Shown here: positions 1 through 64,000 of the stretch, in pieces
How positions within the stretch are numbered: position 1 is the stretch's first letter
Layout of the letters: each line of letters starts with the position of its first letter
Assembly: GCF_000214825.1 (NCBI RefSeq)
Contig: NC_015581.1
Span: 930,001-994,000, forward strand
Length of the DNA stretch: 64,000 bases
DNA from: Thiomicrospira cyclica ALM1
Lineage (GTDB): Bacteria > Pseudomonadota > Gammaproteobacteria > Thiomicrospirales > Thiomicrospiraceae
Direction: 5' to 3'
Translations under genes and position numbers: made by a program
Notes under the pieces: generated by a model
The model's input: the letters and a program-made list of their open reading frames with translations, nothing else
The model's database searches: none
What the model was told of the DNA's origin: nothing

Positions 1-1370
1 ATATGGCCCTGCCGGAGCACCCAGAACAATTAATTTTGCCATCATTTTCGGGTGAAAAAGTTGGCTTAGGTCCAGATGCCTTGCCGCTAACCGCCCAGCT
101 TTGTTCTTGCTACGATGTTTCCAAACAAGACCTCATTACCGCCCTAGATAATGGCGCCGCTAATCTAGCCGACATTAAAGCCTGTACTCAAGCCTGTACT
201 GGGTGTGGCGGATGTACGCAACTAATTACTAGCGTCCTTAATAATGAGCTGGAAAAACGCGGTGTTGCAGTATCAAAAGCCATCTGTGAACACTTCCCCT
301 ATACGCGTCAAGAGCTCTATCACCTAGTGCGGGTCAATGGCTACCAAAGCTTTGATGAATTACTGGCCGCACATGGTGAAGGTGATGGGTGTGAAGTTTG
401 TAAACCCGCCGTGGCGTCCATTTTAGGTTCGGTATGGAATGCCTATGCCTTTGATAAGAAAAACATTCCACTACAAGACACCAATGACCGCTACTTAGGC
501 AATATGCAAAAAGATGGTACCTATTCGGTGATTCCGCGCGTACCCGGTGGCGAAATTACGCCACAAAAACTGGTTTTGTTGGGGCAGGTTGCGACCGACT
601 ATAACCTGTATACCAAAATTAATGGTGGCCAACGTATTGTGTTATTTGGTGCGCAATTAAGTGACCTTCCGGCTATTTGGTCGCGGTTAATTGCGGGTGG
701 TTTTGAATCAGGCCAAGCCTATGCGAAGGCATTACGTACGGTTAAATCCTGCGTTGGATCGACCTGGTGTCGTTATGGCATTGATGATTCGGTTCAACTG
801 GCGATTGATATTGAGAACCGCTACAAAGGCGTACGCGCACCGCATAAATTTAAAATGGGTGTGTCAGGCTGTACGCGTGAATGTGCCGAAGCCCAAGCTA
901 AAGATGTTGGGGTTATCGCGACTGAAAATGGCTGGAATCTGTTTGTCTGTGGTAACGGCGGTATGAAACCACGCCATGCCGATTTATTTGCGGTGGGTCT
1001 CGACCGTGAAACGCTCTTTAAATACATCGATCGCTTTATTATGTTTTATATCCAAACCGCGGATCGTTTGCAGCGCACTTCGACCTGGCTAGAAAACCTC
1101 GAAGGCGGACTAGCCTATGTGCAACAGGTCGTTATTGACGACTCACTGGGGATTGCCGCCCAGCTTGAGGAACAAATGCAAGCGTTGATTGATAGTTATG
1201 AATGTGACTGGAAACGCGCTGTGGAAGATCCTGAAAAAGCCAAATTATTTTATAACTTTGTCAATGCTGATGAACGCGATCCGAATCAAGTTTATGTACG
1301 TGAACGTGGGCAATTACGACCAGCTACCGCGCAAGAGCGATTGGAATCGATCGCCTTGGAATTGGTGTAG
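1..1370 (+). CDS. nirB: Nitrite reductase [NAD(P)H] large subunit, C-terminal part
   Basis: C-terminal 455 residues of the large subunit of assimilatory NAD(P)H nitrite reductase, which reduces nitrite to ammonium in the cytoplasm. The frame is open at base 1, so the N-terminal FAD/NAD(P)H domains lie outside the window; the ATG at base 3 is probably an internal Met. Visible are a BFD-like [2Fe-2S] domain (Cys34, Cys36, Cys68, Cys71 of the visible part), another CxxC pair near residue 130, and the siroheme/[4Fe-4S] cysteines Cys250-x5-Cys256 and Cys290-x3-Cys294 in the nitrite/sulfite reductase fold. nirD follows after 8 bases and nasA and cysG come next, so nitrate reduction, nitrite reduction and siroheme supply sit in one operon. 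The family is usually 800-850 residues, so roughly half is seen. Confidence 0.95.
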   Translation, partial: MALPEHPEQLILPSFSGEKVGLGPDALPLTAQLCSCYDVSKQDLITALDNGAANLADIKACTQACTGCGGCTQLITSVLNNELEKRGVAVSKAICEHFPYTRQELYHLVRVNGYQSFDELLAAHGEGDGCEVCKPAVASILGSVWNAYAFDKKNIPLQDTNDRYLGNMQKDGTYSVIPRVPGGEITPQKLVLLGQVATDYNLYTKINGGQRIVLFGAQLSDLPAIWSRLIAGGFESGQAYAKALRTVKSCVGSTWCRYGIDDSVQLAIDIENRYKGVRAPHKFKMGVSGCTRECAEAQAKDVGVIATENGWNLFVCGNGGMKPRHADLFAVGLDRETLFKYIDRFIMFYIQTADRLQRTSTWLENLEGGLAYVQQVVIDDSLGIAAQLEEQMQALIDSYECDWKRAVEDPEKAKLFYNFVNADERDPNQVYVRERGQLRPATAQERLESIALELV

Positions 1371-1378
1371 GAGGTTGT

Positions 1379-1714
1379 ATGTCAGACTTTAAAAAGATAT
1401 GCCAACTTACTGATTTAATTGAAGATGCGGGCGTTCCTGCATTACTAGATAGCATCCCAATTGCCCTGTTTTATGTAAGAGATCGAGTATACGCGTTGGA
1501 TAACTTTGACCCGATTGGCCAAGCCAGTGTCATGTCGCGTGGAATCGTGGGAAGCATCAAAGGTCAGCTGGTAGTGGCTTCACCGCTTTACAAAGAACAC
1601 TATGATTTAGCCACGGGCGAATGTTTAGAAAACCCAGCGGTACGATTAAAAACCTATCCAGTAGACATTCGGGGTGCTATGGGTGAGGAGGCGGTATGGG
1701 TCGCGCAGCCTTAG
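1379..1714 (+). CDS. nirD: Nitrite reductase small subunit (Rieske-fold)
   Basis: Small subunit of assimilatory nitrite reductase, partner of NirB. The 111 residues match the normal length of NirD, a Rieske-fold protein that, as is usual for this subfamily, lacks the paired Cys/His ligands of true Rieske proteins. Recognisable stretches are ALDNFDPIGQASVMSRGIVG (residues about 38-57) and SPLYKEHYDLATGEC after residue 66. The start is fixed by a good ribosome-binding site (GGAGG) that overlaps the nirB stop region. Its last 19 bases overlap the start of nasA, which suggests translational coupling. Function is assigned from sequence and from position between nirB and nasA. Confidence 0.93.
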   Translation: MSDFKKICQLTDLIEDAGVPALLDSIPIALFYVRDRVYALDNFDPIGQASVMSRGIVGSIKGQLVVASPLYKEHYDLATGECLENPAVRLKTYPVDIRGAMGEEAVWVAQP

Positions 1715-4389
1715 CCACCAGGCCTGCTGATGCGACACTCATCAACACAACCTGCCCCTATTGTGGAGTGGGCTGTGGGGTTGAGATGCAGCGTAACAAC
1801 CAGGCCTGGTTATGTCGTGGCGACCAACAACACCCAGCCAATGCCGGTAAGCTGTGTGTTAAGGGTAGCGCCTTAGCTGAAACACTGGATAGTCGTGGAC
1901 GCTTGCTTGAACCGCAGATTAATGGTGTTGCTGTCTCTATTGACCAAGCCTGCACTCGCATAGCCGACGAATTTAAGCAAGTGATTGCCGAACATGGTCC
2001 CGATGCGGTGGCCTTTTATGTTTCTGGGCAGTTGCTGACTGAAGATTATTATGTCGCCAATAAGTTGATCAAAGGCTTTATGGGTACCGCCAACATTGAT
2101 ACGAATTCACGCTTGTGTATGGCGTCGGCGGTGGTCGGTTACAAGCGTGCCTTTGGTGCCGATGCTGTGCCTTGCAGTTATGAAGATTTGGCGCTTGCCG
2201 ATTTATTAGTGTTGGTCGGCTCGAATGCCGCTTGGGCGCATCCGATTTTGTATCAAAAAATGACCCAAGCTAAACGTGATAATCCGCATAAAAAAGTGGT
2301 GGTTATTGACCCAAGACGTACCGCTACCTGTGATTTAGCTGATTTACATTTAGCGATCAAACCGGGTACTGATGCATTACTTTTCAATGGGTTATTGGCC
2401 TATCTTGCCAAACAGGATTGCCTTGATGCGCGATTTATTATTGAGCACACCGAAGGCTTTGTGTTGGCGCTAGCTCAAGCTGAGGCAACCGCCGACACCG
2501 ATCTTGCCGTTTTAGCTGCGGATTGTGGCGTTAGCGAATCCGATTTAAATAAATTTTTTGCGTGGTTTGCACAAACGCCACGCACGGTGACTTTTTATTC
2601 TCAGGGCGTGAATCAATCTTCGTCTGGCGTTGATAAATCGAATGCCATTATTAATGTGCACCTAGCTACGGGGCGAATTGGCAAGCCAGGCGCAGGCCCT
2701 TTTTCGATTACTGGTCAACCCAATGCCATGGGCGGGCGTGAAGTAGGTGGTTTGGCCAATCAACTGGCCGCGCATATGGATTTTAATGATCCAGCTGCCA
2801 TTGATCGGGTTGAGCGATTTTGGCAAGCTGAAAACATGGCGCAGCAAAATGGTTTAAAAGCGGTGGATTTGTTTCAAGCGGTGGATGCTGGCAAAGTCAA
2901 AGCGATTTGGATTATGCACACCAATCCGGTGGTGACTATGCCGGATGCCGATTTTGTAAGGCGCGCACTCGAAAAATGTGCTTGCGTAGTGGTCTCTGAT
3001 GCGGTGGCCGATACCGATACCACGCGTTGTGCCAATATCCTCTTGCCAGCCGCCGCTTGGGGTGAGAAAGATGGCACGGTGACCAATTCGGATCGCACAA
3101 TTTCGCGCCAGCGTGCGTTTTTATCCGCACCTGGTCAAGCCAAACCTGATTGGTGGTGGATTTGTCAGGTGGCGCAAAAAATGGGCTTTGAACAGGCGTT
3201 TAACTATGTCTCGCCCTTTGGTGTTTTTAAGGAACATGTGGCCTTGTCGGCTTTTGAGAATGATGGTTTGTTGAGTCGTCGTGATTTTGATTTATCGGGT
3301 TTGCAATCGTTGACTGAACCGGAGTATCAAAACCTGCAACCCATTCAATGGCCGGTGACGGCAGATTACCCCAACGGACTAAAACGCCTGTTTGAGGATG
3401 GTCAGTTTTTTACTCCTAATCGACGCGCCAAATTTATCGCAATTACCCCGCAGTTACCCAAAGAATCTCCCTCAAATGATTATCCGTTTGTATTAAATAC
3501 CGGGCGTTATCGTGACCAGTGGCACACTATGACGCGAACGGCAAAAACGCCAAAACTGCTGCAACATCGTGATGAACCACGATTAAGTATGCATCCGGAT
3601 GATGCACAACAATGCGGCTTAGTTACAGGTGATTTAGCTATGGTCACCTCCCGCCTTGGCAAACTGATTTTACCGGTTGAATGTGATACAGGTCTCGTGA
3701 AGGGACAGGTGTTTGTACCTATGCACTGGACCGGCGTTTATGCCAAACATGGTCGAGTAGATCGATTAATTCCCGCCCATACTGACCCTTTATCAGGACA
3801 GCCTGAAAGTAAGCATGCGGTGGTGAATATTACGGCCTGGCCAGCGGCATTTCGTGCTGGCTATTGGACCAAAGATTTTGATTGGCAACCTGCAGAAAAC
3901 CTCGGTTATTGGGTCAAGGTTCCAAAAGAAAATGGTGTGTTTTGGCATTTAGCCGATACCCAAGGCTTTGACTTATCAACTTGGCAATCTAACCAGCCTC
4001 AGCTTAATGAACCTGACTTGTGTTTTGAGGATGAGGCACTGGGTGTTGTTCGTTTTGCTTGGTTGGACCTGCAGGACGGGTTAGTAGCCGCGTTGTTTGT
4101 GGCACCGAATCTGCGTTTACAGCCACCTTATGACTGGGTGAGTAGTTTATTGAATCAAACCTTATTAAATGACAGCGACCGCTACGGATTATTAAGTGGC
4201 TTGGCCGTTGATAAGGTCGATGCCGGCGCAACGATTTGCAGTTGTTTTCAAGTGGGTGAAAAGACCCTTTGTGACGCCATTAAAGAAGGTGGCGCAACGC
4301 TTGACAAATTGGGCGAAAAAACCGGTGCCGGGACCAATTGTGGCTCCTGTATCCCTGAATTAAAAGCGTTGATCGCCCAAGGAGGCTGA
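1696..4389 (+). CDS. nasA: Assimilatory nitrate reductase, catalytic subunit
   Basis: Molybdopterin-guanine-dinucleotide enzyme that reduces nitrate to nitrite in the cytoplasm. The N-terminal [4Fe-4S] motif is complete: Cys20-x2-Cys23-x3-Cys27-x26-Cys54. The long molybdopterin oxidoreductase and dinucleotide-binding domains follow, and a BFD-like [2Fe-2S] domain closes the protein (about residues 845-897, CSC near its start and CGSC near its end). This matches the larger NasA type that takes electrons through its own C-terminal 2Fe-2S domain. At 897 residues it is of normal length. The ATG has a strong GAGG site within nirD. cysG begins one base after its stop. Two CAGGCCTG palindromes fall near the N terminus. 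The electron donor is not certain; the flavodoxin at 8.7 kb is a candidate. Confidence 0.95.
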   Translation: MGRAALATRPADATLINTTCPYCGVGCGVEMQRNNQAWLCRGDQQHPANAGKLCVKGSALAETLDSRGRLLEPQINGVAVSIDQACTRIADEFKQVIAEHGPDAVAFYVSGQLLTEDYYVANKLIKGFMGTANIDTNSRLCMASAVVGYKRAFGADAVPCSYEDLALADLLVLVGSNAAWAHPILYQKMTQAKRDNPHKKVVVIDPRRTATCDLADLHLAIKPGTDALLFNGLLAYLAKQDCLDARFIIEHTEGFVLALAQAEATADTDLAVLAADCGVSESDLNKFFAWFAQTPRTVTFYSQGVNQSSSGVDKSNAIINVHLATGRIGKPGAGPFSITGQPNAMGGREVGGLANQLAAHMDFNDPAAIDRVERFWQAENMAQQNGLKAVDLFQAVDAGKVKAIWIMHTNPVVTMPDADFVRRALEKCACVVVSDAVADTDTTRCANILLPAAAWGEKDGTVTNSDRTISRQRAFLSAPGQAKPDWWWICQVAQKMGFEQAFNYVSPFGVFKEHVALSAFENDGLLSRRDFDLSGLQSLTEPEYQNLQPIQWPVTADYPNGLKRLFEDGQFFTPNRRAKFIAITPQLPKESPSNDYPFVLNTGRYRDQWHTMTRTAKTPKLLQHRDEPRLSMHPDDAQQCGLVTGDLAMVTSRLGKLILPVECDTGLVKGQVFVPMHWTGVYAKHGRVDRLIPAHTDPLSGQPESKHAVVNITAWPAAFRAGYWTKDFDWQPAENLGYWVKVPKENGVFWHLADTQGFDLSTWQSNQPQLNEPDLCFEDEALGVVRFAWLDLQDGLVAALFVAPNLRLQPPYDWVSSLLNQTLLNDSDRYGLLSGLAVDKVDAGATICSCFQVGEKTLCDAIKEGGATLDKLGEKTGAGTNCGSCIPELKALIAQGG

Positions 4390-4390
4390 G

Positions 4391-5815
4391 ATGGATTATT
4401 TACCAATTTTTATGCGTTTAAAAGGTGAAAAAGTCTGCGTGATTGGCGGCGGCACGATTGCTGCTCGTAAATCGGATTTATTTATCCAAGCGGGCGCCAA
4501 GGTTGAAATTATCTCTCCAGAACTGAAGGGCGAAATGGCACGGATGCATCAAGCAGGCTTAGTGAGCTGGCAGCCTTGCGTATTTGAGCCGGGCTTACTG
4601 ATTGGTGCAAAGTTAGTGTTGGCTGCCACTGATGATCAGGCTGTCAATGAAGCGGTGCATGCCTCAGCTACCGAGTTAGGCATCGCGGTGAATATTGCTG
4701 ACCAAACCAAGTTGTGCGATTACATTCTTCCCAGTATTTTACAACGCGGCCCGATTACGGTGGCGGTGTCTACAGGCGGGCGTTCGCCCACCTTTGCACG
4801 TCATTTACGCGTGCAATTAGAGCAAGCTTTACCAACACGCTTGGGTGAAGTGGCGCTATTACTGCGCCAATTGCGACAGCAATACAATCCGCTGATTGAG
4901 GAAGAGGAGCGCAAGCATTTTTGGCAAAATCTATTAAACAGTGCGTTTTATCAAACCGCCCTAGAAGGTCGCTGGGATGAGGCAAGACAAATTTGCGCCC
5001 AAGCCTTTGCAGGCCATGCCACGCCTACCGGCGAAGTGTTTTTAGTTGGGGCGGGACCGGGAGATCCTGATTTATTAACTATTAAAGCCCTGCGCATTTT
5101 GCAAACCGCTGATGTGATTGTCTATGACCGTTTGGTGTCGGAGGATATTATCAATTTAACGCGCCGAGAAGCGGAACGAATTTATGTGGGCAAAGCCATG
5201 TCGAATCACACCTTGCCGCAAGATCAGATTAATCAATTGCTGGTTGATTTGGCGAAGCAAGGCAAAAAGGTGATTCGCTTAAAAGGTGGCGACCCTTATA
5301 TTTTTGGCCGGGGTGCCGAAGAACAAGCCTTGTTGCGTGAGCACGGGGTAACCTGTACGGTGGTGCCAGGAATTTCATCGGCATCGGGGATTGCGGCTTC
5401 GACCGGTATTCCGCTAACCCATCGTGAGTTTGCGCAATCGGTCAAGCTGGTCACCGGTCATACGCGCCAAGGTATTGTCGATTTAGACTGGGATTGTTTG
5501 GTTGATCCAAATCAAACCTTAGTAATTTATATGGGGCTGAGTAATGTTGAGATTATCACCCAGCAGTTAATCGATCACGGCATGGATCCTGCGACACCGA
5601 TGGCTATCATTGAAAACGGAACACGCTCTAATCAAAGGGTGTTGGTAACCGATCTAGATCAAGCGACCGAGCAGGTTGCCTTAGCAGGCATTCAAGCTCC
5701 AGCTTTAATGATCATTGGCCGAGTGGTTCAATGTGTTGAACCGAGCGTGTGTATTGATATGGCGACGCTGGCCATGCAAACGTCTGCGCCAGAACAGGCG
5801 GTGCGCTATGGCTGA
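4391..5815 (+). CDS. cysG: Siroheme synthase (trifunctional)
   Basis: Makes siroheme, the cofactor of the nitrite reductase encoded upstream. The N-terminal part (about 1-210) is precorrin-2 dehydrogenase/sirohydrochlorin ferrochelatase, with a dinucleotide-binding start (VIGGGTIAARKSDLF, about residues 16-30) and the conserved GGRSPTFARHLR stretch near residue 130. The C-terminal part (about 215-460) is uroporphyrinogen-III methyltransferase, with VGAGPGDPDLLTIKALRIL, LKGGDPYIFGRG and VPGISSASGIAASTGIPLTHR. At 474 residues it is the usual fused form. It starts one base after nasA, with its ribosome-binding site (GGAGG) inside the end of nasA. Its end overlaps the next gene by 8 bases. Confidence 0.96.
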   Translation: MDYLPIFMRLKGEKVCVIGGGTIAARKSDLFIQAGAKVEIISPELKGEMARMHQAGLVSWQPCVFEPGLLIGAKLVLAATDDQAVNEAVHASATELGIAVNIADQTKLCDYILPSILQRGPITVAVSTGGRSPTFARHLRVQLEQALPTRLGEVALLLRQLRQQYNPLIEEEERKHFWQNLLNSAFYQTALEGRWDEARQICAQAFAGHATPTGEVFLVGAGPGDPDLLTIKALRILQTADVIVYDRLVSEDIINLTRREAERIYVGKAMSNHTLPQDQINQLLVDLAKQGKKVIRLKGGDPYIFGRGAEEQALLREHGVTCTVVPGISSASGIAASTGIPLTHREFAQSVKLVTGHTRQGIVDLDWDCLVDPNQTLVIYMGLSNVEIITQQLIDHGMDPATPMAIIENGTRSNQRVLVTDLDQATEQVALAGIQAPALMIIGRVVQCVEPSVCIDMATLAMQTSAPEQAVRYG

Positions 5816-6785
5816 TCATCCTTTTGCTGAATTCTTACGTATCCTCGGCAAAGGTCCAAAAACCCGCCGTCCACTAACGCAAGCCGAAGCGGAGCAGGCG
5901 TTGGCGATGATTTTGGCGGGCGAGGTGACGAATAAACAACTTGGGGCGTTTTTGTTACTGATGCGTGCGAATGGCGAAACACCGGATGAGTTAATTGGGT
6001 TTGTGAGAGGCGCTCGCCAGTCTTTTGGTTTAGATAACCAGGCCTGCCCAAGTGGTTTGCATTTAGATTGGGCGGCCTATGCCGGTAAATGGCGCTACCC
6101 GCCTTATTACTTGTTAAGCCTGAAATTATTGGCCGCTATGGGATATGGTATTTTACTGCACGGTGACCAAGGCCAGTTTGCGAATCGTCATTATGCGCAA
6201 GCCTTCTTAACCGAACTCGAGGTGCCGATTGCCACGTCTATTAACCATGCACATCAGCTATTAGCAACACCGCAATTGGTTTATTTGCCCTTAACCCAGT
6301 TTGCCGAACCCTTGCGTGCTATTTTGCATTTAAAAGAAGAAATTGGTGTTCGAACCGTGTTTAATACCGCCGTAAAATTGCTCAACCCTCTTAATGCACC
6401 GGTAGCCATGCAAGGGATTTTCCATAAGGGCGTTGAACAGTTACATTTGCAAACTTCGCAAGCAATGGGTTATGGCACCAATTTCGTTTTTAAAGGCGAA
6501 GGCGGTGAAGCGGAAATGCGCCCCGATGCATTATCGACTGTTTATGCTTGGCAAAATAACGCGCTATTAGAGCAAAAGCTGACGGCATTAATCGAACGCC
6601 AGGAGCGACCTGATGCTTGGAGTTTGGCAGATATGCACGCCTTGTGGTTGGGCAAAAAGCAGGATGTTTATGGGCAGGCTGCGATTATCGCAACGGCAGC
6701 GGTCGCCTTAATGGGCTTAGAGTCAGCGGATTATGCAACCGCTGTATCACGCGTAAAGTCGGCCTGGGAGCAACGATATGTCTAA
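5808..6785 (+). CDS. ybiB: TrpD-like glycosyltransferase-fold protein (YbiB family)
   Basis: A 325-residue protein of the anthranilate phosphoribosyltransferase-like fold. The N-terminal helical domain (GKGPKTRRPLTQAEAEQALA, residues about 12-31) resembles TrpD. The PRPP-binding glycine-rich motif of TrpD is not evident, so anthranilate transferase activity is unlikely. Family knowledge: E. coli YbiB is a nucleic-acid-binding TrpD-like protein; its role in nitrate assimilation is unknown, although relatives occur beside nas genes. The true start is the ATG at 5808, overlapping the cysG stop; the open frame extends further upstream only inside cysG. It overlaps moeA by 8 bases, so it belongs to the same operon. 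Confidence 0.8.
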   Translation: MADHPFAEFLRILGKGPKTRRPLTQAEAEQALAMILAGEVTNKQLGAFLLLMRANGETPDELIGFVRGARQSFGLDNQACPSGLHLDWAAYAGKWRYPPYYLLSLKLLAAMGYGILLHGDQGQFANRHYAQAFLTELEVPIATSINHAHQLLATPQLVYLPLTQFAEPLRAILHLKEEIGVRTVFNTAVKLLNPLNAPVAMQGIFHKGVEQLHLQTSQAMGYGTNFVFKGEGGEAEMRPDALSTVYAWQNNALLEQKLTALIERQERPDAWSLADMHALWLGKKQDVYGQAAIIATAAVALMGLESADYATAVSRVKSAWEQRYV

Positions 6786-8079
6786 TTCCGTTCAAACGAA
6801 AATTTGTGAATCCACTCAGCTTAACTTGGCTGCTAACAAACCAAGCTGTAAATCCTCCGGTTTTGAGTCGATTGACTATGATGCCCTAATTGAGCAAATT
6901 GATCGACTCGTGCTGCCGAGAATAAAAACCGAGACGATTCCCCTTTATGCCGCCAATAAAAGGGTTTTAGCACAAGATTATATTGCCAATCATGCGCTAC
7001 CCGTACACGCGTCCAGTGCCATGGACGGTTTTGCACTTAATAGCCTATCAGCTAATAAATTTGCCAGCCTAAAAGTGGTTGGGGCTTGCTGGGCCGGCGA
7101 TCCGTTGCAAACATTAGCAGAGGGTTGTGCCATGCCCATTGCTACCGGTGCGCTAATGCCCTTGGGCGCCAATGCTGTGGTACCGATTGAACAGGCAAGA
7201 TTCAATACCAATAAACAACTTGTCATTGAAGATTGGCCTGCGGGTTGGAACGTTAAATCCGTTGGTAGTGATTTAAAGCCTGGTCAATTATTGGTCAAAA
7301 AAGGCCAGATGTTGCACGCTAGGGCGCTTGGGTTGCTAGCATCAGCCGGTATCAATGCAGTAACGGTTATAAAGCCGCTGAAGGTGCTAATTTTGTCTAA
7401 TGGCAATGAACTGGTGCCACTTGGTGAATCCTGTCAGCAAGGGCAACATTATGATGTCAATGCCGTTACGCTGTCCGCTTGGTTGCAAACAGAGTGGGGT
7501 TTAGATAGTGACCAGGCCTGCTTACCGGATAAGTTTATCCAACTTGCTGATTTTTTGAAGGCACAAGCTCAAGTCTATGATGTGATCATTACCAGTGGTG
7601 GGGCATCCGTAGGTAAGCGAGATTGGATTCGTCCTGCGCTATCCGATTGGACTGAATCCTATGCCTGGCAAATTAACATGAAACCTGCAAAACCCTTTAG
7701 TCTGGCACGCAACCAAATAAGCGCCGAGCACCAGGCCTGGTTAATCGCTTTACCTGGTAATCCGGTCGCGGCCATGGTGTCGATGGCATTAATTGGGCAT
7801 CGCGTTATTCATAATCTAATGGCAACCAACGAGCCAGCACGTCGGTTAGAGTTTCAAAATCAGCCAGCCGCATTTGAATGGCCGGTACCTCAGCAGAAGA
7901 TGCAATGGTTGTTGGTGCAAGAAACGTCCGATGGCATTATTCCGTTGGTCGAGCAGGGTGCTAGCCATCTGTTTAGTCTCTGCCAAGCCGATGGTTGGGT
8001 GCAAATTCCGCCTCATCAAACGTTTCAATCGGGGCGAAGGTTACGCTATTTACCCTTTCGTGCGCTAGGGTTGGTATGA
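6778..8079 (+). CDS. moeA: Molybdopterin molybdenumtransferase
   Basis: Inserts molybdate into adenylated molybdopterin, the step before guanylation by MobA, to build the cofactor of NasA. At 433 residues the length is slightly above the usual ~400. Family landmarks are the early AMDGFAL stretch (about 80-86), ATGALMPLGANAVVP (about 122-136), the MogA-like domain with SGGASVGKRDW (about 279-289) and ALPGNPVAAMVSM (about 322-334). The start overlaps the ybiB stop, with a GGAG site upstream; the first ~25 residues are poorly conserved. The stop overlaps the mobA start as ATGA. Two CAGGCCTG palindromes lie in the gene. Confidence 0.94.
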   Translation: MSNSVQTKICESTQLNLAANKPSCKSSGFESIDYDALIEQIDRLVLPRIKTETIPLYAANKRVLAQDYIANHALPVHASSAMDGFALNSLSANKFASLKVVGACWAGDPLQTLAEGCAMPIATGALMPLGANAVVPIEQARFNTNKQLVIEDWPAGWNVKSVGSDLKPGQLLVKKGQMLHARALGLLASAGINAVTVIKPLKVLILSNGNELVPLGESCQQGQHYDVNAVTLSAWLQTEWGLDSDQACLPDKFIQLADFLKAQAQVYDVIITSGGASVGKRDWIRPALSDWTESYAWQINMKPAKPFSLARNQISAEHQAWLIALPGNPVAAMVSMALIGHRVIHNLMATNEPARRLEFQNQPAAFEWPVPQQKMQWLLVQETSDGIIPLVEQGASHLFSLCQADGWVQIPPHQTFQSGRRLRYLPFRALGLV

Positions 8080-8717
8080 TTTCAAATAGTGTAAGCAGGC
8101 CTGCTCGGATTGGTGTTGTGATTTTGGCTGGCGGGCGAGGCCAGCGCATGGGCGGGCAAGATAAAGGCTGGATTGAGTATCAAGGGCGTTATTTAATTGA
8201 ACGGCTATTGGCGGATGTTCAAGCTGAATTTGACGGTCCTGTTGTGATAAGTGCCAATCGTAACCTAAGTCGCTATCACCAGTTAGGCTGTCCTGTTATC
8301 GCCGATTCTGAAGTGATGGCACTCGATTATGCCGGGCCATTGGTGGGCTTATTGGGCGGCATGGAATCGGGGCTGGCAGATAACTGGGTGTGCTGGCCGG
8401 TTGATGTGCCATCTGTACCGACAAATTACTTCAAGGATTTGCAAAATTTAGTCGCACAGTATCAACCCCAATTAGTGCAAAGCTTTTATCAAGGCCAGTT
8501 AGAACCTTTGCATTTGGCGGTCGCTAGTGAATTATCAGCTGAATTACGCGATTATTTACAATCTGGAGGTCGAGCTGTCAAAATCTGGTCAAATGCTATG
8601 GTCGCTAACTATCCCCAGCATAGCATTCAGCATAATGTAACCGGCACAGCGCCGATTAATCTGAATAACCTTGCTGACTTGGCTACTATAAGTGACCAGG
8701 ACCGCATTGCTGGCTAA
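8076..8717 (+). CDS. mobA: Molybdenum cofactor guanylyltransferase
   Basis: Attaches GMP to molybdopterin to give the MGD form needed by NasA. The protein of 213 residues has the nucleotidyltransferase signature LAGGRGQRMGGQDKGW near its N terminus (residues about 17-32), and PVDVPSVP (about 109-116) fits the metal-binding Asp motif. The start is the ATG that overlaps the moeA stop (ATGA); a longer upstream reading is only shadow of moeA. It is the last gene of the nitrate-assimilation operon and overlaps the convergent flavodoxin gene by 32 bases. A CAGGCCTG palindrome at 8096 encodes Arg-Pro in the weakly conserved N-terminal tail. Confidence 0.93.
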   Translation: MISNSVSRPARIGVVILAGGRGQRMGGQDKGWIEYQGRYLIERLLADVQAEFDGPVVISANRNLSRYHQLGCPVIADSEVMALDYAGPLVGLLGGMESGLADNWVCWPVDVPSVPTNYFKDLQNLVAQYQPQLVQSFYQGQLEPLHLAVASELSAELRDYLQSGGRAVKIWSNAMVANYPQHSIQHNVTGTAPINLNNLADLATISDQDRIAG

Positions 8718-9198
8718 TAGCTTCAAACCATTCAGAAACAGCCTGTTTATCCATTTGATCTACCCAAATCGATTCAAAAAGCGGCTGAGCCTGCTGTGCC
8801 ACCAACCAAGTATCGAGTGATTTTCCAAACGCACAAAACACATCATATTGGCGATTACCGAGGCCCATTAGCCCGTAATTTAGCTGGGATAAATCCAAAT
8901 GAGCTTTTGACATTTTTTTGGCAAAGGGGAGTGCTGGATCAGGGGCGCGACCATCCCCAAATGTTGCGACAATGAATAAAATACGCTTAAAAAATACCAG
9001 GTCAGCCGGCTTTAGCTCACCTAAATTGATCAAGGCTACCTTGGCTGGTGCTAGTTGTTCGGCCGTTTGTTCAGCCAATTTTTTGGCTTTACCGGATTGA
9101 GAGGCATAGACAATCAACCAGTCTGCTTGTTGCAGACCTGCTAATGCAGGTGTTAAAACCGGCGTTGGCGATTTAAAGCGTTTCAACCAACTTAGCAT
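8686..9198 (-). CDS. Flavodoxin-domain protein (CysJ/MioC-like)
   Basis: A soluble 170-residue FMN-binding electron carrier. The phosphate-binding loop is YASQSGKAKKLAE (residues about 31-43). The later flavin contacts are recognisable as VATFGDGRAPDPALPF (about 77-92) and GLMGLGNRQYDVFCAFGKSLD (about 108-128), which resemble the flavodoxin domain of sulfite reductase CysJ more than classical FldA. It ends convergently inside the tail of mobA. Its ATG overlaps the RNase J stop (TAATG), so it is the last gene of a three-gene operon. Because it sits next to the nas operon and is co-transcribed with a [2Fe-2S] protein, a role in delivering electrons to NasA is plausible, but this is inference. 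Confidence 0.85.
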   Translation of the reverse strand: MLSWLKRFKSPTPVLTPALAGLQQADWLIVYASQSGKAKKLAEQTAEQLAPAKVALINLGELKPADLVFFKRILFIVATFGDGRAPDPALPFAKKMSKAHLDLSQLNYGLMGLGNRQYDVFCAFGKSLDTWLVAQQAQPLFESIWVDQMDKQAVSEWFEAISQQCGPGHL

Positions 9199-10568
9199 TA
9201 GTCATCATCCAAAATGAGCACGCCGGTGGCAACTTTCTGATTATCAAGGCTTACAAAGGGTTTAAAGCGGAATAGGTCGCCGTTCTCGCCTTGTAACACC
9301 GGAATTCCCAAGTTTTCGGCTAAATGACTATGAGCCTTCAAATGTTCCGCTTCGCCATGCACTGGAATGAGTAATGGGGGTTGCAGGGCTTCGTAGAGCT
9401 TAATCATATCGCCCTGACGGGGGTGACCCGAAACATGCAAATGAAGCTCCGGATGATCTTCGGCATGGATCACGGTCAGTTGTAATCGAATCAGTGCCCG
9501 CTCTAACTGACGAATGCGGGTGATGTTATCGGGAATCCGAATCGCACTGAAAATCACGGTGTCACCTGGATCCAACTCTAAAAATCGATGTTGTTGTTTG
9601 GCTAACCGCCATAAACCTGCGTTAGGTTCACCTTGCGAACCCGTCGTCACTAACAGCACTTCATCTTTAGGTAAATAGCCTAAATCTTTGAGCGCAATCG
9701 GTTGTAACTCCTGTGGCCAATAGCCCAACTGACGAGCGGTGGCGACCATATTTTCGAGCGCCCGCCCAGCTAGGGCAAAAAAGCGACCACTGGCTTTGGC
9801 AACGCGGGCGAGGGTAATTAGACGGGCAATATTGCTACTGAAACAACTCACCACCACCCGACCGGGTTGGTTTTGCACCAGCTTTAATAGATCGGGGAAG
9901 CAGGCGCTTTCAGAGGCGGTCTGACCGGGCTTGATCGCATTGGTTGAATCAGCTACCACCGCTAATAAATCTTGGCCGGCGAGGTCTTTAAAAGCCGCCA
10001 GATTAAATGGTTGATCCACCAAGGGTTTCGCGTCAATTTTCCAGTCACCGGTGTGTAATACATAACCTAAAGGCGTGTTGATAACCAAGCTGTGTGATTG
10101 GGGAATCGAATGAGTCACCTGCAACCAATTAACATTGAAAGGCCCAATTTGGTAGTGTTGATGGGGTGTAATGGTGATCAGCTCCACCTTATCCAATAAT
10201 TCGGCTTCGGCAAATTTGCGCCGAATGAGTGCCATCGCAAACGGACTGGCATAGATAGGTTTGCGCAGTTTGGGCCACAAGTGTACCAGCGCTCCAATAT
10301 GGTCTTCGTGCCCGTGGGTAATGACAATGCCACTGAGCTTGCTGATGAAGGGCATTAAGGGGGCAGGGTTAGCAATCACCCGCTGAAATTGCATACTTGA
10401 GCCCTTAATCGGCTCAAAGCCTAGGCCGCAATCGACCATAAGATAATGACCATCATGACCATAGAGCATCATATTTTGGCCGATTTCACCAACGCCACCT
10501 AAAGGTAGGCACCAAAAATCACGCGGATTGGGAATGGGGAGCTGTAACAAGGGTGTGCTTGGGTTCAT
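9198..10568 (-). CDS. rnj: Ribonuclease J-like metallo-beta-lactamase (short form)
   Basis: A beta-CASP metallo-beta-lactamase RNase related to RNase J (exo/endo-RNase of mRNA decay and rRNA maturation). The zinc motif THGHEDHIGA is at residues about 84-93, and HTGDWKIDAKP, ADSTNA, TTGSQGEP, and the late SGHPRQGD and IPVHGEAEH motifs are all present. At 456 residues it lacks the C-terminal dimerisation domain of the ~550-residue Firmicute enzymes. The start is the ATG overlapping the stop of the preceding gene (TAATG); upstream in-frame codons lie inside that gene. Nearby genes for a [2Fe-2S] protein and a flavodoxin are unexpected partners for an RNase. Confidence 0.9.
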   Translation of the reverse strand: MNPSTPLLQLPIPNPRDFWCLPLGGVGEIGQNMMLYGHDGHYLMVDCGLGFEPIKGSSMQFQRVIANPAPLMPFISKLSGIVITHGHEDHIGALVHLWPKLRKPIYASPFAMALIRRKFAEAELLDKVELITITPHQHYQIGPFNVNWLQVTHSIPQSHSLVINTPLGYVLHTGDWKIDAKPLVDQPFNLAAFKDLAGQDLLAVVADSTNAIKPGQTASESACFPDLLKLVQNQPGRVVVSCFSSNIARLITLARVAKASGRFFALAGRALENMVATARQLGYWPQELQPIALKDLGYLPKDEVLLVTTGSQGEPNAGLWRLAKQQHRFLELDPGDTVIFSAIRIPDNITRIRQLERALIRLQLTVIHAEDHPELHLHVSGHPRQGDMIKLYEALQPPLLIPVHGEAEHLKAHSHLAENLGIPVLQGENGDLFRFKPFVSLDNQKVATGVLILDDD

Positions 10569-10870
10569 TAAGCGTCTTTTAGTTTTTGGATGGCATCGAG
10601 TAGGTGTTTTAGTTGTAATTTGCAACAGCCAGTACCATCGCCCGCCATGCAAGCTTCGCGAATTTGTGCCATTGAGCCGGCACCTTCGTGCATGGCTCGG
10701 ATGACGCGTTTTTTGGCAATACTATTACAGACACAGAGGTTATCGTCCAGATCTCGAGTCAGGATTTCTGGAAGATGCGCGATTAATTCCTCATAAGTGA
10801 AGCGATTCGCCAGTTGGCTAAAATCGTATTCAATACTGTCAAAACGGTGCGGTCGCATTAACCTACTCAA
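10568..10870 (-). CDS. BFD-like [2Fe-2S] protein with altered Cys spacing
   Basis: A 100-residue protein whose second half (about 44-95) matches the bacterioferritin-associated ferredoxin-like domain: CVC at residues 46-48, then REACMAGDGTGCC, with cysteines at 74, 82 and 83. Canonical BFD domains end in C-x2-C (as in NirB and NasA here); this protein has adjacent cysteines instead, so either the cluster ligand set is unusual (perhaps using Cys74) or the cluster is lost. The N-terminal ~40 residues are not recognised. It is the first gene of an operon with RNase J and flavodoxin. A TATAAT-like hexamer on its strand lies at 10893-10898, without a clear -35 element. Confidence 0.75.
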   Translation of the reverse strand: MSRLMRPHRFDSIEYDFSQLANRFTYEELIAHLPEILTRDLDDNLCVCNSIAKKRVIRAMHEGAGSMAQIREACMAGDGTGCCKLQLKHLLDAIQKLKDA

Positions 10871-10965
10871 TGACTCGGTTTAAATTGCAATTATTATACG
10901 AACTCCACTCAAAAAATGGCGATAAAAACTAGCAATAGTGATCTTTTATGCGCAATCAACTTGTT

Positions 10966-10971
10966 TATAAT
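10966..10971 (+). promoter_or_regulatory. Probable -10 box of dusA
   Basis: A perfect TATAAT lies 39 bases before the GTG start of dusA. No good -35 hexamer is seen at 16-18 bases. If it is used, transcription would begin near 10978, after the alternative ATG at 10948, which favours the GTG start. Confidence 0.4.
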
Positions 10972-11010
10972 GGAACCAGCTTGTTAATTACGAGAACTAT
11001 TGAGAACCTT

Positions 11011-12066
11011 GTGACACTATCATCTTCTTATTCAAACAGCGCCAACGGATTCTCGGTGGCGCCCATGCTCGATTGGACGGATCGCCATTGCCGTTATTTT
11101 CATCGTTTAATGACTCAGCAGGCGTGGCTCTATTCTGAAATGGTGACCACTGGAGCGATGATTTATGGCAATAATTTACCGCGTTTTATTGGTCGCGATC
11201 CGGCTGACAAGCCCGTGGTATTGCAGTTGGGGGGATCAAAACCTGACGAACTGGCTCAGTGCGCTAAGCTGGGAGAAGAGTGGGGCTATAACGAAATTAA
11301 CCTGAATGTCGGCTGTCCCAGTGATCGGGTGCAGAATAATCTCATTGGTGCCTGTTTAATGGCGCATCCGGCTTTAGTCGCTGACGGTGTTGCTGCGATG
11401 AAGGACGCAGTGACGATTCCGGTGACCGTGAAATGTCGGATTGGGATTGATGATCAAGAAGATTATCAAACCTTAGCGGCATTTATAGCAGGCCTGGTAG
11501 CGGCCGGTGTCGATGGGGTGATCATTCATGCACGTAAAGCCTGGCTACAAGGCTTATCGCCAAAGGAAAATCGCGATGTGCCACCCCTCAACTACACCTG
11601 GGTTCATCAAATTAAAGCGGATTTTCCCCAGTTAGCGATTAGTATCAATGGTGGTTTAAAAACTCTAGCCGATGCCCAGTCACATTTATGTGAATGTGAT
11701 GGCTTGGTTGGCGTCGATGGCGTGATGATGGGACGGGCGATTTATGAAAATCCTTATCTGCTGGCCGATGTCGATGGTGAATTTTATGCTGATCAGCGTC
11801 CGGCTTTATCACGCGGTGACGTTTTAATGGCCATCTATCCTTATATTGAACAGCACTTGCAAAACGGCGGTCGCTTAAATCATATTACTCGGCATATGAT
11901 GGGCTTATTTCACGGCTGTCCTGGCGGACGCTTATGGCGACGGAGCTTATCCGAGCAGGCCTGCTTGCCTAATGCGGGTATTGAGGTTTTGCAACAGGCT
12001 TATCAACGAGTGCAAATAGAAACCGAGCGGATGGCGGAACAGGAGGCGCGGCGTGCTGTATCTTGA
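11011..12066 (+). CDS. dusA: tRNA-dihydrouridine synthase A
   Basis: Flavoenzyme that reduces uridines in the tRNA D-loop (positions 20/20a in the DusA class). The conserved start APMLDWTDRHCRYFHRL follows soon after the N terminus; LNVGCPSDRVQ holds the catalytic Cys; IHARKAWLQGLSPKENR is the DusA signature, and an NGG/GVDGVMMGRA flavin phosphate motif follows. From the GTG at 11011 it has 351 residues, close to the usual 330-345; an ATG at 10948 would add 21 unconserved residues and lies upstream of the TATAAT box. The 3' end overlaps xseA by 14 bases. Two CAGGCCTG palindromes are inside. Confidence 0.93.
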   Translation: MTLSSSYSNSANGFSVAPMLDWTDRHCRYFHRLMTQQAWLYSEMVTTGAMIYGNNLPRFIGRDPADKPVVLQLGGSKPDELAQCAKLGEEWGYNEINLNVGCPSDRVQNNLIGACLMAHPALVADGVAAMKDAVTIPVTVKCRIGIDDQEDYQTLAAFIAGLVAAGVDGVIIHARKAWLQGLSPKENRDVPPLNYTWVHQIKADFPQLAISINGGLKTLADAQSHLCECDGLVGVDGVMMGRAIYENPYLLADVDGEFYADQRPALSRGDVLMAIYPYIEQHLQNGGRLNHITRHMMGLFHGCPGGRLWRRSLSEQACLPNAGIEVLQQAYQRVQIETERMAEQEARRAVS

Positions 12067-13636
12067 AGTACCTTTTGCCCAAAAAGAACAGGCCAAGTCT
12101 TTGGGCGCGCGTTGGGATCCCTTAAAGAAAAAGTGGTATTTACCAGAAGCAGAACATAAAGATTTAACGCCTTTCCAGGCCTGGTTGCCAACCGGTCAGT
12201 TATTGGGGGCAGGGCTGGTTCCAACACCTGTTGCTGTCGATTCCGTCGATGCGAAAGATCAATCTGCCCTTAGCCTGAGCGAACTGCTCGGTCAAGTGCA
12301 GCAACAATTGCAGCTCAGCTTTAATCAGCCTTTGTGGGTTAAGGCCGAGATTGCCAATTTATCTGAGCGAAGAGGGCATTGGTATTTAGAATTGAGCGAA
12401 ACCAATGACCAGGGGCAAAGTTTGGCCAGTTGTCGTGCGATGATTTGGGCTTCTCAAGCCGACTCATTATTAGCGTCATTTGAGCAGGTAACCGGCAGTT
12501 CCTTGGCCGATGGTCAACAGGTGTTGGTTCAGGTGCAGGTTAATTTTCATGAACGCTTCGGTTTTTCATTGGTCATTGTGGGTATTGATCCGAGTTTTAC
12601 TTTAGGTGCTATTGAAGCCAATCTGATTGCGATTCGACAAGCCTTAATTAAGCAGGGCATCTATCAACACAACAAGCGCTTTGCTTGGCCGAGTGATTTT
12701 TTTCGAATAGCGGTGATTGCACCACCGAAAGCCGCTGGGTTAGGGGATTTTAGAACCGAAGCCGATCATCTCGCTAAGCATCAGCTTTGTGAATTCAGTT
12801 ATTTTTATAGCAGTTTTCAAGGTGAAAATACCGCTGAGGAACTGGCTACGGCATTTGAAGCGGTTATCGCACGCCACAAGTATCAGGCTTTTGATGCGTT
12901 GGTCATTATTCGCGGTGGCGGCGCTAAATTGGATCTTAACCCACTGAACACCTGGTCATTGGCAAGTTTAATTGCACAAGCGCCTTTACCGGTTTTTACA
13001 GGGATTGGTCACGAACGGGATAACACCATCTTGGATGAAGTGGCGAATCGTCGTTTTGATACACCGAGTAAGGTGATTGCGGCTATTTGCCAACAACTCG
13101 TGCATTCAGCCAAACAGACGAACCAGGCCTGGCAGCAGATTCAACAAACCAGTTTGATGCAGTTACAACAAGCAAAATCGCATTTAAATCAATTAAAACA
13201 ACAGGTTAATTTTCAGCAGACTCGACAAATTAGCCATTGGCAACAACAGTTAACCCCGTTATATCAACAGATTCACTATACCAGTTTGCGTCAAATTAAC
13301 GTGGTACGCATTCAGCTTGATAACCACATGACCCAAATGCGCCAGCAGGCCTGGCGACCGATTCAGCCCCTTAAAATTCAATTGGCGAATTGGCACCAGC
13401 AATTGAACACGCAAGCCCTGCAACAAGTAAGACAACAACGTCATGCCTGTCAGCAGTGGATTGGGTTTATTTTAAGTGCCGGACCACAAACTCAATTAAA
13501 ACGGGGCTTTGCCTTGGCAAAAACCGCTAATGGACAACCCATCTTAACTGCTAAAGCAGCCCAACAAGCTCAGCAGTTTGATCTTGAATTTGCCGATGGA
13601 TTGGTTAGCGTGAACCTACAGACGAATAAAGATTAA
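12053..13636 (+). CDS. xseA: Exodeoxyribonuclease VII large subunit with N-terminal DUF5710-like domain
   Basis: Large subunit of exonuclease VII, which degrades single-stranded DNA with XseB. The XseA body begins near residue 75 (LSLSELLGQVQQQLQL), with an OB-fold domain, the catalytic region (IAVIAPPKAAGLGDF, IIRGGGAKLDLNPLN, FTGIGHERDNTILDE) and a long Gln-rich coiled-coil C terminus. The protein is 527 residues against ~450 for E. coli, because residues 1-45 form a separate module (VPFAQKEQAKSLGARWDPLK, then KKWYLP) that resembles DUF5710. The GTG start at 12053 has an AGGAGG site 6 bases upstream within dusA, so the extra domain is really translated. Three CAGGCCTG palindromes encode Gln-Ala-Trp. 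Confidence 0.94.
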   Translation: MLYLEVPFAQKEQAKSLGARWDPLKKKWYLPEAEHKDLTPFQAWLPTGQLLGAGLVPTPVAVDSVDAKDQSALSLSELLGQVQQQLQLSFNQPLWVKAEIANLSERRGHWYLELSETNDQGQSLASCRAMIWASQADSLLASFEQVTGSSLADGQQVLVQVQVNFHERFGFSLVIVGIDPSFTLGAIEANLIAIRQALIKQGIYQHNKRFAWPSDFFRIAVIAPPKAAGLGDFRTEADHLAKHQLCEFSYFYSSFQGENTAEELATAFEAVIARHKYQAFDALVIIRGGGAKLDLNPLNTWSLASLIAQAPLPVFTGIGHERDNTILDEVANRRFDTPSKVIAAICQQLVHSAKQTNQAWQQIQQTSLMQLQQAKSHLNQLKQQVNFQQTRQISHWQQQLTPLYQQIHYTSLRQINVVRIQLDNHMTQMRQQAWRPIQPLKIQLANWHQQLNTQALQQVRQQRHACQQWIGFILSAGPQTQLKRGFALAKTANGQPILTAKAAQQAQQFDLEFADGLVSVNLQTNKD

Positions 13637-13649
13637 TTAGGAGTAATTT

Positions 13650-13874
13650 ATGACGACGAAAAATAATAAAGAAGCCCAAAGTTTTAAAGATAACTATGCA
13701 CGTTTACAAGAAATCGCTCAACAGTTGAGCCAATCCGATGCGGTTGATATTGATCAGTTAGTGCCGATGGTCGATGAGGCGAGCAAAGCTTACCAACTAT
13801 GTAAATCTCGCTTAGATGCGGTTGAAGCGGCTTTAAGTCAACGGATTGAGCAGGAAGATCAGGGTGATAAGTAG
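13650..13874 (+). CDS. xseB: Exodeoxyribonuclease VII small subunit
   Basis: A 74-residue partner of XseA, of normal family length. The pattern FKDNYARLQEIAQQLSQSDA, then a short acidic linker and a second helix (LVPMVDEASKAYQLCKSRLD), is the expected two-helix hairpin. The start has a clear AGGAG site, and the gene begins 13 bases after xseA. A strong bidirectional hairpin terminator follows. Confidence 0.92.
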   Translation: MTTKNNKEAQSFKDNYARLQEIAQQLSQSDAVDIDQLVPMVDEASKAYQLCKSRLDAVEAALSQRIEQEDQGDK

Positions 13875-13920
13875 ATCAATATTGAATTTAACATAATATA
13901 CATTATGCGAACACTCGATC

Positions 13921-13966
13921 ATCTAAAAAAAGCGGTAGATAGACATCCTATTACCGCTTTACGCTT
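13921..13966. terminator. Bidirectional terminator between xseB and a convergent gene
   Basis: A 9-bp perfect stem, AAAGCGGTA (13929-13937) with TACCGCTTT (13952-13960), is extended inward by ATAG/CTAT around a 5-base loop. It has an A-run on the left and a T-rich stretch on the right, so it can serve xseB (+) and the minus-strand gene at 13991. Confidence 0.85.
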
Positions 13967-13990
13967 TTCAACTATTGCCGTTTTGTACTA

Positions 13991-14440
13991 CTAACCCATC
14001 TGGTTAAAGACAACAAAATACGCAAACACAGAAATAAACGCCATTAACAATGGAATCCAAGCTTTCTCTTCACCACGCGACAAACCAATGCCCCCAGCTA
14101 CCACCGCCAATACGGCACCAATCCATGAAATGGGTGGCATCACAAATGCAAAGAAAATTGCAATAATACCGGCAATCATCCCTAAAGTGGTCGCATTACC
14201 AGGTTTATAGCTCTTAGTATTACGCATATCATCTTGTAAGCTACGACTAGTTTCTAAACGTGAAACAATGGCACTGACTTCCGCATCAGTTAACTCACCC
14301 TCAGCGAGTAATTCAGCATCAGACATCCCAAAGCTTAACCTACGCTGTTTTATTAAGCTTTTGACGACATCATCCCAATTCGCATTATCGGGTAAATTGT
14401 TAATCATTTCAGCGGCTTGTTGTTTTGTGCTCACACTCAT
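13991..14440 (-). CDS. Small membrane protein of unknown function
   Basis: A 149-residue protein that I do not recognise. The first ~80 residues are soluble and helical (two-helix pattern with SFGMSDAELLAEGELTDAEV). They are followed by three hydrophobic segments at about 85-103, 106-121 and 128-146, separated by a short charged loop (SRGEEKAW). The start has a GGAG site at good spacing, and a TATAAT (14473-14478, minus strand) lies 33 bases upstream of the start. It is monocistronic between a shared terminator and the divergent rpoN. No functional claim is made. Confidence 0.75.
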   Translation of the reverse strand: MSVSTKQQAAEMINNLPDNANWDDVVKSLIKQRRLSFGMSDAELLAEGELTDAEVSAIVSRLETSRSLQDDMRNTKSYKPGNATTLGMIAGIIAIFFAFVMPPISWIGAVLAVVAGGIGLSRGEEKAWIPLLMAFISVFAYFVVFNQMG

Positions 14441-14472
14441 TCTAGTCTCCTTTTTGTTTGCTACTATTTGTT

Positions 14473-14478
14473 ATTATA
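14473..14478 (-). promoter_or_regulatory. Probable -10 box of the small membrane protein gene
   Basis: Perfect TATAAT on the minus strand, 33 bases before the start codon; the -35 region is weak. Confidence 0.35.
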
Positions 14479-14593
14479 GCCATAAATATCGGGCTTGCGT
14501 TAAATTGACTTAGAGTTTAACTAAAGTGTTAGTGTTCTTGGTAAAATATACAAAAATTACAAAACATGATGTTCTGCTGAGGAGACAGATTTA

Positions 14594-16129
14594 ATGGCCA
14601 TGATGCCAGGTTTACAAATAAACATTGGCCAACAGCTTAGGTTAACGCCACAGTTACAGCAATCAATAAAGATTTTGCAGTACTCAGCCCTAGAATTACA
14701 GCAAACGATTGCAACTACGTTGGAAAGTAATTTTATGCTTGAAGTAGCTGAAGAGGACTCCATTGACTTTGAAACAGACTATGAGCAAGATATCGCTTCT
14801 CGCAATGACAATGGCAACGCAGATAAAGACCCAAACGATAGTGATTATAGCGAACCAGCTGACCTCGATTTACAAAACAACACGAGTGCTAATGATGATG
14901 CATTCAGTACCGATTATGCCTGGGAAGATATTTATGCCGACCGTCAAATGGCGAATGATTCTCCCTGCTCGGTTACTCGTGATAATAATGAGTTTATTGC
15001 GCCCGAAAACTACACCGCAGCGCATACAAGCTTGCATAATCACCTAACCTGGCAGACTGATACTTATGCTTGGTCATCTGACATTGAAGCTTACATTGCC
15101 TCCTATTTGATTGATGAAATTGATGATGAAGGCTATTTACGAACGCCCTTGGGTGATATGCTCATGCAACTACAAGGTCAGCTAGAAAATGCGTCGCTGT
15201 GTTTGCGAGACCTCGAAGCTGTTTTGGCGGTTATTCAACAGTTTGAGCCGACCGGTGTGGGGGCGCGTGATCTCGCGGAGTGCTTGGTTCTACAGTTAAA
15301 AGCACAAAAGCAAACTCCTTTTCATGTTACCGCGATGCAGTTAATTCAACGCCATTTTGATTGGCTAACTTATCACGATTTTAAACGCATTAAGAAAAGT
15401 TATGGTCTCACAGATGCCCAACTAGAAACCTTGATAGCGCTAATTCAATCATTAGATCCTCGACCTGGCCGTCAGTTTGCAAGCACTGAATCTGAAGTGA
15501 TTATTCCAGATTTGATACTTAAACGTCGTGCCCAAGGATGGTTAGTAGAGCTCAATACCAAAGCCTTTCCTAACTTGCAGGTCAATCAAGCTTATATTAA
15601 TTTAAGTGATTCTATTAAGGATCAAGATGCGATAAGACAAATTAAAGAACAGCTTAATGAAGCACGTAATTTAATTAAAAGCGTTCACCATCGTGGTGAA
15701 ACGCTTCTTCGCGTGGGACGTTTTATTGTCGAGCGCCAATATCGTTTTTTTGAAGAAGGTGAGCAAGCCATGCAACCCCTGGTGTTGCGAGAAGTTGCCG
15801 AGTTTTTGGAGTTGCATGAATCAACAATATCACGAGCAACCAGTCAAAAATATATACAAACCCCAAGGGGCGTTTTTGAGTTAAAGTATTTTTTCTCGAG
15901 TGGTGTCAGCCAATTTGGTAATGAAGATCAATCTTCCATTGCCATCAAAGCCCACATCAAAGAACTCATCGCGCTAGAAGATCCTAAAAAGCCGATTAGT
16001 GATAATAAACTGATGGATTTATTAAGTGAAAAGGATATTAATGTTGCCAGACGAACGATTGCAAAATATCGCGAAGCGCTGGGCATCCCCTCTTCCAGTG
16101 ACCGCAAAAAACGCGTAGGATTACGCTAA
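14594..16129 (+). CDS. rpoN: RNA polymerase sigma-54 factor
   Basis: Sigma-54, which directs RNA polymerase to -24/-12 promoters and needs enhancer-binding ATPases. The Gln-rich region I is at residues about 4-50 (LQINIGQQLRLTPQLQQSIK), an acidic region II follows (about 55-110), then the core-binding domain (QFEPTGVGARDLAECL), the helix-turn-helix (LRKVAEFLE-like LREVAEFLELHESTISRAT) and the RpoN box (ARRTIAKYREALGIP) near the C terminus. At 511 residues it is slightly longer than usual. The start has GAGGAG at good spacing. The usual neighbours (lptB, hpf, ptsN, rapZ) are absent; it is followed by a cupin gene and a two-component pair. Confidence 0.96.
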   Translation: MAMMPGLQINIGQQLRLTPQLQQSIKILQYSALELQQTIATTLESNFMLEVAEEDSIDFETDYEQDIASRNDNGNADKDPNDSDYSEPADLDLQNNTSANDDAFSTDYAWEDIYADRQMANDSPCSVTRDNNEFIAPENYTAAHTSLHNHLTWQTDTYAWSSDIEAYIASYLIDEIDDEGYLRTPLGDMLMQLQGQLENASLCLRDLEAVLAVIQQFEPTGVGARDLAECLVLQLKAQKQTPFHVTAMQLIQRHFDWLTYHDFKRIKKSYGLTDAQLETLIALIQSLDPRPGRQFASTESEVIIPDLILKRRAQGWLVELNTKAFPNLQVNQAYINLSDSIKDQDAIRQIKEQLNEARNLIKSVHHRGETLLRVGRFIVERQYRFFEEGEQAMQPLVLREVAEFLELHESTISRATSQKYIQTPRGVFELKYFFSSGVSQFGNEDQSSIAIKAHIKELIALEDPKKPISDNKLMDLLSEKDINVARRTIAKYREALGIPSSSDRKKRVGLR

Positions 16130-16161
16130 CTACTTTTAAGCTTATATCGAGGACAATAATT

Positions 16162-17094
16162 ATGCTAAGTCGTCAGCCCATTGAACAAATTCAACAGCAA
16201 TCTCAACAGCAATGGCAACGCCATGCGCAATTTAAAGAATATATGTCGGCGGTAAACCCACCCATGCCCAAAATTGAGGTGAACTTTTTTGATCACACTC
16301 TACATGAGCAAGGGGCAACCCGCGTTATTCCTTTCGACTTAAGCGCACAACTTGAAACGGCTTACCCAGCCAGCACCCCTAATTTGATGGCTAATTTTAT
16401 CCGTATTCTTGATGGCACTTCATTACGTACCGACGCCCAGGCTACCTCACACATGTTTTATGTGATTAAAGGTTGTGGTCGCACGCAAATGCAAAATGGC
16501 ACAATCGAGTGGAAGGAAGGTGACCTCTTTACCCTCCCCGCGGTTCCTGATGCTTTGCATAGTGCCAGTTGTGATTCCGCTCTTTATTGGGTTCATGATC
16601 AACCGTTACTGGATTACCTTGGTGTTATGCCCAAGCAACAGCATTTTGAACCCGTGCTCTATACCAAAGATGTGTTAGACAATGAACTAGCGAAGGTGCG
16701 CGCTGAAGGTACCGGACGTAACCGCACTGGTGTGCTACTCTCCAACCCCAATTTCCCATTAACCATGACACTAACCCACACGCTTTGGTCACTTTATAAT
16801 GCCCTACCAGCGGGTATTGCACAAAAACCACATCGTCACAACTCGATTGCGGTGGACTATGTTGTATCAGCGGGTCCGGATACTTATACGCTGATTGGCA
16901 AGTCTTTGGATGAAAACGGTCAGATTGTTGATCCGATTAAAGCACCTTGGGTTGCTGGATCCGTATTTATTACTCCGCCGGGCTGGTGGCACTCTCATCA
17001 CAACCTTTCCGATGAAGATGCTGTGGTATTGCCAATTCAAGATGCCGGTTTAATTATGAATATGCAGATTCTTGATTTCCAATACGTTAAATAA
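16162..17094 (+). CDS. Bicupin protein, gentisate 1,2-dioxygenase-like
   Basis: A 310-residue two-cupin protein resembling gentisate/hydroxynaphthoate dioxygenases. The N-terminal cupin (about 90-150) has SHMFYVIKGCGRTQ and EWKEGDLFTLP but lacks the HxH metal motif usual there. The C-terminal cupin (about 215-300) has PHRHNS and GWWHSHHN, which could hold a metal. Because the usual metal site is changed, ring cleavage of gentisate is doubtful, and a sensory or other dioxygenase role is possible. The start has a GAGG site. It stands between rpoN and a response regulator that begins 5 bases after its stop, so it is probably co-transcribed with the two-component genes. Confidence 0.75.
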   Translation: MLSRQPIEQIQQQSQQQWQRHAQFKEYMSAVNPPMPKIEVNFFDHTLHEQGATRVIPFDLSAQLETAYPASTPNLMANFIRILDGTSLRTDAQATSHMFYVIKGCGRTQMQNGTIEWKEGDLFTLPAVPDALHSASCDSALYWVHDQPLLDYLGVMPKQQHFEPVLYTKDVLDNELAKVRAEGTGRNRTGVLLSNPNFPLTMTLTHTLWSLYNALPAGIAQKPHRHNSIAVDYVVSAGPDTYTLIGKSLDENGQIVDPIKAPWVAGSVFITPPGWWHSHHNLSDEDAVVLPIQDAGLIMNMQILDFQYVK

Positions 17095-17099
17095 GTCGC

Positions 17100-17816
17100 G
17101 TGTTGGCTAAAACGTCTTGTTCACAGGGTTGGGTGTTGCTTGTTGAAGACGACCCCAGCCAATTGACGAACCTTTCGGCTGCGCTGGAGGAGGCGAAGTT
17201 TGATGTTATTTTGGCAACCAACTTAGACGAAGCTCTTGCGCAGTTAACCCAATACCCGATTGATATTCTTGCCAGTGATATTATTTTGCATGGTGATTTT
17301 GATGCTGGTTTTAAGCTGGCAAATTATGTGCGTAAGCAGTACCCTCAACTTCCTATCATTTTTTTGTCAGAACGTAGAGAAGCTGAAGATGTTTGGCAAG
17401 GCCATCAGCTCGGTGCGCTCGATTATTTGGCGAAGCCGCTACATATTCCATTACTCATTCAAAAACTGCAAAATTTATTGCGCATTACGCAAGGACGTCA
17501 AACCACAAAATCCGAAGGGTTCGCTGCAATTGTAGATCTAAAATTATATCTCCACCCCACCCATGCCAAAGTCCATTGGCAAGACCAGCCGATTAACCTC
17601 ACCTTGACGGAATTTGAAATGCTGTTTGAGTTTGCCCAACAACCGGCGGAATCTTTAATCAGCTATGCCGACTTAACAAAAGCGACGCAAGGTGTGGTCG
17701 AACGAAATACCATTAACACTCATATTTGCCGTATTCGCAATGCGTTTCGTAAACAGGATTCCAGCTTTGATCATATTCAAAACGTTTACGGTCGAGGTTA
17801 TAAGTGGCGCCGCTAA
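17100..17816 (+). CDS. Two-component response regulator, OmpR-like
   Basis: A 238-residue response regulator. The receiver domain (about 10-130) has acidic residues EDD (16-18), the likely phosphoacceptor Asp60 after ILAS, and a late Lys in YLAKPL. The C-terminal winged helix (about 145-235) has LTLTEFEMLFEFAQQPAE and ends in VYGRGYKWRR, as in the OmpR/PhoB family. The start is GTG at 17100 (TTG at 17103 is an alternative); no strong ribosome-binding site is visible, which may mean coupling to the upstream cupin gene. The kinase gene overlaps by 13 bases. The target genes are unknown. Confidence 0.88.
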   Translation: MLAKTSCSQGWVLLVEDDPSQLTNLSAALEEAKFDVILATNLDEALAQLTQYPIDILASDIILHGDFDAGFKLANYVRKQYPQLPIIFLSERREAEDVWQGHQLGALDYLAKPLHIPLLIQKLQNLLRITQGRQTTKSEGFAAIVDLKLYLHPTHAKVHWQDQPINLTLTEFEMLFEFAQQPAESLISYADLTKATQGVVERNTINTHICRIRNAFRKQDSSFDHIQNVYGRGYKWRR

Positions 17817-19387
17817 AAATTTCATTAAAACAGCAATTTATGCTCGTTGTATTACTGCTGTTGCTACTACCTATTATGGTATTTAAATTTAGTTTAGATG
17901 TACAAAATCAAGAACTTAAAAACCAAATGTCAAATGATCTACAAAGTGCTAAAGCACTGAGTCTGCTTTTAACGGCAACACATAATAGCTTGTCAGAAAC
18001 CTCCACTGAAACATGGGCTAAGCAATTAACCTTTTTAGATCAAACACTTAACTTAGACTCCGAACACCAAACCATATGGTTGTTAAATGATCATGGCCAG
18101 GTGTTTTATGTTTATGGTGATTTAACACCTAGGCTTTCGTTAGGTTTATATGGGCTTTGGCAACGATTTTTATTACGCTGGCAGCCCATTATTCAGCAGA
18201 CACCAAGAGTGCAAGATGATGCGTTTGATCAACTCATTGAAGATAGCCTTAGCGGTCAAACCGTACAAGCGATTCGACAGGAGGGGCTGTTTCCAGCCAG
18301 TTTAATGACCAGCACCCCACTTCAACTTGCTGACGCTGAAGGCACAAGCCACCTTGGGGTGATTATTTTTGAGCAAACACTAACAACATTAATTGATCGT
18401 TCGATAGGCGGGTTGTTTGCATTCTTGTTAGCACTGATGATATTACTGGTGATTTGGGGATTGGCGGTTATTGCTCTAGCGGCTCATGTGTCATGGCGCA
18501 TCGGTCGCCTACAACAAGCCTTGAAACAAGGCGTTGTGTCACTTAAGACTTATAACCAGGCCTGCTATCAGCCTCCCCTATTACCCATTAACGATGAAAT
18601 TCAACAACTTAATGATGATATTGCACAACTTTTTAAACAAATTAGTGATTACCAACGTTATTTGGCGAGTTTACCGAGCACTCTCAACCATGAACTACAT
18701 AATCCGCTCAACCGACTCAATTTAGCCTTAGCACGATTACCAATTGATGCGGCACAAAAACAGCCGTTTGAACAAGCGATCGCACAAATCACCGATATTA
18801 CCCAGCGCTTAACTGAGGCACAGAACCTCAAAGCGAGCATTGCTAACACTCAGTTACAACGCACAAATCTTGTGCCCCGACTGAATGACTATTTTTCACA
18901 GGTGATCGATTATATTGGCCAAGATAAGGTTATTTATCAGCCTTTCCAAGCCCAAACAGCCTGGGTTATGGCCGACAGTTTCTTAATTGAACAGTTGTTT
19001 GATAAGCTGATTGATAACGCGGTGGCATTTAATGCCGATCCGGCACCGATTCGTATTTCATGTGAATTAACGGTTAGGGAGCATCATGACGTTGCGTTAG
19101 TTGTTCGAATCTGTAACCAGGGACCGGCTTGGCCAACTCATGTTGATCCAAGAACCGAGTTTTTTAGTATGAGAGAATCCTTCGACAAAATTTCAATAAG
19201 TCATAATGCTGACCATTTAGACACTGATAAACCACACTTAGGTCTGGGATTACATTTAGCAGACCTGATCGCTAAACGCCATAACGGGCATCTGTTATTA
19301 ACAGATTATATAACCACCAGTTCTTCCCACTCTAAAGATCCAATCGGCGTTTGTGTAGCGCTTGTGCTTCCACGCTTAAGGCTGTGA
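17804..19387 (+). CDS. Sensor histidine kinase
   Basis: Membrane sensor kinase of 527 residues, partner of the overlapping response regulator. A first membrane segment is at about 12-28, then a periplasmic sensor region of ~170 residues, a second membrane segment at about 203-227, and a HAMP-like linker. The dimerisation helix has the H-box LNHELHNPLNRL with phospho-His296. The ATPase domain has an N-box (LFDKLIDNAVAFNAD) and a G-box (LGLGLHLADLIAKRHNGHL). The start is GTG at 17804 inside the regulator gene. The signal sensed cannot be read from the sequence. One CAGGCCTG palindrome lies at 18557. Confidence 0.9.
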   Translation: MAPLKISLKQQFMLVVLLLLLLPIMVFKFSLDVQNQELKNQMSNDLQSAKALSLLLTATHNSLSETSTETWAKQLTFLDQTLNLDSEHQTIWLLNDHGQVFYVYGDLTPRLSLGLYGLWQRFLLRWQPIIQQTPRVQDDAFDQLIEDSLSGQTVQAIRQEGLFPASLMTSTPLQLADAEGTSHLGVIIFEQTLTTLIDRSIGGLFAFLLALMILLVIWGLAVIALAAHVSWRIGRLQQALKQGVVSLKTYNQACYQPPLLPINDEIQQLNDDIAQLFKQISDYQRYLASLPSTLNHELHNPLNRLNLALARLPIDAAQKQPFEQAIAQITDITQRLTEAQNLKASIANTQLQRTNLVPRLNDYFSQVIDYIGQDKVIYQPFQAQTAWVMADSFLIEQLFDKLIDNAVAFNADPAPIRISCELTVREHHDVALVVRICNQGPAWPTHVDPRTEFFSMRESFDKISISHNADHLDTDKPHLGLGLHLADLIAKRHNGHLLLTDYITTSSSHSKDPIGVCVALVLPRLRL

Positions 19388-19401
19388 TCCGTTAATATAT
19401 T

Positions 19402-19430
19402 TGTGGCTATTTTATTGTAAAATAGCCACA
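19402..19430. terminator. Perfect 13-bp hairpin after the kinase gene
   Basis: TGTGGCTATTTTA (19402-19414) pairs perfectly with TAAAATAGCCACA (19418-19430) around a 3-base loop, 14 bases after the kinase stop and 32 bases before the next start. There is no following T-run, so it may be a processing or attenuating hairpin rather than a standard intrinsic terminator. Confidence 0.6.
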
Positions 19431-19462
19431 TTAAACTCTATTTACAAGGACTCTTACTATAT

Positions 19463-19681
19463 ATGGGTACATCGATAACGTTAAGCAATGTTTTTGAAGC
19501 AATGGGTATCATGGTCATTGGTACCATCATTGCAATTACAATAGTGACGCTAGTCATGATAGGGTTACATCGGTTTTTTAAAAATGATCCCAGTGAAAAG
19601 AATAAGGTTGCGCAATCCGAAAAGCTACAACAGGAACAAGATGAAAACCACGAAGTCTCGACCCAATCGAAAACGCTTTAA
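19463..19681 (+). CDS. Small single-pass membrane protein
   Basis: A 72-residue protein with one hydrophobic segment (about 13-35, MGIMVIGTIIAITIVTLVMIGL) followed by a charged, Gln/Glu-rich tail. The family is not recognised. It resembles small OadG-like or accessory subunits only in shape, and no claim is made. The ribosome-binding site is weak (AAGGA at some distance). The stop overlaps the convergent MATE gene by 4 bases. Confidence 0.5.
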   Translation: MGTSITLSNVFEAMGIMVIGTIIAITIVTLVMIGLHRFFKNDPSEKNKVAQSEKLQQEQDENHEVSTQSKTL

Positions 19682-21030
19682 TACATAATGCGGCGACTTA
19701 ACCAACGAAGCCGCCAATATAACAAAATCGCAGCCAGTAATAATCCGATCACAATACCAATCCAAAAGCCATAAACGCCCATAGGTTCAAACCAGAATGA
19801 ACTGAATGCTAACCAATAACCCAACCCAAGCCCAATAATCCAATAGCTTAATAAGGTCACCCACATAGTGACTTGTGTATCTTGAAGCCCTCGCAATGCG
19901 CCAGCGGCAGTCACTTGGATAGCATCAAAAATTTGATAGGCGGCCGCAAAAATGAACAAAGTCAAGGCAATGCTCATAACCTCTGTGTTCTGTGTATATG
20001 CGCGTACAATGAACGAGCTACTCGCAAGGGTAAAAATTGACAGTAATATGCCCAGCACCATAGCGCTCATCAATCCAACACGTAATAGAACCTTTAAAAG
20101 TCTTAAATCTTGCTGTCCGTAAGCATAACCAACGCGAATGGTTAAAGCCATGGCAAAGCTCAACGGAAACATAAACAAGAGTGATGTAAAGCTAATTGCA
20201 ATTTGATGTGCACCAATAATAACTGTGCCTAAGGGTGCAATAAAAAACACGATAAAGGTAAACATGCCTACTTCAAAAAGTAACGCAAACGCCATCGGTA
20301 CACCTAACCATAGAATCGGTTTTATGCCTTGCTGCCAACGGGGTCGCAAGATACTGTTGAGTCTATAGGCTGCAAAGGCAGGATGTACACGTACATAAAT
20401 GAGTGCTCCGATAAGCATCGACCACATTACAATCGCGGTTGCGACCCCTGCTCCAACAGCGCCCATGCCCACGATCGGCCCCCAACCAAAAATAAATAGC
20501 GCATTTAGTGGAATATTAAAAAGCAATGCGGCCAAACTAAAGCCTAAAGTTGGCAGGGTTTTACCCAGGCCTTCCCAATAAAAACGATAGACTTGGTATA
20601 GGGCAACACCTGGCAAACCAAAGGCTGCCCAAAACAAATAACCAACGGTAAGTTCATAAACTCGTGAATCGAGCTGTAATAGATTTAATAACGGATGCGG
20701 AAACCAAAGAATTAGTGCGCATACCCAACCGATGGGTATGGCAATCCATAAGCCCTGATGCAGTTGTGATGCGATTCTGTCAGGTTGATTAGCCCCTAAA
20801 GCTTTGGCTGTTAGCGGAGTTAAAGCTAATAGAATACCCGTAGCAAACATAAACACGGGAAGCAAAATACTGGTACCTAAACCAATGGCGGCTAAATCCT
20901 CCACGCCGACCCAGCCAGACATCAATGTGTCCACAACGCCCAGTCCGGTCAAAGCAAGCTGTGCGATTAAAATTGGCCATGCCAGGCGAAGAATAGACCT
21001 CACCTCAAACCAGTAAGAAGTTGTATTCAT
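19678..21030 (-). CDS. MATE family efflux transporter
   Basis: A 450-residue inner-membrane multidrug/toxin extrusion transporter (NorM-like) with about 12 hydrophobic segments. The N-terminal RLAWPILIAQLALTGLGVVDTLMSGW and repeat-half stretch PMAFALLFEVGMFTFIVFF are typical of the family, which exports cationic drugs using a sodium or proton gradient. It is the last gene of a minus-strand run dnaB-alr-nudF-(21033)-MATE. It begins 2 bases after the upstream small gene. The substrate is not predictable. Confidence 0.9.
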   Translation of the reverse strand: MNTTSYWFEVRSILRLAWPILIAQLALTGLGVVDTLMSGWVGVEDLAAIGLGTSILLPVFMFATGILLALTPLTAKALGANQPDRIASQLHQGLWIAIPIGWVCALILWFPHPLLNLLQLDSRVYELTVGYLFWAAFGLPGVALYQVYRFYWEGLGKTLPTLGFSLAALLFNIPLNALFIFGWGPIVGMGAVGAGVATAIVMWSMLIGALIYVRVHPAFAAYRLNSILRPRWQQGIKPILWLGVPMAFALLFEVGMFTFIVFFIAPLGTVIIGAHQIAISFTSLLFMFPLSFAMALTIRVGYAYGQQDLRLLKVLLRVGLMSAMVLGILLSIFTLASSSFIVRAYTQNTEVMSIALTLFIFAAAYQIFDAIQVTAAGALRGLQDTQVTMWVTLLSYWIIGLGLGYWLAFSSFWFEPMGVYGFWIGIVIGLLLAAILLYWRLRWLSRRIMY

Positions 21031-21032
21031 TA

Positions 21033-21431
21033 TTATTTTTTTTCGTTATTGTTATTTTTTGAGGGGACGCTTTTATTGATTGGCTGATCCGTTTCTTCTG
21101 TTGGAAGTATGTCTTGCTCAGGTGCATTCGGATCTGGCCAGTATTCATCATAATGATCATCTGGAAACGCTAGCCAATGCGGCTTCCAAACAATAACCAC
21201 CAATTTAGTGGCCCAATAGGCCATGGCATAAATCACCACAGCGAGCGACAAAATCAACGGTAAGCCGAGAATCAGGTCCAATAAATCTGTTTGGCCCGTA
21301 AAAATACGCTGAATAAATGCCTGGTTGATGAGTGTGAAGTATAACCAACCAATAGCTGCAGTCCAGGCTACAATCGACATGAGCTTATGAAGTAATGGGC
21401 CCGGTTTAGCATAACGAAAGCGTTCCAGCAT
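21033..21431 (-). CDS. Hypothetical two-helix membrane protein
   Basis: A 132-residue protein with two hydrophobic segments (about 17-36 and 51-83) and a hydrophilic, acidic then Asn/Lys-rich C-terminal tail (about 90-132). The family is not recognised. It begins 3 bases after nudF with a TAGGA site and ends 2 bases before MATE, so it is certainly part of that operon. The membrane topology suggests an accessory inner-membrane protein, but the sequence gives no function. Confidence 0.65.
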   Translation of the reverse strand: MLERFRYAKPGPLLHKLMSIVAWTAAIGWLYFTLINQAFIQRIFTGQTDLLDLILGLPLILSLAVVIYAMAYWATKLVVIVWKPHWLAFPDDHYDEYWPDPNAPEQDILPTEETDQPINKSVPSKNNNNEKK

Positions 21432-21434
21432 ATC

Positions 21435-22028
21435 CTAGTGACCCCACTTTTGGCTCATAAACCACTGTATCGCAATCCAGGTACTGGCAACATTAAACCG
21501 CCCCTCAGCAACAGCCTGTTTGGCCTTAGTAAAATTTAAACGAATTAATTTTATATCTTCAACCTCATGACTGTTACCTGCAAAAGCTGGCAAATCTTGA
21601 GTATTAACGGGTGCAACAAATAAATGCAAAATCTCACTCGAACCTCCAGGACTGGGAAAAAACTGTCCAACAAATTCAAAACAGTCTGGCGCTAAAGTAA
21701 CACCAGCCTCTTCAAGTACTTCACGCACCGCCGCATCCAGTGGCGTCTCACCTTCGTCAATCATTCCTGCAACGGGTTCGAGTAACCAAGCCTGCTGATC
21801 TTGAAAATGGGCTAAAGCCCCCGCTCGAAATTGCTCAACCAACACCAGTTCTTGTGTAGCGAGATCATAGAGGAGTACTACCACGGCTTCGCCGCGTTGG
21901 AACAGCTCACGGGTTATTGGCTTACTCATGCCCCCTTCATAGAGGCTATGGCAATAATGGAGTTGGTCTAAATGAAAGAAACCATCGTAGACGCGCTCAG
22001 CACTGATTAATTGCACGTTATAGTTCAT
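21435..22028 (-). CDS. nudF: ADP-ribose pyrophosphatase (Nudix)
   Basis: Hydrolyses ADP-ribose and related nucleotide sugars. The Nudix box is complete (GMIDEGETPLDAAVREVLEE followed by AGV, residues about 89-111). The N-terminal beta region (ERVYDGFFHLDQLHY), the VVLLYDLATQELVLVEQFR stretch and the Gly-Pro-rich loop after the box (FPSPGGSSEILHLFVA) fit NudF. The 197 residues are near the E. coli length of 209. It overlaps the end of alr by 11 bases, so translation is probably coupled. Confidence 0.92.
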   Translation of the reverse strand: MNYNVQLISAERVYDGFFHLDQLHYCHSLYEGGMSKPITRELFQRGEAVVVLLYDLATQELVLVEQFRAGALAHFQDQQAWLLEPVAGMIDEGETPLDAAVREVLEEAGVTLAPDCFEFVGQFFPSPGGSSEILHLFVAPVNTQDLPAFAGNSHEVEDIKLIRLNFTKAKQAVAEGRFNVASTWIAIQWFMSQKWGH

Positions 22029-23097
22029 CTTGGGTTAACTCTTTAATTTTCACCCGTTGCGTAATCCCACATAAAAGTTCATAACCGATTGTATTAGCGT
22101 GTTCTGCGACTTCATCAACCGATAAATTTGGCCCCCAAAGCTCTACAGGATCATTAAGCTTTATTTGCTGCGCATTTGCAGTGACATCAACGGTAATCAT
22201 ATCCATGGATACGCGTCCAACTAGCGAAAACCGCATGCCACTAATCAAGACTGGTGTCCCGTTAGTCGCATGACGTGGATAGCCATCGCCATAACCTACA
22301 GCAACTATTGCTAGGCAAGTTGTCTGTGAGGCCTGCCAAGTTTGCCCATACCCTACCCCTTCTCCAGCTTCAATCCATTTGAGGGCAATAACACGACTAG
22401 TAAGCGTCATTACCGGCTTAAAACGTTCTTTTTGAGATGCTAAAATGCCAGCACCATAGAGCATAATACCGGGCCTTACCCAGTTCAGGTGAGTTTGAGG
22501 TGCTGTTTGTATTGCAGCCGAATTGGCAAGGCTCAACTTATATTGATAGTTAGTATTGGCTGCTAATAATTGTTGATACTGATACTGATTGAAAGGCGTG
22601 TCGTCCTCGGCGCATGCGAGATGCGACATTAAATGGCATTTGAAGCGCGGTGCATGATGTTTAAGACGGAATAGCGCTTGGTGTAATCCTTCTTCATTAA
22701 AACCCAATCGGTGCATGCCTGTGTCAAGTTTCAACCACAAATGCAGCGGCTCTTTAATCGTTTGTGCTAACAACCAATCAACTTGATGATGACTATGCAC
22801 CACCAAGTCCAAACGGTGCTGAAGAACCAGACTTAATTCCGATGCATCAAATAAACCTTCAAGCAACAAAATAGGATGTAAAAATCCAGCTTGCCTGAGT
22901 TGCAATGCCTCATCTACAGAGGCCACCGCAAAACCATCTGCTCTATTAAGTGCGCCAGCTACACGCAGCAACCCATGACCATAACCATTCGCTTTAATGA
23001 CAGCCCAAATTCGTGAGTGTCCAACAAGCGCCTTGGTTTGAGCTAGATTATGCTGAAGTGCGCCTAAATTAATATGCGCTTCAATCGGTCGCGACAT
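22018..23097 (-). CDS. alr: Alanine racemase
   Basis: PLP enzyme that makes D-alanine for peptidoglycan. The PLP lysine lies in AVIKANGYGHGL (residues about 32-43). The second catalytic region is GVGYGQTW (about 251-258), and the RPGIMLYG and SMDMITVDVT stretches are typical. Length 359 is normal. It begins 11 bases after dnaB, the common dnaB-alr pairing of gammaproteobacteria, and overlaps nudF at its 3' end. Confidence 0.95.
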   Translation of the reverse strand: MSRPIEAHINLGALQHNLAQTKALVGHSRIWAVIKANGYGHGLLRVAGALNRADGFAVASVDEALQLRQAGFLHPILLLEGLFDASELSLVLQHRLDLVVHSHHQVDWLLAQTIKEPLHLWLKLDTGMHRLGFNEEGLHQALFRLKHHAPRFKCHLMSHLACAEDDTPFNQYQYQQLLAANTNYQYKLSLANSAAIQTAPQTHLNWVRPGIMLYGAGILASQKERFKPVMTLTSRVIALKWIEAGEGVGYGQTWQASQTTCLAIVAVGYGDGYPRHATNGTPVLISGMRFSLVGRVSMDMITVDVTANAQQIKLNDPVELWGPNLSVDEVAEHANTIGYELLCGITQRVKIKELTQDEL

Positions 23098-23108
23098 AAG
23101 AGACTTCT

Positions 23109-24542
23109 TTAAAAATGATTATCTTGATCAGGAAGGTTAATGAAGTTTTCAAAGCGAGTATATTGACCAATAAAGGTCAGTCTTAGCGTTCCAATAGAAC
23201 CGTTACGATGCTTACCAATAATAATTTCGGCGGTGCCTTTATCTTCACTATCAGGATTATAAACCTCATCGCGATAAATAAAGATGATTAAATCGGCATC
23301 TTGCTCAATAGCACCTGACTCTCGTAAATCCGACATTACCGGGCGTTTGTTAGGGCGTTGTTCAAGGCTACGATTTAACTGCGACAAAGCGATAACAGGA
23401 ATATTTAATTCTTTCGCTAATGCTTTTAAACCGCGTGAAATCTCAGAAATTTCGTTAACACGGTTATCAGTTTGTGTTGAGCCGCGCATTAATTGTAAGT
23501 AGTCAATAACTATTAATCCTAGTCCTTTTGCGTTAATAGCATCTAAATCTACCCCTTCTGCAATCGCTTCACGACGTTGTTTTTCACGCACATCCTTGTC
23601 GATACGCCTTGCTCGTGCACGTAACTCATTGATTGATAGTGCCGGCGTATCATCAATGAAAATTTGTGCTGATGATAACTTTGCTACAGCCGCATTCAGG
23701 TTACTCCAATCTTCAGGACCTAAGTCACCGGTCCGCATTTTTTTTGAATCAATGCGACCAATCGAACTTAGCATCCTTAGAGCTAACTGTTCTCCTGGCA
23801 TTTCTAAACTAAACACCGCAACAGGTTCTTTTGAGCGCGTAGCGACATTTTCAGCGACATTCATCGAGAAGGTGGTTTTCCCCATTGAGGGGCGTCCAGC
23901 AACAATTAATAAATCACCCCGCTGCAAGCCTGCGGTCATATCGTCAAAGGCGGATAAATGTGTGGCGATACCGGTAATATTCCCTTCGGTATTAAAAATC
24001 TCATCTAAGCGAATCATGGCGCTACCAAGCAAATCATCAATTGTCATATATTGACGCTGTTTTCCGGCACCATGCTCTGCAATAGCCAAAACGCTAGACT
24101 CTGCCTGGTCAAGGATATCACGGGTGGTTGCGCCTTTGCTGTTATAACAACGATTAGCAATGTCATTTGAAGCCGCTATTAATTGACGAAGGATCGCCTT
24201 CTCTCTAACAATTCGAGCATAAAATAATGCGTTACTTGGACCTGGTGTGTTGGTTACTAAATCAATTAAATAATGCCGTCCACCGCAATCAGTTAATTGG
24301 TTCTGTGCTTCTAAATGACTGGTAAGCGTGACTAAATCCACCGCTGTACTTCGCTGAGCTAAGGTATGGATCGCTGAAAAAATACGCTGATGTTGTTTAG
24401 TATAAAAATCTTGTTCATTAATTAAACCAAAAACCTCATCGAAAATATCACCGGAGAGCATTAAAGCACCAAGAACTGATTGCTCAGCTTCTTCAGAGTG
24501 TGGTGGGATTTTAAAGATTTCGTTAGCGGGTGTTTTGGTCAT
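23109..24542 (-). CDS. dnaB: Replicative DNA helicase
   Basis: Hexameric 5'-3' helicase of the replication fork. The N-terminal primase-interaction domain is at about 10-115 (PHSEEAEQSVLGALMLS), followed by the RecA-like ATPase with Walker A GRPSMGKTT (about 217-225), the VFSLEMPGEQLALRML helix, Walker B VIDYLQLM, and SDLRESGAIEQDADLI near the end. Length 477 is normal, with no intein. It is preceded by the rplI terminator and a TATAAT box (24576-24581, minus strand) and followed closely by alr. Confidence 0.97.
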   Translation of the reverse strand: MTKTPANEIFKIPPHSEEAEQSVLGALMLSGDIFDEVFGLINEQDFYTKQHQRIFSAIHTLAQRSTAVDLVTLTSHLEAQNQLTDCGGRHYLIDLVTNTPGPSNALFYARIVREKAILRQLIAASNDIANRCYNSKGATTRDILDQAESSVLAIAEHGAGKQRQYMTIDDLLGSAMIRLDEIFNTEGNITGIATHLSAFDDMTAGLQRGDLLIVAGRPSMGKTTFSMNVAENVATRSKEPVAVFSLEMPGEQLALRMLSSIGRIDSKKMRTGDLGPEDWSNLNAAVAKLSSAQIFIDDTPALSINELRARARRIDKDVREKQRREAIAEGVDLDAINAKGLGLIVIDYLQLMRGSTQTDNRVNEISEISRGLKALAKELNIPVIALSQLNRSLEQRPNKRPVMSDLRESGAIEQDADLIIFIYRDEVYNPDSEDKGTAEIIIGKHRNGSIGTLRLTFIGQYTRFENFINLPDQDNHF

Positions 24543-24575
24543 GAGATAGATTTAACATTCCTTCAAGTTGAGACT

Positions 24576-24581
24576 ATTATA
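24576..24581 (-). promoter_or_regulatory. Probable -10 box of dnaB
   Basis: Perfect TATAAT on the minus strand, 34 bases before the dnaB ATG and just past the rplI terminator. The -35 region, lying in the T-run of the terminator, is weak. Confidence 0.4.
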
Positions 24582-24590
24582 AAGACATAG

Positions 24591-24620
24591 CAAAAAAAAA
24601 CCGAGCTAAGCTCGGCTTTT
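24591..24620 (-). terminator. Terminator of the rpsF-rplI operon
   Basis: A GC-rich hairpin (CCGAGC/GCTCGG, 24601-24606 with 24610-24615) is followed on the minus strand by nine T's. It lies 20-50 bases after the rplI stop: a textbook intrinsic terminator. Confidence 0.92.
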
Positions 24621-24639
24621 TAATCAGATTACTGATTAT

Positions 24640-25086
24640 TTATACAGCTGTGATTTCAACATTAATTGCTGCGACAACATCTGTGTGCAATTGAATGTCA
24701 ATTTCAAAGGTACCAGTGGTACGCATAGGTCCTTGTGGCAAACGGACTTGACGACGTTCAACATTAAAACCTGATGCACTTAATGCATCAGCAATGTCTT
24801 GGGTGCCAACAGAACCAAATAATTTGCCTTCATCACCGGCGCTCGCTTCAACCTTAACAACCATACCATTAATTTTTTCATAAATGGCTTGTGCTGCGGC
24901 TAAAGTAGCTGCTGCTTGTTTTTCAAGCTCGGCACGACGAGCTTCAAACTCAGCTACGTTGTCTTTGGTTGCAGGCTTTGCCTTACCTTGTGGAATTAAA
25001 AAATTACGCGCGTAACCTGATTTAACAGTTACTTGCTCACCTAAACCACCTAAGTTTTGTACTTTTTCTAGCAGAATAACGTTCAT
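24640..25086 (-). CDS. rplI: 50S ribosomal protein L9
   Basis: Ribosomal protein L9 of the large subunit, 148 residues as usual. The N-terminal domain ([20 protein letters not shown], then [13 protein letters not shown]) is highly conserved, followed by the long helix (about 40-75) and the C-terminal domain with [15 protein letters not shown]. It is the last gene of rpsF-rpsR-DUF2232-rplI, followed by an intrinsic terminator. The operon has no CAGGCCTG palindrome. Confidence 0.98.
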
Positions 25087-25097
25087 TCTGAAATCCT

Positions 25098-25994
25098 TTA
25101 ATTACTCGGCTCCCATCGGCTACGGAAATCACTAAAGGAATCCGCCATACCAATGATCGCTAATACTAAAACCGCTTGTGGAAACACAAGCAATAAAATA
25201 TACATGCCAATTAGCCACCCGTTTGATGCCTGTTTAACAGCCACCGCATGATGGATAATTGCAATACCTTGAAACATTAAAATAACCGTGAGTAAACCAA
25301 ACAGATTGCCTAATAAGCCACCAGACCACTCATTCATAAACAAACTGAGTGTCGCAACCCCGAATGTTGCCCAAGCAATTGACTTAGGAAGTGTCAAACG
25401 GTGAAAGTCCTTCTGGAATTGGCCTGGATAGTACAGAGATGATTGCAACCAACGCGCAACCAGTACCTGACCAAACCATAGCAAAGCCGCAAACATTGCT
25501 ATTAGCATAGTGATCATGTGTGTCATTTGCTCAATCGTTTCCACGCTATAATTAACCCCAGCCTCTTTAAGGATAGGACCAGCAATTTCGTTAAACAAAT
25601 TGAGCCACCATTGAGCAAGATCACCGATCATCAAATGCGCGAAAACCAAACCAGCACCGGCTAATAAAGCAGTTGCCTGAAGAGCCATACCCAATGAATT
25701 TGTATTTCGCAATACCACGGCAATCACCCAAATGGGCAACATAAACTCAATGATAACTACAAAACCCGGCGCATAACTACCACTCATCAAGAAGGTTAGG
25801 AGCAAATGAACAATAGCTGCGACAGCCATGGTCTTCGCACCTTCGACCACTCCAATTCGTAAGGTAATTAGCGCAATAACTATGCCTGCTAAAACCCCAA
25901 TCGGACTAAAAAATATCGCCAAAATCGCCGCAATAACCGCTACGCCATAGGCTTGTAGCGGTCCTCGCATTATGAAATTGGCTAAGGCAATCAT
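25098..25994 (-). CDS. DUF2232-like integral membrane protein
   Basis: A 298-residue polytopic membrane protein with about seven or eight hydrophobic segments and almost no soluble domain. Its position between rpsR and rplI and its composition match the DUF2232/YybS-like membrane proteins commonly found in this ribosomal operon. The last residues ([10 protein letters not shown]) are polar. It begins 14 bases after rpsR and ends 11 bases before rplI, so it is co-transcribed with ribosomal proteins. The function of the family is not established; the assignment rests mainly on context and hydrophobicity. Confidence 0.75.
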
Positions 25995-26008
25995 CGGTTT
26001 ACCCGTTA

Positions 26009-26236
26009 TTACTTGTGCTGATCAGTGTATGGCAACAAAGCTAATACACGAGCGCGTTTAATCGCTGTCGCTAGCTGACGCTGGTATTTTGCACTCGTGC
26101 CGGTAATGCGGCTAGGTACAATTTTACCTGTTTCAGTAATATACGCTTTCAAGGTATCTAAATCCTTATAGTCAATCTCTTTTACGTTTTCCGCTGAAAA
26201 GCGACAAAACTTTTTACGTCCAAAATTTCTAGCCAT
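26009..26236 (-). CDS. rpsR: 30S ribosomal protein S18
   Basis: Small-subunit protein S18 (75 residues, normal length), which pairs with S6 on the platform. The conserved [18 protein letters not shown] start and the [20 protein letters not shown] core are intact. It lies 18 bases after rpsF in the standard order. An AAGGAG site precedes the start. Confidence 0.98.
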
Positions 26237-26254
26237 GTTACAACTCCTTAATTA

Positions 26255-26602
26255 TTAAGCGCTAACCGCTTCGTTACGGTCTTCTTTCTTACCTGCCATT
26301 ACTGATGGCTCAGTAATAGCTTCATTACGCTTAACAAACATATTACGTAATACGGCGTCGTTGTAATAGAATGCGCTATCAAGCTCATCTAGTGCCGCTT
26401 GAGTACATTCGATGTTCATCAAAATGTAATGCGCTTTGTGTGCTTTTTCAATGGTGTAAGCTAATTGGCGACGGCCCCAATCTTCTAAACGGTGAATTTT
26501 GCCACCGTCCTGCTCAATAATGGCGCGGTAACGCTCAATCATTGCAGGTACTTGTTCACTTTGATCCGGATGAACTAAAAATACTACTTCATAATGACGC
26601 AT
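26255..26602 (-). CDS. rpsF: 30S ribosomal protein S6
   Basis: Small-subunit protein S6, first gene of its operon. [20 protein letters not shown] and [20 protein letters not shown] are the family landmarks. The 115 residues include a short acidic/polar tail ([12 protein letters not shown]). The start has an AAGGAG site. A good sigma70-like promoter lies 90-118 bases upstream, leaving a leader of about 80 bases in which S6/S18 autoregulation is known in other bacteria; I did not identify that structure with certainty here. Confidence 0.98.
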
Positions 26603-26691
26603 GGTCTCTCCTTATGGGTCTAAAGAGCTTCCTCAAAATAATAATTGTCTGAGTGAAGCAAGGAATTCGAGCAATTTACCCGAAAGGCGAG

Positions 26692-26720
26692 ATTATAAAA
26701 GCTTAGTGCCCCATTTGCAA
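26692..26720 (-). promoter_or_regulatory. Sigma70-like promoter of the rpsF operon
   Basis: On the minus strand, TTGCAA (26715-26720) and TATAAT (26692-26697) are separated by exactly 17 bases. The rpsF start lies about 90 bases downstream. Confidence 0.75.
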
Positions 26721-26748
26721 GGCAAAACAAGGTATTGATTGGTTTCAA

Positions 26749-27483
26749 CTACAAAGCGTTTTTGAGGGAAGACAAACGATGGTTAATTTCATTTAAAACG
26801 GACAGTGGCTCTTTAGCTTGTGTAATGGGACGCCCAATCACCAAATAGTGAGAACCTGCCAGGATAGCCTTTTCAGGTGTCATTATACGATGCTGATCAT
26901 CCACGGCATGACTATTCAAGCGAATCCCCGGCGTAACTAAGCGAAAATCTAGACCGCAGGACTGGCGTAACATCTCAGCTTCAAGTGCTGAACAAACTAC
27001 ACCATGGGCACCCGCTCCTTTAGCGAGCTGTGCCAAGCGTTTAACATTAGAGGCAATACTACCTTGCAGACCAATTGCCGCAAGCTGTTCTTCATCAAAA
27101 CTTGTCAGGATTGTAACGGCTATTAATAACGTTGGATGACCTGATTGTTCGATGGCTTCTCTTGCCGCTGCAATCATTTTAGGACCACCTAAACTATGCA
27201 CATTGAGCATCCATACGCCCATATCACTTAATGCACGACAAGCTTTAGCCACAGTAGTTGGTATGTCGTGATATTTAAGGTCTACAAAAACATCAAACTC
27301 ACGCTGTTGTAGAGTTTTTACCAGTTCAGGCCCACCTAGAGCAAACAGCTCCTTACCAACTTTGAGTCGGCATTGCGAAGGTTCAAGTTGATCTACCAGA
27401 GTTAATGCCGATTGAGTTGATGGAAAATCTAATGCAACAATGACAGGTGATTTTATAGAGGTAGACATACTAGACACATCCAA
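26749..27483 (-). CDS. pyrF: Orotidine 5'-phosphate decarboxylase
   Basis: Last step of UMP synthesis. The catalytic motif DLKYHDIPTTVAKA (about residues 68-81), the N-terminal VIVALDFPS and the phosphate-binding TPGIR and VIGRPITQA stretches are present. Length 244 is slightly above E. coli. Two Met starts are possible (27483 and 27468, residue 6); neither has a clear ribosome-binding site. It is the last gene of the gyrA-to-pyrF block, 31 bases after lapA. The next operon's promoter follows within 60 bases. Confidence 0.95.
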   Translation of the reverse strand: MDVSSMSTSIKSPVIVALDFPSTQSALTLVDQLEPSQCRLKVGKELFALGGPELVKTLQQREFDVFVDLKYHDIPTTVAKACRALSDMGVWMLNVHSLGGPKMIAAAREAIEQSGHPTLLIAVTILTSFDEEQLAAIGLQGSIASNVKRLAQLAKGAGAHGVVCSALEAEMLRQSCGLDFRLVTPGIRLNSHAVDDQHRIMTPEKAILAGSHYLVIGRPITQAKEPLSVLNEINHRLSSLKNAL

Positions 27484-27514
27484 GTAATCAAGGTGGTTTT
27501 GGGTTTTGCGTGAA

Positions 27515-27874
27515 CTAACGTATGCTCAGCAAAGGATTAGGCGTATTTTCTGCAGTTGTAGGGGTTTGTTGAACTTCAGCCTGAGCTTCTAGGTGGTTAA
27601 GATTTTTTTTCAGTTGAAGTATTTCAGCTTCTTGGTATTTAAGCTTTTTATTCGATTTTTTTAAATGCCACTGGACCGACCAGAGTTTAGTACTCATTAA
27701 TAGACCCGCTAAAAATAAACCGACTAAAAAGCTTAATGTAAGAAGGATCGATAAAGGAAGTGATGTTTGGTAAAAAAAGCTATCAAACATCACTAAATGT
27801 GGATTAAGTAATGCCATAGCAACGCCGAACAATAAAAAAATGGCAAAGCTAATTAAACTTACAATACGGCGCAT
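27515..27874 (-). CDS. lapA: LapA domain inner-membrane protein
   Basis: A 119-residue protein with two membrane helices (about 5-24 and 42-64) and a cytoplasmic coiled coil (about 70-100, KKSNKKLKYQEAEILQLKKN), as in the LapA/YciS family. In E. coli, LapA works with LapB in regulating lipopolysaccharide synthesis (LpxC turnover). lapB is not the next gene here; pyrF follows directly. It begins 13 bases after ihfB, in the conserved rpsA-ihfB-lapA order. Confidence 0.88.
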   Translation of the reverse strand: MRRIVSLISFAIFLLFGVAMALLNPHLVMFDSFFYQTSLPLSILLTLSFLVGLFLAGLLMSTKLWSVQWHLKKSNKKLKYQEAEILQLKKNLNHLEAQAEVQQTPTTAENTPNPLLSIR

Positions 27875-27887
27875 GGCATCATCCTAA

Positions 27888-28193
27888 TTAACACAATATA
27901 TCGGCATGAAACTTAGATTCGTCGACACGTTCACGCAATTCTTTACCAGGCTTAAAGTGTGGAACACGCTTGTCTGATAAAGCTACCGTTTCACCCGTTT
28001 TAGGATTACGCCCTAAACGAGCTTGGCGGTGATGCAAAGAAAAGCTGCCAAATCCACGAATCTCAATACGATCACCAGCAGCCATAGCTGCAATCATAGC
28101 ATCAACAATATGGTTTACCGCTAATTCAACATCGTTATGACTGAGTTGCGTTTGTTTACGAGAAATAAGTTCAATTAATTCTGATTTGGTCAT
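27888..28193 (-). CDS. ihfB: Integration host factor subunit beta
   Basis: DNA-bending protein that forms a heterodimer with IHF-alpha. [10 protein letters not shown] at the start and [20 protein letters not shown] followed by NPKTGETV are the HU/IHF signature, with the DNA-intercalating Pro in the beta arm. Length 101 is normal. It lies downstream of the rpsA terminator and upstream of lapA, the common gammaproteobacterial order. With sigma-54 encoded in the window, IHF would be expected to assist its promoters. Confidence 0.96.
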
Positions 28194-28240
28194 CTTACAG
28201 ACATTCCAAACAGTTAATCAATATAGATTGACTGTCATTA

Positions 28241-28272
28241 AAACAAAACCAGCTCATAATATGAGCTGGTTT
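28241..28272 (-). terminator. Terminator after rpsA
   Basis: A 12-bp perfect stem (28246-28257 with 28261-28272, AAACCAGCTCAT and its complement) with a 3-base loop, followed on the minus strand by a T-rich tract. It lies 21 bases after the rpsA stop and separates it from ihfB. Confidence 0.9.
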
Positions 28273-28292
28273 GTTAGCGAACAGCGTCAGAA

Positions 28293-29951
28293 TTATAACT
28301 GACCCTTCAATAAGTCACCTAAGGTATTAGATGCTGTATCTTGACTAGAGGTATACCCCTTAATCGCATCAGCTTCTTCTTGGGCATCTTTAGCTTTTAC
28401 CGATAACGAAAGACTGCGGCTCTTGCGGTCAATATTAGTGATTTTAGCTTCCACTTCGTCACCTACTTTCAACACGCTTGATGCATCACGGGTATCTTCG
28501 TTAAGCTCAGACGCGCGAAGGTAACCTTCAACTTCGTCGGCTAAATCGATAACAGCACCCTTTTCGTCAACAGATTTTACTGTACCGGTTACGATACTGT
28601 TTTTGCCATTGGTTGCAACATACTGAGAGAAAGGATCTTGCTCTAATTGCTTAAGACCTAATGAAATACGCTCTCTTTCTGGGTCGATAGATAGAATAAT
28701 AGTTTCTAACTCATCGCCTTTCTTGAAATCACGGATGGCTTCTTCACCATTTTGCGCCCAAGAAATGTCAGTTAAATGAACCAAACCATCAATACCACCA
28801 TCTAGGCCGATAAAGATACCGAAGTCAGTGATTGACTTGATGTTACCAGAGATTTTGTCACCCTTGTTATGGGTTGCAGCAAAACCTTCCCATGGATTAA
28901 CAGTACACTGTTTGATACTTAATGAAATACGACGACGATCTTGATCAACATCAAGAATTTTCACGCGCACTTCTTGACCCAAGTGAACCACTTTTGATGG
29001 GTGAATGTTGCGGTTAGTCCAATCCAGTTCGGATGTGTGAACCAGACCTTCAATGCCGTCTTCGATTTCAATGAACGCACCGTAGTCCGTAATATTAGCC
29101 ACTTTACCGCCAGTTTCAGAACCGATTGGGTAACGAGCTACCATATCTGACCAAGGGTCCTCTTCCATTTGCTTCAAGCCTAGTGACACACGGTTACGCT
29201 CTTTGTCAAACTTAAGCACTTTAACTTCGATTTCATCACCAACCTGAACGATTTCAGATGGGTGATTAACACGACGCCATGCCATGTCAGTAATGTGCAA
29301 TAGACCATCTACACCGCCCAAGTCAATGAACGCACCGTAGTCGGTAAGGTTCTTAACGATACCTTTAAGGACTGAACCTTCTTCCATATTCGCAAGAAGC
29401 GCTTCACGCTCGGCACTGCTTTCTTGTTCGATAACCGCACGACGTGACACAACCACGTTGTTACGCTTGCGATCAATTTTAACAAGCTTCATTTCAACTT
29501 CTTTACCTTCAAGGAAGCCGAAATCACGAATAGGACGTGTATCCACTAATGAACCTGGTAAGAAACCACGAACACCTTCAACATCAACGGTCAAGCCGCC
29601 TTTTACCTTACCAGTAACAAGGCCAACAACCGTTTCATTCTTCTCAACAGCCGCTTCCAAACGATCCCAGGTTTTAGCGCGTTTCGCTTTTTCGCGCGAT
29701 AGACGCGTTTCACCAAAACCATCTTCCAGAGATTCAAGACAAACCTCAACCTCGTCGCCAACAGCAACTTCTAGGTTACCTTGGGCATCTTCAAACTGTT
29801 TTCTAGGAATAGCCGATTCAGATTTCATGCCAGCATCAACCATAACGGTTTCTTTATCGATGCCAACAACGGTGCCGATGATTAACGCACCCGATTGGAA
29901 GCGGTCAAGTTGAAGGGATTCTTCAAATAATTGTGCAAAAGTTTCGCTCAT
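28293..29951 (-). CDS. rpsA: 30S ribosomal protein S1
   Basis: mRNA-binding ribosomal protein with six S1 domains in 552 residues, the normal size. It starts [13 protein letters not shown]. Repeats such as [35 protein letters not shown] and [18 protein letters not shown] mark successive S1 domains. The ATG at 29951 matches the conserved N terminus; the open frame extends 14 codons upstream without support. The ribosome-binding site is weak, as is usual for rpsA. cmk lies upstream, and a strong terminator follows. Confidence 0.97.
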
Positions 29952-30060
29952 TAGTGGATTACCAAAATTTAATTTACATAGCCGATTAAACAATCAATTG
30001 GGGACAAATTTGTTTAGTCGGGTCAGTTAGTCTAGATTGATTCCCCAAACATCAATCAGA

Positions 30061-30720
30061 TTAAAGTATTGCGCGTTGTTGCATAATTTCTGTTGATTTT
30101 TCAACCACTTGTTCGATATTTAACGACGTAGTATCAATCACAAAGGCATCATCTGCAGGGATAAGCGGTGCGACACTACGGTTGCGATCACGCTCATCTC
30201 TAGCCTCGATGTCTGAAATTATCTGATCTATGTTAGCAGTAAGACCTTGATTTTTCAACTGATTAACACGCCTTTCTGCACGAATTTGTGCCGATGCGGT
30301 TAAGAATAGTTTTAAATCTGCCTGTGGAAAAACAACCGTACCCATATCGCGACCATCCGCTACCAGGCCTGGTGGCTGAGCAAAGTCTTTCTGGCGTTGT
30401 AATAACGCCGCTCTAACCGACGGAATAGCTGCGACTTGCGAGGCCATAGCCGCGACTTCTTCATTTCTAATCTGCTGGGTAATATCATCCTGCGTATAAT
30501 AAATCTTTCCGGTTTGAAACTGCACTGGCAGGCTTGCCGCCAATGCAACCAAATCGGCCTCATGATCCAGTGACAGCTTTTCGAGAATGACACCATAGGC
30601 CAGACTGCGATAAATGGCACCGCTATCTAAAAAATGAAAACCGGTCATCTGACATAAACGCTCACAAAGTGTTCCTTTGCCAACCCCACTCGGACCATCC
30701 ACGGTAATAATTTTCAACAC
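30061..30720 (-). CDS. cmk: Cytidylate kinase
   Basis: Phosphorylates CMP/dCMP. The P-loop is VDGPSGVGKGTL (residues about 7-18), with GRDMGTVVFPQAD and the Arg-rich region RDERDRNRSVAPLIPADDA typical of the family. It has 219 residues. The start is GTG overlapping the aroA stop by one base (TAGTG), with a GGAGG site inside the end of aroA. rpsA follows after about 110 bases. A 12-bp palindrome of the CAGGCCTG family (30362-30373) encodes Pro-Gly-Leu-Val. Confidence 0.96.
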   Translation of the reverse strand: MLKIITVDGPSGVGKGTLCERLCQMTGFHFLDSGAIYRSLAYGVILEKLSLDHEADLVALAASLPVQFQTGKIYYTQDDITQQIRNEEVAAMASQVAAIPSVRAALLQRQKDFAQPPGLVADGRDMGTVVFPQADLKLFLTASAQIRAERRVNQLKNQGLTANIDQIISDIEARDERDRNRSVAPLIPADDAFVIDTTSLNIEQVVEKSTEIMQQRAIL

Positions 30721-32054
30721 TAAGCCTCCTCTGCCGTCACCATCAAGCCAACGGATTGAGCCAGACTCACAAAACCTGGAAATGACGTATTCACATTCGC
30801 ACAGTCATCAATTGCAATGGGTGCCACCGCTCGCAGACCAGCAACCGTCATGGCCATAGAGATACGGTGATCATGATGACTAATGATGGCCGCTGATTGT
30901 GCCTGCTGTTCGCCTCCAGTGATAATCATGCCATCAGGTGTGGGTTGCGCATCAATCCCAACGGCTTGTAAGGCATCAGCCATCACTTGAATACGATCCG
31001 ATTCCTTCACACGCAGTTCTTCAGCACCCGTAAGCACCGTTTGCCCTTGCGCGGCTGATGCGGCCACAAATAGTACTGGAAATTCATCAATCGCCAAAGG
31101 TACTAAATGCTCAGGGATTACAACACCCTCTAACTGCGCAGCGCGAACATGAATATCAGCAACGGGTTCGCCACCTACTTCACGTTCATTTTCAAGCAGA
31201 ATATCGGCACCCATTAATTTTAAAATATCAATAATGCCGGTGCGCGTAGGGTTAATACCCACGTGTTCAATAACCAGGTCTGATCCGGGTGCAATGGATG
31301 CCGCAACCATAAAGAAGGCTGCGGATGAAATATCGGATGGCACATCAATCTGGGTTGCTGTTAGCTTACCGCCACCGGTAATACGAGCTTCTGTGGCCAG
31401 ATCATCCAATTTTCGACTGGTCACCTCATAGCCAAAACCACGCAGCATACGCTCGGTATGATCACGAGTCGGCGCTGGTTCAACCACGCGCGTCTCACCT
31501 TCGGCATAAAGACCGGCCAGCAATACACAAGATTTCACCTGCGCGCTTGCCATAGGTAAGTTATAGTCAATCGCCTTTAGCTGTGAAGATCCTTCAATAG
31601 TTAATGGCGGTAAACCTTTATCTTGACTGGTAATTTGAGCGCCCATTTGAGTCAAAGGGTCAATCACCCGCTTCATTGGGCGCTTACTGAGTGAAGCATC
31701 ACCCGTTAGGGTACAAGTAAAATCTTGGCCAGCCACAATACCACTTAATAAGCGCATGGACGTGCCGGAATTACCCATATTTAAAGCCTCTTTGGGTTGC
31801 TTTAGGCCTTTCATTCCAACCCCTTGAATAATCACTTTACCCTGGTTTGGACCGCTGATGCTCACACCCATCGACTGAAAGGCTTTTAAAGTCGCCAATG
31901 CATCCTCACCCTCAAGGAAGCCGGTGACTTCTGTAACACCTTCGGCAAGCGAGCCGAGCATAATACTACGGTGAGAGATTGATTTATCACCGGGTACACG
32001 AATACGACCGCTTAACTTTCCGCCTGGCTGAACAATAAAACGTATATTTTTCAT
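30720..32054 (-). CDS. aroA: 5-enolpyruvylshikimate-3-phosphate synthase
   Basis: Sixth step of the shikimate pathway. RVPGDKSISHRSIMLGSLA (about 19-37), MGNSGTSMRLLSG, GDASLSKRPMKRV, MASAQVKSCVLLAGLY and RVKESDRIQ are the conserved motifs. The GNSGTSMRLLSG region and overall pattern resemble class II (Agrobacterium CP4/Bacillus-like) enzymes rather than the E. coli class I form; this is my reading without alignment. Length 444. It sits between tyrA and cmk as in Pseudomonas-like gammaproteobacteria. Confidence 0.96.
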   Translation of the reverse strand: MKNIRFIVQPGGKLSGRIRVPGDKSISHRSIMLGSLAEGVTEVTGFLEGEDALATLKAFQSMGVSISGPNQGKVIIQGVGMKGLKQPKEALNMGNSGTSMRLLSGIVAGQDFTCTLTGDASLSKRPMKRVIDPLTQMGAQITSQDKGLPPLTIEGSSQLKAIDYNLPMASAQVKSCVLLAGLYAEGETRVVEPAPTRDHTERMLRGFGYEVTSRKLDDLATEARITGGGKLTATQIDVPSDISSAAFFMVAASIAPGSDLVIEHVGINPTRTGIIDILKLMGADILLENEREVGGEPVADIHVRAAQLEGVVIPEHLVPLAIDEFPVLFVAASAAQGQTVLTGAEELRVKESDRIQVMADALQAVGIDAQPTPDGMIITGGEQQAQSAAIISHHDHRISMAMTVAGLRAVAPIAIDDCANVNTSFPGFVSLAQSVGLMVTAEEA

Positions 32055-32091
32055 AGTCTTAATCTATACTTTTAAAATAAAATTGAGAATT

Positions 32092-32967
32092 TTATGGTGC
32101 GCGATTAACGATATGTGCATCACGCGCCGTTTTTGCTGCCGTGAATAATTGATGTAACTCGGTCGCATCTTGCTTATTTAGTAACTCAGCTAACTTATCG
32201 AGTTCGGCCTGATAGGCCTCAAGCCATTTTAGAATGGCACTATGATTTTGTATGGCAATGTCACGCCACATAGCAGCATCACTTGACGCAATTCGAGTAA
32301 AGTCACGAAAACCACCTGCGGTATATTGAAATACATTGCCTAATTCAGGATGTTCATTGAGCATATCGACTAAAGCAAATGCCAACAGATGCGGGAGGTG
32401 ACTGGTTGCCGCAAATACTTCATCATGATAACTGGCCGTCATCATAGAAACCTGCGCGCCTACGGCTTGCCATAATTGACTGACCCGGGTTATAGCCTCT
32501 GTGTTGGTATGGGTCAGTGGAGTCAAAATAACTCGGTGCTGTTGATACAACTCACTGTCGGCCGCTTCTACCCCACTTCGCTCCCGACCAGCAATAGGAT
32601 GACCGGGTACGAAATTAGCAGGACATTCACCCAGCAAGCCTGCTATCTCGGAAATAACACTCGCTTTCGCACTACCTACATCCGTAACTATCGCATTACG
32701 GCTCAAGTAGGGTTGAATACGCCTATATATAGGTGCGATGCTACCTAACGGCACGGCCAAAAGTACTAAATCAGCGTCAGCCACTGCCAAAGTTGGGTCC
32801 GACTCTGCGCGATCAATTACACCTAATTCAATGGCACGGATTAAATTGACGCGATTTCGACCACAGCCTACCACCTCATCAACCAAACCGAGCTGTTTAA
32901 GCTTTAGTGCAAAAGAGCTACCAATTAATCCGACACCAATGACTGTTAAACGTTGAAGGGTTTGCAA
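32092..32967 (-). CDS. tyrA: Prephenate/arogenate dehydrogenase
   Basis: NAD(P)-dependent dehydrogenase of tyrosine synthesis. The Rossmann motif is VIGVGLIGSSFALKL (residues about 9-23); VTDVGSAKASV and GHPIAGRERSGVEAA (His of the active site) are typical, and the helical dimerisation domain follows. The 291 residues lack a chorismate mutase domain, as expected when that domain is on PheA. The start is TTG directly after the hisC stop, with an AGGTGA site in the end of hisC. Confidence 0.93.
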   Translation of the reverse strand: MQTLQRLTVIGVGLIGSSFALKLKQLGLVDEVVGCGRNRVNLIRAIELGVIDRAESDPTLAVADADLVLLAVPLGSIAPIYRRIQPYLSRNAIVTDVGSAKASVISEIAGLLGECPANFVPGHPIAGRERSGVEAADSELYQQHRVILTPLTHTNTEAITRVSQLWQAVGAQVSMMTASYHDEVFAATSHLPHLLAFALVDMLNEHPELGNVFQYTAGGFRDFTRIASSDAAMWRDIAIQNHSAILKWLEAYQAELDKLAELLNKQDATELHQLFTAAKTARDAHIVNRAP

Positions 32968-34059
32968 TTACTTCACCTGCGCTAATGCCGTAATAAGGTG
33001 CTGATTTTCAGCTTCGGTACCGATAGAGATACGTAAGAAATCTGCCATACCATAATTAGCGACTGGACGAACGATCACCCCAAGCTGTAATAACTGTTGA
33101 TTAATGCTAGCAGCCTCAGGCCCCATATTGACACACACAAAGTTACCCTCTGAAGGCAAAGGTGTATAACCCATATGTGTAAGTGCCGTTATCACTTTGC
33201 TACGTTCTTGTTTATTCAAAGCAACTGATGCCGCTACAAAGTCCTGATCGGCTAGAGCAGCCACGGCACAAACCTGGGATAACTCATTGACATTAAATGG
33301 CGCACGGATGCGATTCAACAAGTTCACAATATCTGGATGCGCTAACAAATAACCGACTCGTAATGCCGCCAAACCATAGGCTTTAGAAAAAGTACGGGTG
33401 ACAATAACATTTGGATATTGATCTAATAGCGCTAAGCCTGATGGCGCATCATCACGCTCCACATACTCCAAATAGGCTTCATCGTAAACAACAACGACAT
33501 TAGCAGGGACTTTTTGCATGAAGGCGGTTAACGCGTCTGCACTGAAAAAACTACCGGTTGGATTATTGGGATTGGCTAAATAAATCAGCTTGGTTTTTGA
33601 GGTGATCGCCGCCGCCATGGCATCTAAGTCATGACCATAGGCTTTAGCCGTTACTTGAATGGGCGTTGCGCCAATAATTTGTGCCGTAATGGCATAAACC
33701 GCAAAGGCATACTGCGAAAATATAACCTCATCGCCTGGGCCTGCAAAAACCCGACCCACAAACTCCAGCAGTTCATTAGAGCCATTCCCTACCATCACTT
33801 CAGGCATTGTCCGACACGTAAACTCGGCAATCGCTGCACGAAGATAGAAGGCATTGCCATCGGGATAGCGTCCAAGTGTTTTTAAAGCCAGTTTTGCAGC
33901 CTGCTCGACCTTGGCACTGACTCCAAGCGGATTCTCATTAGAAGCCAGCTTGGTTACACGAGATAAGCCGAGCTCACGCTGTAATTCAGAAACCGGCTTA
34001 CCAGGAATATAGGGGCTAATTTTCGCGATATGCGGTAAGGCTTGGTCAACAATAGCCAT
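32968..34059 (-). CDS. hisC: Histidinol-phosphate aminotransferase
   Basis: PLP aminotransferase that in this gene cluster may also transaminate phenylpyruvate and hydroxyphenylpyruvate, as its position between pheA and tyrA suggests. LASNENPLG (about 38-46), ANPNNPTG, VVYDEAYLEY and the PLP-Lys motif TRTFSKAYGLAALRVGY are present. It has 363 residues and starts MAIVDQALPHIAKISPY with an AGGAG site. No other his gene is nearby, so the family name is secure but the main substrate is not. Confidence 0.92.
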   Translation of the reverse strand: MAIVDQALPHIAKISPYIPGKPVSELQRELGLSRVTKLASNENPLGVSAKVEQAAKLALKTLGRYPDGNAFYLRAAIAEFTCRTMPEVMVGNGSNELLEFVGRVFAGPGDEVIFSQYAFAVYAITAQIIGATPIQVTAKAYGHDLDAMAAAITSKTKLIYLANPNNPTGSFFSADALTAFMQKVPANVVVVYDEAYLEYVERDDAPSGLALLDQYPNVIVTRTFSKAYGLAALRVGYLLAHPDIVNLLNRIRAPFNVNELSQVCAVAALADQDFVAASVALNKQERSKVITALTHMGYTPLPSEGNFVCVNMGPEAASINQQLLQLGVIVRPVANYGMADFLRISIGTEAENQHLITALAQVK

Positions 34060-34077
34060 CTTCTAAAACTCCTGAAA

Positions 34078-35172
34078 TTAGTTAAGAGGCGACACTGGGT
34101 AAGAACCCAACAGTTTGAAAAATCGCGCATTCGCTTGTACTTCCGCTAAGGCCTCAGCAACAGCTGGATCTTGTTGATGACCGGTAATATCTATGTAAAA
34201 CATGTAATCCCACTTTTGATCACTGGCTGGACGCGATACGATGCGGGTCATACTGATGTTGCGTTTCGCAAAACTTTCTAAGATTCGCAACAAGGCCCCT
34301 GCCTCATTGGCTAAAGATAAAATCATCGCGGTTTTGTCCTCACCACTAGGGGTCGGCGCGTGACGGCCTATGACCCAAAATTTGGTGGTGTTATTTTGCG
34401 CGTCTTCGATATGCGACTTTAGAATATGTAGCTGGTAGAGTGACGCCGCTTGCTCAGATGCGATAGCTGCCACATCAGCTTGCTCTTGTGCCATTTGAGC
34501 CGCTAAGGCATTAGAGTCAACTGCTTCCAACTTCACACCAGGCAAGTTATTACGCAACCAAGTGCGGCACTGTCCTAACGCCTGAGGATGGGCAAGAACC
34601 TTGGTTATGCCTTGCAAGTTTTTAGATTGCCCCAATAAACAATGATGAATCGGTAATTCCACCTCGCCGGTCACGGTTGCCTGCGTACATATTAAGCAGT
34701 CTTGAGTGGTGGTTACTGCGCCTTCCGTTGAGTTTTCTAATGGAACTACACCGTAATCAACCTGCTGGGTATCAACCACCTTAAATACATCTTCAATGGT
34801 TGATACAGGTACAGGTTGCGCAAAACTTCCAAACTGCTTCAGTACAGCGGCATGAGTATAACTACCTTCTGGTCCCAAATAAGCAACCCGTAAAGGCTGT
34901 TCTAAAGCTAAACACACTGACATGATTTCACGAAATAAGCGTGCCATATCATCATCAGATAGGACACTGGTGTTGCGGGCTTTCACGGCTCGTAATACTT
35001 GGGCTTCGCGTTCAGGACGATAAAAAACCGCCTCAACTCGACCACCTTGGGTTTTGATATCGGCGACCTGGTTGGCACACAAAGCACGCTGGGTAATTAA
35101 GGCCTGGATATGCTCATCAATCGCATCGATTTGCTGACGAATTTGCTGAAGTTGCTCGGCTTCCGTTGACAC
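34078..35172 (-). CDS. pheA: Bifunctional chorismate mutase/prephenate dehydratase
   Basis: P-protein of phenylalanine synthesis: an AroQ-type chorismate mutase (about 5-90, LQQIRQQIDAIDEHIQALI), then prephenate dehydratase (VAYLGPEGSYTHAA, VPLENSTEGAVTTTQD) and a C-terminal ACT domain (EAGALLRILESFAKRNISMT, then RIVSRP) for feedback by phenylalanine. The chosen start is GTG at 35172, with a strong GGGGGAAAGG site; an upstream in-frame ATG at 35220 would overlap serC and lacks support. The 364 residues are normal. It lies between serC and hisC. Confidence 0.94.
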   Translation of the reverse strand: MSTEAEQLQQIRQQIDAIDEHIQALITQRALCANQVADIKTQGGRVEAVFYRPEREAQVLRAVKARNTSVLSDDDMARLFREIMSVCLALEQPLRVAYLGPEGSYTHAAVLKQFGSFAQPVPVSTIEDVFKVVDTQQVDYGVVPLENSTEGAVTTTQDCLICTQATVTGEVELPIHHCLLGQSKNLQGITKVLAHPQALGQCRTWLRNNLPGVKLEAVDSNALAAQMAQEQADVAAIASEQAASLYQLHILKSHIEDAQNNTTKFWVIGRHAPTPSGEDKTAMILSLANEAGALLRILESFAKRNISMTRIVSRPASDQKWDYMFYIDITGHQQDPAVAEALAEVQANARFFKLLGSYPVSPLN

Positions 35173-35182
35173 CCTTTCCCCC

Positions 35183-36256
35183 TTAAGCGTATCGATTTGC
35201 AAAATCACGCATAAAATCAATCAGCGCATCAACGCCTTCTTGTGGCATCGCATTATAAATACTGGCGCGCATGCCACCAACAAGCTTATGGCCTTTCAAA
35301 TTAAGCAGGCCTGCATCTTTAGATTCTTTTAAGAAAGTGCTATCTAGAGACGCATCTTGCAATGTAAAAGGGACATTCATCCAAGAACGCTGAGACTTGG
35401 GCACAGGGTTAGTGTAAAAATCAATCGAATCAATCGCTTGATAAAGGCGGTGAGCTTTGGTTTGATTGTGTTCAGCCATGGCGGCAACGCCACCTTGCTC
35501 TTTAATCCAGTCAAACACCAGACCAGCTAAATACCAAGAATAGGTAGACGGCGTATTAAACATCGAGTCATTTTCGGCATAGGTTTGCCAATTAAGCAGG
35601 GTTGGCGTAATATCCCGCGCAGAGCCTACTAAATCGTCACGAACAATTACAATTGCCAGACCGGCTGGTCCGATGTTTTTTTGCGCACCGGCATAGATCA
35701 TTCCAAACTGCGAAACATCAATCGGCCGAGAGAGAATGGTCGAAGACATATCAGCTATCAATGGAATGCCTTCAGGCACATTAGGCTGATTTAAAAACTC
35801 TACACCACCAATAGTTTCATTGGTCGTATAGTGAATATACTTGGCATTGGCCGAAAACTTCCATTCACTTTCATCTGGAATCATGGCGTGATTATCACAC
35901 ACCACGTTAACCTGCGCGTAGCGGCTGGCTTCTTTAATCGCCTTAGCCGACCACACACCCGTATTAAAATAATCAACTACATCACCGGTATCGGCTAGGT
36001 TTAATGGAATGGCACTAAACTGCATTGAAGCGCCACCGTGAACAAACAACACTTTATAGTTATCGGGGATAGCCATAATTTCACGCAATGTTTGTTCAGC
36101 GTGGTGTGCCATTGCCATATAATCTTGTGAGCGATGACTCATTTCCATCACCGACATACCAGTGCCATGCCAATCGAGAAATTCCGATTGCGCTTGCTGC
36201 ATCACAGGTTCTGGCAACATTGCCGGACCCGCACTAAAATTAAAGGTACGCGTCAT
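35183..36256 (-). CDS. serC: Phosphoserine aminotransferase
   Basis: PLP enzyme that makes phosphoserine for serine, and also acts in pyridoxal phosphate synthesis. It starts RTFNFSAGPAMLPEPVM; HGGASMQFSAIPLNL, ADMSSTILSRPIDVSQFGMI and YAGAQKNIGPAG (PLP lysine) are conserved. Length 357 is normal. It begins 2 bases after the gyrA stop, in the classical gyrA-serC-pheA order. A CAGGCCTG palindrome at 35306 encodes Ala-Gly-Leu. Confidence 0.97.
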   Translation of the reverse strand: MTRTFNFSAGPAMLPEPVMQQAQSEFLDWHGTGMSVMEMSHRSQDYMAMAHHAEQTLREIMAIPDNYKVLFVHGGASMQFSAIPLNLADTGDVVDYFNTGVWSAKAIKEASRYAQVNVVCDNHAMIPDESEWKFSANAKYIHYTTNETIGGVEFLNQPNVPEGIPLIADMSSTILSRPIDVSQFGMIYAGAQKNIGPAGLAIVIVRDDLVGSARDITPTLLNWQTYAENDSMFNTPSTYSWYLAGLVFDWIKEQGGVAAMAEHNQTKAHRLYQAIDSIDFYTNPVPKSQRSWMNVPFTLQDASLDSTFLKESKDAGLLNLKGHKLVGGMRASIYNAMPQEGVDALIDFMRDFANRYA

Positions 36257-36258
36257 TA

Positions 36259-38895
36259 TTAATCATTTTCCTGTTGTTGCGTGGATTCTTCGATATTGGC
36301 AACGGCTTCATCTGGGTTACCTTCGTCACTGAGAGTTACGTCTTCAAGCTCGATATCGTCTTCGTCATCAGACATATTTACGACCGCAATACCAACCACC
36401 CATTCATCTTTGCCAACATTAATTAGCTTTACACCTTGGGTGTTACGACCTACGACCGAAATTTCCGCCACACGCGTTCTTACTAGCGTGCCTTTGTTGG
36501 TGATTAAGACCACTTCCTGATCAGTTGTAACGGACACGGCCGAAACAACCTTACCATTACGTTCACTAGTTTTAATTGAAATAACCCCCTGACCACCGCG
36601 ATTAATGGTTGAGTAATCTTCAACAGGCGTACACTTACCAAAACCATGTTCTGTCGCAGTCAAAATCAGGGTATTTGCTTGGGCAATTTGCATCGACATC
36701 ACAGACTGACCTTCAGCCAGTTTCATACCGCGCACACCACGTGCTTGACGCCCCATCACCCGGACATCATTTTCATTAAAACGAATAGCTTTACCACCAT
36801 CGGCAAACAACATCACATCCTGTTCACCATTGGTTAAGGCTGTGCCAACGAGTTCATCACCATCTAGCAAATCAAGGGCAATGATGCCATTTGCGCGTGG
36901 ACGAGAAAAATCGATTAATTTGACCCGTTTAACGATGGCATGTTTAGTCGCCATAAATACAGAATGTTGTTCGTCAAACTCACTAACCGGCAAAATAGAT
37001 GAAATACTCTCACCTTCATCCAATGGGAAGACATTTACGATCGGCTTACCACGCGCACCCCGCCCCGCCAATGGTAACTGCCAGGTTTTTTTCCAATAGA
37101 GCTTGCCACGATTAGAGAAGCACAACAACATATCGTGGGTGCTGGCAACCAAAATTTGACCAACCTCATCCTCTTCTTTCATCGCAGTAGCTGACTTGCC
37201 GCGACCACCGCGTTTTTGAGCACGATAATCACTCAATGGCTGGGTTTTGATGTAACCATCTTGTGAAAGTGTCACGATACGTTCTTCAACAGCGATTAAA
37301 TCTTCTTCATCAAGATCTAGGTAAGCATGGTCAATCTCGGTACGACGGGTATCGCCATATTCGTCTTTCACCGCGATTAGTTCTTCACGTACCACTTCGG
37401 TTAAACGATCCGGATTGCGTAAAATCTCCAAGAATTCAAAAATTTTCGCAATCAATGCTTTGTATTCTTCAAGAATTTTGTCCTGCTCTAATCCTGTTAA
37501 ACGATTAAGACGCATATCCAAAATCGCTTGAGCCTGAACCGCAGACAAACGATAGGTATCATCCGACACCATCCCAAAACCGGCGTCCAAATCCTCAGGT
37601 CGGGTGTCTTTCGGATCAACACGTTCTAAGAGTTGTAACACATGACCTGCTGGCCAATCACGAGCTAACATGCCTTCCTTAGCAATCTGAGATGTAGCTG
37701 ATGATTTAATCAACTCAATCATTTCATCAATATTGCTCAGCGCGACCGCCAAACCTTCTAATAAATGCGCTTTTTCACGGGCTTTACGCAGTTCAAAAAT
37801 CGTCCGTCTGGTGACAACTTCACGACGATGACGCACAAAGGCTTGAATAATTTCTTGTAAATTTAATAGCTTAGGCTGACCATTGATTAACGCCACCATG
37901 TTGATACCAAACACGGTTTGCATAGACGTTAATTTATAAAGGTTGTTAATCATTACATCGGCATTTTCACCACGACGAAGTTCAATAACAATGCGCATAC
38001 CATCTTTGTCTGACTCATCACGCAGCGCCGTAATCCCTTCAATTTTCTTTTCTTTGATTAACTCTGCAATGCGTTCAATCAGCTTCGCTTTGTTAACCTG
38101 GTACGGGATTTCATTAACAATAATGGCTTGTTTGCCGGACTTATCGGTTTCAATCAAGGTTCTTGCGCGAATCTGGACACGACCGCGCCCTGTTTCATAA
38201 GCTTCGCGAATACCGCGCGTACCATTAATAATGCCATGGGTTGGAAAATCAGGCCCTGGTAAATGCTCAACCAAACCGGCAATATCAATATCTGGGTTAT
38301 CAATAAAAGCAATACAAGCATTAATCGTTTCGGTAAGGTTATGAGGAGGTATATTGGTTGCCATCCCCACCGCAATACCAGCTGAACCATTAACCAATAA
38401 ATTAGGAATACGGCTTGGCAGTACGTTGGGTTCCGATTCTGAACCATCATAGTTAGGCGTAAAATCAACGGTTTCTTTATCAAGATCTGCTAACAACTCA
38501 TGAGCAATTTTCGCCATACGTACTTCGGTATAGCGCATAGCCGCAGGGTTATCGCCATCAATCGAACCAAAGTTACCTTGGCCATCGACCAACATATAAC
38601 GCAATGAAAAAGGCTGAGCCATACGAACAATAGTGTCGTAAACCGCGGTATCACCATGTGGGTGATACTTACCAATCACATCACCAACCACACGCGCCGA
38701 TTTTTTATAAGGTTTATTGTAATCGTTGTGCAACTCATTCATGGCAAATAGCACGCGCCGATGCACAGGCTTAAGCCCATCACGAACATCGGGTAACGCT
38801 CGGCCAATGATGACACTCATGGCATAACTTAAATAGGATTGTTGCATTTCCTCTACTAAGGAAATGGGATGTATTTCACGTGCAAATTCCGACAT
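36259..38895 (-). CDS. gyrA: DNA gyrase subunit A
   Basis: Breakage-reunion subunit of gyrase. Numbering matches E. coli at the N terminus: the active-site Tyr122 is in AAMRYTEVR, and the quinolone-pocket residues are Thr83 and Asp87 ([13 protein letters not shown]). The GyrA box is QKRGGRGKS before the C-terminal beta-pinwheel, and an acidic tail closes the protein. Length 878. The Arg that E. coli CcdB needs (in the LRLxxLTGLE helix) is conserved here as [10 protein letters not shown], relevant to the ccdAB pair 2.3 kb away. A TATAAT (38933-38938, minus strand) lies upstream. Confidence 0.98.
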
Positions 38896-38932
38896 GCCGC
38901 ATCCATTTTGATTTAGTTTGACATAAATATGA

Positions 38933-38938
38933 ATTATA
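38933..38938 (-). promoter_or_regulatory. Probable -10 box of gyrA
   Basis: Perfect TATAAT on the minus strand, 38 bases before the gyrA start. The -35 region is poor, which is common for supercoiling-sensitive gyrase promoters, but I cannot show that regulation here. Confidence 0.4.
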
Positions 38939-39042
38939 ACCTATTTCTTCACAATATCCCCAGCTCTAGAGCCAGAAAAAAAGACAAGTTAGCTGAGTTT
39001 CGCTAAACTATCTGCTCGCTTAACGCTTTGAAGGATGCGAAT

Positions 39043-39762
39043 ATGCCACATTCAGTGAATGTTGATGAGCAAGAAATTAATCATTTTAATCAACAAGCCC
39101 ATCAATGGTGGGACCCAAATGGCCAGTTTAACGCCTTACATAAGCTCAATCCCTTGCGGATGGATTTTATTCAACAGCATCAGACCTTAATGGCTAAACA
39201 GGTTTTAGATGTCGGTTGCGGTGGCGGCATCCTCTCTGAAGCCATGGCGCAAGCCGGGGCAGAAGTCACTGGACTAGACCTAGCGGCCGACCTATTGCAA
39301 ATTGCGCGGCTTCATGCACTAGATACGGGTGTCAACGTCCATTATGTATTAGACGATGTTGCAAAACATGCCCAAAGCAATTCAGCACAGTACGATATGG
39401 TCACCTGCATGGAAATGCTCGAACACGTCCCCGACCCACAAGCTATTCTTCATGCCTGTGCACAAGCTGTTAAACCAGGCGGCTGGGTATTTTGTTCCAC
39501 GCTTAATCGCTCCAACAAGTCCTTGCTTTTAGCCGTCATTACTGCCGAGTACGTGTTAAATCTTGTACCACGCGGCACACATCACCATGATAAGTTTATT
39601 AAGCCCAGTGAGTTAACGCAAATGGGTCGTGAAGCAGGCCTGGTGATGCAAAAAACCGCAGGAATGGAATTTAATCCTATTTTAAAACGCTATCGTCTTA
39701 ATGATGATTTAAGTATTAACTATCTAATGGCTTTTCAAAAGCCTCTTAACCCAGCATCCTAG
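39043..39762 (+). CDS. ubiG: Ubiquinone biosynthesis O-methyltransferase
   Basis: SAM-dependent enzyme performing both O-methylations of ubiquinone synthesis. The N terminus NVDEQEINHFNQQAHQWWDP is diagnostic, followed by SAM motif I VLDVGCGGGILSEAMAQ (about 54-70), GLDLAADLL and EMLEHVPDP. The ATG at 39043 has an AAGGA site; a TTG five codons earlier is the alternative. The 239 residues are normal. It is the first gene of ubiG-gph-SDR, an order known from Pseudomonas and relatives. Confidence 0.96.
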   Translation: MPHSVNVDEQEINHFNQQAHQWWDPNGQFNALHKLNPLRMDFIQQHQTLMAKQVLDVGCGGGILSEAMAQAGAEVTGLDLAADLLQIARLHALDTGVNVHYVLDDVAKHAQSNSAQYDMVTCMEMLEHVPDPQAILHACAQAVKPGGWVFCSTLNRSNKSLLLAVITAEYVLNLVPRGTHHHDKFIKPSELTQMGREAGLVMQKTAGMEFNPILKRYRLNDDLSINYLMAFQKPLNPAS

Positions 39763-39771
39763 AGCTAACGA

Positions 39772-40440
39772 ATGAGTAAACCTTTTGATTGTGTGTTATT
39801 TGACCTCGATGGTACGTTGTTAGATACCTCGTATGACTTTAGTTATGCCTTAAATCTGCTCTGCGAGCAACATCAATTGACTCCGCCAAGTTATGATGTG
39901 GTACGCAATACCGTATCTCAGGGCGGTGCGGCAGTGACAGCCCTCGCCTTTAGCCCTGATAACCCAGCGAAATTTGAGCAACAACGACAAGCGTTTCTTG
40001 CGCTCTACAAACAGCACATTAATTTACATACCCATATTTTTCCTGGCTTGTTAGCAGGCCTGGTACACCTTACCAAGCATAATATGCCCTGGGGCATTGT
40101 CACCAACAAACCGCAAGGTTTAACCGAACACCTGTTGAGTTTTTTCGAATTTCCTACGCCACCCAAAACCGTGATTTGTGGCGATACCTTAGCGGTGCGC
40201 AAACCCCATCCGGAGCCTATGTGGTTGGCAGCGCAAGAATGTGGTGTCGATCCCAAGCGTTGCTTGTATCTTGGTGACCATCCTCGAGATATTGAAGCAG
40301 GTATGAATGCCGGCATGCAAACCGGTGCGGTCTTGTTTGGCTATATGTCGGCAGAAAAAATGACCAACTTGGCGCAAGCCGATCATATTTTTCGCACTCC
40401 TTACGACATAACAAAATTTTTAACAGAACGGGTTAAGTAA
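39772..40440 (+). CDS. gph: Phosphoglycolate phosphatase-like HAD hydrolase
   Basis: HAD phosphatase with the nucleophile motif VLFDLDGTLLDT (residues about 8-19), motif II VTNKP and motif III/IV KPHPEPM and LGDHPRDIEAG. The 222 residues fit Gph/MupP-type phosphatases that follow ubiG. In Pseudomonas the protein in this position (MupP) dephosphorylates MurNAc-6-phosphate, so the substrate may be that or phosphoglycolate, the latter useful to a carbon-fixing cell. The end overlaps the next start by one base (TAATG). Confidence 0.85.
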   Translation: MSKPFDCVLFDLDGTLLDTSYDFSYALNLLCEQHQLTPPSYDVVRNTVSQGGAAVTALAFSPDNPAKFEQQRQAFLALYKQHINLHTHIFPGLLAGLVHLTKHNMPWGIVTNKPQGLTEHLLSFFEFPTPPKTVICGDTLAVRKPHPEPMWLAAQECGVDPKRCLYLGDHPRDIEAGMNAGMQTGAVLFGYMSAEKMTNLAQADHIFRTPYDITKFLTERVK

Positions 40441-41171
40441 TGGATTTACAACAACATTCAGAAACTATGAAGACATTTTTAATTACCGGTGCCGCGCATG
40501 GCTTAGGTCGCGCACTCGCGCAACACTTGCACAACGAACAGCATCAGTTAATCCTAATTGATAAGGACCTAAAAGCCTTAAACGCGCTCTATGATGAATT
40601 AGATACGGCTGGTTGGAACAATGTGTATTTATTTCCAATGGATCTCGCCGGTTCGGCTCAGGCAGAGTTTGAACAGTTACAACAAGGCTTAACATCATTT
40701 GCCTCACTGGATGGCGTGTTTTTGAATGCCGGCATTCTTCCTGCACTGACCCCTATTGAACACTTTGACCCGCTACAGTGGTATGAAGTGCTGCAAACCA
40801 ATTTAAATGCCAACTTCCATCTCATTCAAACTTGTTTGCCTAAGTTACAAGCCGTTAATCAGCCTAATAATCCGGCTAACCAGGCGTGGTTGGTGGCGAT
40901 TTCTGATCAAGCGATTAGCCAGCCGCAAGCTTACTATGGTGCCTATGCCGTCGCAAAAGCCGGTTTAGAGCAATTGGTGAAAATGACCGCCAAAGAAAAC
41001 GACCGTATTCAAGGCATCATCGCTCGCCTACCGCCACTAGCCGGTCATTTCCGTAGCAAACTATTTCCTGGTGAACCGCCCTGCCAAAATGAAACGGTTG
41101 AATCGGCTGCGGAACGAATTATCTTGAGCTGCTCAAAGCAGGCGCAGCATGCCGATATCGAGGTGCTTTAA
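40440..41171 (+). CDS. YciK-like short-chain dehydrogenase
   Basis: A 243-residue SDR oxidoreductase. The cofactor motif is TGAAHGLGRALAQHL (residues about 17-31), the NAG motif is LNAGIL, and the catalytic Tyr-x3-Lys is in YGAYAVAKAGL. It corresponds to the SDR that follows ubiG and gph in many gammaproteobacteria (YciK family), whose substrate is unknown. The translated N terminus begins with nine poorly conserved residues; an internal ATG at residue 10 (MKTFLITGAA) is an alternative start. It overlaps gph by one base. Confidence 0.85.
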   Translation: MDLQQHSETMKTFLITGAAHGLGRALAQHLHNEQHQLILIDKDLKALNALYDELDTAGWNNVYLFPMDLAGSAQAEFEQLQQGLTSFASLDGVFLNAGILPALTPIEHFDPLQWYEVLQTNLNANFHLIQTCLPKLQAVNQPNNPANQAWLVAISDQAISQPQAYYGAYAVAKAGLEQLVKMTAKENDRIQGIIARLPPLAGHFRSKLFPGEPPCQNETVESAAERIILSCSKQAQHADIEVL

Positions 41172-41209
41172 CCATGAATATTATCGATTTCGCAATTATG
41201 CTGTGAGAT

Positions 41210-41524
41210 TTAAATCCCTGCAACCAACATATCGACAGCTGACAAGATAACATCTCGATAGCTTTCAACTGAAATGACAGACTCACTTAATTGCTTTTTT
41301 GAAACCGAAGTTAACAAGTGAGTCATCAATACATAATCGGTTTGATTAAGCTGAATAACAGGCGTGAGTCGCTCTAAACATTTATTAACCAACTCAAGTG
41401 GCGATAATGGAATAACAACTCGCGTATTCAAATCAGCCAATAACTCATGCTGGATATCGATAAAAAAAGGATAAACAATGTTTGAAGTTTGGTTTTCATT
41501 TTTATAAAGAATGAATTGCCCCAT
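41210..41524 (-). CDS. ccdB: CcdB-family toxin
   Basis: A 104-residue protein with the CcdB pattern: FILYKNENQTSNIVYPFFID, then VVIPLSPLELV and a long C-terminal helix. F-plasmid CcdB poisons gyrase through the C-terminal Trp-Gly-Ile; here the end is VAGI, so Gly-Ile remain but the Trp is Ala. This makes classical gyrase poisoning doubtful. The start overlaps the ccdA stop by one base (TGATG); a GTG one codon earlier is also possible. It lies between the convergent SDR gene and ccdA. Confidence 0.88.
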   Translation of the reverse strand: MGQFILYKNENQTSNIVYPFFIDIQHELLADLNTRVVIPLSPLELVNKCLERLTPVIQLNQTDYVLMTHLLTSVSKKQLSESVISVESYRDVILSAVDMLVAGI

Positions 41525-41769
41525 CACAACACCCTATGCTCGTCGGAGAATAAGCCGTGTTTATCGGTAAAGTCATTCATCGCATTGATAGCAGAACGAT
41601 TTTGATTTAACCAATTATCGCGTGCTTTTTGTTTCAACTTCTCTAACAAAGCTTGTTCCAAGGTTGCAGAAATATTGATATTTTCAGCGCGTGCCTTGGC
41701 TAACAAATCAGCATTTAAACTCACATTCGTTGGTTTTTTTACCGCTGTTTCGTCAAATAAATAAGACAT
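41524..41769 (-). CDS. ccdA: CcdA-family antitoxin
   Basis: An 81-residue antitoxin. The N-terminal part (KKPTNVSLNADLLAKARAEN, about 10-29) is the ribbon-helix-helix DNA-binding region, and the C-terminal half (about 40-81, ARDNWLNQNRSAINAMNDFT followed by DKHGLFSDEHR) is the toxin-binding tail typical of CcdA. A GAGG site precedes the ATG. The family represses its own operon; an inverted repeat 19 bases upstream is the best operator candidate. It is coupled to ccdB. Confidence 0.9.
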   Translation of the reverse strand: MSYLFDETAVKKPTNVSLNADLLAKARAENINISATLEQALLEKLKQKARDNWLNQNRSAINAMNDFTDKHGLFSDEHRVL

Positions 41770-41787
41770 ACAAACCTCACATACTAA

Positions 41788-41806
41788 TGCGCATAAAATA
41801 TGCGCA
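41788..41806. promoter_or_regulatory. Inverted repeat upstream of ccdAB, candidate operator
   Basis: TGCGCAT (41788-41794) and ATGCGCA (41800-41806) form a perfect 7-bp inverted repeat with a 5-base A/T spacer, 19 bases before ccdA. A ribbon-helix-helix dimer such as CcdA could bind it; that is inference. Confidence 0.5.
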
Positions 41807-41843
41807 CTAGCTAAATTAACAGATTCTACTTCAGTAAGCTAGC

Positions 41844-44165
41844 CTACTTGCGTTTTAATTGTGCGAATTTATCCGCTAAGGTACCGAAGCTGTTATTGGG
41901 TGTTGTTGCAGGTGACTTGGCGTGTTGTTGATATGTTTTTTTCGCCGATGCAGCTTGCGCCACCAGACCCGGAGAACTAGCCGTTTGATTGACCACCGGA
42001 CTAGTCTTCATCGACAAACTAATGCGCTTACGGGCGGCATCAACCTCTAATACGGTCACCTTCACTATCTGCCCCGCTTTCACCACCTCACGTGGATCGC
42101 TGACAAAGGTGTTCGACAGATGCGAAATATGCACCAGCCCGTCTTGATGCACCCCGACATCTACAAAAGCGCCAAAATGCGTCACATTGGTGACCACACC
42201 TTCCAACACCAGGCCTGGTGTTAAGTCGTTTATTTCAGTAATCGCGTCATTAAATTGTGCGGTTTGAAAAGTCGGCCGAGGATCACGCCCCGGTTTTTCC
42301 AGTTCAACTAAAATATCACGTAACGTCGGCAAGCCAATATTATCAGTGACAAAATCCTGAATCTTAATTTGTTTAATCAACGCGCTTTGACCAATCAAAT
42401 CACCGACTTTTACCCCTAAACGCTGCGCCATTTGTTCAACAATCGCATAGGATTCCGGATGCACCGCCGATTGATCCAGCGGATGCTCACCCTGTCGAAT
42501 GCGTAAAAACCCGGCACATTGTTCAAAGGCTTTCGGCCCCAATCGCGGCACTGTTTTCAGTTGCTTACGATTACGAAACGAACCGTTATGATCGCGCCAA
42601 GCCACAATATTTTTGGCCAAAGTCGATGATAAACCGGACACATAACTCAACAAGGCACTGGAAGCGGTATTTAAATCCACCCCGACCGAGTTGACACAAT
42701 CCTCAACCGTGGTTTGCAAGGATTGCGCCAACGCAGCTTGATTGACATCATGCTGATACTGCCCGACGCCAATCGCTTTCGGATCGATTTTCACCAACTC
42801 CGCCAATGGGTCTTGCAAGCGTCGACCAATCGAAATCGCACCACGAATCGTCACATCCAACTCAGGGAATTCCTGCTGCGCGATCTCGGATGCCGAATAG
42901 ACCGACGCTCCCGCCTCCGATACCACCACTTTTTGGGTCTGGCTTAATTTAAAGTCTTTTAAGGTTTCCGACACCAGCTGCTCGGTTTCGCGTGACGCCG
43001 TGCCATTACCAATGCTCACCAATTCAACCCCATAGTCTTTAATCAACTTAGCCAACTGCTGTTTACTTTGATCCCATTGGTTTTGTGGTGCGTGCGGATA
43101 GATCACCGCTTGATGGAGAAACTTACCGGTTTGATCCACCAGCGCTAATTTCACCCCGGTGCGATAACCCGGATCCAGTGCCAGCGTGACTTTAGCACCC
43201 GCCGGTGCGGCAAGTAACAAGTCTTTTAAGTTCTGTGCAAAGACCTCAATCGCGACCTGTTCGGCTTGATCACGCAAGCGGCTAAACAATTCGTTTTCCA
43301 ATGACTTCGCCAATTTTAATCGCCAGGCCTGGTGAATAATTTGACTAAAAAAGATCTGGCTGGGCAAACGTTCAAACTGCAACTGATGGAATTGCTGAAT
43401 TCTGGCTAAAAACGGATGCGATGCCGAAGACTCAACATCAGGCAAATCCAATTTAAGGCGCAAAACCCCGGCTTGCTCACCACGAAATAACGCCAGCGCA
43501 CGGTGCGATGGGATTTTATGAACCGGCTCAAGATAGTCGTAATAATCTTTAAATTTTTCGCCTTCGTCCACCGCTCCGCTGACTAACTGGCTGGTGACCA
43601 CACCTTCACGCCATAGGGTTTCGCGTAACTCGGCTACCAGGCCTGGTGCCTGCGACAACTGTTCCGTTAAGATGTCCTGCGCACCGCTTAATGCCGCTTC
43701 AGCGGTTTCGATGCCCTTCTCAGGGTTAATATAGGCCTGCGCTTCGTTTAGCGGATCAAGTTGCGGATTGGCCAATAATGCCTGCGCCAGCGGGTCAAGC
43801 CCCGCTTCTTTGGCTTTTAAGGCTTTCGAGTTGCGGGTGAGTTTGTAAGGGCGATAAATGTCTTCCAACTCGGTTTTACTAAAGGTGTTTTCCACCGCAC
43901 TTTGCAGTTCCGGGGTGAGTTTTTGTTGCGCCGCCAAGCTTTTGAGAATGGTTTGTTTACGCTCATGCAGACTGGTTAAATACCCCAAACGAATTTCGAG
44001 CTGACGTAACTGATTATCGTCCAAGCCTTGGGTGACTTCTTTACGATAGCGCGCGATAAACGGCACCGTTGCGCCCTCGCTGAGTAAGGCAATCGCTGCC
44101 GCCACTTGATTGGGTTTTACCTTTAATTCCTCGGCAATAATTTGCGCAAAATTTAAATGGTCCAT
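41844..44165 (-). CDS. tex: Tex-like RNA-binding transcription accessory protein
   Basis: A 773-residue Tex family protein. N-terminal helical domain (AAAIALLSEGATVPFIARYR, about 23-42), RNase H-like YqgF domain (TLALDPGYRTGVKLALVD), helix-hairpin-helix repeats (LNTASSALLSYVSGLSSTLA and VPRLGPKAFEQCAGFLRI) and a C-terminal S1 domain (LVLEGVVTNVTHFGAFVDVG, then VHQDGLVHIS). Tex is an Spt6-related nucleic-acid binder affecting transcription and virulence genes in other bacteria. A terminator separates it from lysS upstream. Three CAGGCCTG palindromes occur, including the longest in the window (18 bp). Confidence 0.96.
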   Translation of the reverse strand: MDHLNFAQIIAEELKVKPNQVAAAIALLSEGATVPFIARYRKEVTQGLDDNQLRQLEIRLGYLTSLHERKQTILKSLAAQQKLTPELQSAVENTFSKTELEDIYRPYKLTRNSKALKAKEAGLDPLAQALLANPQLDPLNEAQAYINPEKGIETAEAALSGAQDILTEQLSQAPGLVAELRETLWREGVVTSQLVSGAVDEGEKFKDYYDYLEPVHKIPSHRALALFRGEQAGVLRLKLDLPDVESSASHPFLARIQQFHQLQFERLPSQIFFSQIIHQAWRLKLAKSLENELFSRLRDQAEQVAIEVFAQNLKDLLLAAPAGAKVTLALDPGYRTGVKLALVDQTGKFLHQAVIYPHAPQNQWDQSKQQLAKLIKDYGVELVSIGNGTASRETEQLVSETLKDFKLSQTQKVVVSEAGASVYSASEIAQQEFPELDVTIRGAISIGRRLQDPLAELVKIDPKAIGVGQYQHDVNQAALAQSLQTTVEDCVNSVGVDLNTASSALLSYVSGLSSTLAKNIVAWRDHNGSFRNRKQLKTVPRLGPKAFEQCAGFLRIRQGEHPLDQSAVHPESYAIVEQMAQRLGVKVGDLIGQSALIKQIKIQDFVTDNIGLPTLRDILVELEKPGRDPRPTFQTAQFNDAITEINDLTPGLVLEGVVTNVTHFGAFVDVGVHQDGLVHISHLSNTFVSDPREVVKAGQIVKVTVLEVDAARKRISLSMKTSPVVNQTASSPGLVAQAASAKKTYQQHAKSPATTPNNSFGTLADKFAQLKRK
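42205..42222. repeat. Longest member of the CAGGCCTG palindrome family
   Basis: AACACCAGGCCTGGTGTT is a perfect 18-bp palindrome inside tex, where it encodes part of Pro-Gly-Leu. Two further copies lie in the same gene at 43324-43331 and 43638-43645. Confidence 0.95.
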
Positions 44166-44182
44166 AGGTGTCCTTTGATAAC

Positions 44183-44207
44183 AAAAACCCCGTAAAAACG
44201 GGGTTTT
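44183..44207 (-). terminator. Terminator between lysS and tex
   Basis: AAAACCCCGT (44184-44193) pairs with ACGGGGTTTT (44198-44207) around four A's; on the minus strand five T's follow. It lies 46 bases after lysS and 18 bases before the tex start. Confidence 0.9.
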
Positions 44208-44252
44208 AAGTTAACGCAATCTGCGTCGTTTCTGTTCAGCGTAATGCGACTA

Positions 44253-45773
44253 TTAAGCCGGACGCATATGCGGAAATAATAAAACATCCTTGATGCTCGC
44301 CGCGTCGGTGAACAGCATCACCAGCCGGTCGATACCGATGCCCTGTCCGGCCGCCGGTGGCATACCGTGCTCTAATGCAGTGATAAAGTCGGCATCGTAA
44401 TGCATGGCTTCATCATCGCCGGCATCCTTAGCGCGAACTTGATCCATAAAACGCTCGGCTTGGTCTTCGGCATCGTTTAATTCAGAGAACCCATTGGCCA
44501 GTTCACGCCCACCGATAAACAATTCAAAACGGTCGGTAACAAACGGATTCGCGTCATTACGACGTGCAAGCGGTGATACTTCCGCTGGATACTCGGTGAT
44601 AAAGGTCGGGTCCATTAAACGATGTTCAACGGTTTCTTCGAAAATCTCGGTTTGAATTTTGCCTAAGCCATAACCAGGCCTGATGTCGATTTTTAGTTTT
44701 TCCGCTAACGAAATGCAATATTCGATGTCATCAAGGTCTTCAACCTTCACACCTTCGTTATACAGGGCAATCGAATCTTTCATGGTGATTCGGGCAAACG
44801 GCTTATCAAAGTGAAATACTTGACCTTGATAAGGAACCTGGCCAGAACCCAGTACCATCTGAGCCAATTCTTTAAACATCTCTTCGGTGTAATCCATCAT
44901 ATCGATGTAGTCGGCATAGGCCTCATAAAACTCGACCATGGTGAACTCCGGGTTATGGCGGGTGGACAAGCCTTCATTGCGGAAATTACGGTTAATCTCA
45001 AACACCTTTTCAAAGCCACCGACCAACAAACGCTTAAGGTAAAGCTCTGGCGCAATACGCAAATACAGCGGCATATCCAACGCATTGTGGTGGGTCACAA
45101 AGGGCTTCGCCGATGCGCCGCCCGGAATCACCTGCATCATTGGGGTTTCGACTTCCATAAAGCCTTTACGCACAAAAAATTCACGCATCGCATGAATCAC
45201 TTTTGAGCGGGTTTCAAAGGTTCTGCGGCTTTGCTCAGACATAATCAAGTCTAGGTAACGCTGGCGATAACGGACTTCTTGATCTTGCAAACCATGGAAC
45301 TTATCCGGTAGTGGGCGCAAAGCCTTGGTTATCAGCTCAATCGATTCAACGTGAATCGATAATTCATCAGTATTGGTTTTAAACAAATACCCACTCACTC
45401 CAACGATGTCGCCCAAATCCCATCTTTTAAATTGCTCGTTGTAAAAACCTTCCGGCAATTCATCACGAGTAACATAGGCTTGAATACGACCGCTCATATC
45501 TTGCAAGGTGGCAAAGCTGGCTTTACCCATAATGCGACGCAACATCATGCGGCCGGCAACCTTTACACGCACCGGCTCCATGGCGGCTAACTCATCTTTG
45601 GTTTTATCGCCGTAGGTGCTTTGTAAATCCTGTGCTAACACATCACGACGGAAGGTATTCGGATAAGCCTGCCCTGCTTGACGCAAGCCGTCTAATTTGG
45701 CGCGGCGCTCGGCAATGATTTTGTTTTCGTCTAGCTCAGGCGTGTTTGAAGATGTTGATTGCTGTTCTGACAT
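44253..45773 (-). CDS. lysS: Lysyl-tRNA synthetase, class II
   Basis: Charges tRNA-Lys. An N-terminal anticodon-binding OB domain ([18 protein letters not shown], about 70-87) is followed by the class II core with motif 2 ([26 protein letters not shown]) and motif 3 ([12 protein letters not shown]). The 506 residues are normal for bacteria. It lies downstream of prfB, the conserved prfB-lysS pair, but with a structured spacer of 138 bases. A terminator follows. Confidence 0.97.
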
Positions 45774-45809
45774 GTTCCATTCCTAATTTTGTCTGTTGTT
45801 CACTACAGG

Positions 45810-45892
45810 GATACGATGATATTCAATCTTTGGTGCTTTCGCCTTGAGTAAGGCGAAAGTACAAAATGGAAGCACAAGTCTGACCTCGTATC
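45810..45892. other. Nested inverted repeats in the prfB-lysS spacer
   Basis: An inner 10-bp perfect hairpin, CTTTCGCCTT (45836-45845) with AAGGCGAAAG (45850-45859), is enclosed by GATACGA (45810-45816) and TCGTATC (45886-45892). A competing pair GTGCTT (45833-45838)/AAGCAC (45870-45875) overlaps the inner stem. No T-run follows on either strand, so this may be a processing or regulatory structure in the prfB-lysS transcript rather than a terminator. Confidence 0.55.
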
Positions 45893-45911
45893 GCTCTAGT
45901 TACCTATTTAA

Positions 45912-47007
45912 CTACAAACCGGCCTTTAAGCTGGCTTCAATAAACTGATCTAAATCGCCATCCAGTACGGCCGTGGTATTGCCGGTTTCAACGCTGGTGC
46001 GCAGATCTTTAATCCGTCCAGAATCGAGTACATAAGAGCGAATTTGACTGCCCCAACCGATATCCGACTTCGAGTCTTCCAGCGTCTGTTTTTCACTATT
46101 GCGTTTTTGCATTTCCAATTCATACAGCTTGGCACGCAATTGTTTGAAAGCTTCGTCTTTATTCTGATGTTGCGAGCGGCCATTTTGACATTGCACCACG
46201 GTATTGGTTGGCAAATGGGTAATACGCACTGCAGATTCGGTTTTGTTAACGTGCTGACCACCCGCGCCACTGGCGCGGTAAACATCAATGCGCAGGTCAG
46301 CCGGGTTAATATCGATCTCTACGTTATCGTCCACTTCTGGTGAAATAAACACCGATGCAAACGAGGTATGACGCCGATTGCCCGAGTCAAACGGGGATTT
46401 CCGCACCAAACGATGAACACCGGTTTCGGTACGCATCCAGCCATAGGCATAGTCACCCACCACATGAATGGTCGCGCCTTTAATGCCGGCCACTTCACCG
46501 TCAGACACTTCTAACACCTCTGCCTTAAAGCCTTTTGACTCAATCCAGCGCAAATACATGCGTAACAACATACTCGCCCAATCTTGCGCTTCGGTACCAC
46601 CTGAACCTGACTGGATTTCCAAATAACAGTTATTGGCATCCATTTCACCGGAGAACATACGCTGAAACTCTAATTCATCGAGTTTTTGCTGTAAATCAGC
46701 AAGCTCGTTTTCAACCTCGCCAACCATGGCTTCATCTTGATCCATTTGAGCCATTTCAAGCAACTCTTTACAAGCGTCCAAACCACCGATGAGATCATCT
46801 AAAGTGCCAACAATATTGTCTAGCTGAACTTTTTCTTTACCCAAGGATTGGGCACGCCCTGGGTTATCCCAAATTTTGGGATCTTCGAGTTCGCGACTCA
46901 CTTCTACCAGGCGTTCTGACTTGGTTTCATAGTCAAAGATACCCCCTAAGCACTTGACTGCGGTCGGTGTAATCTTGAATGCGGTTGTATAGCGGATTCA
47001 GTTCCAT
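45912..47007 (-). CDS. prfB: Peptide chain release factor 2, with programmed +1 frameshift
   Basis: Recognises UGA and UAA stop codons. The first 24 codons (from ATG 47005-47007, [13 protein letters not shown]) end at an in-frame UGA; the remaining protein is in the +1 frame, giving 364 residues in total. The tripeptide SPF that reads the stop codon and the catalytic GGQ ([13 protein letters not shown]) are present. The 3' frame alone (45912-46901) would lack the N terminus. The frameshift autoregulates RF2 level in most bacteria. lysS follows downstream. Confidence 0.96.
46932..46947 (-). promoter_or_regulatory. Programmed frameshift site of prfB
   Basis: On the minus strand, the internal Shine-Dalgarno AGGGGG (46942-46947) is followed by TATCTTTGAC, the classical RF2 slip site in which CTT is decoded, then UGA C (stop at 46933-46935) is bypassed by +1. 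Confidence 0.95.
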
Positions 47008-47066
47008 AGCTTAACTTTATAACTATTTTTAAAGCGCGAATGATAGCACTTTTCTGCTATTTTGTC

Positions 47067-47100
47067 CTAAGGATTCAACCGGAATGACCGTAATCCTTAG
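47067..47100. repeat. Inverted repeat in the prfB/47130 divergent region
   Basis: CTAAGGATT (47067-47075) and AATCCTTAG (47092-47100) form a perfect 9-bp inverted repeat with a 16-base spacer. It lies 29 bases before the start of the DUF5610-like gene and 59 bases upstream of prfB, so it could be an operator or a leader hairpin for the plus-strand gene. Confidence 0.6.
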
Positions 47101-47129
47101 AGACCAAATTCATTGCTGAGGATAGAAAA

Positions 47130-47782
47130 ATGACCAGTATTAATCCCGTTTCAAAAGCTCTTCCCAGCTTAGCACAAAATAATTCCAGTGCTAGCGCCAA
47201 CAGTCCAGCAAAAAAAGCTTAAATCAAGCACAAGAAAAATCCGCTGGTCAAGCACCAGGCCTGGTTATGAATGTTGGCGATATGGAGCAACAAGCCTCAA
47301 AAGAAAACGCGCGTATTCAAGCACAAGTAAGCATTGTTCAACACTTGTTTGGCGATAAAAGCAAAGTTGATCAGAACGCGTTAAAAATTCTATTTCAAGA
47401 GGCGATTGATCAAATTAACCAAGCCCTTGAAGCAGATTTAGGACCTGATGCGATTAGTGCCGAAAAGCTGGCTGAACAAGGTTGCAAGGACTATTGGTCT
47501 CCGGAAAATACCGCTGGACGAATTGTACAAGGCACCACCGCCATGTTTGAAGCTTTTAGAACGACTAATCCTAAATTGGATGATGAGGCAGCCCTCGACC
47601 GTTTTATAAAGGATATTGGTGGTGGTATTGAACAAGGCTTTCAACAAGCCAGAGACATCTTAACTGGTTTTGGCGTTTTTGATGCTGGCATTAAAGATAA
47701 TGCGGAAAAAACTTATAAGTTGGTGCAGCAGGGTTTGCAAGACTTTAGAGCGCAGCAGCTTGATAAAATGCGGACTGAATAA
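47130..47782 (+). CDS. DUF5610-like protein, split by a frame change at an A7 run
   Basis: The conserved part, from the ATG at 47267 (171 residues), resembles DUF5610: a long helix (about 15-70), then YWSPENTAGRIVQG, and a C-terminal GGGIEQGFQQARDILTGFGV. The better start is the ATG at 47130 with a GAGG site; it reads 30 codons (MTSINPVSKALPSLAQNNSS...) and stops at 47220-47222. Just before the stop, the run A AAA AAA (47210-47216) is a canonical -1 slippery heptamer, and a -1 step joins this N terminus to the main frame as SLNQAQEKSAGQ. One added A would do the same. So it may be frameshifted translation, a phase-variable tract, a mutation or a sequencing error. A CAGGCCTG lies at 47256. Confidence 0.65.
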
Positions 47783-47809
47783 CTTAATAGTCATTCAAGT
47801 CTTCTAATT

Positions 47810-48355
47810 TCAATTTGCCTTATAAAATACTGAGTATTGCATAAAGTTTTTATGAGGTAACATGTAATACATTGCGATCAAATAAACATACCAAGCGATG
47901 GTCTCAAGAAACTCTTCTAAAAATAAACTATGCACGGATGTAATCCAGCCACGATCAAAGATACCAGCAATAATCAACAATATAGCTGCTAAGGTAAATC
48001 TATAGAAGTTATAAGTTTGTAAAAACGCTACTACAACAGGAAATATAGATGAAATACGATAAAAGCTATATATTATATAGGGAAAAAAAACGATTAACGT
48101 TGTATATAAAGCGCCATCAGGAGTTGTTAGATAATAAAGAATACCAGTAATTTGGGTGTCTCTGAAGTCCATCTCTCGCAATAAAAATGCAAAGGTCAAA
48201 AGGAAAAAACCAACCAATAAATACCTGTACTCAAAGCTTTTAGCCTTGATTAAACCTATCAAACTCAAAAACCAAGCAATAATAAGAAAGGCTAGTTGAA
48301 TGTTCTCGTATAGATTGTTTTCGTCTGCAATATTAGGATTTGTTACATAATACAA
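47810..48355 (-). CDS. Hypothetical polytopic membrane protein
   Basis: An A/T-rich gene for a 181-residue protein with about five hydrophobic segments (near residues 20-38, 45-62, 82-102, 105-132 and 148-166); not recognised. The annotated start is TTG at 48355 without a convincing ribosome-binding site. The frame stays open to 48451 without ATG, GTG or TTG, and the upstream residues (VGGFFLILALYYV) would complete another membrane helix. A GAGGTG (48448-48453) stands at the head of that extension, so a rare start such as ATC or ATT is possible. It is downstream of the universal stress protein gene. Confidence 0.5.
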   Translation of the reverse strand: MYYVTNPNIADENNLYENIQLAFLIIAWFLSLIGLIKAKSFEYRYLLVGFFLLTFAFLLREMDFRDTQITGILYYLTTPDGALYTTLIVFFPYIIYSFYRISSIFPVVVAFLQTYNFYRFTLAAILLIIAGIFDRGWITSVHSLFLEEFLETIAWYVYLIAMYYMLPHKNFMQYSVFYKAN

Positions 48356-48459
48356 TGCTAAAATCAGGAAAAAACCGCCTACCAGTGAGTCATAAATACT
48401 CTGAACAATCTTAAATTTTACTAAATGTTTAATAATGTAGATACTGACACCTCAAATTA

Positions 48460-49338
48460 TTAGCGGATTAAAAGCACCGATGTTTTTGTATGCTGCAAAA
48501 TTTTTAATGCCATGCTACCAAAAAATAATTGGTGCAGAGCCCCGTGAGTTAATGCGCCCATCACAATAAGTTCAATATTGTGAGTTTGTTGATAGGTCAA
48601 CAGAGCGGTTTGCGCATCGCCTGATAACAAGGTTGTTTGATAAGTTCGCCCAGCACGCTGTAAAGACACCGCGGCCGCATCCAAGATAGGCTGACCTATA
48701 TGGGGTTTATCGTTAACATGCACAAGATGAATTGTCATATCAGCATAGAGCGGACTTTCACATATAAACGCTAAGGCTTTACGTGCCGCCGCCGTATCGT
48801 TATAAGCCAGCATTACTTGTTTAGGAATAACAAAATCGCCGTTTACTATAAAAATGGGCTTGTGCAATGCTTTAATGGTAGCTTCTAGTTGTTCACCGAT
48901 AACGGCACCGTCTTGGTGATCAGAGTCTTGATGCCCCTGACCACGCAGGCCAATCACTAATACGCGGATACTATCCTCAATATCGGTTAAGGCTGTGGCT
49001 AAATCACCGTGTCGTTGTTTTAGCAGAATATCTGGTAATACCTTGCCTACCAAACGGTTTTTTTGTGCCTCTAACAAATCCTTGCCCAGAGTAATCTGAC
49101 GCTTGTTCTCAGCTCGCTCTTGCTCCGACAAGTTTTGCATCGTGGCTTCACGCATATTCGGGGTTTGGCGTGCGGAAAAGTTTACATTATCCAACAGCAT
49201 TGTAGGTTCAATCGTATGCATTAGTTCCAATGGTGAACCGACTGTTTCGGCAATCCAAGCGGCATAATCGACGACAGTGTCGGTTAAAGGTGAGCCATCA
49301 ACGCAGGCCATAACCCATTTTGTTTTTAAGGCGTCCAT
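48460..49338 (-). CDS. Universal stress protein with tandem Usp domains
   Basis: A 292-residue protein made of two Usp domains (about 8-155 and 165-292). The second ends with the nucleotide-binding pattern ELIVMGALTHGALHQLFFGS, close to G-x2-G-x9-G(S/T), typical of ATP-binding UspA proteins; the first has VLVIGLRGQGHQDSDHQ in the matching place. Its ATG overlaps the sulP stop (TAATG), so it is translated with the transporter. In other bacteria such Usp partners of transporters are thought to regulate them; this is inference here. Confidence 0.9.
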   Translation of the reverse strand: MDALKTKWVMACVDGSPLTDTVVDYAAWIAETVGSPLELMHTIEPTMLLDNVNFSARQTPNMREATMQNLSEQERAENKRQITLGKDLLEAQKNRLVGKVLPDILLKQRHGDLATALTDIEDSIRVLVIGLRGQGHQDSDHQDGAVIGEQLEATIKALHKPIFIVNGDFVIPKQVMLAYNDTAAARKALAFICESPLYADMTIHLVHVNDKPHIGQPILDAAAVSLQRAGRTYQTTLLSGDAQTALLTYQQTHNIELIVMGALTHGALHQLFFGSMALKILQHTKTSVLLIR

Positions 49339-50831
49339 TAGTGATCTCCCATTAGTTTTGCAGATTTTTTTGGATCCTGGTGAACCGCATAACGATTAAC
49401 CAAACTTTGGCTAGCCTCGTTTAAACCGATCACCTCAACATCCGCCCCTTCTCGACGCAGCTTAATCACCACTTTATCCAATGCATAGGTGGCACTAATA
49501 TCCCAAAAATGCGCGTTCTTAACGTCAATAATAACCTTATCAACGGCTTCCTTAAAATCAAAATAGCTAATGAACTTATCAGTTGAGTTAAAAAATACAT
49601 CACCAATGACATAATAGGTGCGAGTATTAGTGTCACTATCAAAATCACTAGCAACGCTCATAAACTGGGTCATACGATAAGCCATAAAGAGTGCCGCTAA
49701 AATCACACCTGCAATGACACCAAAGGCAAGATTGTGGGTCCATAACGTAATAATAACGGTAGTTAGCATCACCACTGTAGCCGACCAGGGGTTGGTGCGC
49801 ATTTCAGGAATTGAAACCCAACTAAAGGTACCAATAGACACCATAATCATGATCGCGACTAACGCAGCCATTGGCACCAAGGACAAATAATCGGCGACAA
49901 AAACGACCATGATTAATAACACAACACCGGCGGTAAAGGTTGATAAACGCCCTCGCCCTCCCGATTTAATATTAATGACCGACTGACCAATCATCGCACA
50001 GCCCGCCATACCGCCAGTAAAGCTAGAGGCAATATTGGCAACACCTTGACCTTTACATTCACGTGCTTTATCGGAATCCGTATCGGTCATTTCATCTAAA
50101 ACCTGTGCGGTCATTAACGATTCCAACAAGCCAACTATCGCAATCGCCACCGAATAAGGCAAAATAATCCATAAGGTTTCAAAATTAAACGGCACATTAG
50201 GAATCAAAAAGACTGGAATACTATCTGGCAAATCTCCCATATCACCAATCGTTCGAACATCGATTCCCATTGCAAATACAATCGCTGTCAAAACAATAAT
50301 GACAATTAAAGGCGATGGTACCATCTGACCTACACGCGGAATATAAGGGAACAAGTACACAATGACCAAACCTAATGCCGTTAATGCATAGACATGCCAA
50401 GTCACATTGGTAAGCTCGGGCAGCTGCGACATAAAAATTAAGATGGCCAACGCATTTAAAAACCCGGTCATTACCGAACGAGAAATAAAGCTAATAAAGC
50501 GGTCCATGCGGAGATAACCCGCCAGTATCTGCAGCAGGCCTGCTAATATCCCAGCCGCCAGTAAATATTCTAAGCCATGATCTTTGACGAGATGAATCAT
50601 CAACAAAGCGGTTGCCGCGGTAGCAGCTGAGATCATACCTGGGCGACCACCGACAATGGCGATAACTACGGCAATAGTGAAAGAGGCATAGAGCCCTACT
50701 TTTGGGTCAACTCCCGCAATTATTGAAAAGGCAATCGCCTCGGGGATCAGCGCTAAAGCTACAACGATACCGGCCAGAATATCACCACGGACATTACCAA
50801 ACCAGTCTTTCTTTTTTTGTGAAAACAACAT
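49338..50831 (-). CDS. SulP family anion transporter with STAS domain
   Basis: Inner-membrane transporter of 497 residues with about 11-12 membrane segments. The SulP signature [20 protein letters not shown] (about 25-44) and [16 protein letters not shown] are present, and a C-terminal STAS domain (about 400-480, [40 protein letters not shown]) follows. Substrates in the family include sulfate and bicarbonate; for a carbon-fixing sulfur oxidiser bicarbonate import is attractive but unproven. It is followed by a Usp gene. The promoter TTGAAT-17-TATAAT lies 106-134 bases upstream. Confidence 0.93.
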
Positions 50832-50936
50832 AATAGACTCGATAGTTAAAATTTTGCTCAGCTCAGTGATTTATTCACAAGCGAGATTCAGCGAACTTTA
50901 TTAGCAACAACGAAATAAAGAATGGATAGGAAACGC

Positions 50937-50965
50937 ATTATAGAAGAATCAACCCGGTGATTCAA
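50937..50965 (-). promoter_or_regulatory. Sigma70-like promoter of the sulP-usp operon
   Basis: On the minus strand, TTGAAT (50960-50965) and TATAAT (50937-50942) are separated by 17 bases. The leader to sulP would be about 100 bases. Confidence 0.65.
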
Positions 50966-50975
50966 ATTGAAATAC

Positions 50976-51000
50976 AAAACCCAGCCGAAGCTGGGTTTTT
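50976..51000. terminator. Terminator after soxB
   Basis: AAAACCCAGC (50976-50985) pairs with GCTGGGTTTT (50990-50999) around a 4-base CGAA loop, with T's on both sides. It is 25 bases past the soxB stop and just upstream of the sulP promoter. Confidence 0.88.
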
Positions 51001-51024
51001 ATCGACTAAATCAAAGAATTCGAC

Positions 51025-52947
51025 TTAGATTAACTCGCCGGCATAATCAGCCAAACCTGGATCATTTTTAACACCAACCAAGGTTGGACGGTTAACTTTA
51101 TCTAGGTTGACAACACCATTGTTTTTCTTAGCTTCACGACGTAAGTAGTCAGCAACGATATCCCAAACCAGACGGCCATCACCCACTTGATCAACTTGCG
51201 CCCAGCCAGTAACTGAATAGCTCTTGTCCATTTCAATCGGTGTACCATCATCTAACACCATGTTAGAAATACGGTTGCCTAATGCTTCATTCGGGTCGAT
51301 GGTGTAATCCATACCACCAATACGCACCATGTCACCGCCTGACTGTAGGTATGGATCGATAACAAATAGGTTTTCAGCAATACCTTCGAAGATATCCTTC
51401 AACTGCGCACCGGTTAGTTCAGTGCGGTAAGTTTCACCATAGGTTAATGAGGTTTCATCCATGACACGTTCCATGGTGATCATTTCACCCGCCATTACTG
51501 AAGTACCCCATCGAACACCGGCTGACATAGCGATCTGTGCATCATGCTCTTCACGCAATGCGTTTACAATGATTTGGTCCCATGTACCCATGAAGTTACC
51601 ACGACGGTATAATGTTTCACCTGCAATCGCTAATTCTTCATTTAGAATCTCACCGTAAGTTTTACCAAGACGATCTGGATTTACCTTGAAGTTAGAATGA
51701 CGTGCTTCAATAACATTATCATCATAAACAGTAGCATAAACGGCATCAATGTGGCGCTGCATCTCTGGATCAGCTGGTAGTACATTCGCGAATACCGGTA
51801 ATAAACGGTAATGAACGTCTTGTAACTTGCCGTTACGAATGTCTAAATCCATAACACCGACAAATTTACCGTTTGAACCACCGTTAGTAACATAACAGGT
51901 GCCGCCATCTGGACGCTGCACTTTGGTCGGAGCTGGCATACCATCATGAGTGTGACCACCGAAAATAGCATCAATACCGGTAACACGACCAGCCATCTTG
52001 ATATCCACGTCCATACCATTGTGCGAAATCATCACAATTGCAGCTACGTTTTCATTCGCTTGAATATGCTCAACCGTTTCTTGCAGTTCTTCTTCACGTA
52101 AACCAAATGACCAATCTGGGAAGTTAGCAATTGGGTTCGCATTAGACATACGTGGGAAGGTTTGACCAATTACCGCGATGCGGTTACCGTTAATAGTTTT
52201 GACGGTGTAAGGCTTAAATGGACGCAATTCGTCTTCGTTGTATAAGCCATGACCATATTTTTCAGCCATTTCGTAATATTCATCACCAAATAGCGCATCT
52301 TCACGAAGACGAGTGTTTTGAGAAAGATATTCGCCTTTGAATGCTTGCAAGTTACGTAATACTTCTTCTTGCTGATAAGTAAATTCCCAATGACCGGTCA
52401 TTACGTCAACACCCATGATGTTGGTTGCTTCAACCATGTCCATACCACGGGTCCATAGTGCCGTTGCTGAACCGTGCCAGGTATCACCACCGTCCATCAA
52501 CAAGGTGTTTTCACGACCACCGGCTTGATTGCGCAACATATCCATTAGAGTTTTAAGGTGCGCATAACCACCTACTTTGCCGTATTTCTTAGCGGCTTCA
52601 TCAAAGTCTAGGTAAGTAAATGCATAGGCTTCTGCTGAACCTTCTTCAATTTTTACGCCACTCTCAGCAAGGCTTTCAAGTAATTTCTTACCGACGATGT
52701 GTGGACGCTGGCCATGTGCTGGGCCTACACCCAAGTTAACGTTCGGTTCACGGAAAAAGATCGGTTTCAATTGCGCGTGAGTATCGGTTGTGTGCAGTAA
52801 ACGAACATTGCCTTTCATTGGCATATCATACATCGATAGATCAGCGCCACTTGGCTTCCCACCCATTGCACGTGCTCCAGCAGGTAGCATGCCCGCAGCA
52901 GCTGCAACAGCCATTACATGTAAAAACTCACGACGACTCAAAGACAT
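51025..52947 (-). CDS. soxB: Thiosulfohydrolase SoxB
   Basis: Periplasmic di-manganese enzyme that releases sulfate from cysteine-S-thiosulfonate on SoxYZ during thiosulfate oxidation. A twin-arginine signal SRREFLHVMAVAAAAGMLPA opens the protein (residues about 4-23). Metal-site motifs are LLHTTDTHAQLKP, LMDGGDTWHGSATALWTRG, GHWEFTY, SHNGMD and GGHTHDG; the 5'-nucleotidase-like C domain follows. At 640 residues it is a bit longer than many homologues. The start has a GGAGAGA site. No other sox gene is in the window, so soxB is an orphan here, as reported for Thiomicrospira relatives. Confidence 0.96.
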   Translation of the reverse strand: MSLSRREFLHVMAVAAAAGMLPAGARAMGGKPSGADLSMYDMPMKGNVRLLHTTDTHAQLKPIFFREPNVNLGVGPAHGQRPHIVGKKLLESLAESGVKIEEGSAEAYAFTYLDFDEAAKKYGKVGGYAHLKTLMDMLRNQAGGRENTLLMDGGDTWHGSATALWTRGMDMVEATNIMGVDVMTGHWEFTYQQEEVLRNLQAFKGEYLSQNTRLREDALFGDEYYEMAEKYGHGLYNEDELRPFKPYTVKTINGNRIAVIGQTFPRMSNANPIANFPDWSFGLREEELQETVEHIQANENVAAIVMISHNGMDVDIKMAGRVTGIDAIFGGHTHDGMPAPTKVQRPDGGTCYVTNGGSNGKFVGVMDLDIRNGKLQDVHYRLLPVFANVLPADPEMQRHIDAVYATVYDDNVIEARHSNFKVNPDRLGKTYGEILNEELAIAGETLYRRGNFMGTWDQIIVNALREEHDAQIAMSAGVRWGTSVMAGEMITMERVMDETSLTYGETYRTELTGAQLKDIFEGIAENLFVIDPYLQSGGDMVRIGGMDYTIDPNEALGNRISNMVLDDGTPIEMDKSYSVTGWAQVDQVGDGRLVWDIVADYLRREAKKNNGVVNLDKVNRPTLVGVKNDPGLADYAGELI

Positions 52948-52979
52948 AAGGTCTCTCCGTTTTGATTATTTATAATATT

Positions 52980-52993
52980 AAGCGCACGCGCTT
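52980..52993. promoter_or_regulatory. Short inverted repeat in the soxB leader
   Basis: AAGCGC-AC-GCGCTT, a 6-bp inverted repeat with a 2-base spacer, lies 33 bases upstream of the soxB start. A possible promoter (TTGACT-17-TAACTT) is a little further upstream. An operator role is only a guess. Confidence 0.35.
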
Positions 52994-53103
52994 CCCAAAA
53001 AGTTCAACTAAGTTAACTAAAAGCTAAAACAAAGTCAAACCCTGCTCTTTCATCTTACAAAAGAATTATCTTATAGCACATTAAAGTGTCTTTATAGCCA
53101 ATC

Positions 53104-56100
53104 TTACCCGATCCAGCGACGTGCATTACGGAATAAGCGCATCCAAGGTGCATCCTCAGTCCATTCATCAGGACACCAGGAATGCTGCACCGCTCGGAAT
53201 ACCCGCTCAGGGTGTGGCATCATTATGGTGACACGGCCATCATCCGTTGTTAATCCGGTAATTCCTTGCGAAGATCCATTAGGGTTAAATGGATAGCGTT
53301 CGGTTGGCACGCCTTTGGCATCAACATAACGAAGGCCGATATGCGCTTGCGTTTGGTCACCCGCCGCTTGCGCAAAATCGACACGCCCTTCACCGTGCGC
53401 CACAGCAACGGGAATGCGACTACCTGCCATGCCCGCCAATAAAATAGAGGGCGATTGTTGCACTTCAACCAAAGACAAACGGGCTTCAAACTGCTCTGAT
53501 CGATTGCGAACAAAGGCTGGCCAATGTTGTGCCCCAGGAATAATCGACTTCAAATTTGACATCATCTGACAGCCATTACATACCCCAAGACTGAAAGCAT
53601 CTTCACGATTGAAATAAGCCTCAAATTCATCACGCGCTCTTGGGTTAAACAACACCGAACTCGCCCAGCCCCGACCTGCACCCAGCACATCACCATAGGA
53701 GAAGCCACCACAAGCCACTAAGCCTTTGAATGCGTCCAAGGACACCTGTCCACTTAGAATATCGCTCATGTGAACGTCAACCGCATTAAAGCCGGCACGG
53801 TCAAAGGCGGCAGCCATTTCTTGCTGACCATTGACCCCTTGCTCACGCAGGATAGCCATCTTCGGACGAACACCGGTGTTAATAAAAGGCGCGCTGATAT
53901 TGTCATTGATATCAAAACTCGGTTTTGCAACCAACCCTGTCGCATGGCTATCTGTAATCGCATCAAACTCTTGTTGTGCACAATCTTCATTATCTCGTAA
54001 GGCTTGCATCCGGTACGAGGTTTCCGACCACCAGGCCTGGTAATGGGATCTTGCGCCATTCAATAACGTGTGGGACTGATGGATAATGTGAATTTCATCA
54101 CTGTCATTCAGTTGACCAATGTTATGACTTAATTGATCAAGCCCATGAGCGACGAAAATCGCATTGACTTGATCCAAGTCTGCTGTTTTTACTTGAATCA
54201 CCGCACCTAATTCTTCAGCGGTTAGGGCCGCAATCGGTTCGGCACCAAGACTGGTCACATCAATATCAATACCACAATGACCGGCAAACGCCATTTCCAT
54301 TAGCGTTACTAGCAAACCACCATCTGATCGGTCGTGATAAGCCACAATCAATCCTTGCGCATTTAATTGCTGTATCGCATTGAAAAACGCCACTAGTTCT
54401 TGGGCATTATCCAAGTCAGCGCTATGCTCGCCAATCTGATTATAAACTTGACCTAAACAACTGCCCCCTAAACGATTCTGACCACGACCTAAATCAATTA
54501 GTAATAACTGGGTCGCACCTAAGTCGGTACGTAATTGTGGTGTTAAGGTTTTGCGCACATCCGTTACTGACGCAAAGGCAGTAATATTCAAAGATACTGG
54601 TGCAATAACGGCTTTTTGCTCGCCGTTTTCCTGCCAAACGGTTTTCATCGACATGGAGTCTTTGCCGACAGGAATTGTAATACCGAGCGCAGGGCATAGT
54701 TCCATCCCAACCGCTTCAACCGCTGCAAACAGGGCGGCGTCTTCACCGGGATGCCCCGCTGCTGCCATCCAATTAGCCGACATTTTGATGTCTGATAAAT
54801 GTTCGATCCGTGCCGCGGCAATATTGGTAATGGCCTCTGCAACCGCCAAACGAGCCGATGCTTTTGGGTTAATCAGCGCAACCGGTGGTCGCTCCCCCAT
54901 CGCCATCGCTTCACCGAAATAACCTTGATAATCCGCAGCTGTCACACCCACATCGGCAACGGGTACCTGCCAGGGCCCGACCATTTGATCACGCGTCACC
55001 ATGCCCGTGATTGAGCGATCCCCGATGGTAATCAAAAAGGATTTGCTGGCAATGGTCGGCAGTTTTAGCAAACGTTCTGTCACTTCTTCCAGGTTAAGAA
55101 TGGCTGATTCAAAGCCAGGTTGACCGATAACGCGCGTAGTAACATCTCGTTGCATTTTTGGCGGTTTGCCCAACAACACGTTTAAAGGTAAATCAACGGG
55201 ACTAACATCCAACAGGGTATCACGTACCTGTAACTTTTGCTCAGCAGTAGCCTCACCGACAATCGCATAAACCGCACGCTCACGCTGGCAAATGGCTTCA
55301 AACGTGGCTAAACGGTCTGGATAAATCGCTAAAACATAGCGTTCCTGAGATTCATTACACCAAATCTCCATCGGAGACATACTCGGTTCATCATTAGGCA
55401 CTTTGCGCAAATCAAAAATACCGCCCCGACCCGCATCATTAACCAGTTCAGGAAAGGCATTTGACAAGCCGCCTGCACCGACATCATGAATAGATGCAAT
55501 CGGATTGTCGCGACCTAAAAAGGTACAACGATCAATGACCTCTTGCGCCCGGCGCTCCATTTCAGGGTTGTCACGCTGTACCGAGGCGAAGTCCAAATCT
55601 TCGGCGCCTGATCCCGTATCAACACTGGATGCCGCACCACCGCCCAAGCCAATTAACATGGCCGGACCACCTAGCACAATCAACTTAGCACCCGCCGGAA
55701 TATCTTGTTTTTTAACGTGCATCTCGCGAATATTGCCTAGACCACCAGCCAGCATAATTGGCTTGTGATAACCGCGCATCTCTTGACCCTCTTCGGTTAA
55801 AAGAGGGTTTTCATAGGTTCTAAAATAGCCATTAATTGCTGGACGGCCAAATTCATTGTTATAGCCTGCCGCACCCAAGGGTCCTTCAATCATAATATCC
55901 AAAGCCGACACAATACGACCCGGACGACCATAATCACGCTCCCAGGGCTGTTTAAAACCTGGGATATTAAGGTTAGATACCGTAAAACCGGTTAAACCAG
56001 ACTTGGGTTTGGAGCCTTGACCTGTAGCACCCTCGTCACGAATCTCGCCACCCGCACCTGTCGCGGCGCCTGGAAAGGGTGAGATAGCGGTTGGGTGGTT

Positions 56101-56976
56101 GTGAGTTTCTACTTTTATTTGGATGTGAGTCGGTTCACTCGAATAGCCATACTCTGCGGTATTCGCGTCTGGGAAAAAACGCGTTGCTTGCGGTCCGGTC
56201 ATTACGGCTGCGTTATCACTATAAGCCGACAGTACACCGTCTGGATGGTGCTTGTAGGTATTGCGAATCATCCCAAACAAGGTGTTATCCTTCGCTTGAC
56301 CATCAATGACCCAGTCGGCATTAAAAATCTTATGGCGGCAGTGCTCGGAATTGGCTTGCGCAAACATCATTAATTCCGCATCGGTTGGGTTGCGTTCCAG
56401 CTGATTAAAATTGGTTACCAGATAATCAATTTCATCATCGCTTAATGCCAAACCCAAAGATTGGTTAGCTGCGACTAAAGCCGCGCTTCCACCGGCTAAA
56501 ACGTCGACATAATTAACCTGTCTTGGTTGACCTTGCTGAAACAAGGTCGCTAATTGACCTATATCGGTCCAGACTTGTGAAGTCATGCGATCATAGAGTT
56601 TGGTAAAATAAGTGCTGGCTTGACCCGCATCATGACCAGACAAGTAATAAGCTGTACCCCGCTCAATCCGTGTTACCTGATCAAAGCCAGATAAATGCGC
56701 AATATCCGTCGCCTTGCTAGACCAAGGTGAAATAGTGCCGGCTCGTGGCGTCACAACACAACTAGGTTCTGAGGTATAGGCACTCAAAACATCAGTCTGA
56801 CCATTGAGCAATAAACTTAATTCAGCAAGCCGTTTCTCAGAGAGCTCTTCTTGCACTGTAACCATATAAAACCATTGGCTGCGCAACTGATTCAACGCAC
56901 CCAGTTGCTGTAATCTAACAGTTAATTGCTTAAGACGGTATTCAGAGTGGGCAGACTGACCCCAGATAATATACAT
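53104..56976 (-). CDS. purL: Phosphoribosylformylglycinamidine synthase (single chain)
   Basis: Large PurL (1290 residues) of purine synthesis. An N-terminal PurS-like domain (about 1-140) is followed by the linker and FGAM synthase core ([53 protein letters not shown]) and a C-terminal class I glutaminase ([20 protein letters not shown] region as [20 protein letters not shown], nucleophile in [12 protein letters not shown], and HGEGR). Normal for Proteobacteria. An intrinsic terminator of the preceding operon lies only 16 bases upstream of its ATG, so the promoter position is unclear. A CAGGCCTG at 54032 gives Gln-Ala-Trp. Confidence 0.97.
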
Positions 56977-56992
56977 AACCTAACTTCCAATG

Positions 56993-57016
56993 AAAAAACC
57001 CTCATCACTGAGGGTT
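56993..57016 (-). terminator. Terminator between bamC and purL
   Basis: AACCCTCA (56997-57004) pairs with TGAGGGTT (57009-57016) around a 4-base loop; on the minus strand six T's follow. It ends the dapA-bamC transcript but also stands directly before the purL ribosome-binding site. Confidence 0.88.
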
Positions 57017-57032
57017 GTTGAGACGAATTAAT

Positions 57033-58085
57033 TTAATCGAATAACAGGCCAAGCTGTTCAAGATAGGCACGTCGTTGCTCGCCATTCAGCGGCGTATCGT
57101 TTGCCTGAGCATTGATTTCAACCAAGGTAATGCCATCACGTTCAGTATCCGCTGCAAGCATTAACACCAACACACGACTAGATTGACTTGCGAAAATACG
57201 GTTTAACCAACTCAAACTGCTAATATCTTTACTCACTTCAACCAAAATGATACGTTCATTGCGCGATTGACTGACAATATTCCAATCGGCGCGTACCGCT
57301 TGTGCTTGCAAATAGTCCCAGGCTTGATCAATCGGAGCGGCCAAGGCGACTCCTAGCATTTCTTCACCACGCAGGACCTCATGGTAATAAGGTGCTTGGG
57401 CAATTTTATCGATCGCACCTTCTGCCGTCTCGCCACTAAATACCAAGAACCGGTACAGCGCTAACATTTCCATCATCGGATCATAAGAACGCAAACGCCA
57501 TTGAGTAATATCACCTGAAGAGTCAGCCGTCATCATATTATGCTGAACATAAACAGCGACTTGACCATCTTGTTCGGTAATTTGAAAGCTATAGCGATCA
57601 TAAAGCCCTGTGACGCGCTCATCACGCCAACGGTTTAACAAGCGGGTTAATAAACCCACTTCCAATGCCACGGGGGCAACATCACTACGCGCAAGATAAT
57701 CGGTTTGAATCAAACCAATATCAAAGTTTGCCGATGCGATATCGAAACCCTGACCAGCGATAAAGCGCTGTAAAAGATTGTAAACCTCATAACTTGATTT
57801 GTTGTCGAAGACTAACCAACGCTGGACTAAATTTGATTCAACATTAACTCCAGAGGTCAGCACACGAGGTAGAGTATCCTGCTCTTGCAACATGGGTGCA
57901 ACTAAACGATCATTAACCTGAGCACGTTCCTGACCAGGAGAGACGAAATTTGGCGGTAACTCTAAGCCTTGTAATAAACGCCCTTCACTATCACGAAAAT
58001 CGGTTTCGCCCCCTTTAAAAACCGAACAACCAGTTACCAGCGTTAATGCCGCTACCAGGACTGCTGCTTTGTAAAATGTGTTCAA
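57033..58085 (-). CDS. bamC: Outer membrane assembly lipoprotein BamC
   Basis: Lipoprotein of the BAM complex (NlpB/DapX). The signal peptide ends in a lipobox, LVTGC, with Cys20. After an unstructured stretch come two helix-grip domains (about 85-210 and 225-350, e.g. FDNKSSYEVYNLLQRFIAGQ and DQAWDYLQAQAV). At 350 residues it is similar to E. coli BamC (344). It overlaps dapA by 4 bases, the conserved dapA-bamC order. Confidence 0.9.
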   Translation of the reverse strand: MNTFYKAAVLVAALTLVTGCSVFKGGETDFRDSEGRLLQGLELPPNFVSPGQERAQVNDRLVAPMLQEQDTLPRVLTSGVNVESNLVQRWLVFDNKSSYEVYNLLQRFIAGQGFDIASANFDIGLIQTDYLARSDVAPVALEVGLLTRLLNRWRDERVTGLYDRYSFQITEQDGQVAVYVQHNMMTADSSGDITQWRLRSYDPMMEMLALYRFLVFSGETAEGAIDKIAQAPYYHEVLRGEEMLGVALAAPIDQAWDYLQAQAVRADWNIVSQSRNERIILVEVSKDISSLSWLNRIFASQSSRVLVLMLAADTERDGITLVEINAQANDTPLNGEQRRAYLEQLGLLFD

Positions 58086-58963
58086 GTGCGTACTCCTGCT
58101 TGCTTCATAGCTTCTGACACTAAACCATGAAAAGGTTCCGATAAAGGGGTTAATGGTAATCGAATGGCCGGACTAATCCTTTGCATCTGTGAAAGCGCCC
58201 ATTTGACCGGAATGGGATTTGCTTCTACAAATAAGCGCTGATGCAATAACGCCATGGGTTGATCCAATGCATGCGCATCTTCAGCATCCCCTCTTAAAGC
58301 CGCTTGATAAGCTAAGGCCACTTGATCCGGAACGAGATTCGCTGTTACAGAGATGCCACCATGCCCACCCAACAAAATAAAGTCTACTGCGGTAGCGTCA
58401 TCGCCGCTGTATAGATAAAAATCAGCCGGAACCAGTGCTTGAATTTTAGCGACACGTGCTAAGTCGCCGGTCGCCTCTTTGACCCCAATAATGTTAGAAA
58501 TTTGCGCTAATCGACCGATCGTTTCGGGCTGCATATCGCAGGCTGTTCGACCCGGAACATTATACAAAATCTGAGGTATATCAACCGCTTCCGCAATCTT
58601 TTTATGATGAAGAAACAAGCCCTCTTGGGTTGGCTTATTATAGTAAGGCGTTACCAATAAACAAGCATCTGCACCAGTATTTTTGGAGCATTGGGTTAGC
58701 TCGATGGCTTCACTGGTCGAATTGGCACCCGTACCTGCAATCACCGTAACTCGCCCAGCTACCTGTTCAACAACAAACTGGATAACAGCGCAATGCTCCG
58801 TCATGTCGAGTGTTGCCGATTCACCAGTCGTACCAACAGCAACAATGGCTTGGGTTCCGGCAGCAATATGCCATTCAATTAATTGAGCTAATGCCGGATA
58901 ATCTACCGTTTCATCTTCATTCATCGGGGTGACCAATGCCACCATGCTGCCAGTCAATGCCAA
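58082..58963 (-). CDS. dapA: 4-hydroxy-tetrahydrodipicolinate synthase
   Basis: First committed step of lysine/diaminopimelate synthesis. GSMVALVTPMNEDETVDY opens the barrel; the catalytic Tyr is in LYNVPGRTACDM and the Schiff-base Lys in IGVKEATGDLA. No ATG or GTG fits the N terminus. Several TTG codons lie at the start, and the one at 58963 (six bases after a GGAG site) gives a 293-residue protein, nearly equal to E. coli; TTG 58975 and 58957 are alternatives. It is transcribed into bamC with a 4-base overlap. Confidence 0.94.
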   Translation of the reverse strand: MALTGSMVALVTPMNEDETVDYPALAQLIEWHIAAGTQAIVAVGTTGESATLDMTEHCAVIQFVVEQVAGRVTVIAGTGANSTSEAIELTQCSKNTGADACLLVTPYYNKPTQEGLFLHHKKIAEAVDIPQILYNVPGRTACDMQPETIGRLAQISNIIGVKEATGDLARVAKIQALVPADFYLYSGDDATAVDFILLGGHGGISVTANLVPDQVALAYQAALRGDAEDAHALDQPMALLHQRLFVEANPIPVKWALSQMQRISPAIRLPLTPLSEPFHGLVSEAMKQAGVRT

Positions 58964-59039
58964 GGCCAACTCCAAAATTATCTATCAGAGAACAACGTAA
59001 ACAGATTACGTCGTTTTAAAAGCGTAATATTAACGCTAA

Positions 59040-59057
59040 GGTTGAATTAGTTCAACC
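59040..59057. repeat. Inverted repeat between dapA and bcp
   Basis: GGTTGAA (59040-59046) and TTCAACC (59051-59057), a 7-bp perfect inverted repeat with a 4-base spacer, in the 200-base divergent region. It is a candidate operator; nothing else distinctive is seen in this gap. Confidence 0.5.
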
Positions 59058-59167
59058 GCCAATAACCTTTATAACAAATCATTCGTTTATGTGGGCTCAA
59101 GCAGTTGCGAGCCGTCTAGTTTAACGCCATACTAAGTCATAGTATCAATTACCTTTAAAAGGAACCC

Positions 59168-59650
59168 ATGATTATGGATTTTGCAGCCCAGACCGATCAG
59201 CAGCTACGCCTGCAAACATTTAGCCTTCCTGCGACACCGGATCAGGTCATTAGTGAACAAACATTGCTTGGTCAGCATACCGTTTTGTATTTTTACCCTA
59301 AAGACAACACCCCTGGATGTACACAACAGGGACAAGACTTTCGTGATCTTTACCCAGCCTTTGTAAAACAAAATTGTCACGTTTATGGCGTATCCAAAGA
59401 TAGCTTAAAACAGCATCAAAGTTTTAAGGAAAAATATAATTTTCCATTCGAACTCATTAGTGACCCTGAAGAAAAACTCTGTAAGGCTTTTAAGGTTATC
59501 AAGCTAAAGAAAAACTTTGGCAAAGAATATATGGGCATCGAACGCTCAACTTTTTTACTCAATCCGCAAGGTGATGTTATCGCATCTTGGCGGAAAGTAC
59601 GTGTTCCCAATCACGCGCAAGATGTATTAAAAAAACTTACCCAGGTTTAA
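59168..59650 (+). CDS. bcp: Thioredoxin-dependent peroxiredoxin (BCP/PrxQ type)
   Basis: Peroxidase that detoxifies hydroperoxides. The peroxidatic Cys51 lies in YPKDNTPGCTQQGQDFRD. The resolving Cys usually found five residues later is a Gln here, so it is a one-Cys variant unless the Cys in KQNCHVYG serves. SDPEEKLCKAF and the FLLNPQGDVIASWRKV end are typical. It has 160 residues and an AAAGGA site. phoH follows 15 bases later, so they are probably one transcript. Confidence 0.93.
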   Translation: MIMDFAAQTDQQLRLQTFSLPATPDQVISEQTLLGQHTVLYFYPKDNTPGCTQQGQDFRDLYPAFVKQNCHVYGVSKDSLKQHQSFKEKYNFPFELISDPEEKLCKAFKVIKLKKNFGKEYMGIERSTFLLNPQGDVIASWRKVRVPNHAQDVLKKLTQV

Positions 59651-59665
59651 CCAGAGGACAGCTTA

Positions 59666-61081
59666 ATGACGGCATCAACTCAACCAAGACTATTTATCCT
59701 TGATACCAACGTTTTAATGCATGACCCCATGGCATTGTTCAATTTTGACGAACATGACATTTTTATCCCTATGACTGTATTAGAAGAATTGGATGCCGCA
59801 AAGAAAGGCATGTCAGAGGTTGCAAGAAATGTTCGCGAAACCAATCGTTTAATGGATCAAATCATTAACGGATCTAACTTTGAGATGCTTAAGAGTGGAC
59901 TGGCGCTGGACAACATCTATCCCACTAAACGAAAAGCAGAGATCAGTCACTTAGGTAAACTATTTTTTGAAACGGCGCCACTTAACGCTGATCTACCCGT
60001 TGCCATTCCTAGCCACAAAGCGGATAACCAAATTCTTAAAGTAGGCTTAGCTCTAAAGAACGAGTTTCCAGACAGAAATGTTACCCTGGTTACCAAAGAC
60101 ATTAATATGCGCATTAAAGCGTCTGCGGTCGGGTTGCACTCGGAAGATTATTACAATGATCGTGTGTTAGAAGATGCCGATTTGCTGTACACCGGTTATG
60201 AATTACTACCAGACAATTTTTTTGAACAACACAGTGACCACATGAAAGCCTGGCAAAATGAGGGTCGCACTTTTTACGAACTCAAGCTCGAACCCAATAG
60301 TCATTGGTATCCTAATCAATGCCTGATTAGCCCAAATGATTCAGGATTCAGCGCTATTATTCGCAAAATTGACAACCAGCTCGCAACACTCGAGACCCTA
60401 ACGGACTATGGGTCAAAAAGTCATGCTGTGTGGGGAATTAACGCACGCAATGTCGAACAAAATATGGCAATGAACTTTTTAATGGATCCAGACATTGATT
60501 TTGTGTCACTATTGGGGCCAGCGGGTACCGGCAAAACCCTGCTTGCACTCGCTTGTGGCTTAGAACAAACACTTGATAGCAGCATCTACAACGAAATCAT
60601 TATGACCCGCGCCACCATCCCAATTGGCGAAGATATTGGCTTCCTACCGGGCACTGAAGAGGAAAAAATGACCCCTTGGATGGGTGCGCTGATGGATAAT
60701 TTAGAGGTACTTACTGCAAGCGACGGACAACACACTGATTGGGAAAAGCAAAGTACTGGCGAACTAGTTAGCAAGCGCATCAAAATAAAATCACTAAACT
60801 TTATGCGCGGTCGTACTTTCATGAAAAAGTACATTATTATTGACGAAGCTCAAAACATTACCCCAAAGCAAATGAAAACTCTCATTACGCGTGCGGGTGC
60901 CGGCACCAAAATTATTTGCTTGGGTAATATAGGTCAAATTGACACCCCCTATCTAACAGAGACCACTTCGGGTTTAACCTATGTTGTTGATCGCTTTAAA
61001 GATTGGGCACATGGCGCCCACATGACTTTAAAACAAGGCGAGCGGTCTCGACTGGCAGAGTTTGCCTCCGATGTACTTTAA
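59666..61081 (+). CDS. PhoH family ATPase with N-terminal PIN domain
   Basis: A 471-residue PhoH2-type protein: a PIN-domain RNase module (about 8-150, FILDTNVLMHDPMALFNF, VLEELDAAKKGMSEVARNVR, later TKDINMRIKA) fused to a PhoH ATPase/helicase (about 250-465) with Walker A GPAGTGKTLLAL and Walker B YIIIDEAQNITPKQMKTLI. Such proteins have RNA helicase and RNase activity in other bacteria. The start has a GAGG site. It is downstream of bcp and convergent with umuD. Confidence 0.94.
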   Translation: MTASTQPRLFILDTNVLMHDPMALFNFDEHDIFIPMTVLEELDAAKKGMSEVARNVRETNRLMDQIINGSNFEMLKSGLALDNIYPTKRKAEISHLGKLFFETAPLNADLPVAIPSHKADNQILKVGLALKNEFPDRNVTLVTKDINMRIKASAVGLHSEDYYNDRVLEDADLLYTGYELLPDNFFEQHSDHMKAWQNEGRTFYELKLEPNSHWYPNQCLISPNDSGFSAIIRKIDNQLATLETLTDYGSKSHAVWGINARNVEQNMAMNFLMDPDIDFVSLLGPAGTGKTLLALACGLEQTLDSSIYNEIIMTRATIPIGEDIGFLPGTEEEKMTPWMGALMDNLEVLTASDGQHTDWEKQSTGELVSKRIKIKSLNFMRGRTFMKKYIIIDEAQNITPKQMKTLITRAGAGTKIICLGNIGQIDTPYLTETTSGLTYVVDRFKDWAHGAHMTLKQGERSRLAEFASDVL

Positions 61082-61083
61082 GG

Positions 61084-61121
61084 GAAAAAAGTGTTTAGCC
61101 TGACCAAAACTCAGTGCTAAA
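61084..61121 (-). terminator. Terminator of the umuC-exo-umuD operon
   Basis: TTTAGC plus CTGA (61094-61103) pairs with TCAG (61111-61114) and GCTAAA (61116-61121) with one bulged base; on the minus strand six T's follow. It overlaps the umuD stop and lies just after the convergent phoH-like gene. Confidence 0.75.
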
Positions 61122-61719
61122 TTAACTTGCGTAACACTGAAACAACGACTCCCCAAATAACCAGCTCAGTTTCCTCAGCTACAGCAATGGGTTGATAGGC
61201 TGGATTCTCAGGATAGAGCCAAATCTGTCCTGCTTGTTTAATTAATCGCTTCAGGGTTAAATCCCCATTCACCGAGGCGATAACAATGTTGCCGGACACT
61301 GGTGTAATACTGCGATCAATCACCAATTGATCACCCGGCAAAATCCCCGCCTGTTGCATCGAATCGCCTTGAACTCGCACCACAAAGCTGGTTTTTGTAT
61401 GAGGCACAAAAACCTCGTTCAAATCAATCGTTTCTTCTTGGTTGTCATCAGCTGGTGAGGGAAAACCCGCAATTACCTTGTGGCTAAACACGGGCAAGGC
61501 CAATTCGGTGATTGGATTAACGCCTTTAAAGCCAGGCTCTAAATCGAAAGTATGCCGTTCGCAAGGTTCTTGCCACTGTTGTAACCAGGTTTTAATAAGA
61601 GTGACTTTCGATCCAGGTACGCGCATCACCTTGGTGGCCTCGCCATAAGGACCACTGCCTGCCTTACGACCAGCTCCCTCCCGCTTACCGCCACGTCCTG
61701 ATTTGTCCTTGCTAGCCAT
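61117..61719 (-). CDS. umuD: UmuD-like SOS protease with N-terminal extension
   Basis: S24 (LexA/UmuD) self-cleaving protein of the SOS response, which after RecA-stimulated cleavage activates the UmuC polymerase. The cleavage bond is Ala84-Gly85 (VIAGFPSPADD), the nucleophile is Ser120 (GDSMQQAGILPGD) and the general base is Lys157 (LTLKRLI); the 36- and 37-residue spacings equal those in E. coli UmuD. E. coli UmuD has only 24 residues before the cut; here 84, including a basic GKREGAGRKAGSGPYGE segment and RVPGSKVTLIKTWL that looks like a small DNA-binding region. It overlaps the upstream exonuclease gene by 8 bases. Confidence 0.92.
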   Translation of the reverse strand: MASKDKSGRGGKREGAGRKAGSGPYGEATKVMRVPGSKVTLIKTWLQQWQEPCERHTFDLEPGFKGVNPITELALPVFSHKVIAGFPSPADDNQEETIDLNEVFVPHTKTSFVVRVQGDSMQQAGILPGDQLVIDRSITPVSGNIVIASVNGDLTLKRLIKQAGQIWLYPENPAYQPIAVAEETELVIWGVVVSVLRKLI

Positions 61720-63184
61720 GAATTTCGCCTCCCTCTTCCAACCACACTAAGGGCTTAATCACCATGCCCGCTGGTGGCTTTAATAAAAACTTACATAAAA
61801 TCCGATAGGCATCTAAATCAAGTGACTGCTCACAAGCAGGCCTGCTGCTCAAGGCTTCAAATAGGCTCGTCTCATCTTCAACATCTGTAATAACTTGCCA
61901 TTGATACACCAACAGCCCCCGTTCACTGGTTGGGGTTTCTCGAACCAGTACCGGGCCTTGCCAAGGCCAGGCCTGCTGCTGCCAAGTCTGTAACGCTAAA
62001 TCCTGACGAAGATTGTACGCAAGCGGCAACTCTTCTTGCACACAAGCACCACGACACTGCTTTAATTGATAGGCAAAACAGCTGCCCTTGGCTTTCTTAT
62101 CTAGCCCCGTTAAACGTTGACACAGATTCGCATCCTTAACCTTGGTTCGCATCGCTTCTTCCGCTTGTTTTTGCGAACGAAACAGCCCAAAACTCTGATG
62201 TAATTCATCGGCGGTGAGTCCGTCATTTGCCACCAGTTTCATTTGCGCATAGCCGTCTTGGTTTAGATGCCTTACCCAGCGCCACAAACGGGTATGTTTG
62301 CGCAATTTAACATTATATTGTGGCGATAAGGTCTTGATTTGTTGGGACTCTAGCAGTTGCGCACTCAAGTCGCCGTCGCATTCTGTCCAATCGACATGAT
62401 GTATCTCACTCACCATCTTAAGATTTTTTGCGGCACGATGATCCTGGGTAAAGTGACTTAAAATACGCGTGCGCAGCTGCACCGATTTACCGACATATAA
62501 CAACTGGCCTTGCGCACCATAAAAGCGGTACACGCCCGGTACATCTTCACAATCAGCCAATTCACTCGGATCGAGATTGGCCGGTAGGCTAGGTTGGGCT
62601 AACAGCTCAGCTAATAAAGACCAAATACGATCCGCCGATACCTCGTGGGTTAATTGCGCTAAAAAGGCAGCGACGAGATCCACATCGCCCATCGCACGAT
62701 GACGGTCAACCTGTGGCAAAGCATAACGCGTCACTAAATGATCCAGGCCGTGACGTTTATGCTCCGGAAACAGCTGTCTTGATAACTTAACCGTACATAA
62801 GGTCGTTGCCCGCCAATCAATACCTATTCGCTTAAACTGATGTTTAATAAAACCATAATCAAAGCGCGCATTATGAGCTACAAAAACTTTATCGGCTAAC
62901 AGTGCCGCCAAATCCTCGGCAATCTCCTCAAAAAGCGGTGCCTCGGCAACCATCGCATTGCTAATCCCGGTTAAGCGAGTAATCCACGGCGGAATGGTTC
63001 GGTGCGGACGAATCAGCTGTTGCCAAGATTGCACCCACTCTCCTTGATGAAAGCGTTGCACCGCGATTTCAATAATCTCATCTAGCCCTGGCTTGCCGCC
63101 GGTCGTTTCAATATCCACTAAAACCCAGTCCTCTAAATTAAAGCCAACCGGTTTTGCAGACCACCATGTCCAAGTCTGTGTCAT
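61712..63184 (-). CDS. DEDDh exonuclease fused to a GIY-YIG endonuclease domain
   Basis: A 490-residue repair-type nuclease. Residues about 18-185 form a DnaQ-like 3'-5' exonuclease (VLVDIETTGG, VAHNARFDYGFI, HRAMGDVD), and about 208-300 a UvrC/Cho-like GIY-YIG domain (DVPGVYRFYGAQGQLLYVGK followed by SVQLRTRILSHF). The rest (about 300-490) has a Cys-containing region (CFAYQLKQCRGACV). This matches the DnaQ-UvrC fusion family seen in some proteobacteria and actinobacteria. It lies between umuC and umuD with no gap on one side and an 8-base overlap on the other, so it is likely SOS-expressed and acts in lesion processing. Confidence 0.9.
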   Translation of the reverse strand: MTQTWTWWSAKPVGFNLEDWVLVDIETTGGKPGLDEIIEIAVQRFHQGEWVQSWQQLIRPHRTIPPWITRLTGISNAMVAEAPLFEEIAEDLAALLADKVFVAHNARFDYGFIKHQFKRIGIDWRATTLCTVKLSRQLFPEHKRHGLDHLVTRYALPQVDRHRAMGDVDLVAAFLAQLTHEVSADRIWSLLAELLAQPSLPANLDPSELADCEDVPGVYRFYGAQGQLLYVGKSVQLRTRILSHFTQDHRAAKNLKMVSEIHHVDWTECDGDLSAQLLESQQIKTLSPQYNVKLRKHTRLWRWVRHLNQDGYAQMKLVANDGLTADELHQSFGLFRSQKQAEEAMRTKVKDANLCQRLTGLDKKAKGSCFAYQLKQCRGACVQEELPLAYNLRQDLALQTWQQQAWPWQGPVLVRETPTSERGLLVYQWQVITDVEDETSLFEALSSRPACEQSLDLDAYRILCKFLLKPPAGMVIKPLVWLEEGGEIHG

Positions 63185-64000
63185 TTAATGCACCACCAAA
63201 ATTTCATCAAACCGTGTGGTATAACGCGGCGAGCATTTCGCGCGACGCATCGCCCACTGCGCCTTATCCGCCAAGCCTTCGGCGGCAAACTGAATCGACC
63301 CGCGACCCATTTTTTGATTAATCGCATCCAACGTCGTCATCAAAGCTTCTGCTTTGGGGTTAGCTGAAAACCTAGGATTGGGCGCAAAAGCATCTAATTG
63401 CAACGGTCCTTTATCACTTATCGCCGAAAGGGTTACAGCGGCTTTGTGATACGCCAGGCCTGGTTGCCAAACCCGCTTGAGTAAGCGTTTTGCTAGCTTA
63501 ATCAACAACTGACTATTATCGGTGGGATAAACCAACCCCATGCCATGCGAGTTAGCATAATAAGGCTGTTTCGTATCATAAGGATTGGTTCGCAAGTGCA
63601 CATGAATATGCTGACACACCGAGCCTTGCTGACGCAGCTTTTCCGCCGCACGCGCGGTATAACTCGCCACGGCCTGAGCCAGCCAATCCCATTCCATCAC
63701 CGGTTGACCAAACGAACGTGAACGAATAATTTGCTGTTTTGCCGGTGCCACCATTTCGAGTGCTAAACAACTTTCTCCGTTCAACTCGGCAATCAAACGC
63801 TCCATCACCACCGAAAAATGACGCCGTAAGGTCTTAGCATCGGCCTGTTGTAAATCATAGGCGCTCTGAATATTCAGCGCCTGTAACTTAGGAGCCATGC
63901 GTCGCCCCACTCCCCAAACATCACCCACAGGCACTTGTTTTAACAACGCCGTTCGAGTCGCGGAGCTCACTGCAGTTAAATCTAGCACCCCATCAAAAGC
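63185..64000 (-). CDS. umuC: DNA polymerase V catalytic subunit, C-terminal part
   Basis: C-terminal ~271 residues of a Y-family translesion polymerase, cut by the window edge. The reading frame is open to 64000 (AFDGVLDLTAV...), so the GTG at 63988 is internal. PVGDVWGVGRRMAPKLQAL is the helix-hairpin-helix thumb, followed by HFSVVMERLIAELNGESCLAL and the little-finger domain (IIRSRSFGQPVMEW, SYTARAAEKLRQQGSVCQHI), all close to UmuC. Its stop is directly followed by the exonuclease ATG. The order umuC-exo-umuD is opposite to the usual umuD-umuC. The promoter and any LexA box lie outside the window. Confidence 0.93.
   Translation of the reverse strand, partial: AFDGVLDLTAVSSATRTALLKQVPVGDVWGVGRRMAPKLQALNIQSAYDLQQADAKTLRRHFSVVMERLIAELNGESCLALEMVAPAKQQIIRSRSFGQPVMEWDWLAQAVASYTARAAEKLRQQGSVCQHIHVHLRTNPYDTKQPYYANSHGMGLVYPTDNSQLLIKLAKRLLKRVWQPGLAYHKAAVTLSAISDKGPLQLDAFAPNPRFSANPKAEALMTTLDAINQKMGRGSIQFAAEGLADKAQWAMRRAKCSPRYTTRFDEILVVH

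Follow-up and report, generated by a model that had tools for sequence, protein, structure and literature searches.

A one-base frameshift in a flagellum-linked DUF5610 gene of Thiomicrospira cyclica ALM1: probable gene decay in a bacterium without flagella

The DUF5610 gene of Thiomicrospira cyclica ALM1 is divided between two reading frames at a run of seven adenines, which raises the question of whether the division is a programmed shift, a switch, an error in the record, a shortened working gene or a lesion. A genuine one-base frameshift in a flagellum-linked gene that is decaying in the non-flagellated T. cyclica is considered the probable answer. All coordinates refer to the window, the whole 64,000-nucleotide stretch that was analysed (NC_015581.1, positions 930,001 to 994,000), which is part of a closed chromosome of 1,932,455 bp. 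The features concerned are listed below; G000 is the T. cyclica ALM1 genome, and G001 and G008 are two congeners.

47068 to 47094, plus strand: putative relic sigma-28 (FliA)-type promoter, with a -35 box TAAGGATT at 47068-47075, an 11-bp spacer and a -10 box ACCGTAAT at 47087-47094
47118 to 47121, plus strand: Shine-Dalgarno-like GAGG, kept in G001 and G008
47130 to 47222, plus strand: 5' end of the DUF5610 gene, in which a premature TAA follows 30 codons read from the ancestral ATG; in-frame N terminus in every congener
47210 to 47216, plus strand: A7 run, site of the one-base deficit against G001, seen as one single-base gap in the alignment
47216 to 47782, plus strand: rest of the DUF5610 gene in the shifted frame, with no further stops and a complete DUF5610 domain at about 47375-47746
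47267, plus strand: possible internal ATG, private to G000; close congeners that align there have Val

The whole break is confined to 47208-47222, where the sequence is phased GCA AAA AAA GCT TAA, so that the zero frame reads the run as A AAA AAA, with the TAA at 47220-47222. The original prediction had described an ATG at 47130 with a GAGG site and 30 codons to a TAA at 47220, and every coordinate holds; its A7 run at 47210-47216, lying in the zero frame two codons ahead of the stop, was confirmed in the sequence. Stepping one base back links MTSINPVSKALPSLAQNNSSASANSPAKK to SLNQAQEKSAGQAPGLV-MNVGDMEQQ... and the 171-codon open reading frame at 47267-47782, so that the predicted joining of the N terminus to a 171-residue DUF5610 frame by a -1 shift was also confirmed. 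The downstream frame matches DUF5610 (PF18433) with E=8.5e-31 and 107 bits, against a curated cut-off of 26.4, over positions 2-117 of the 117-position profile. The structure 3sjr_A, of an uncharacterised protein, is a weak profile match to DUF5610 (E=2.4e-4). Runs of at least seven A or T number 25 in the 64-kb window and lie mostly within long open genes; the A7 tract by itself is unremarkable, and the broken frame is the unusual feature. Immediately downstream lies a 181-residue open reading frame (47810-48355, minus strand) with an A8 run at 48083-48090, for which no reciprocal best hit was found in the examined stretches of G001, G008 and G007.

In each of the eight congeners, with Thiomicrospira sp. 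ALE5 and T. microaerophila among the named ones, one continuous frame beginning at the equivalent of 47130 covers both the N terminus and the domain of DUF5610. The earlier view that the piece starting at ATG 47130 and the DUF5610 frame are one gene was thus right, and a check of the orthologue start site, which falls at the equivalent of 47130 and not of 47267, links the upstream piece to the gene. Since the orthologues are built in this way, the 30-codon piece is the true N terminus, and the one-base break is private to G000. The nearest relative, G001 (84% identity), reads MTSINPAAKAILTPAQNNSSANANNPAQKGLNQAQEKSGGQAPGLVVNVGG... at the site, with a single one-base gap against the window. The DUF5610 gene is carried by 54 of the 63 genomes of the order, and its longest open frame measures 195 aa in G000 and 221-269 aa in the other 53 carriers; G000 is the sole sampled carrier of the order that is broken by a one-base offset. 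The window copy shares family and domain span with the short single-domain form of DUF5610 (PF18433), orthologues of which occur throughout the genus, and differs from the other sampled carriers of the order in its offset frame. A separate case within the order is a draft metagenome-assembled genome with flagellin (G058:C23:24221-24715, L081), whose DUF5610 gene has one in-frame TAA; this stop codon may be an exception to the flagellar pattern described below or an artefact of the assembled genome.

The comparison of orthologues bears directly on two explanations that would give the tract a function. A low-level fusion product could arise on A AAA AAA through a programmed -1 shift of the ribosome or through transcriptional slippage, and the heptamer is indeed correctly phased and placed two codons ahead of the stop, as in dnaX-type programmed -1 frameshifting, where the same heptamer lies in phase just ahead of a zero-frame stop. 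However, no relative keeps the heptamer or the split frames: it is present at the site in none of the eight congeners, G001 and G008 having A5 and the others no corresponding tract. The comparison of the tract among orthologues that had been proposed as a check therefore went against the idea. Furthermore, the 74 nt 3' of the tract fold no better than shuffled sequences (z=+0.78; 151 of 200 shuffles at least as good), which bears out the earlier remark that a strong downstream stimulator is absent, and no Shine-Dalgarno-like stimulator was seen upstream. Unlike a dnaX-type site, the heptamer here is neither conserved nor accompanied by stimulators, and a shift would mend an N terminus that the relatives encode directly. 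Because the heptamer and the two-frame layout are exclusive to G000 and lack a stimulator, programmed shifting is not supported; with neither conservation nor folding above shuffles it was rejected, and it is regarded as extremely improbable.

The second explanation, also put forward in the original prediction, is an on/off switch through slippage between A7 and A8. A homopolymer does lie at the frame break, but a seven-base tract is short and far from rare in the window (25 runs of A or T reaching at least seven per 64 kb), the congeners have A5 or nothing at the site, and there is no sign of a surface-exposed product. Phase variation was rejected on tract length and conservation; the several independent marks of decay in the gene also speak against it, and it is given very little credence, slightly more than programmed shifting. 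A classical programmed +1 frameshift site occurs in the adjoining prfB gene for release factor 2 (minus strand, 46933-47007), where an in-frame TGA (46933-46935) follows AGGGGGTATCTT; a genuine recoding site thus lies about 200 bases from the false one.

The signs of decay were found in substitution patterns. Along the DUF5610 gene, unique amino-acid and synonymous changes number 23 and 19 on the G000 branch; for the G001 branch the corresponding numbers are 3 and 21. The skew of the G000-branch changes places the gene first of 35 neighbouring genes (Fisher p=0.011 against background) when syntenic G001 and G008 genes serve as references and blocks with G001-G008 recombination are left out, a restriction to non-recombined genes that was chosen after the result of a first test, which included the recombined blocks (dS about 0.3) and gave p=0.33, was known. 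A codon branch model on nine orthologues, with a FastTree tree, estimated omega at 0.25 for the G000 branch and at 0.027 for the remaining branches (p=0.002), without rejecting omega=1 and with the caveat that synonymous sites are near saturation. A three-sequence codon test again ranked the gene first of 35 (p=0.04). Because a single-branch scan also found branch L006 significant, in the direction of stronger constraint, the codon test is noisy near saturation. In addition, nine positions that do not vary among the other eight sequences are changed in G000, the most of any, with replacements that include V>D, T>R, G>D and G>C. Taken from these substitutions, the gene appears to be decaying. 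Across tests the G000-branch omega is 0.12-0.25, still below 1, and the 188 codons contain no second stop or frameshift; since omega is below 1, the branch has probably evolved mostly under constraint, and the decay must be recent or partial.

Two observations concern the references used above. In blocks at approximately 1-13600, 39000-47000 and 61700-64000, G001 and G008 resemble each other unusually closely (dS about 0.3, not >1), which suggests homologous recombination between the two lineages. The protein encoded at 7977-8717 has a 44% match to both G001 and G008, which are mutually identical there.

The main rival to genuine decay is a base-call or assembly error, by which the gene of the strain would be intact and one base missing from the record. 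A one-base break at the edge of a homopolymer, in a genome whose assembly drew partly on 454 reads, fits such an error, as does the openness of the remaining frame. The paper on the ALM1 genome (PMC4891895) gives a polished assembly from 1,521x Illumina and 38x 454 coverage, an annotation with 19 pseudogenes and an error rate below 1 per 100,000 bases; the stated rate allows up to about 19 errors genome-wide. A base-call error at the A7 is nevertheless unlikely because of the 1,521x Illumina coverage with polishing (PMC4891895), A7 being an easy length for Illumina reads. Moreover, most of the roughly 25 comparable runs in the window do not interrupt their genes, and the signs of decay lie at other positions, independent of the one-base call. 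An error of sequence is accordingly held to be unlikely, while still the strongest of the alternatives.

Among the signs that are independent of the frame is the state of the promoter. The consensus used in the promoter scan is that established for FliA promoters. Upstream of the orthologues are putative promoters of the form TAAAGTTT-N11-GCCGATAA; the -10 box in congeners reads GCCGTAAT, GCCGTAAA or GCCGATAA, with GCCGTAAT in G001. The -35 box is identical in G000, G001 and G008, and the first base of the -10 box is changed in G000 only. Compared with shuffled sequences, the promoter site of the window gave p=0.30; all eight congeners gave p<=0.025. A sigma-28-like promoter was detected at p<0.05 in 36 of 52 DUF5610 loci, and a repeat of the scan detected it in 32 of 51, compared with 1-6 of 51 in four control placements (the reverse strand, the inside of the gene and two windows shifted upstream). 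The scanned loci are related and so not fully independent, and 10 to 12 of 22 distant loci also pass. From these candidate sigma-28 promoters, the orthologues look like members of the FliA regulon. They share with FliA class 3 flagellar genes a TAAA-like -35 box, an N11 spacer and a GCCGATAA-like -10 box; G000 differs in its impaired -10 box and its missing FliA.

The loss of flagella in T. cyclica is evident from its genome. Flagellin is present in 62 of the 63 genomes of the order, G000 being the sole exception. FlhA, found in eight of the nine genomes of the genus, was not found in G000; FliA over the cut-off was likewise found in eight of the nine and not in G000, which has weaker matches only, consistent with other sigma factors. 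Strain ALM1 has been described as non-motile (PMC4891895).

The loss of FliA also bears on the possibility that the gene still yields a truncated working protein, translation restarting at the new ATG 47267 to give 171 residues. Such a product would be readable from the internal ATG with the whole DUF5610 domain, its frame is open and omega is below 1. However, ATG 47267 is a private change with a poor ribosome-binding site and lies 44 bases past the stop, the sigma-28 -10 box is altered and FliA is absent. Omega is also raised, and private replacements, among them G>C, G>D, V>D and T>R, fall within the domain itself. A truncated working protein is therefore thought distinctly improbable, somewhat more so than an error of sequence.

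Genuine decay of a flagellum-linked gene agrees with the wider distribution of DUF5610. In a sample of 377 gammaproteobacteria, 29 of which have DUF5610, flagellin occurs in 27 of the 29 carriers compared with 183 of the 348 non-carriers (p=8e-6, with genomes taken as independent). The copies are intact in all 27 flagellin-bearing carriers, and both copies in the two flagellin-less carriers, G000 and G308, are broken. The gene in G308 (G308:C330:2866-3123, L078/L082) carries a nonsense codon as well as an internal deletion, and judged by these lesions it is probably a second, independent case of decay in another family. Within that family, intact DUF5610 was found in 18 of 20 flagellin-positive and none of four flagellin-negative genomes (p=0.0014, shared ancestry ignored, one of the four being only 64% complete). 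DUF5610 is not required for flagella, because nine members of the order of G000 have flagellin without it (eight in g2 and g5, two other genera of the family of G000, plus G050).

Gene neighbourhood was set aside as an argument for a flagellar role, only G400 having the gene within a flagellar cluster, where it adjoins a ycgR-like gene, flgN, flgM, flgA, a cheV-like gene and flgD. Outside G400, DUF5610 genes are mostly not in flagellar clusters, some neighbours being chemoreceptors; in G442 and G438 the neighbours are not flagellar, except for a flagellin-like gene about 9-14 kb away. In the literature searched, no mention of DUF5610 was found, and no earlier tie to flagella. The case resembles flagellar-regulon pseudogenes formed after flagellar loss in that flagellin, FlhA and FliA are gone, the promoter is altered, amino-acid change is raised and the frame is broken; it differs in that the decaying gene encodes an uncharacterised DUF with no flagellar tie in that literature.

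The ancestral gene would have been read in one frame from ATG 47130 to 47782 under a FliA (sigma-28) promoter, giving a DUF5610 protein of about 215 residues that served alongside the flagellum. The lineage of T. cyclica would have lost FliA and the flagellar system, so that the DUF5610 gene became dispensable and began to decay; under relaxed selection its -10 box would have been altered and conserved residues replaced. The loss of one base at the junction of A7 and GC would then have ended translation from the true start after 30 codons. We infer this order of events, as well as a service of DUF5610 to the flagellar or chemotaxis system and a remaining frame with little or no expression.

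As a lesion the frameshift is commonplace, and its value lies in a clue to the function of an uncharacterised family: DUF5610 seldom occurs without flagella, bears sigma-28-like promoters and is either missing or disrupted in the tested flagellin-less genomes of two families. It is rather likely, with less assurance than the decay itself, that DUF5610 proteins belong to the flagellar/chemotaxis system of gammaproteobacteria as a so far unrecognised accessory, expressed from FliA promoters and repeatedly lost or broken with flagella, the window copy representing one such loss at an early stage. The role of DUF5610 thus becomes testable. Outside the order (e.g. L059-L077) the family occurs in two builds, a short one of about 200-270 residues and a long one, with an added region at the C terminus, of about 375-600 residues, and both builds have sigma-28-like promoters in many cases.
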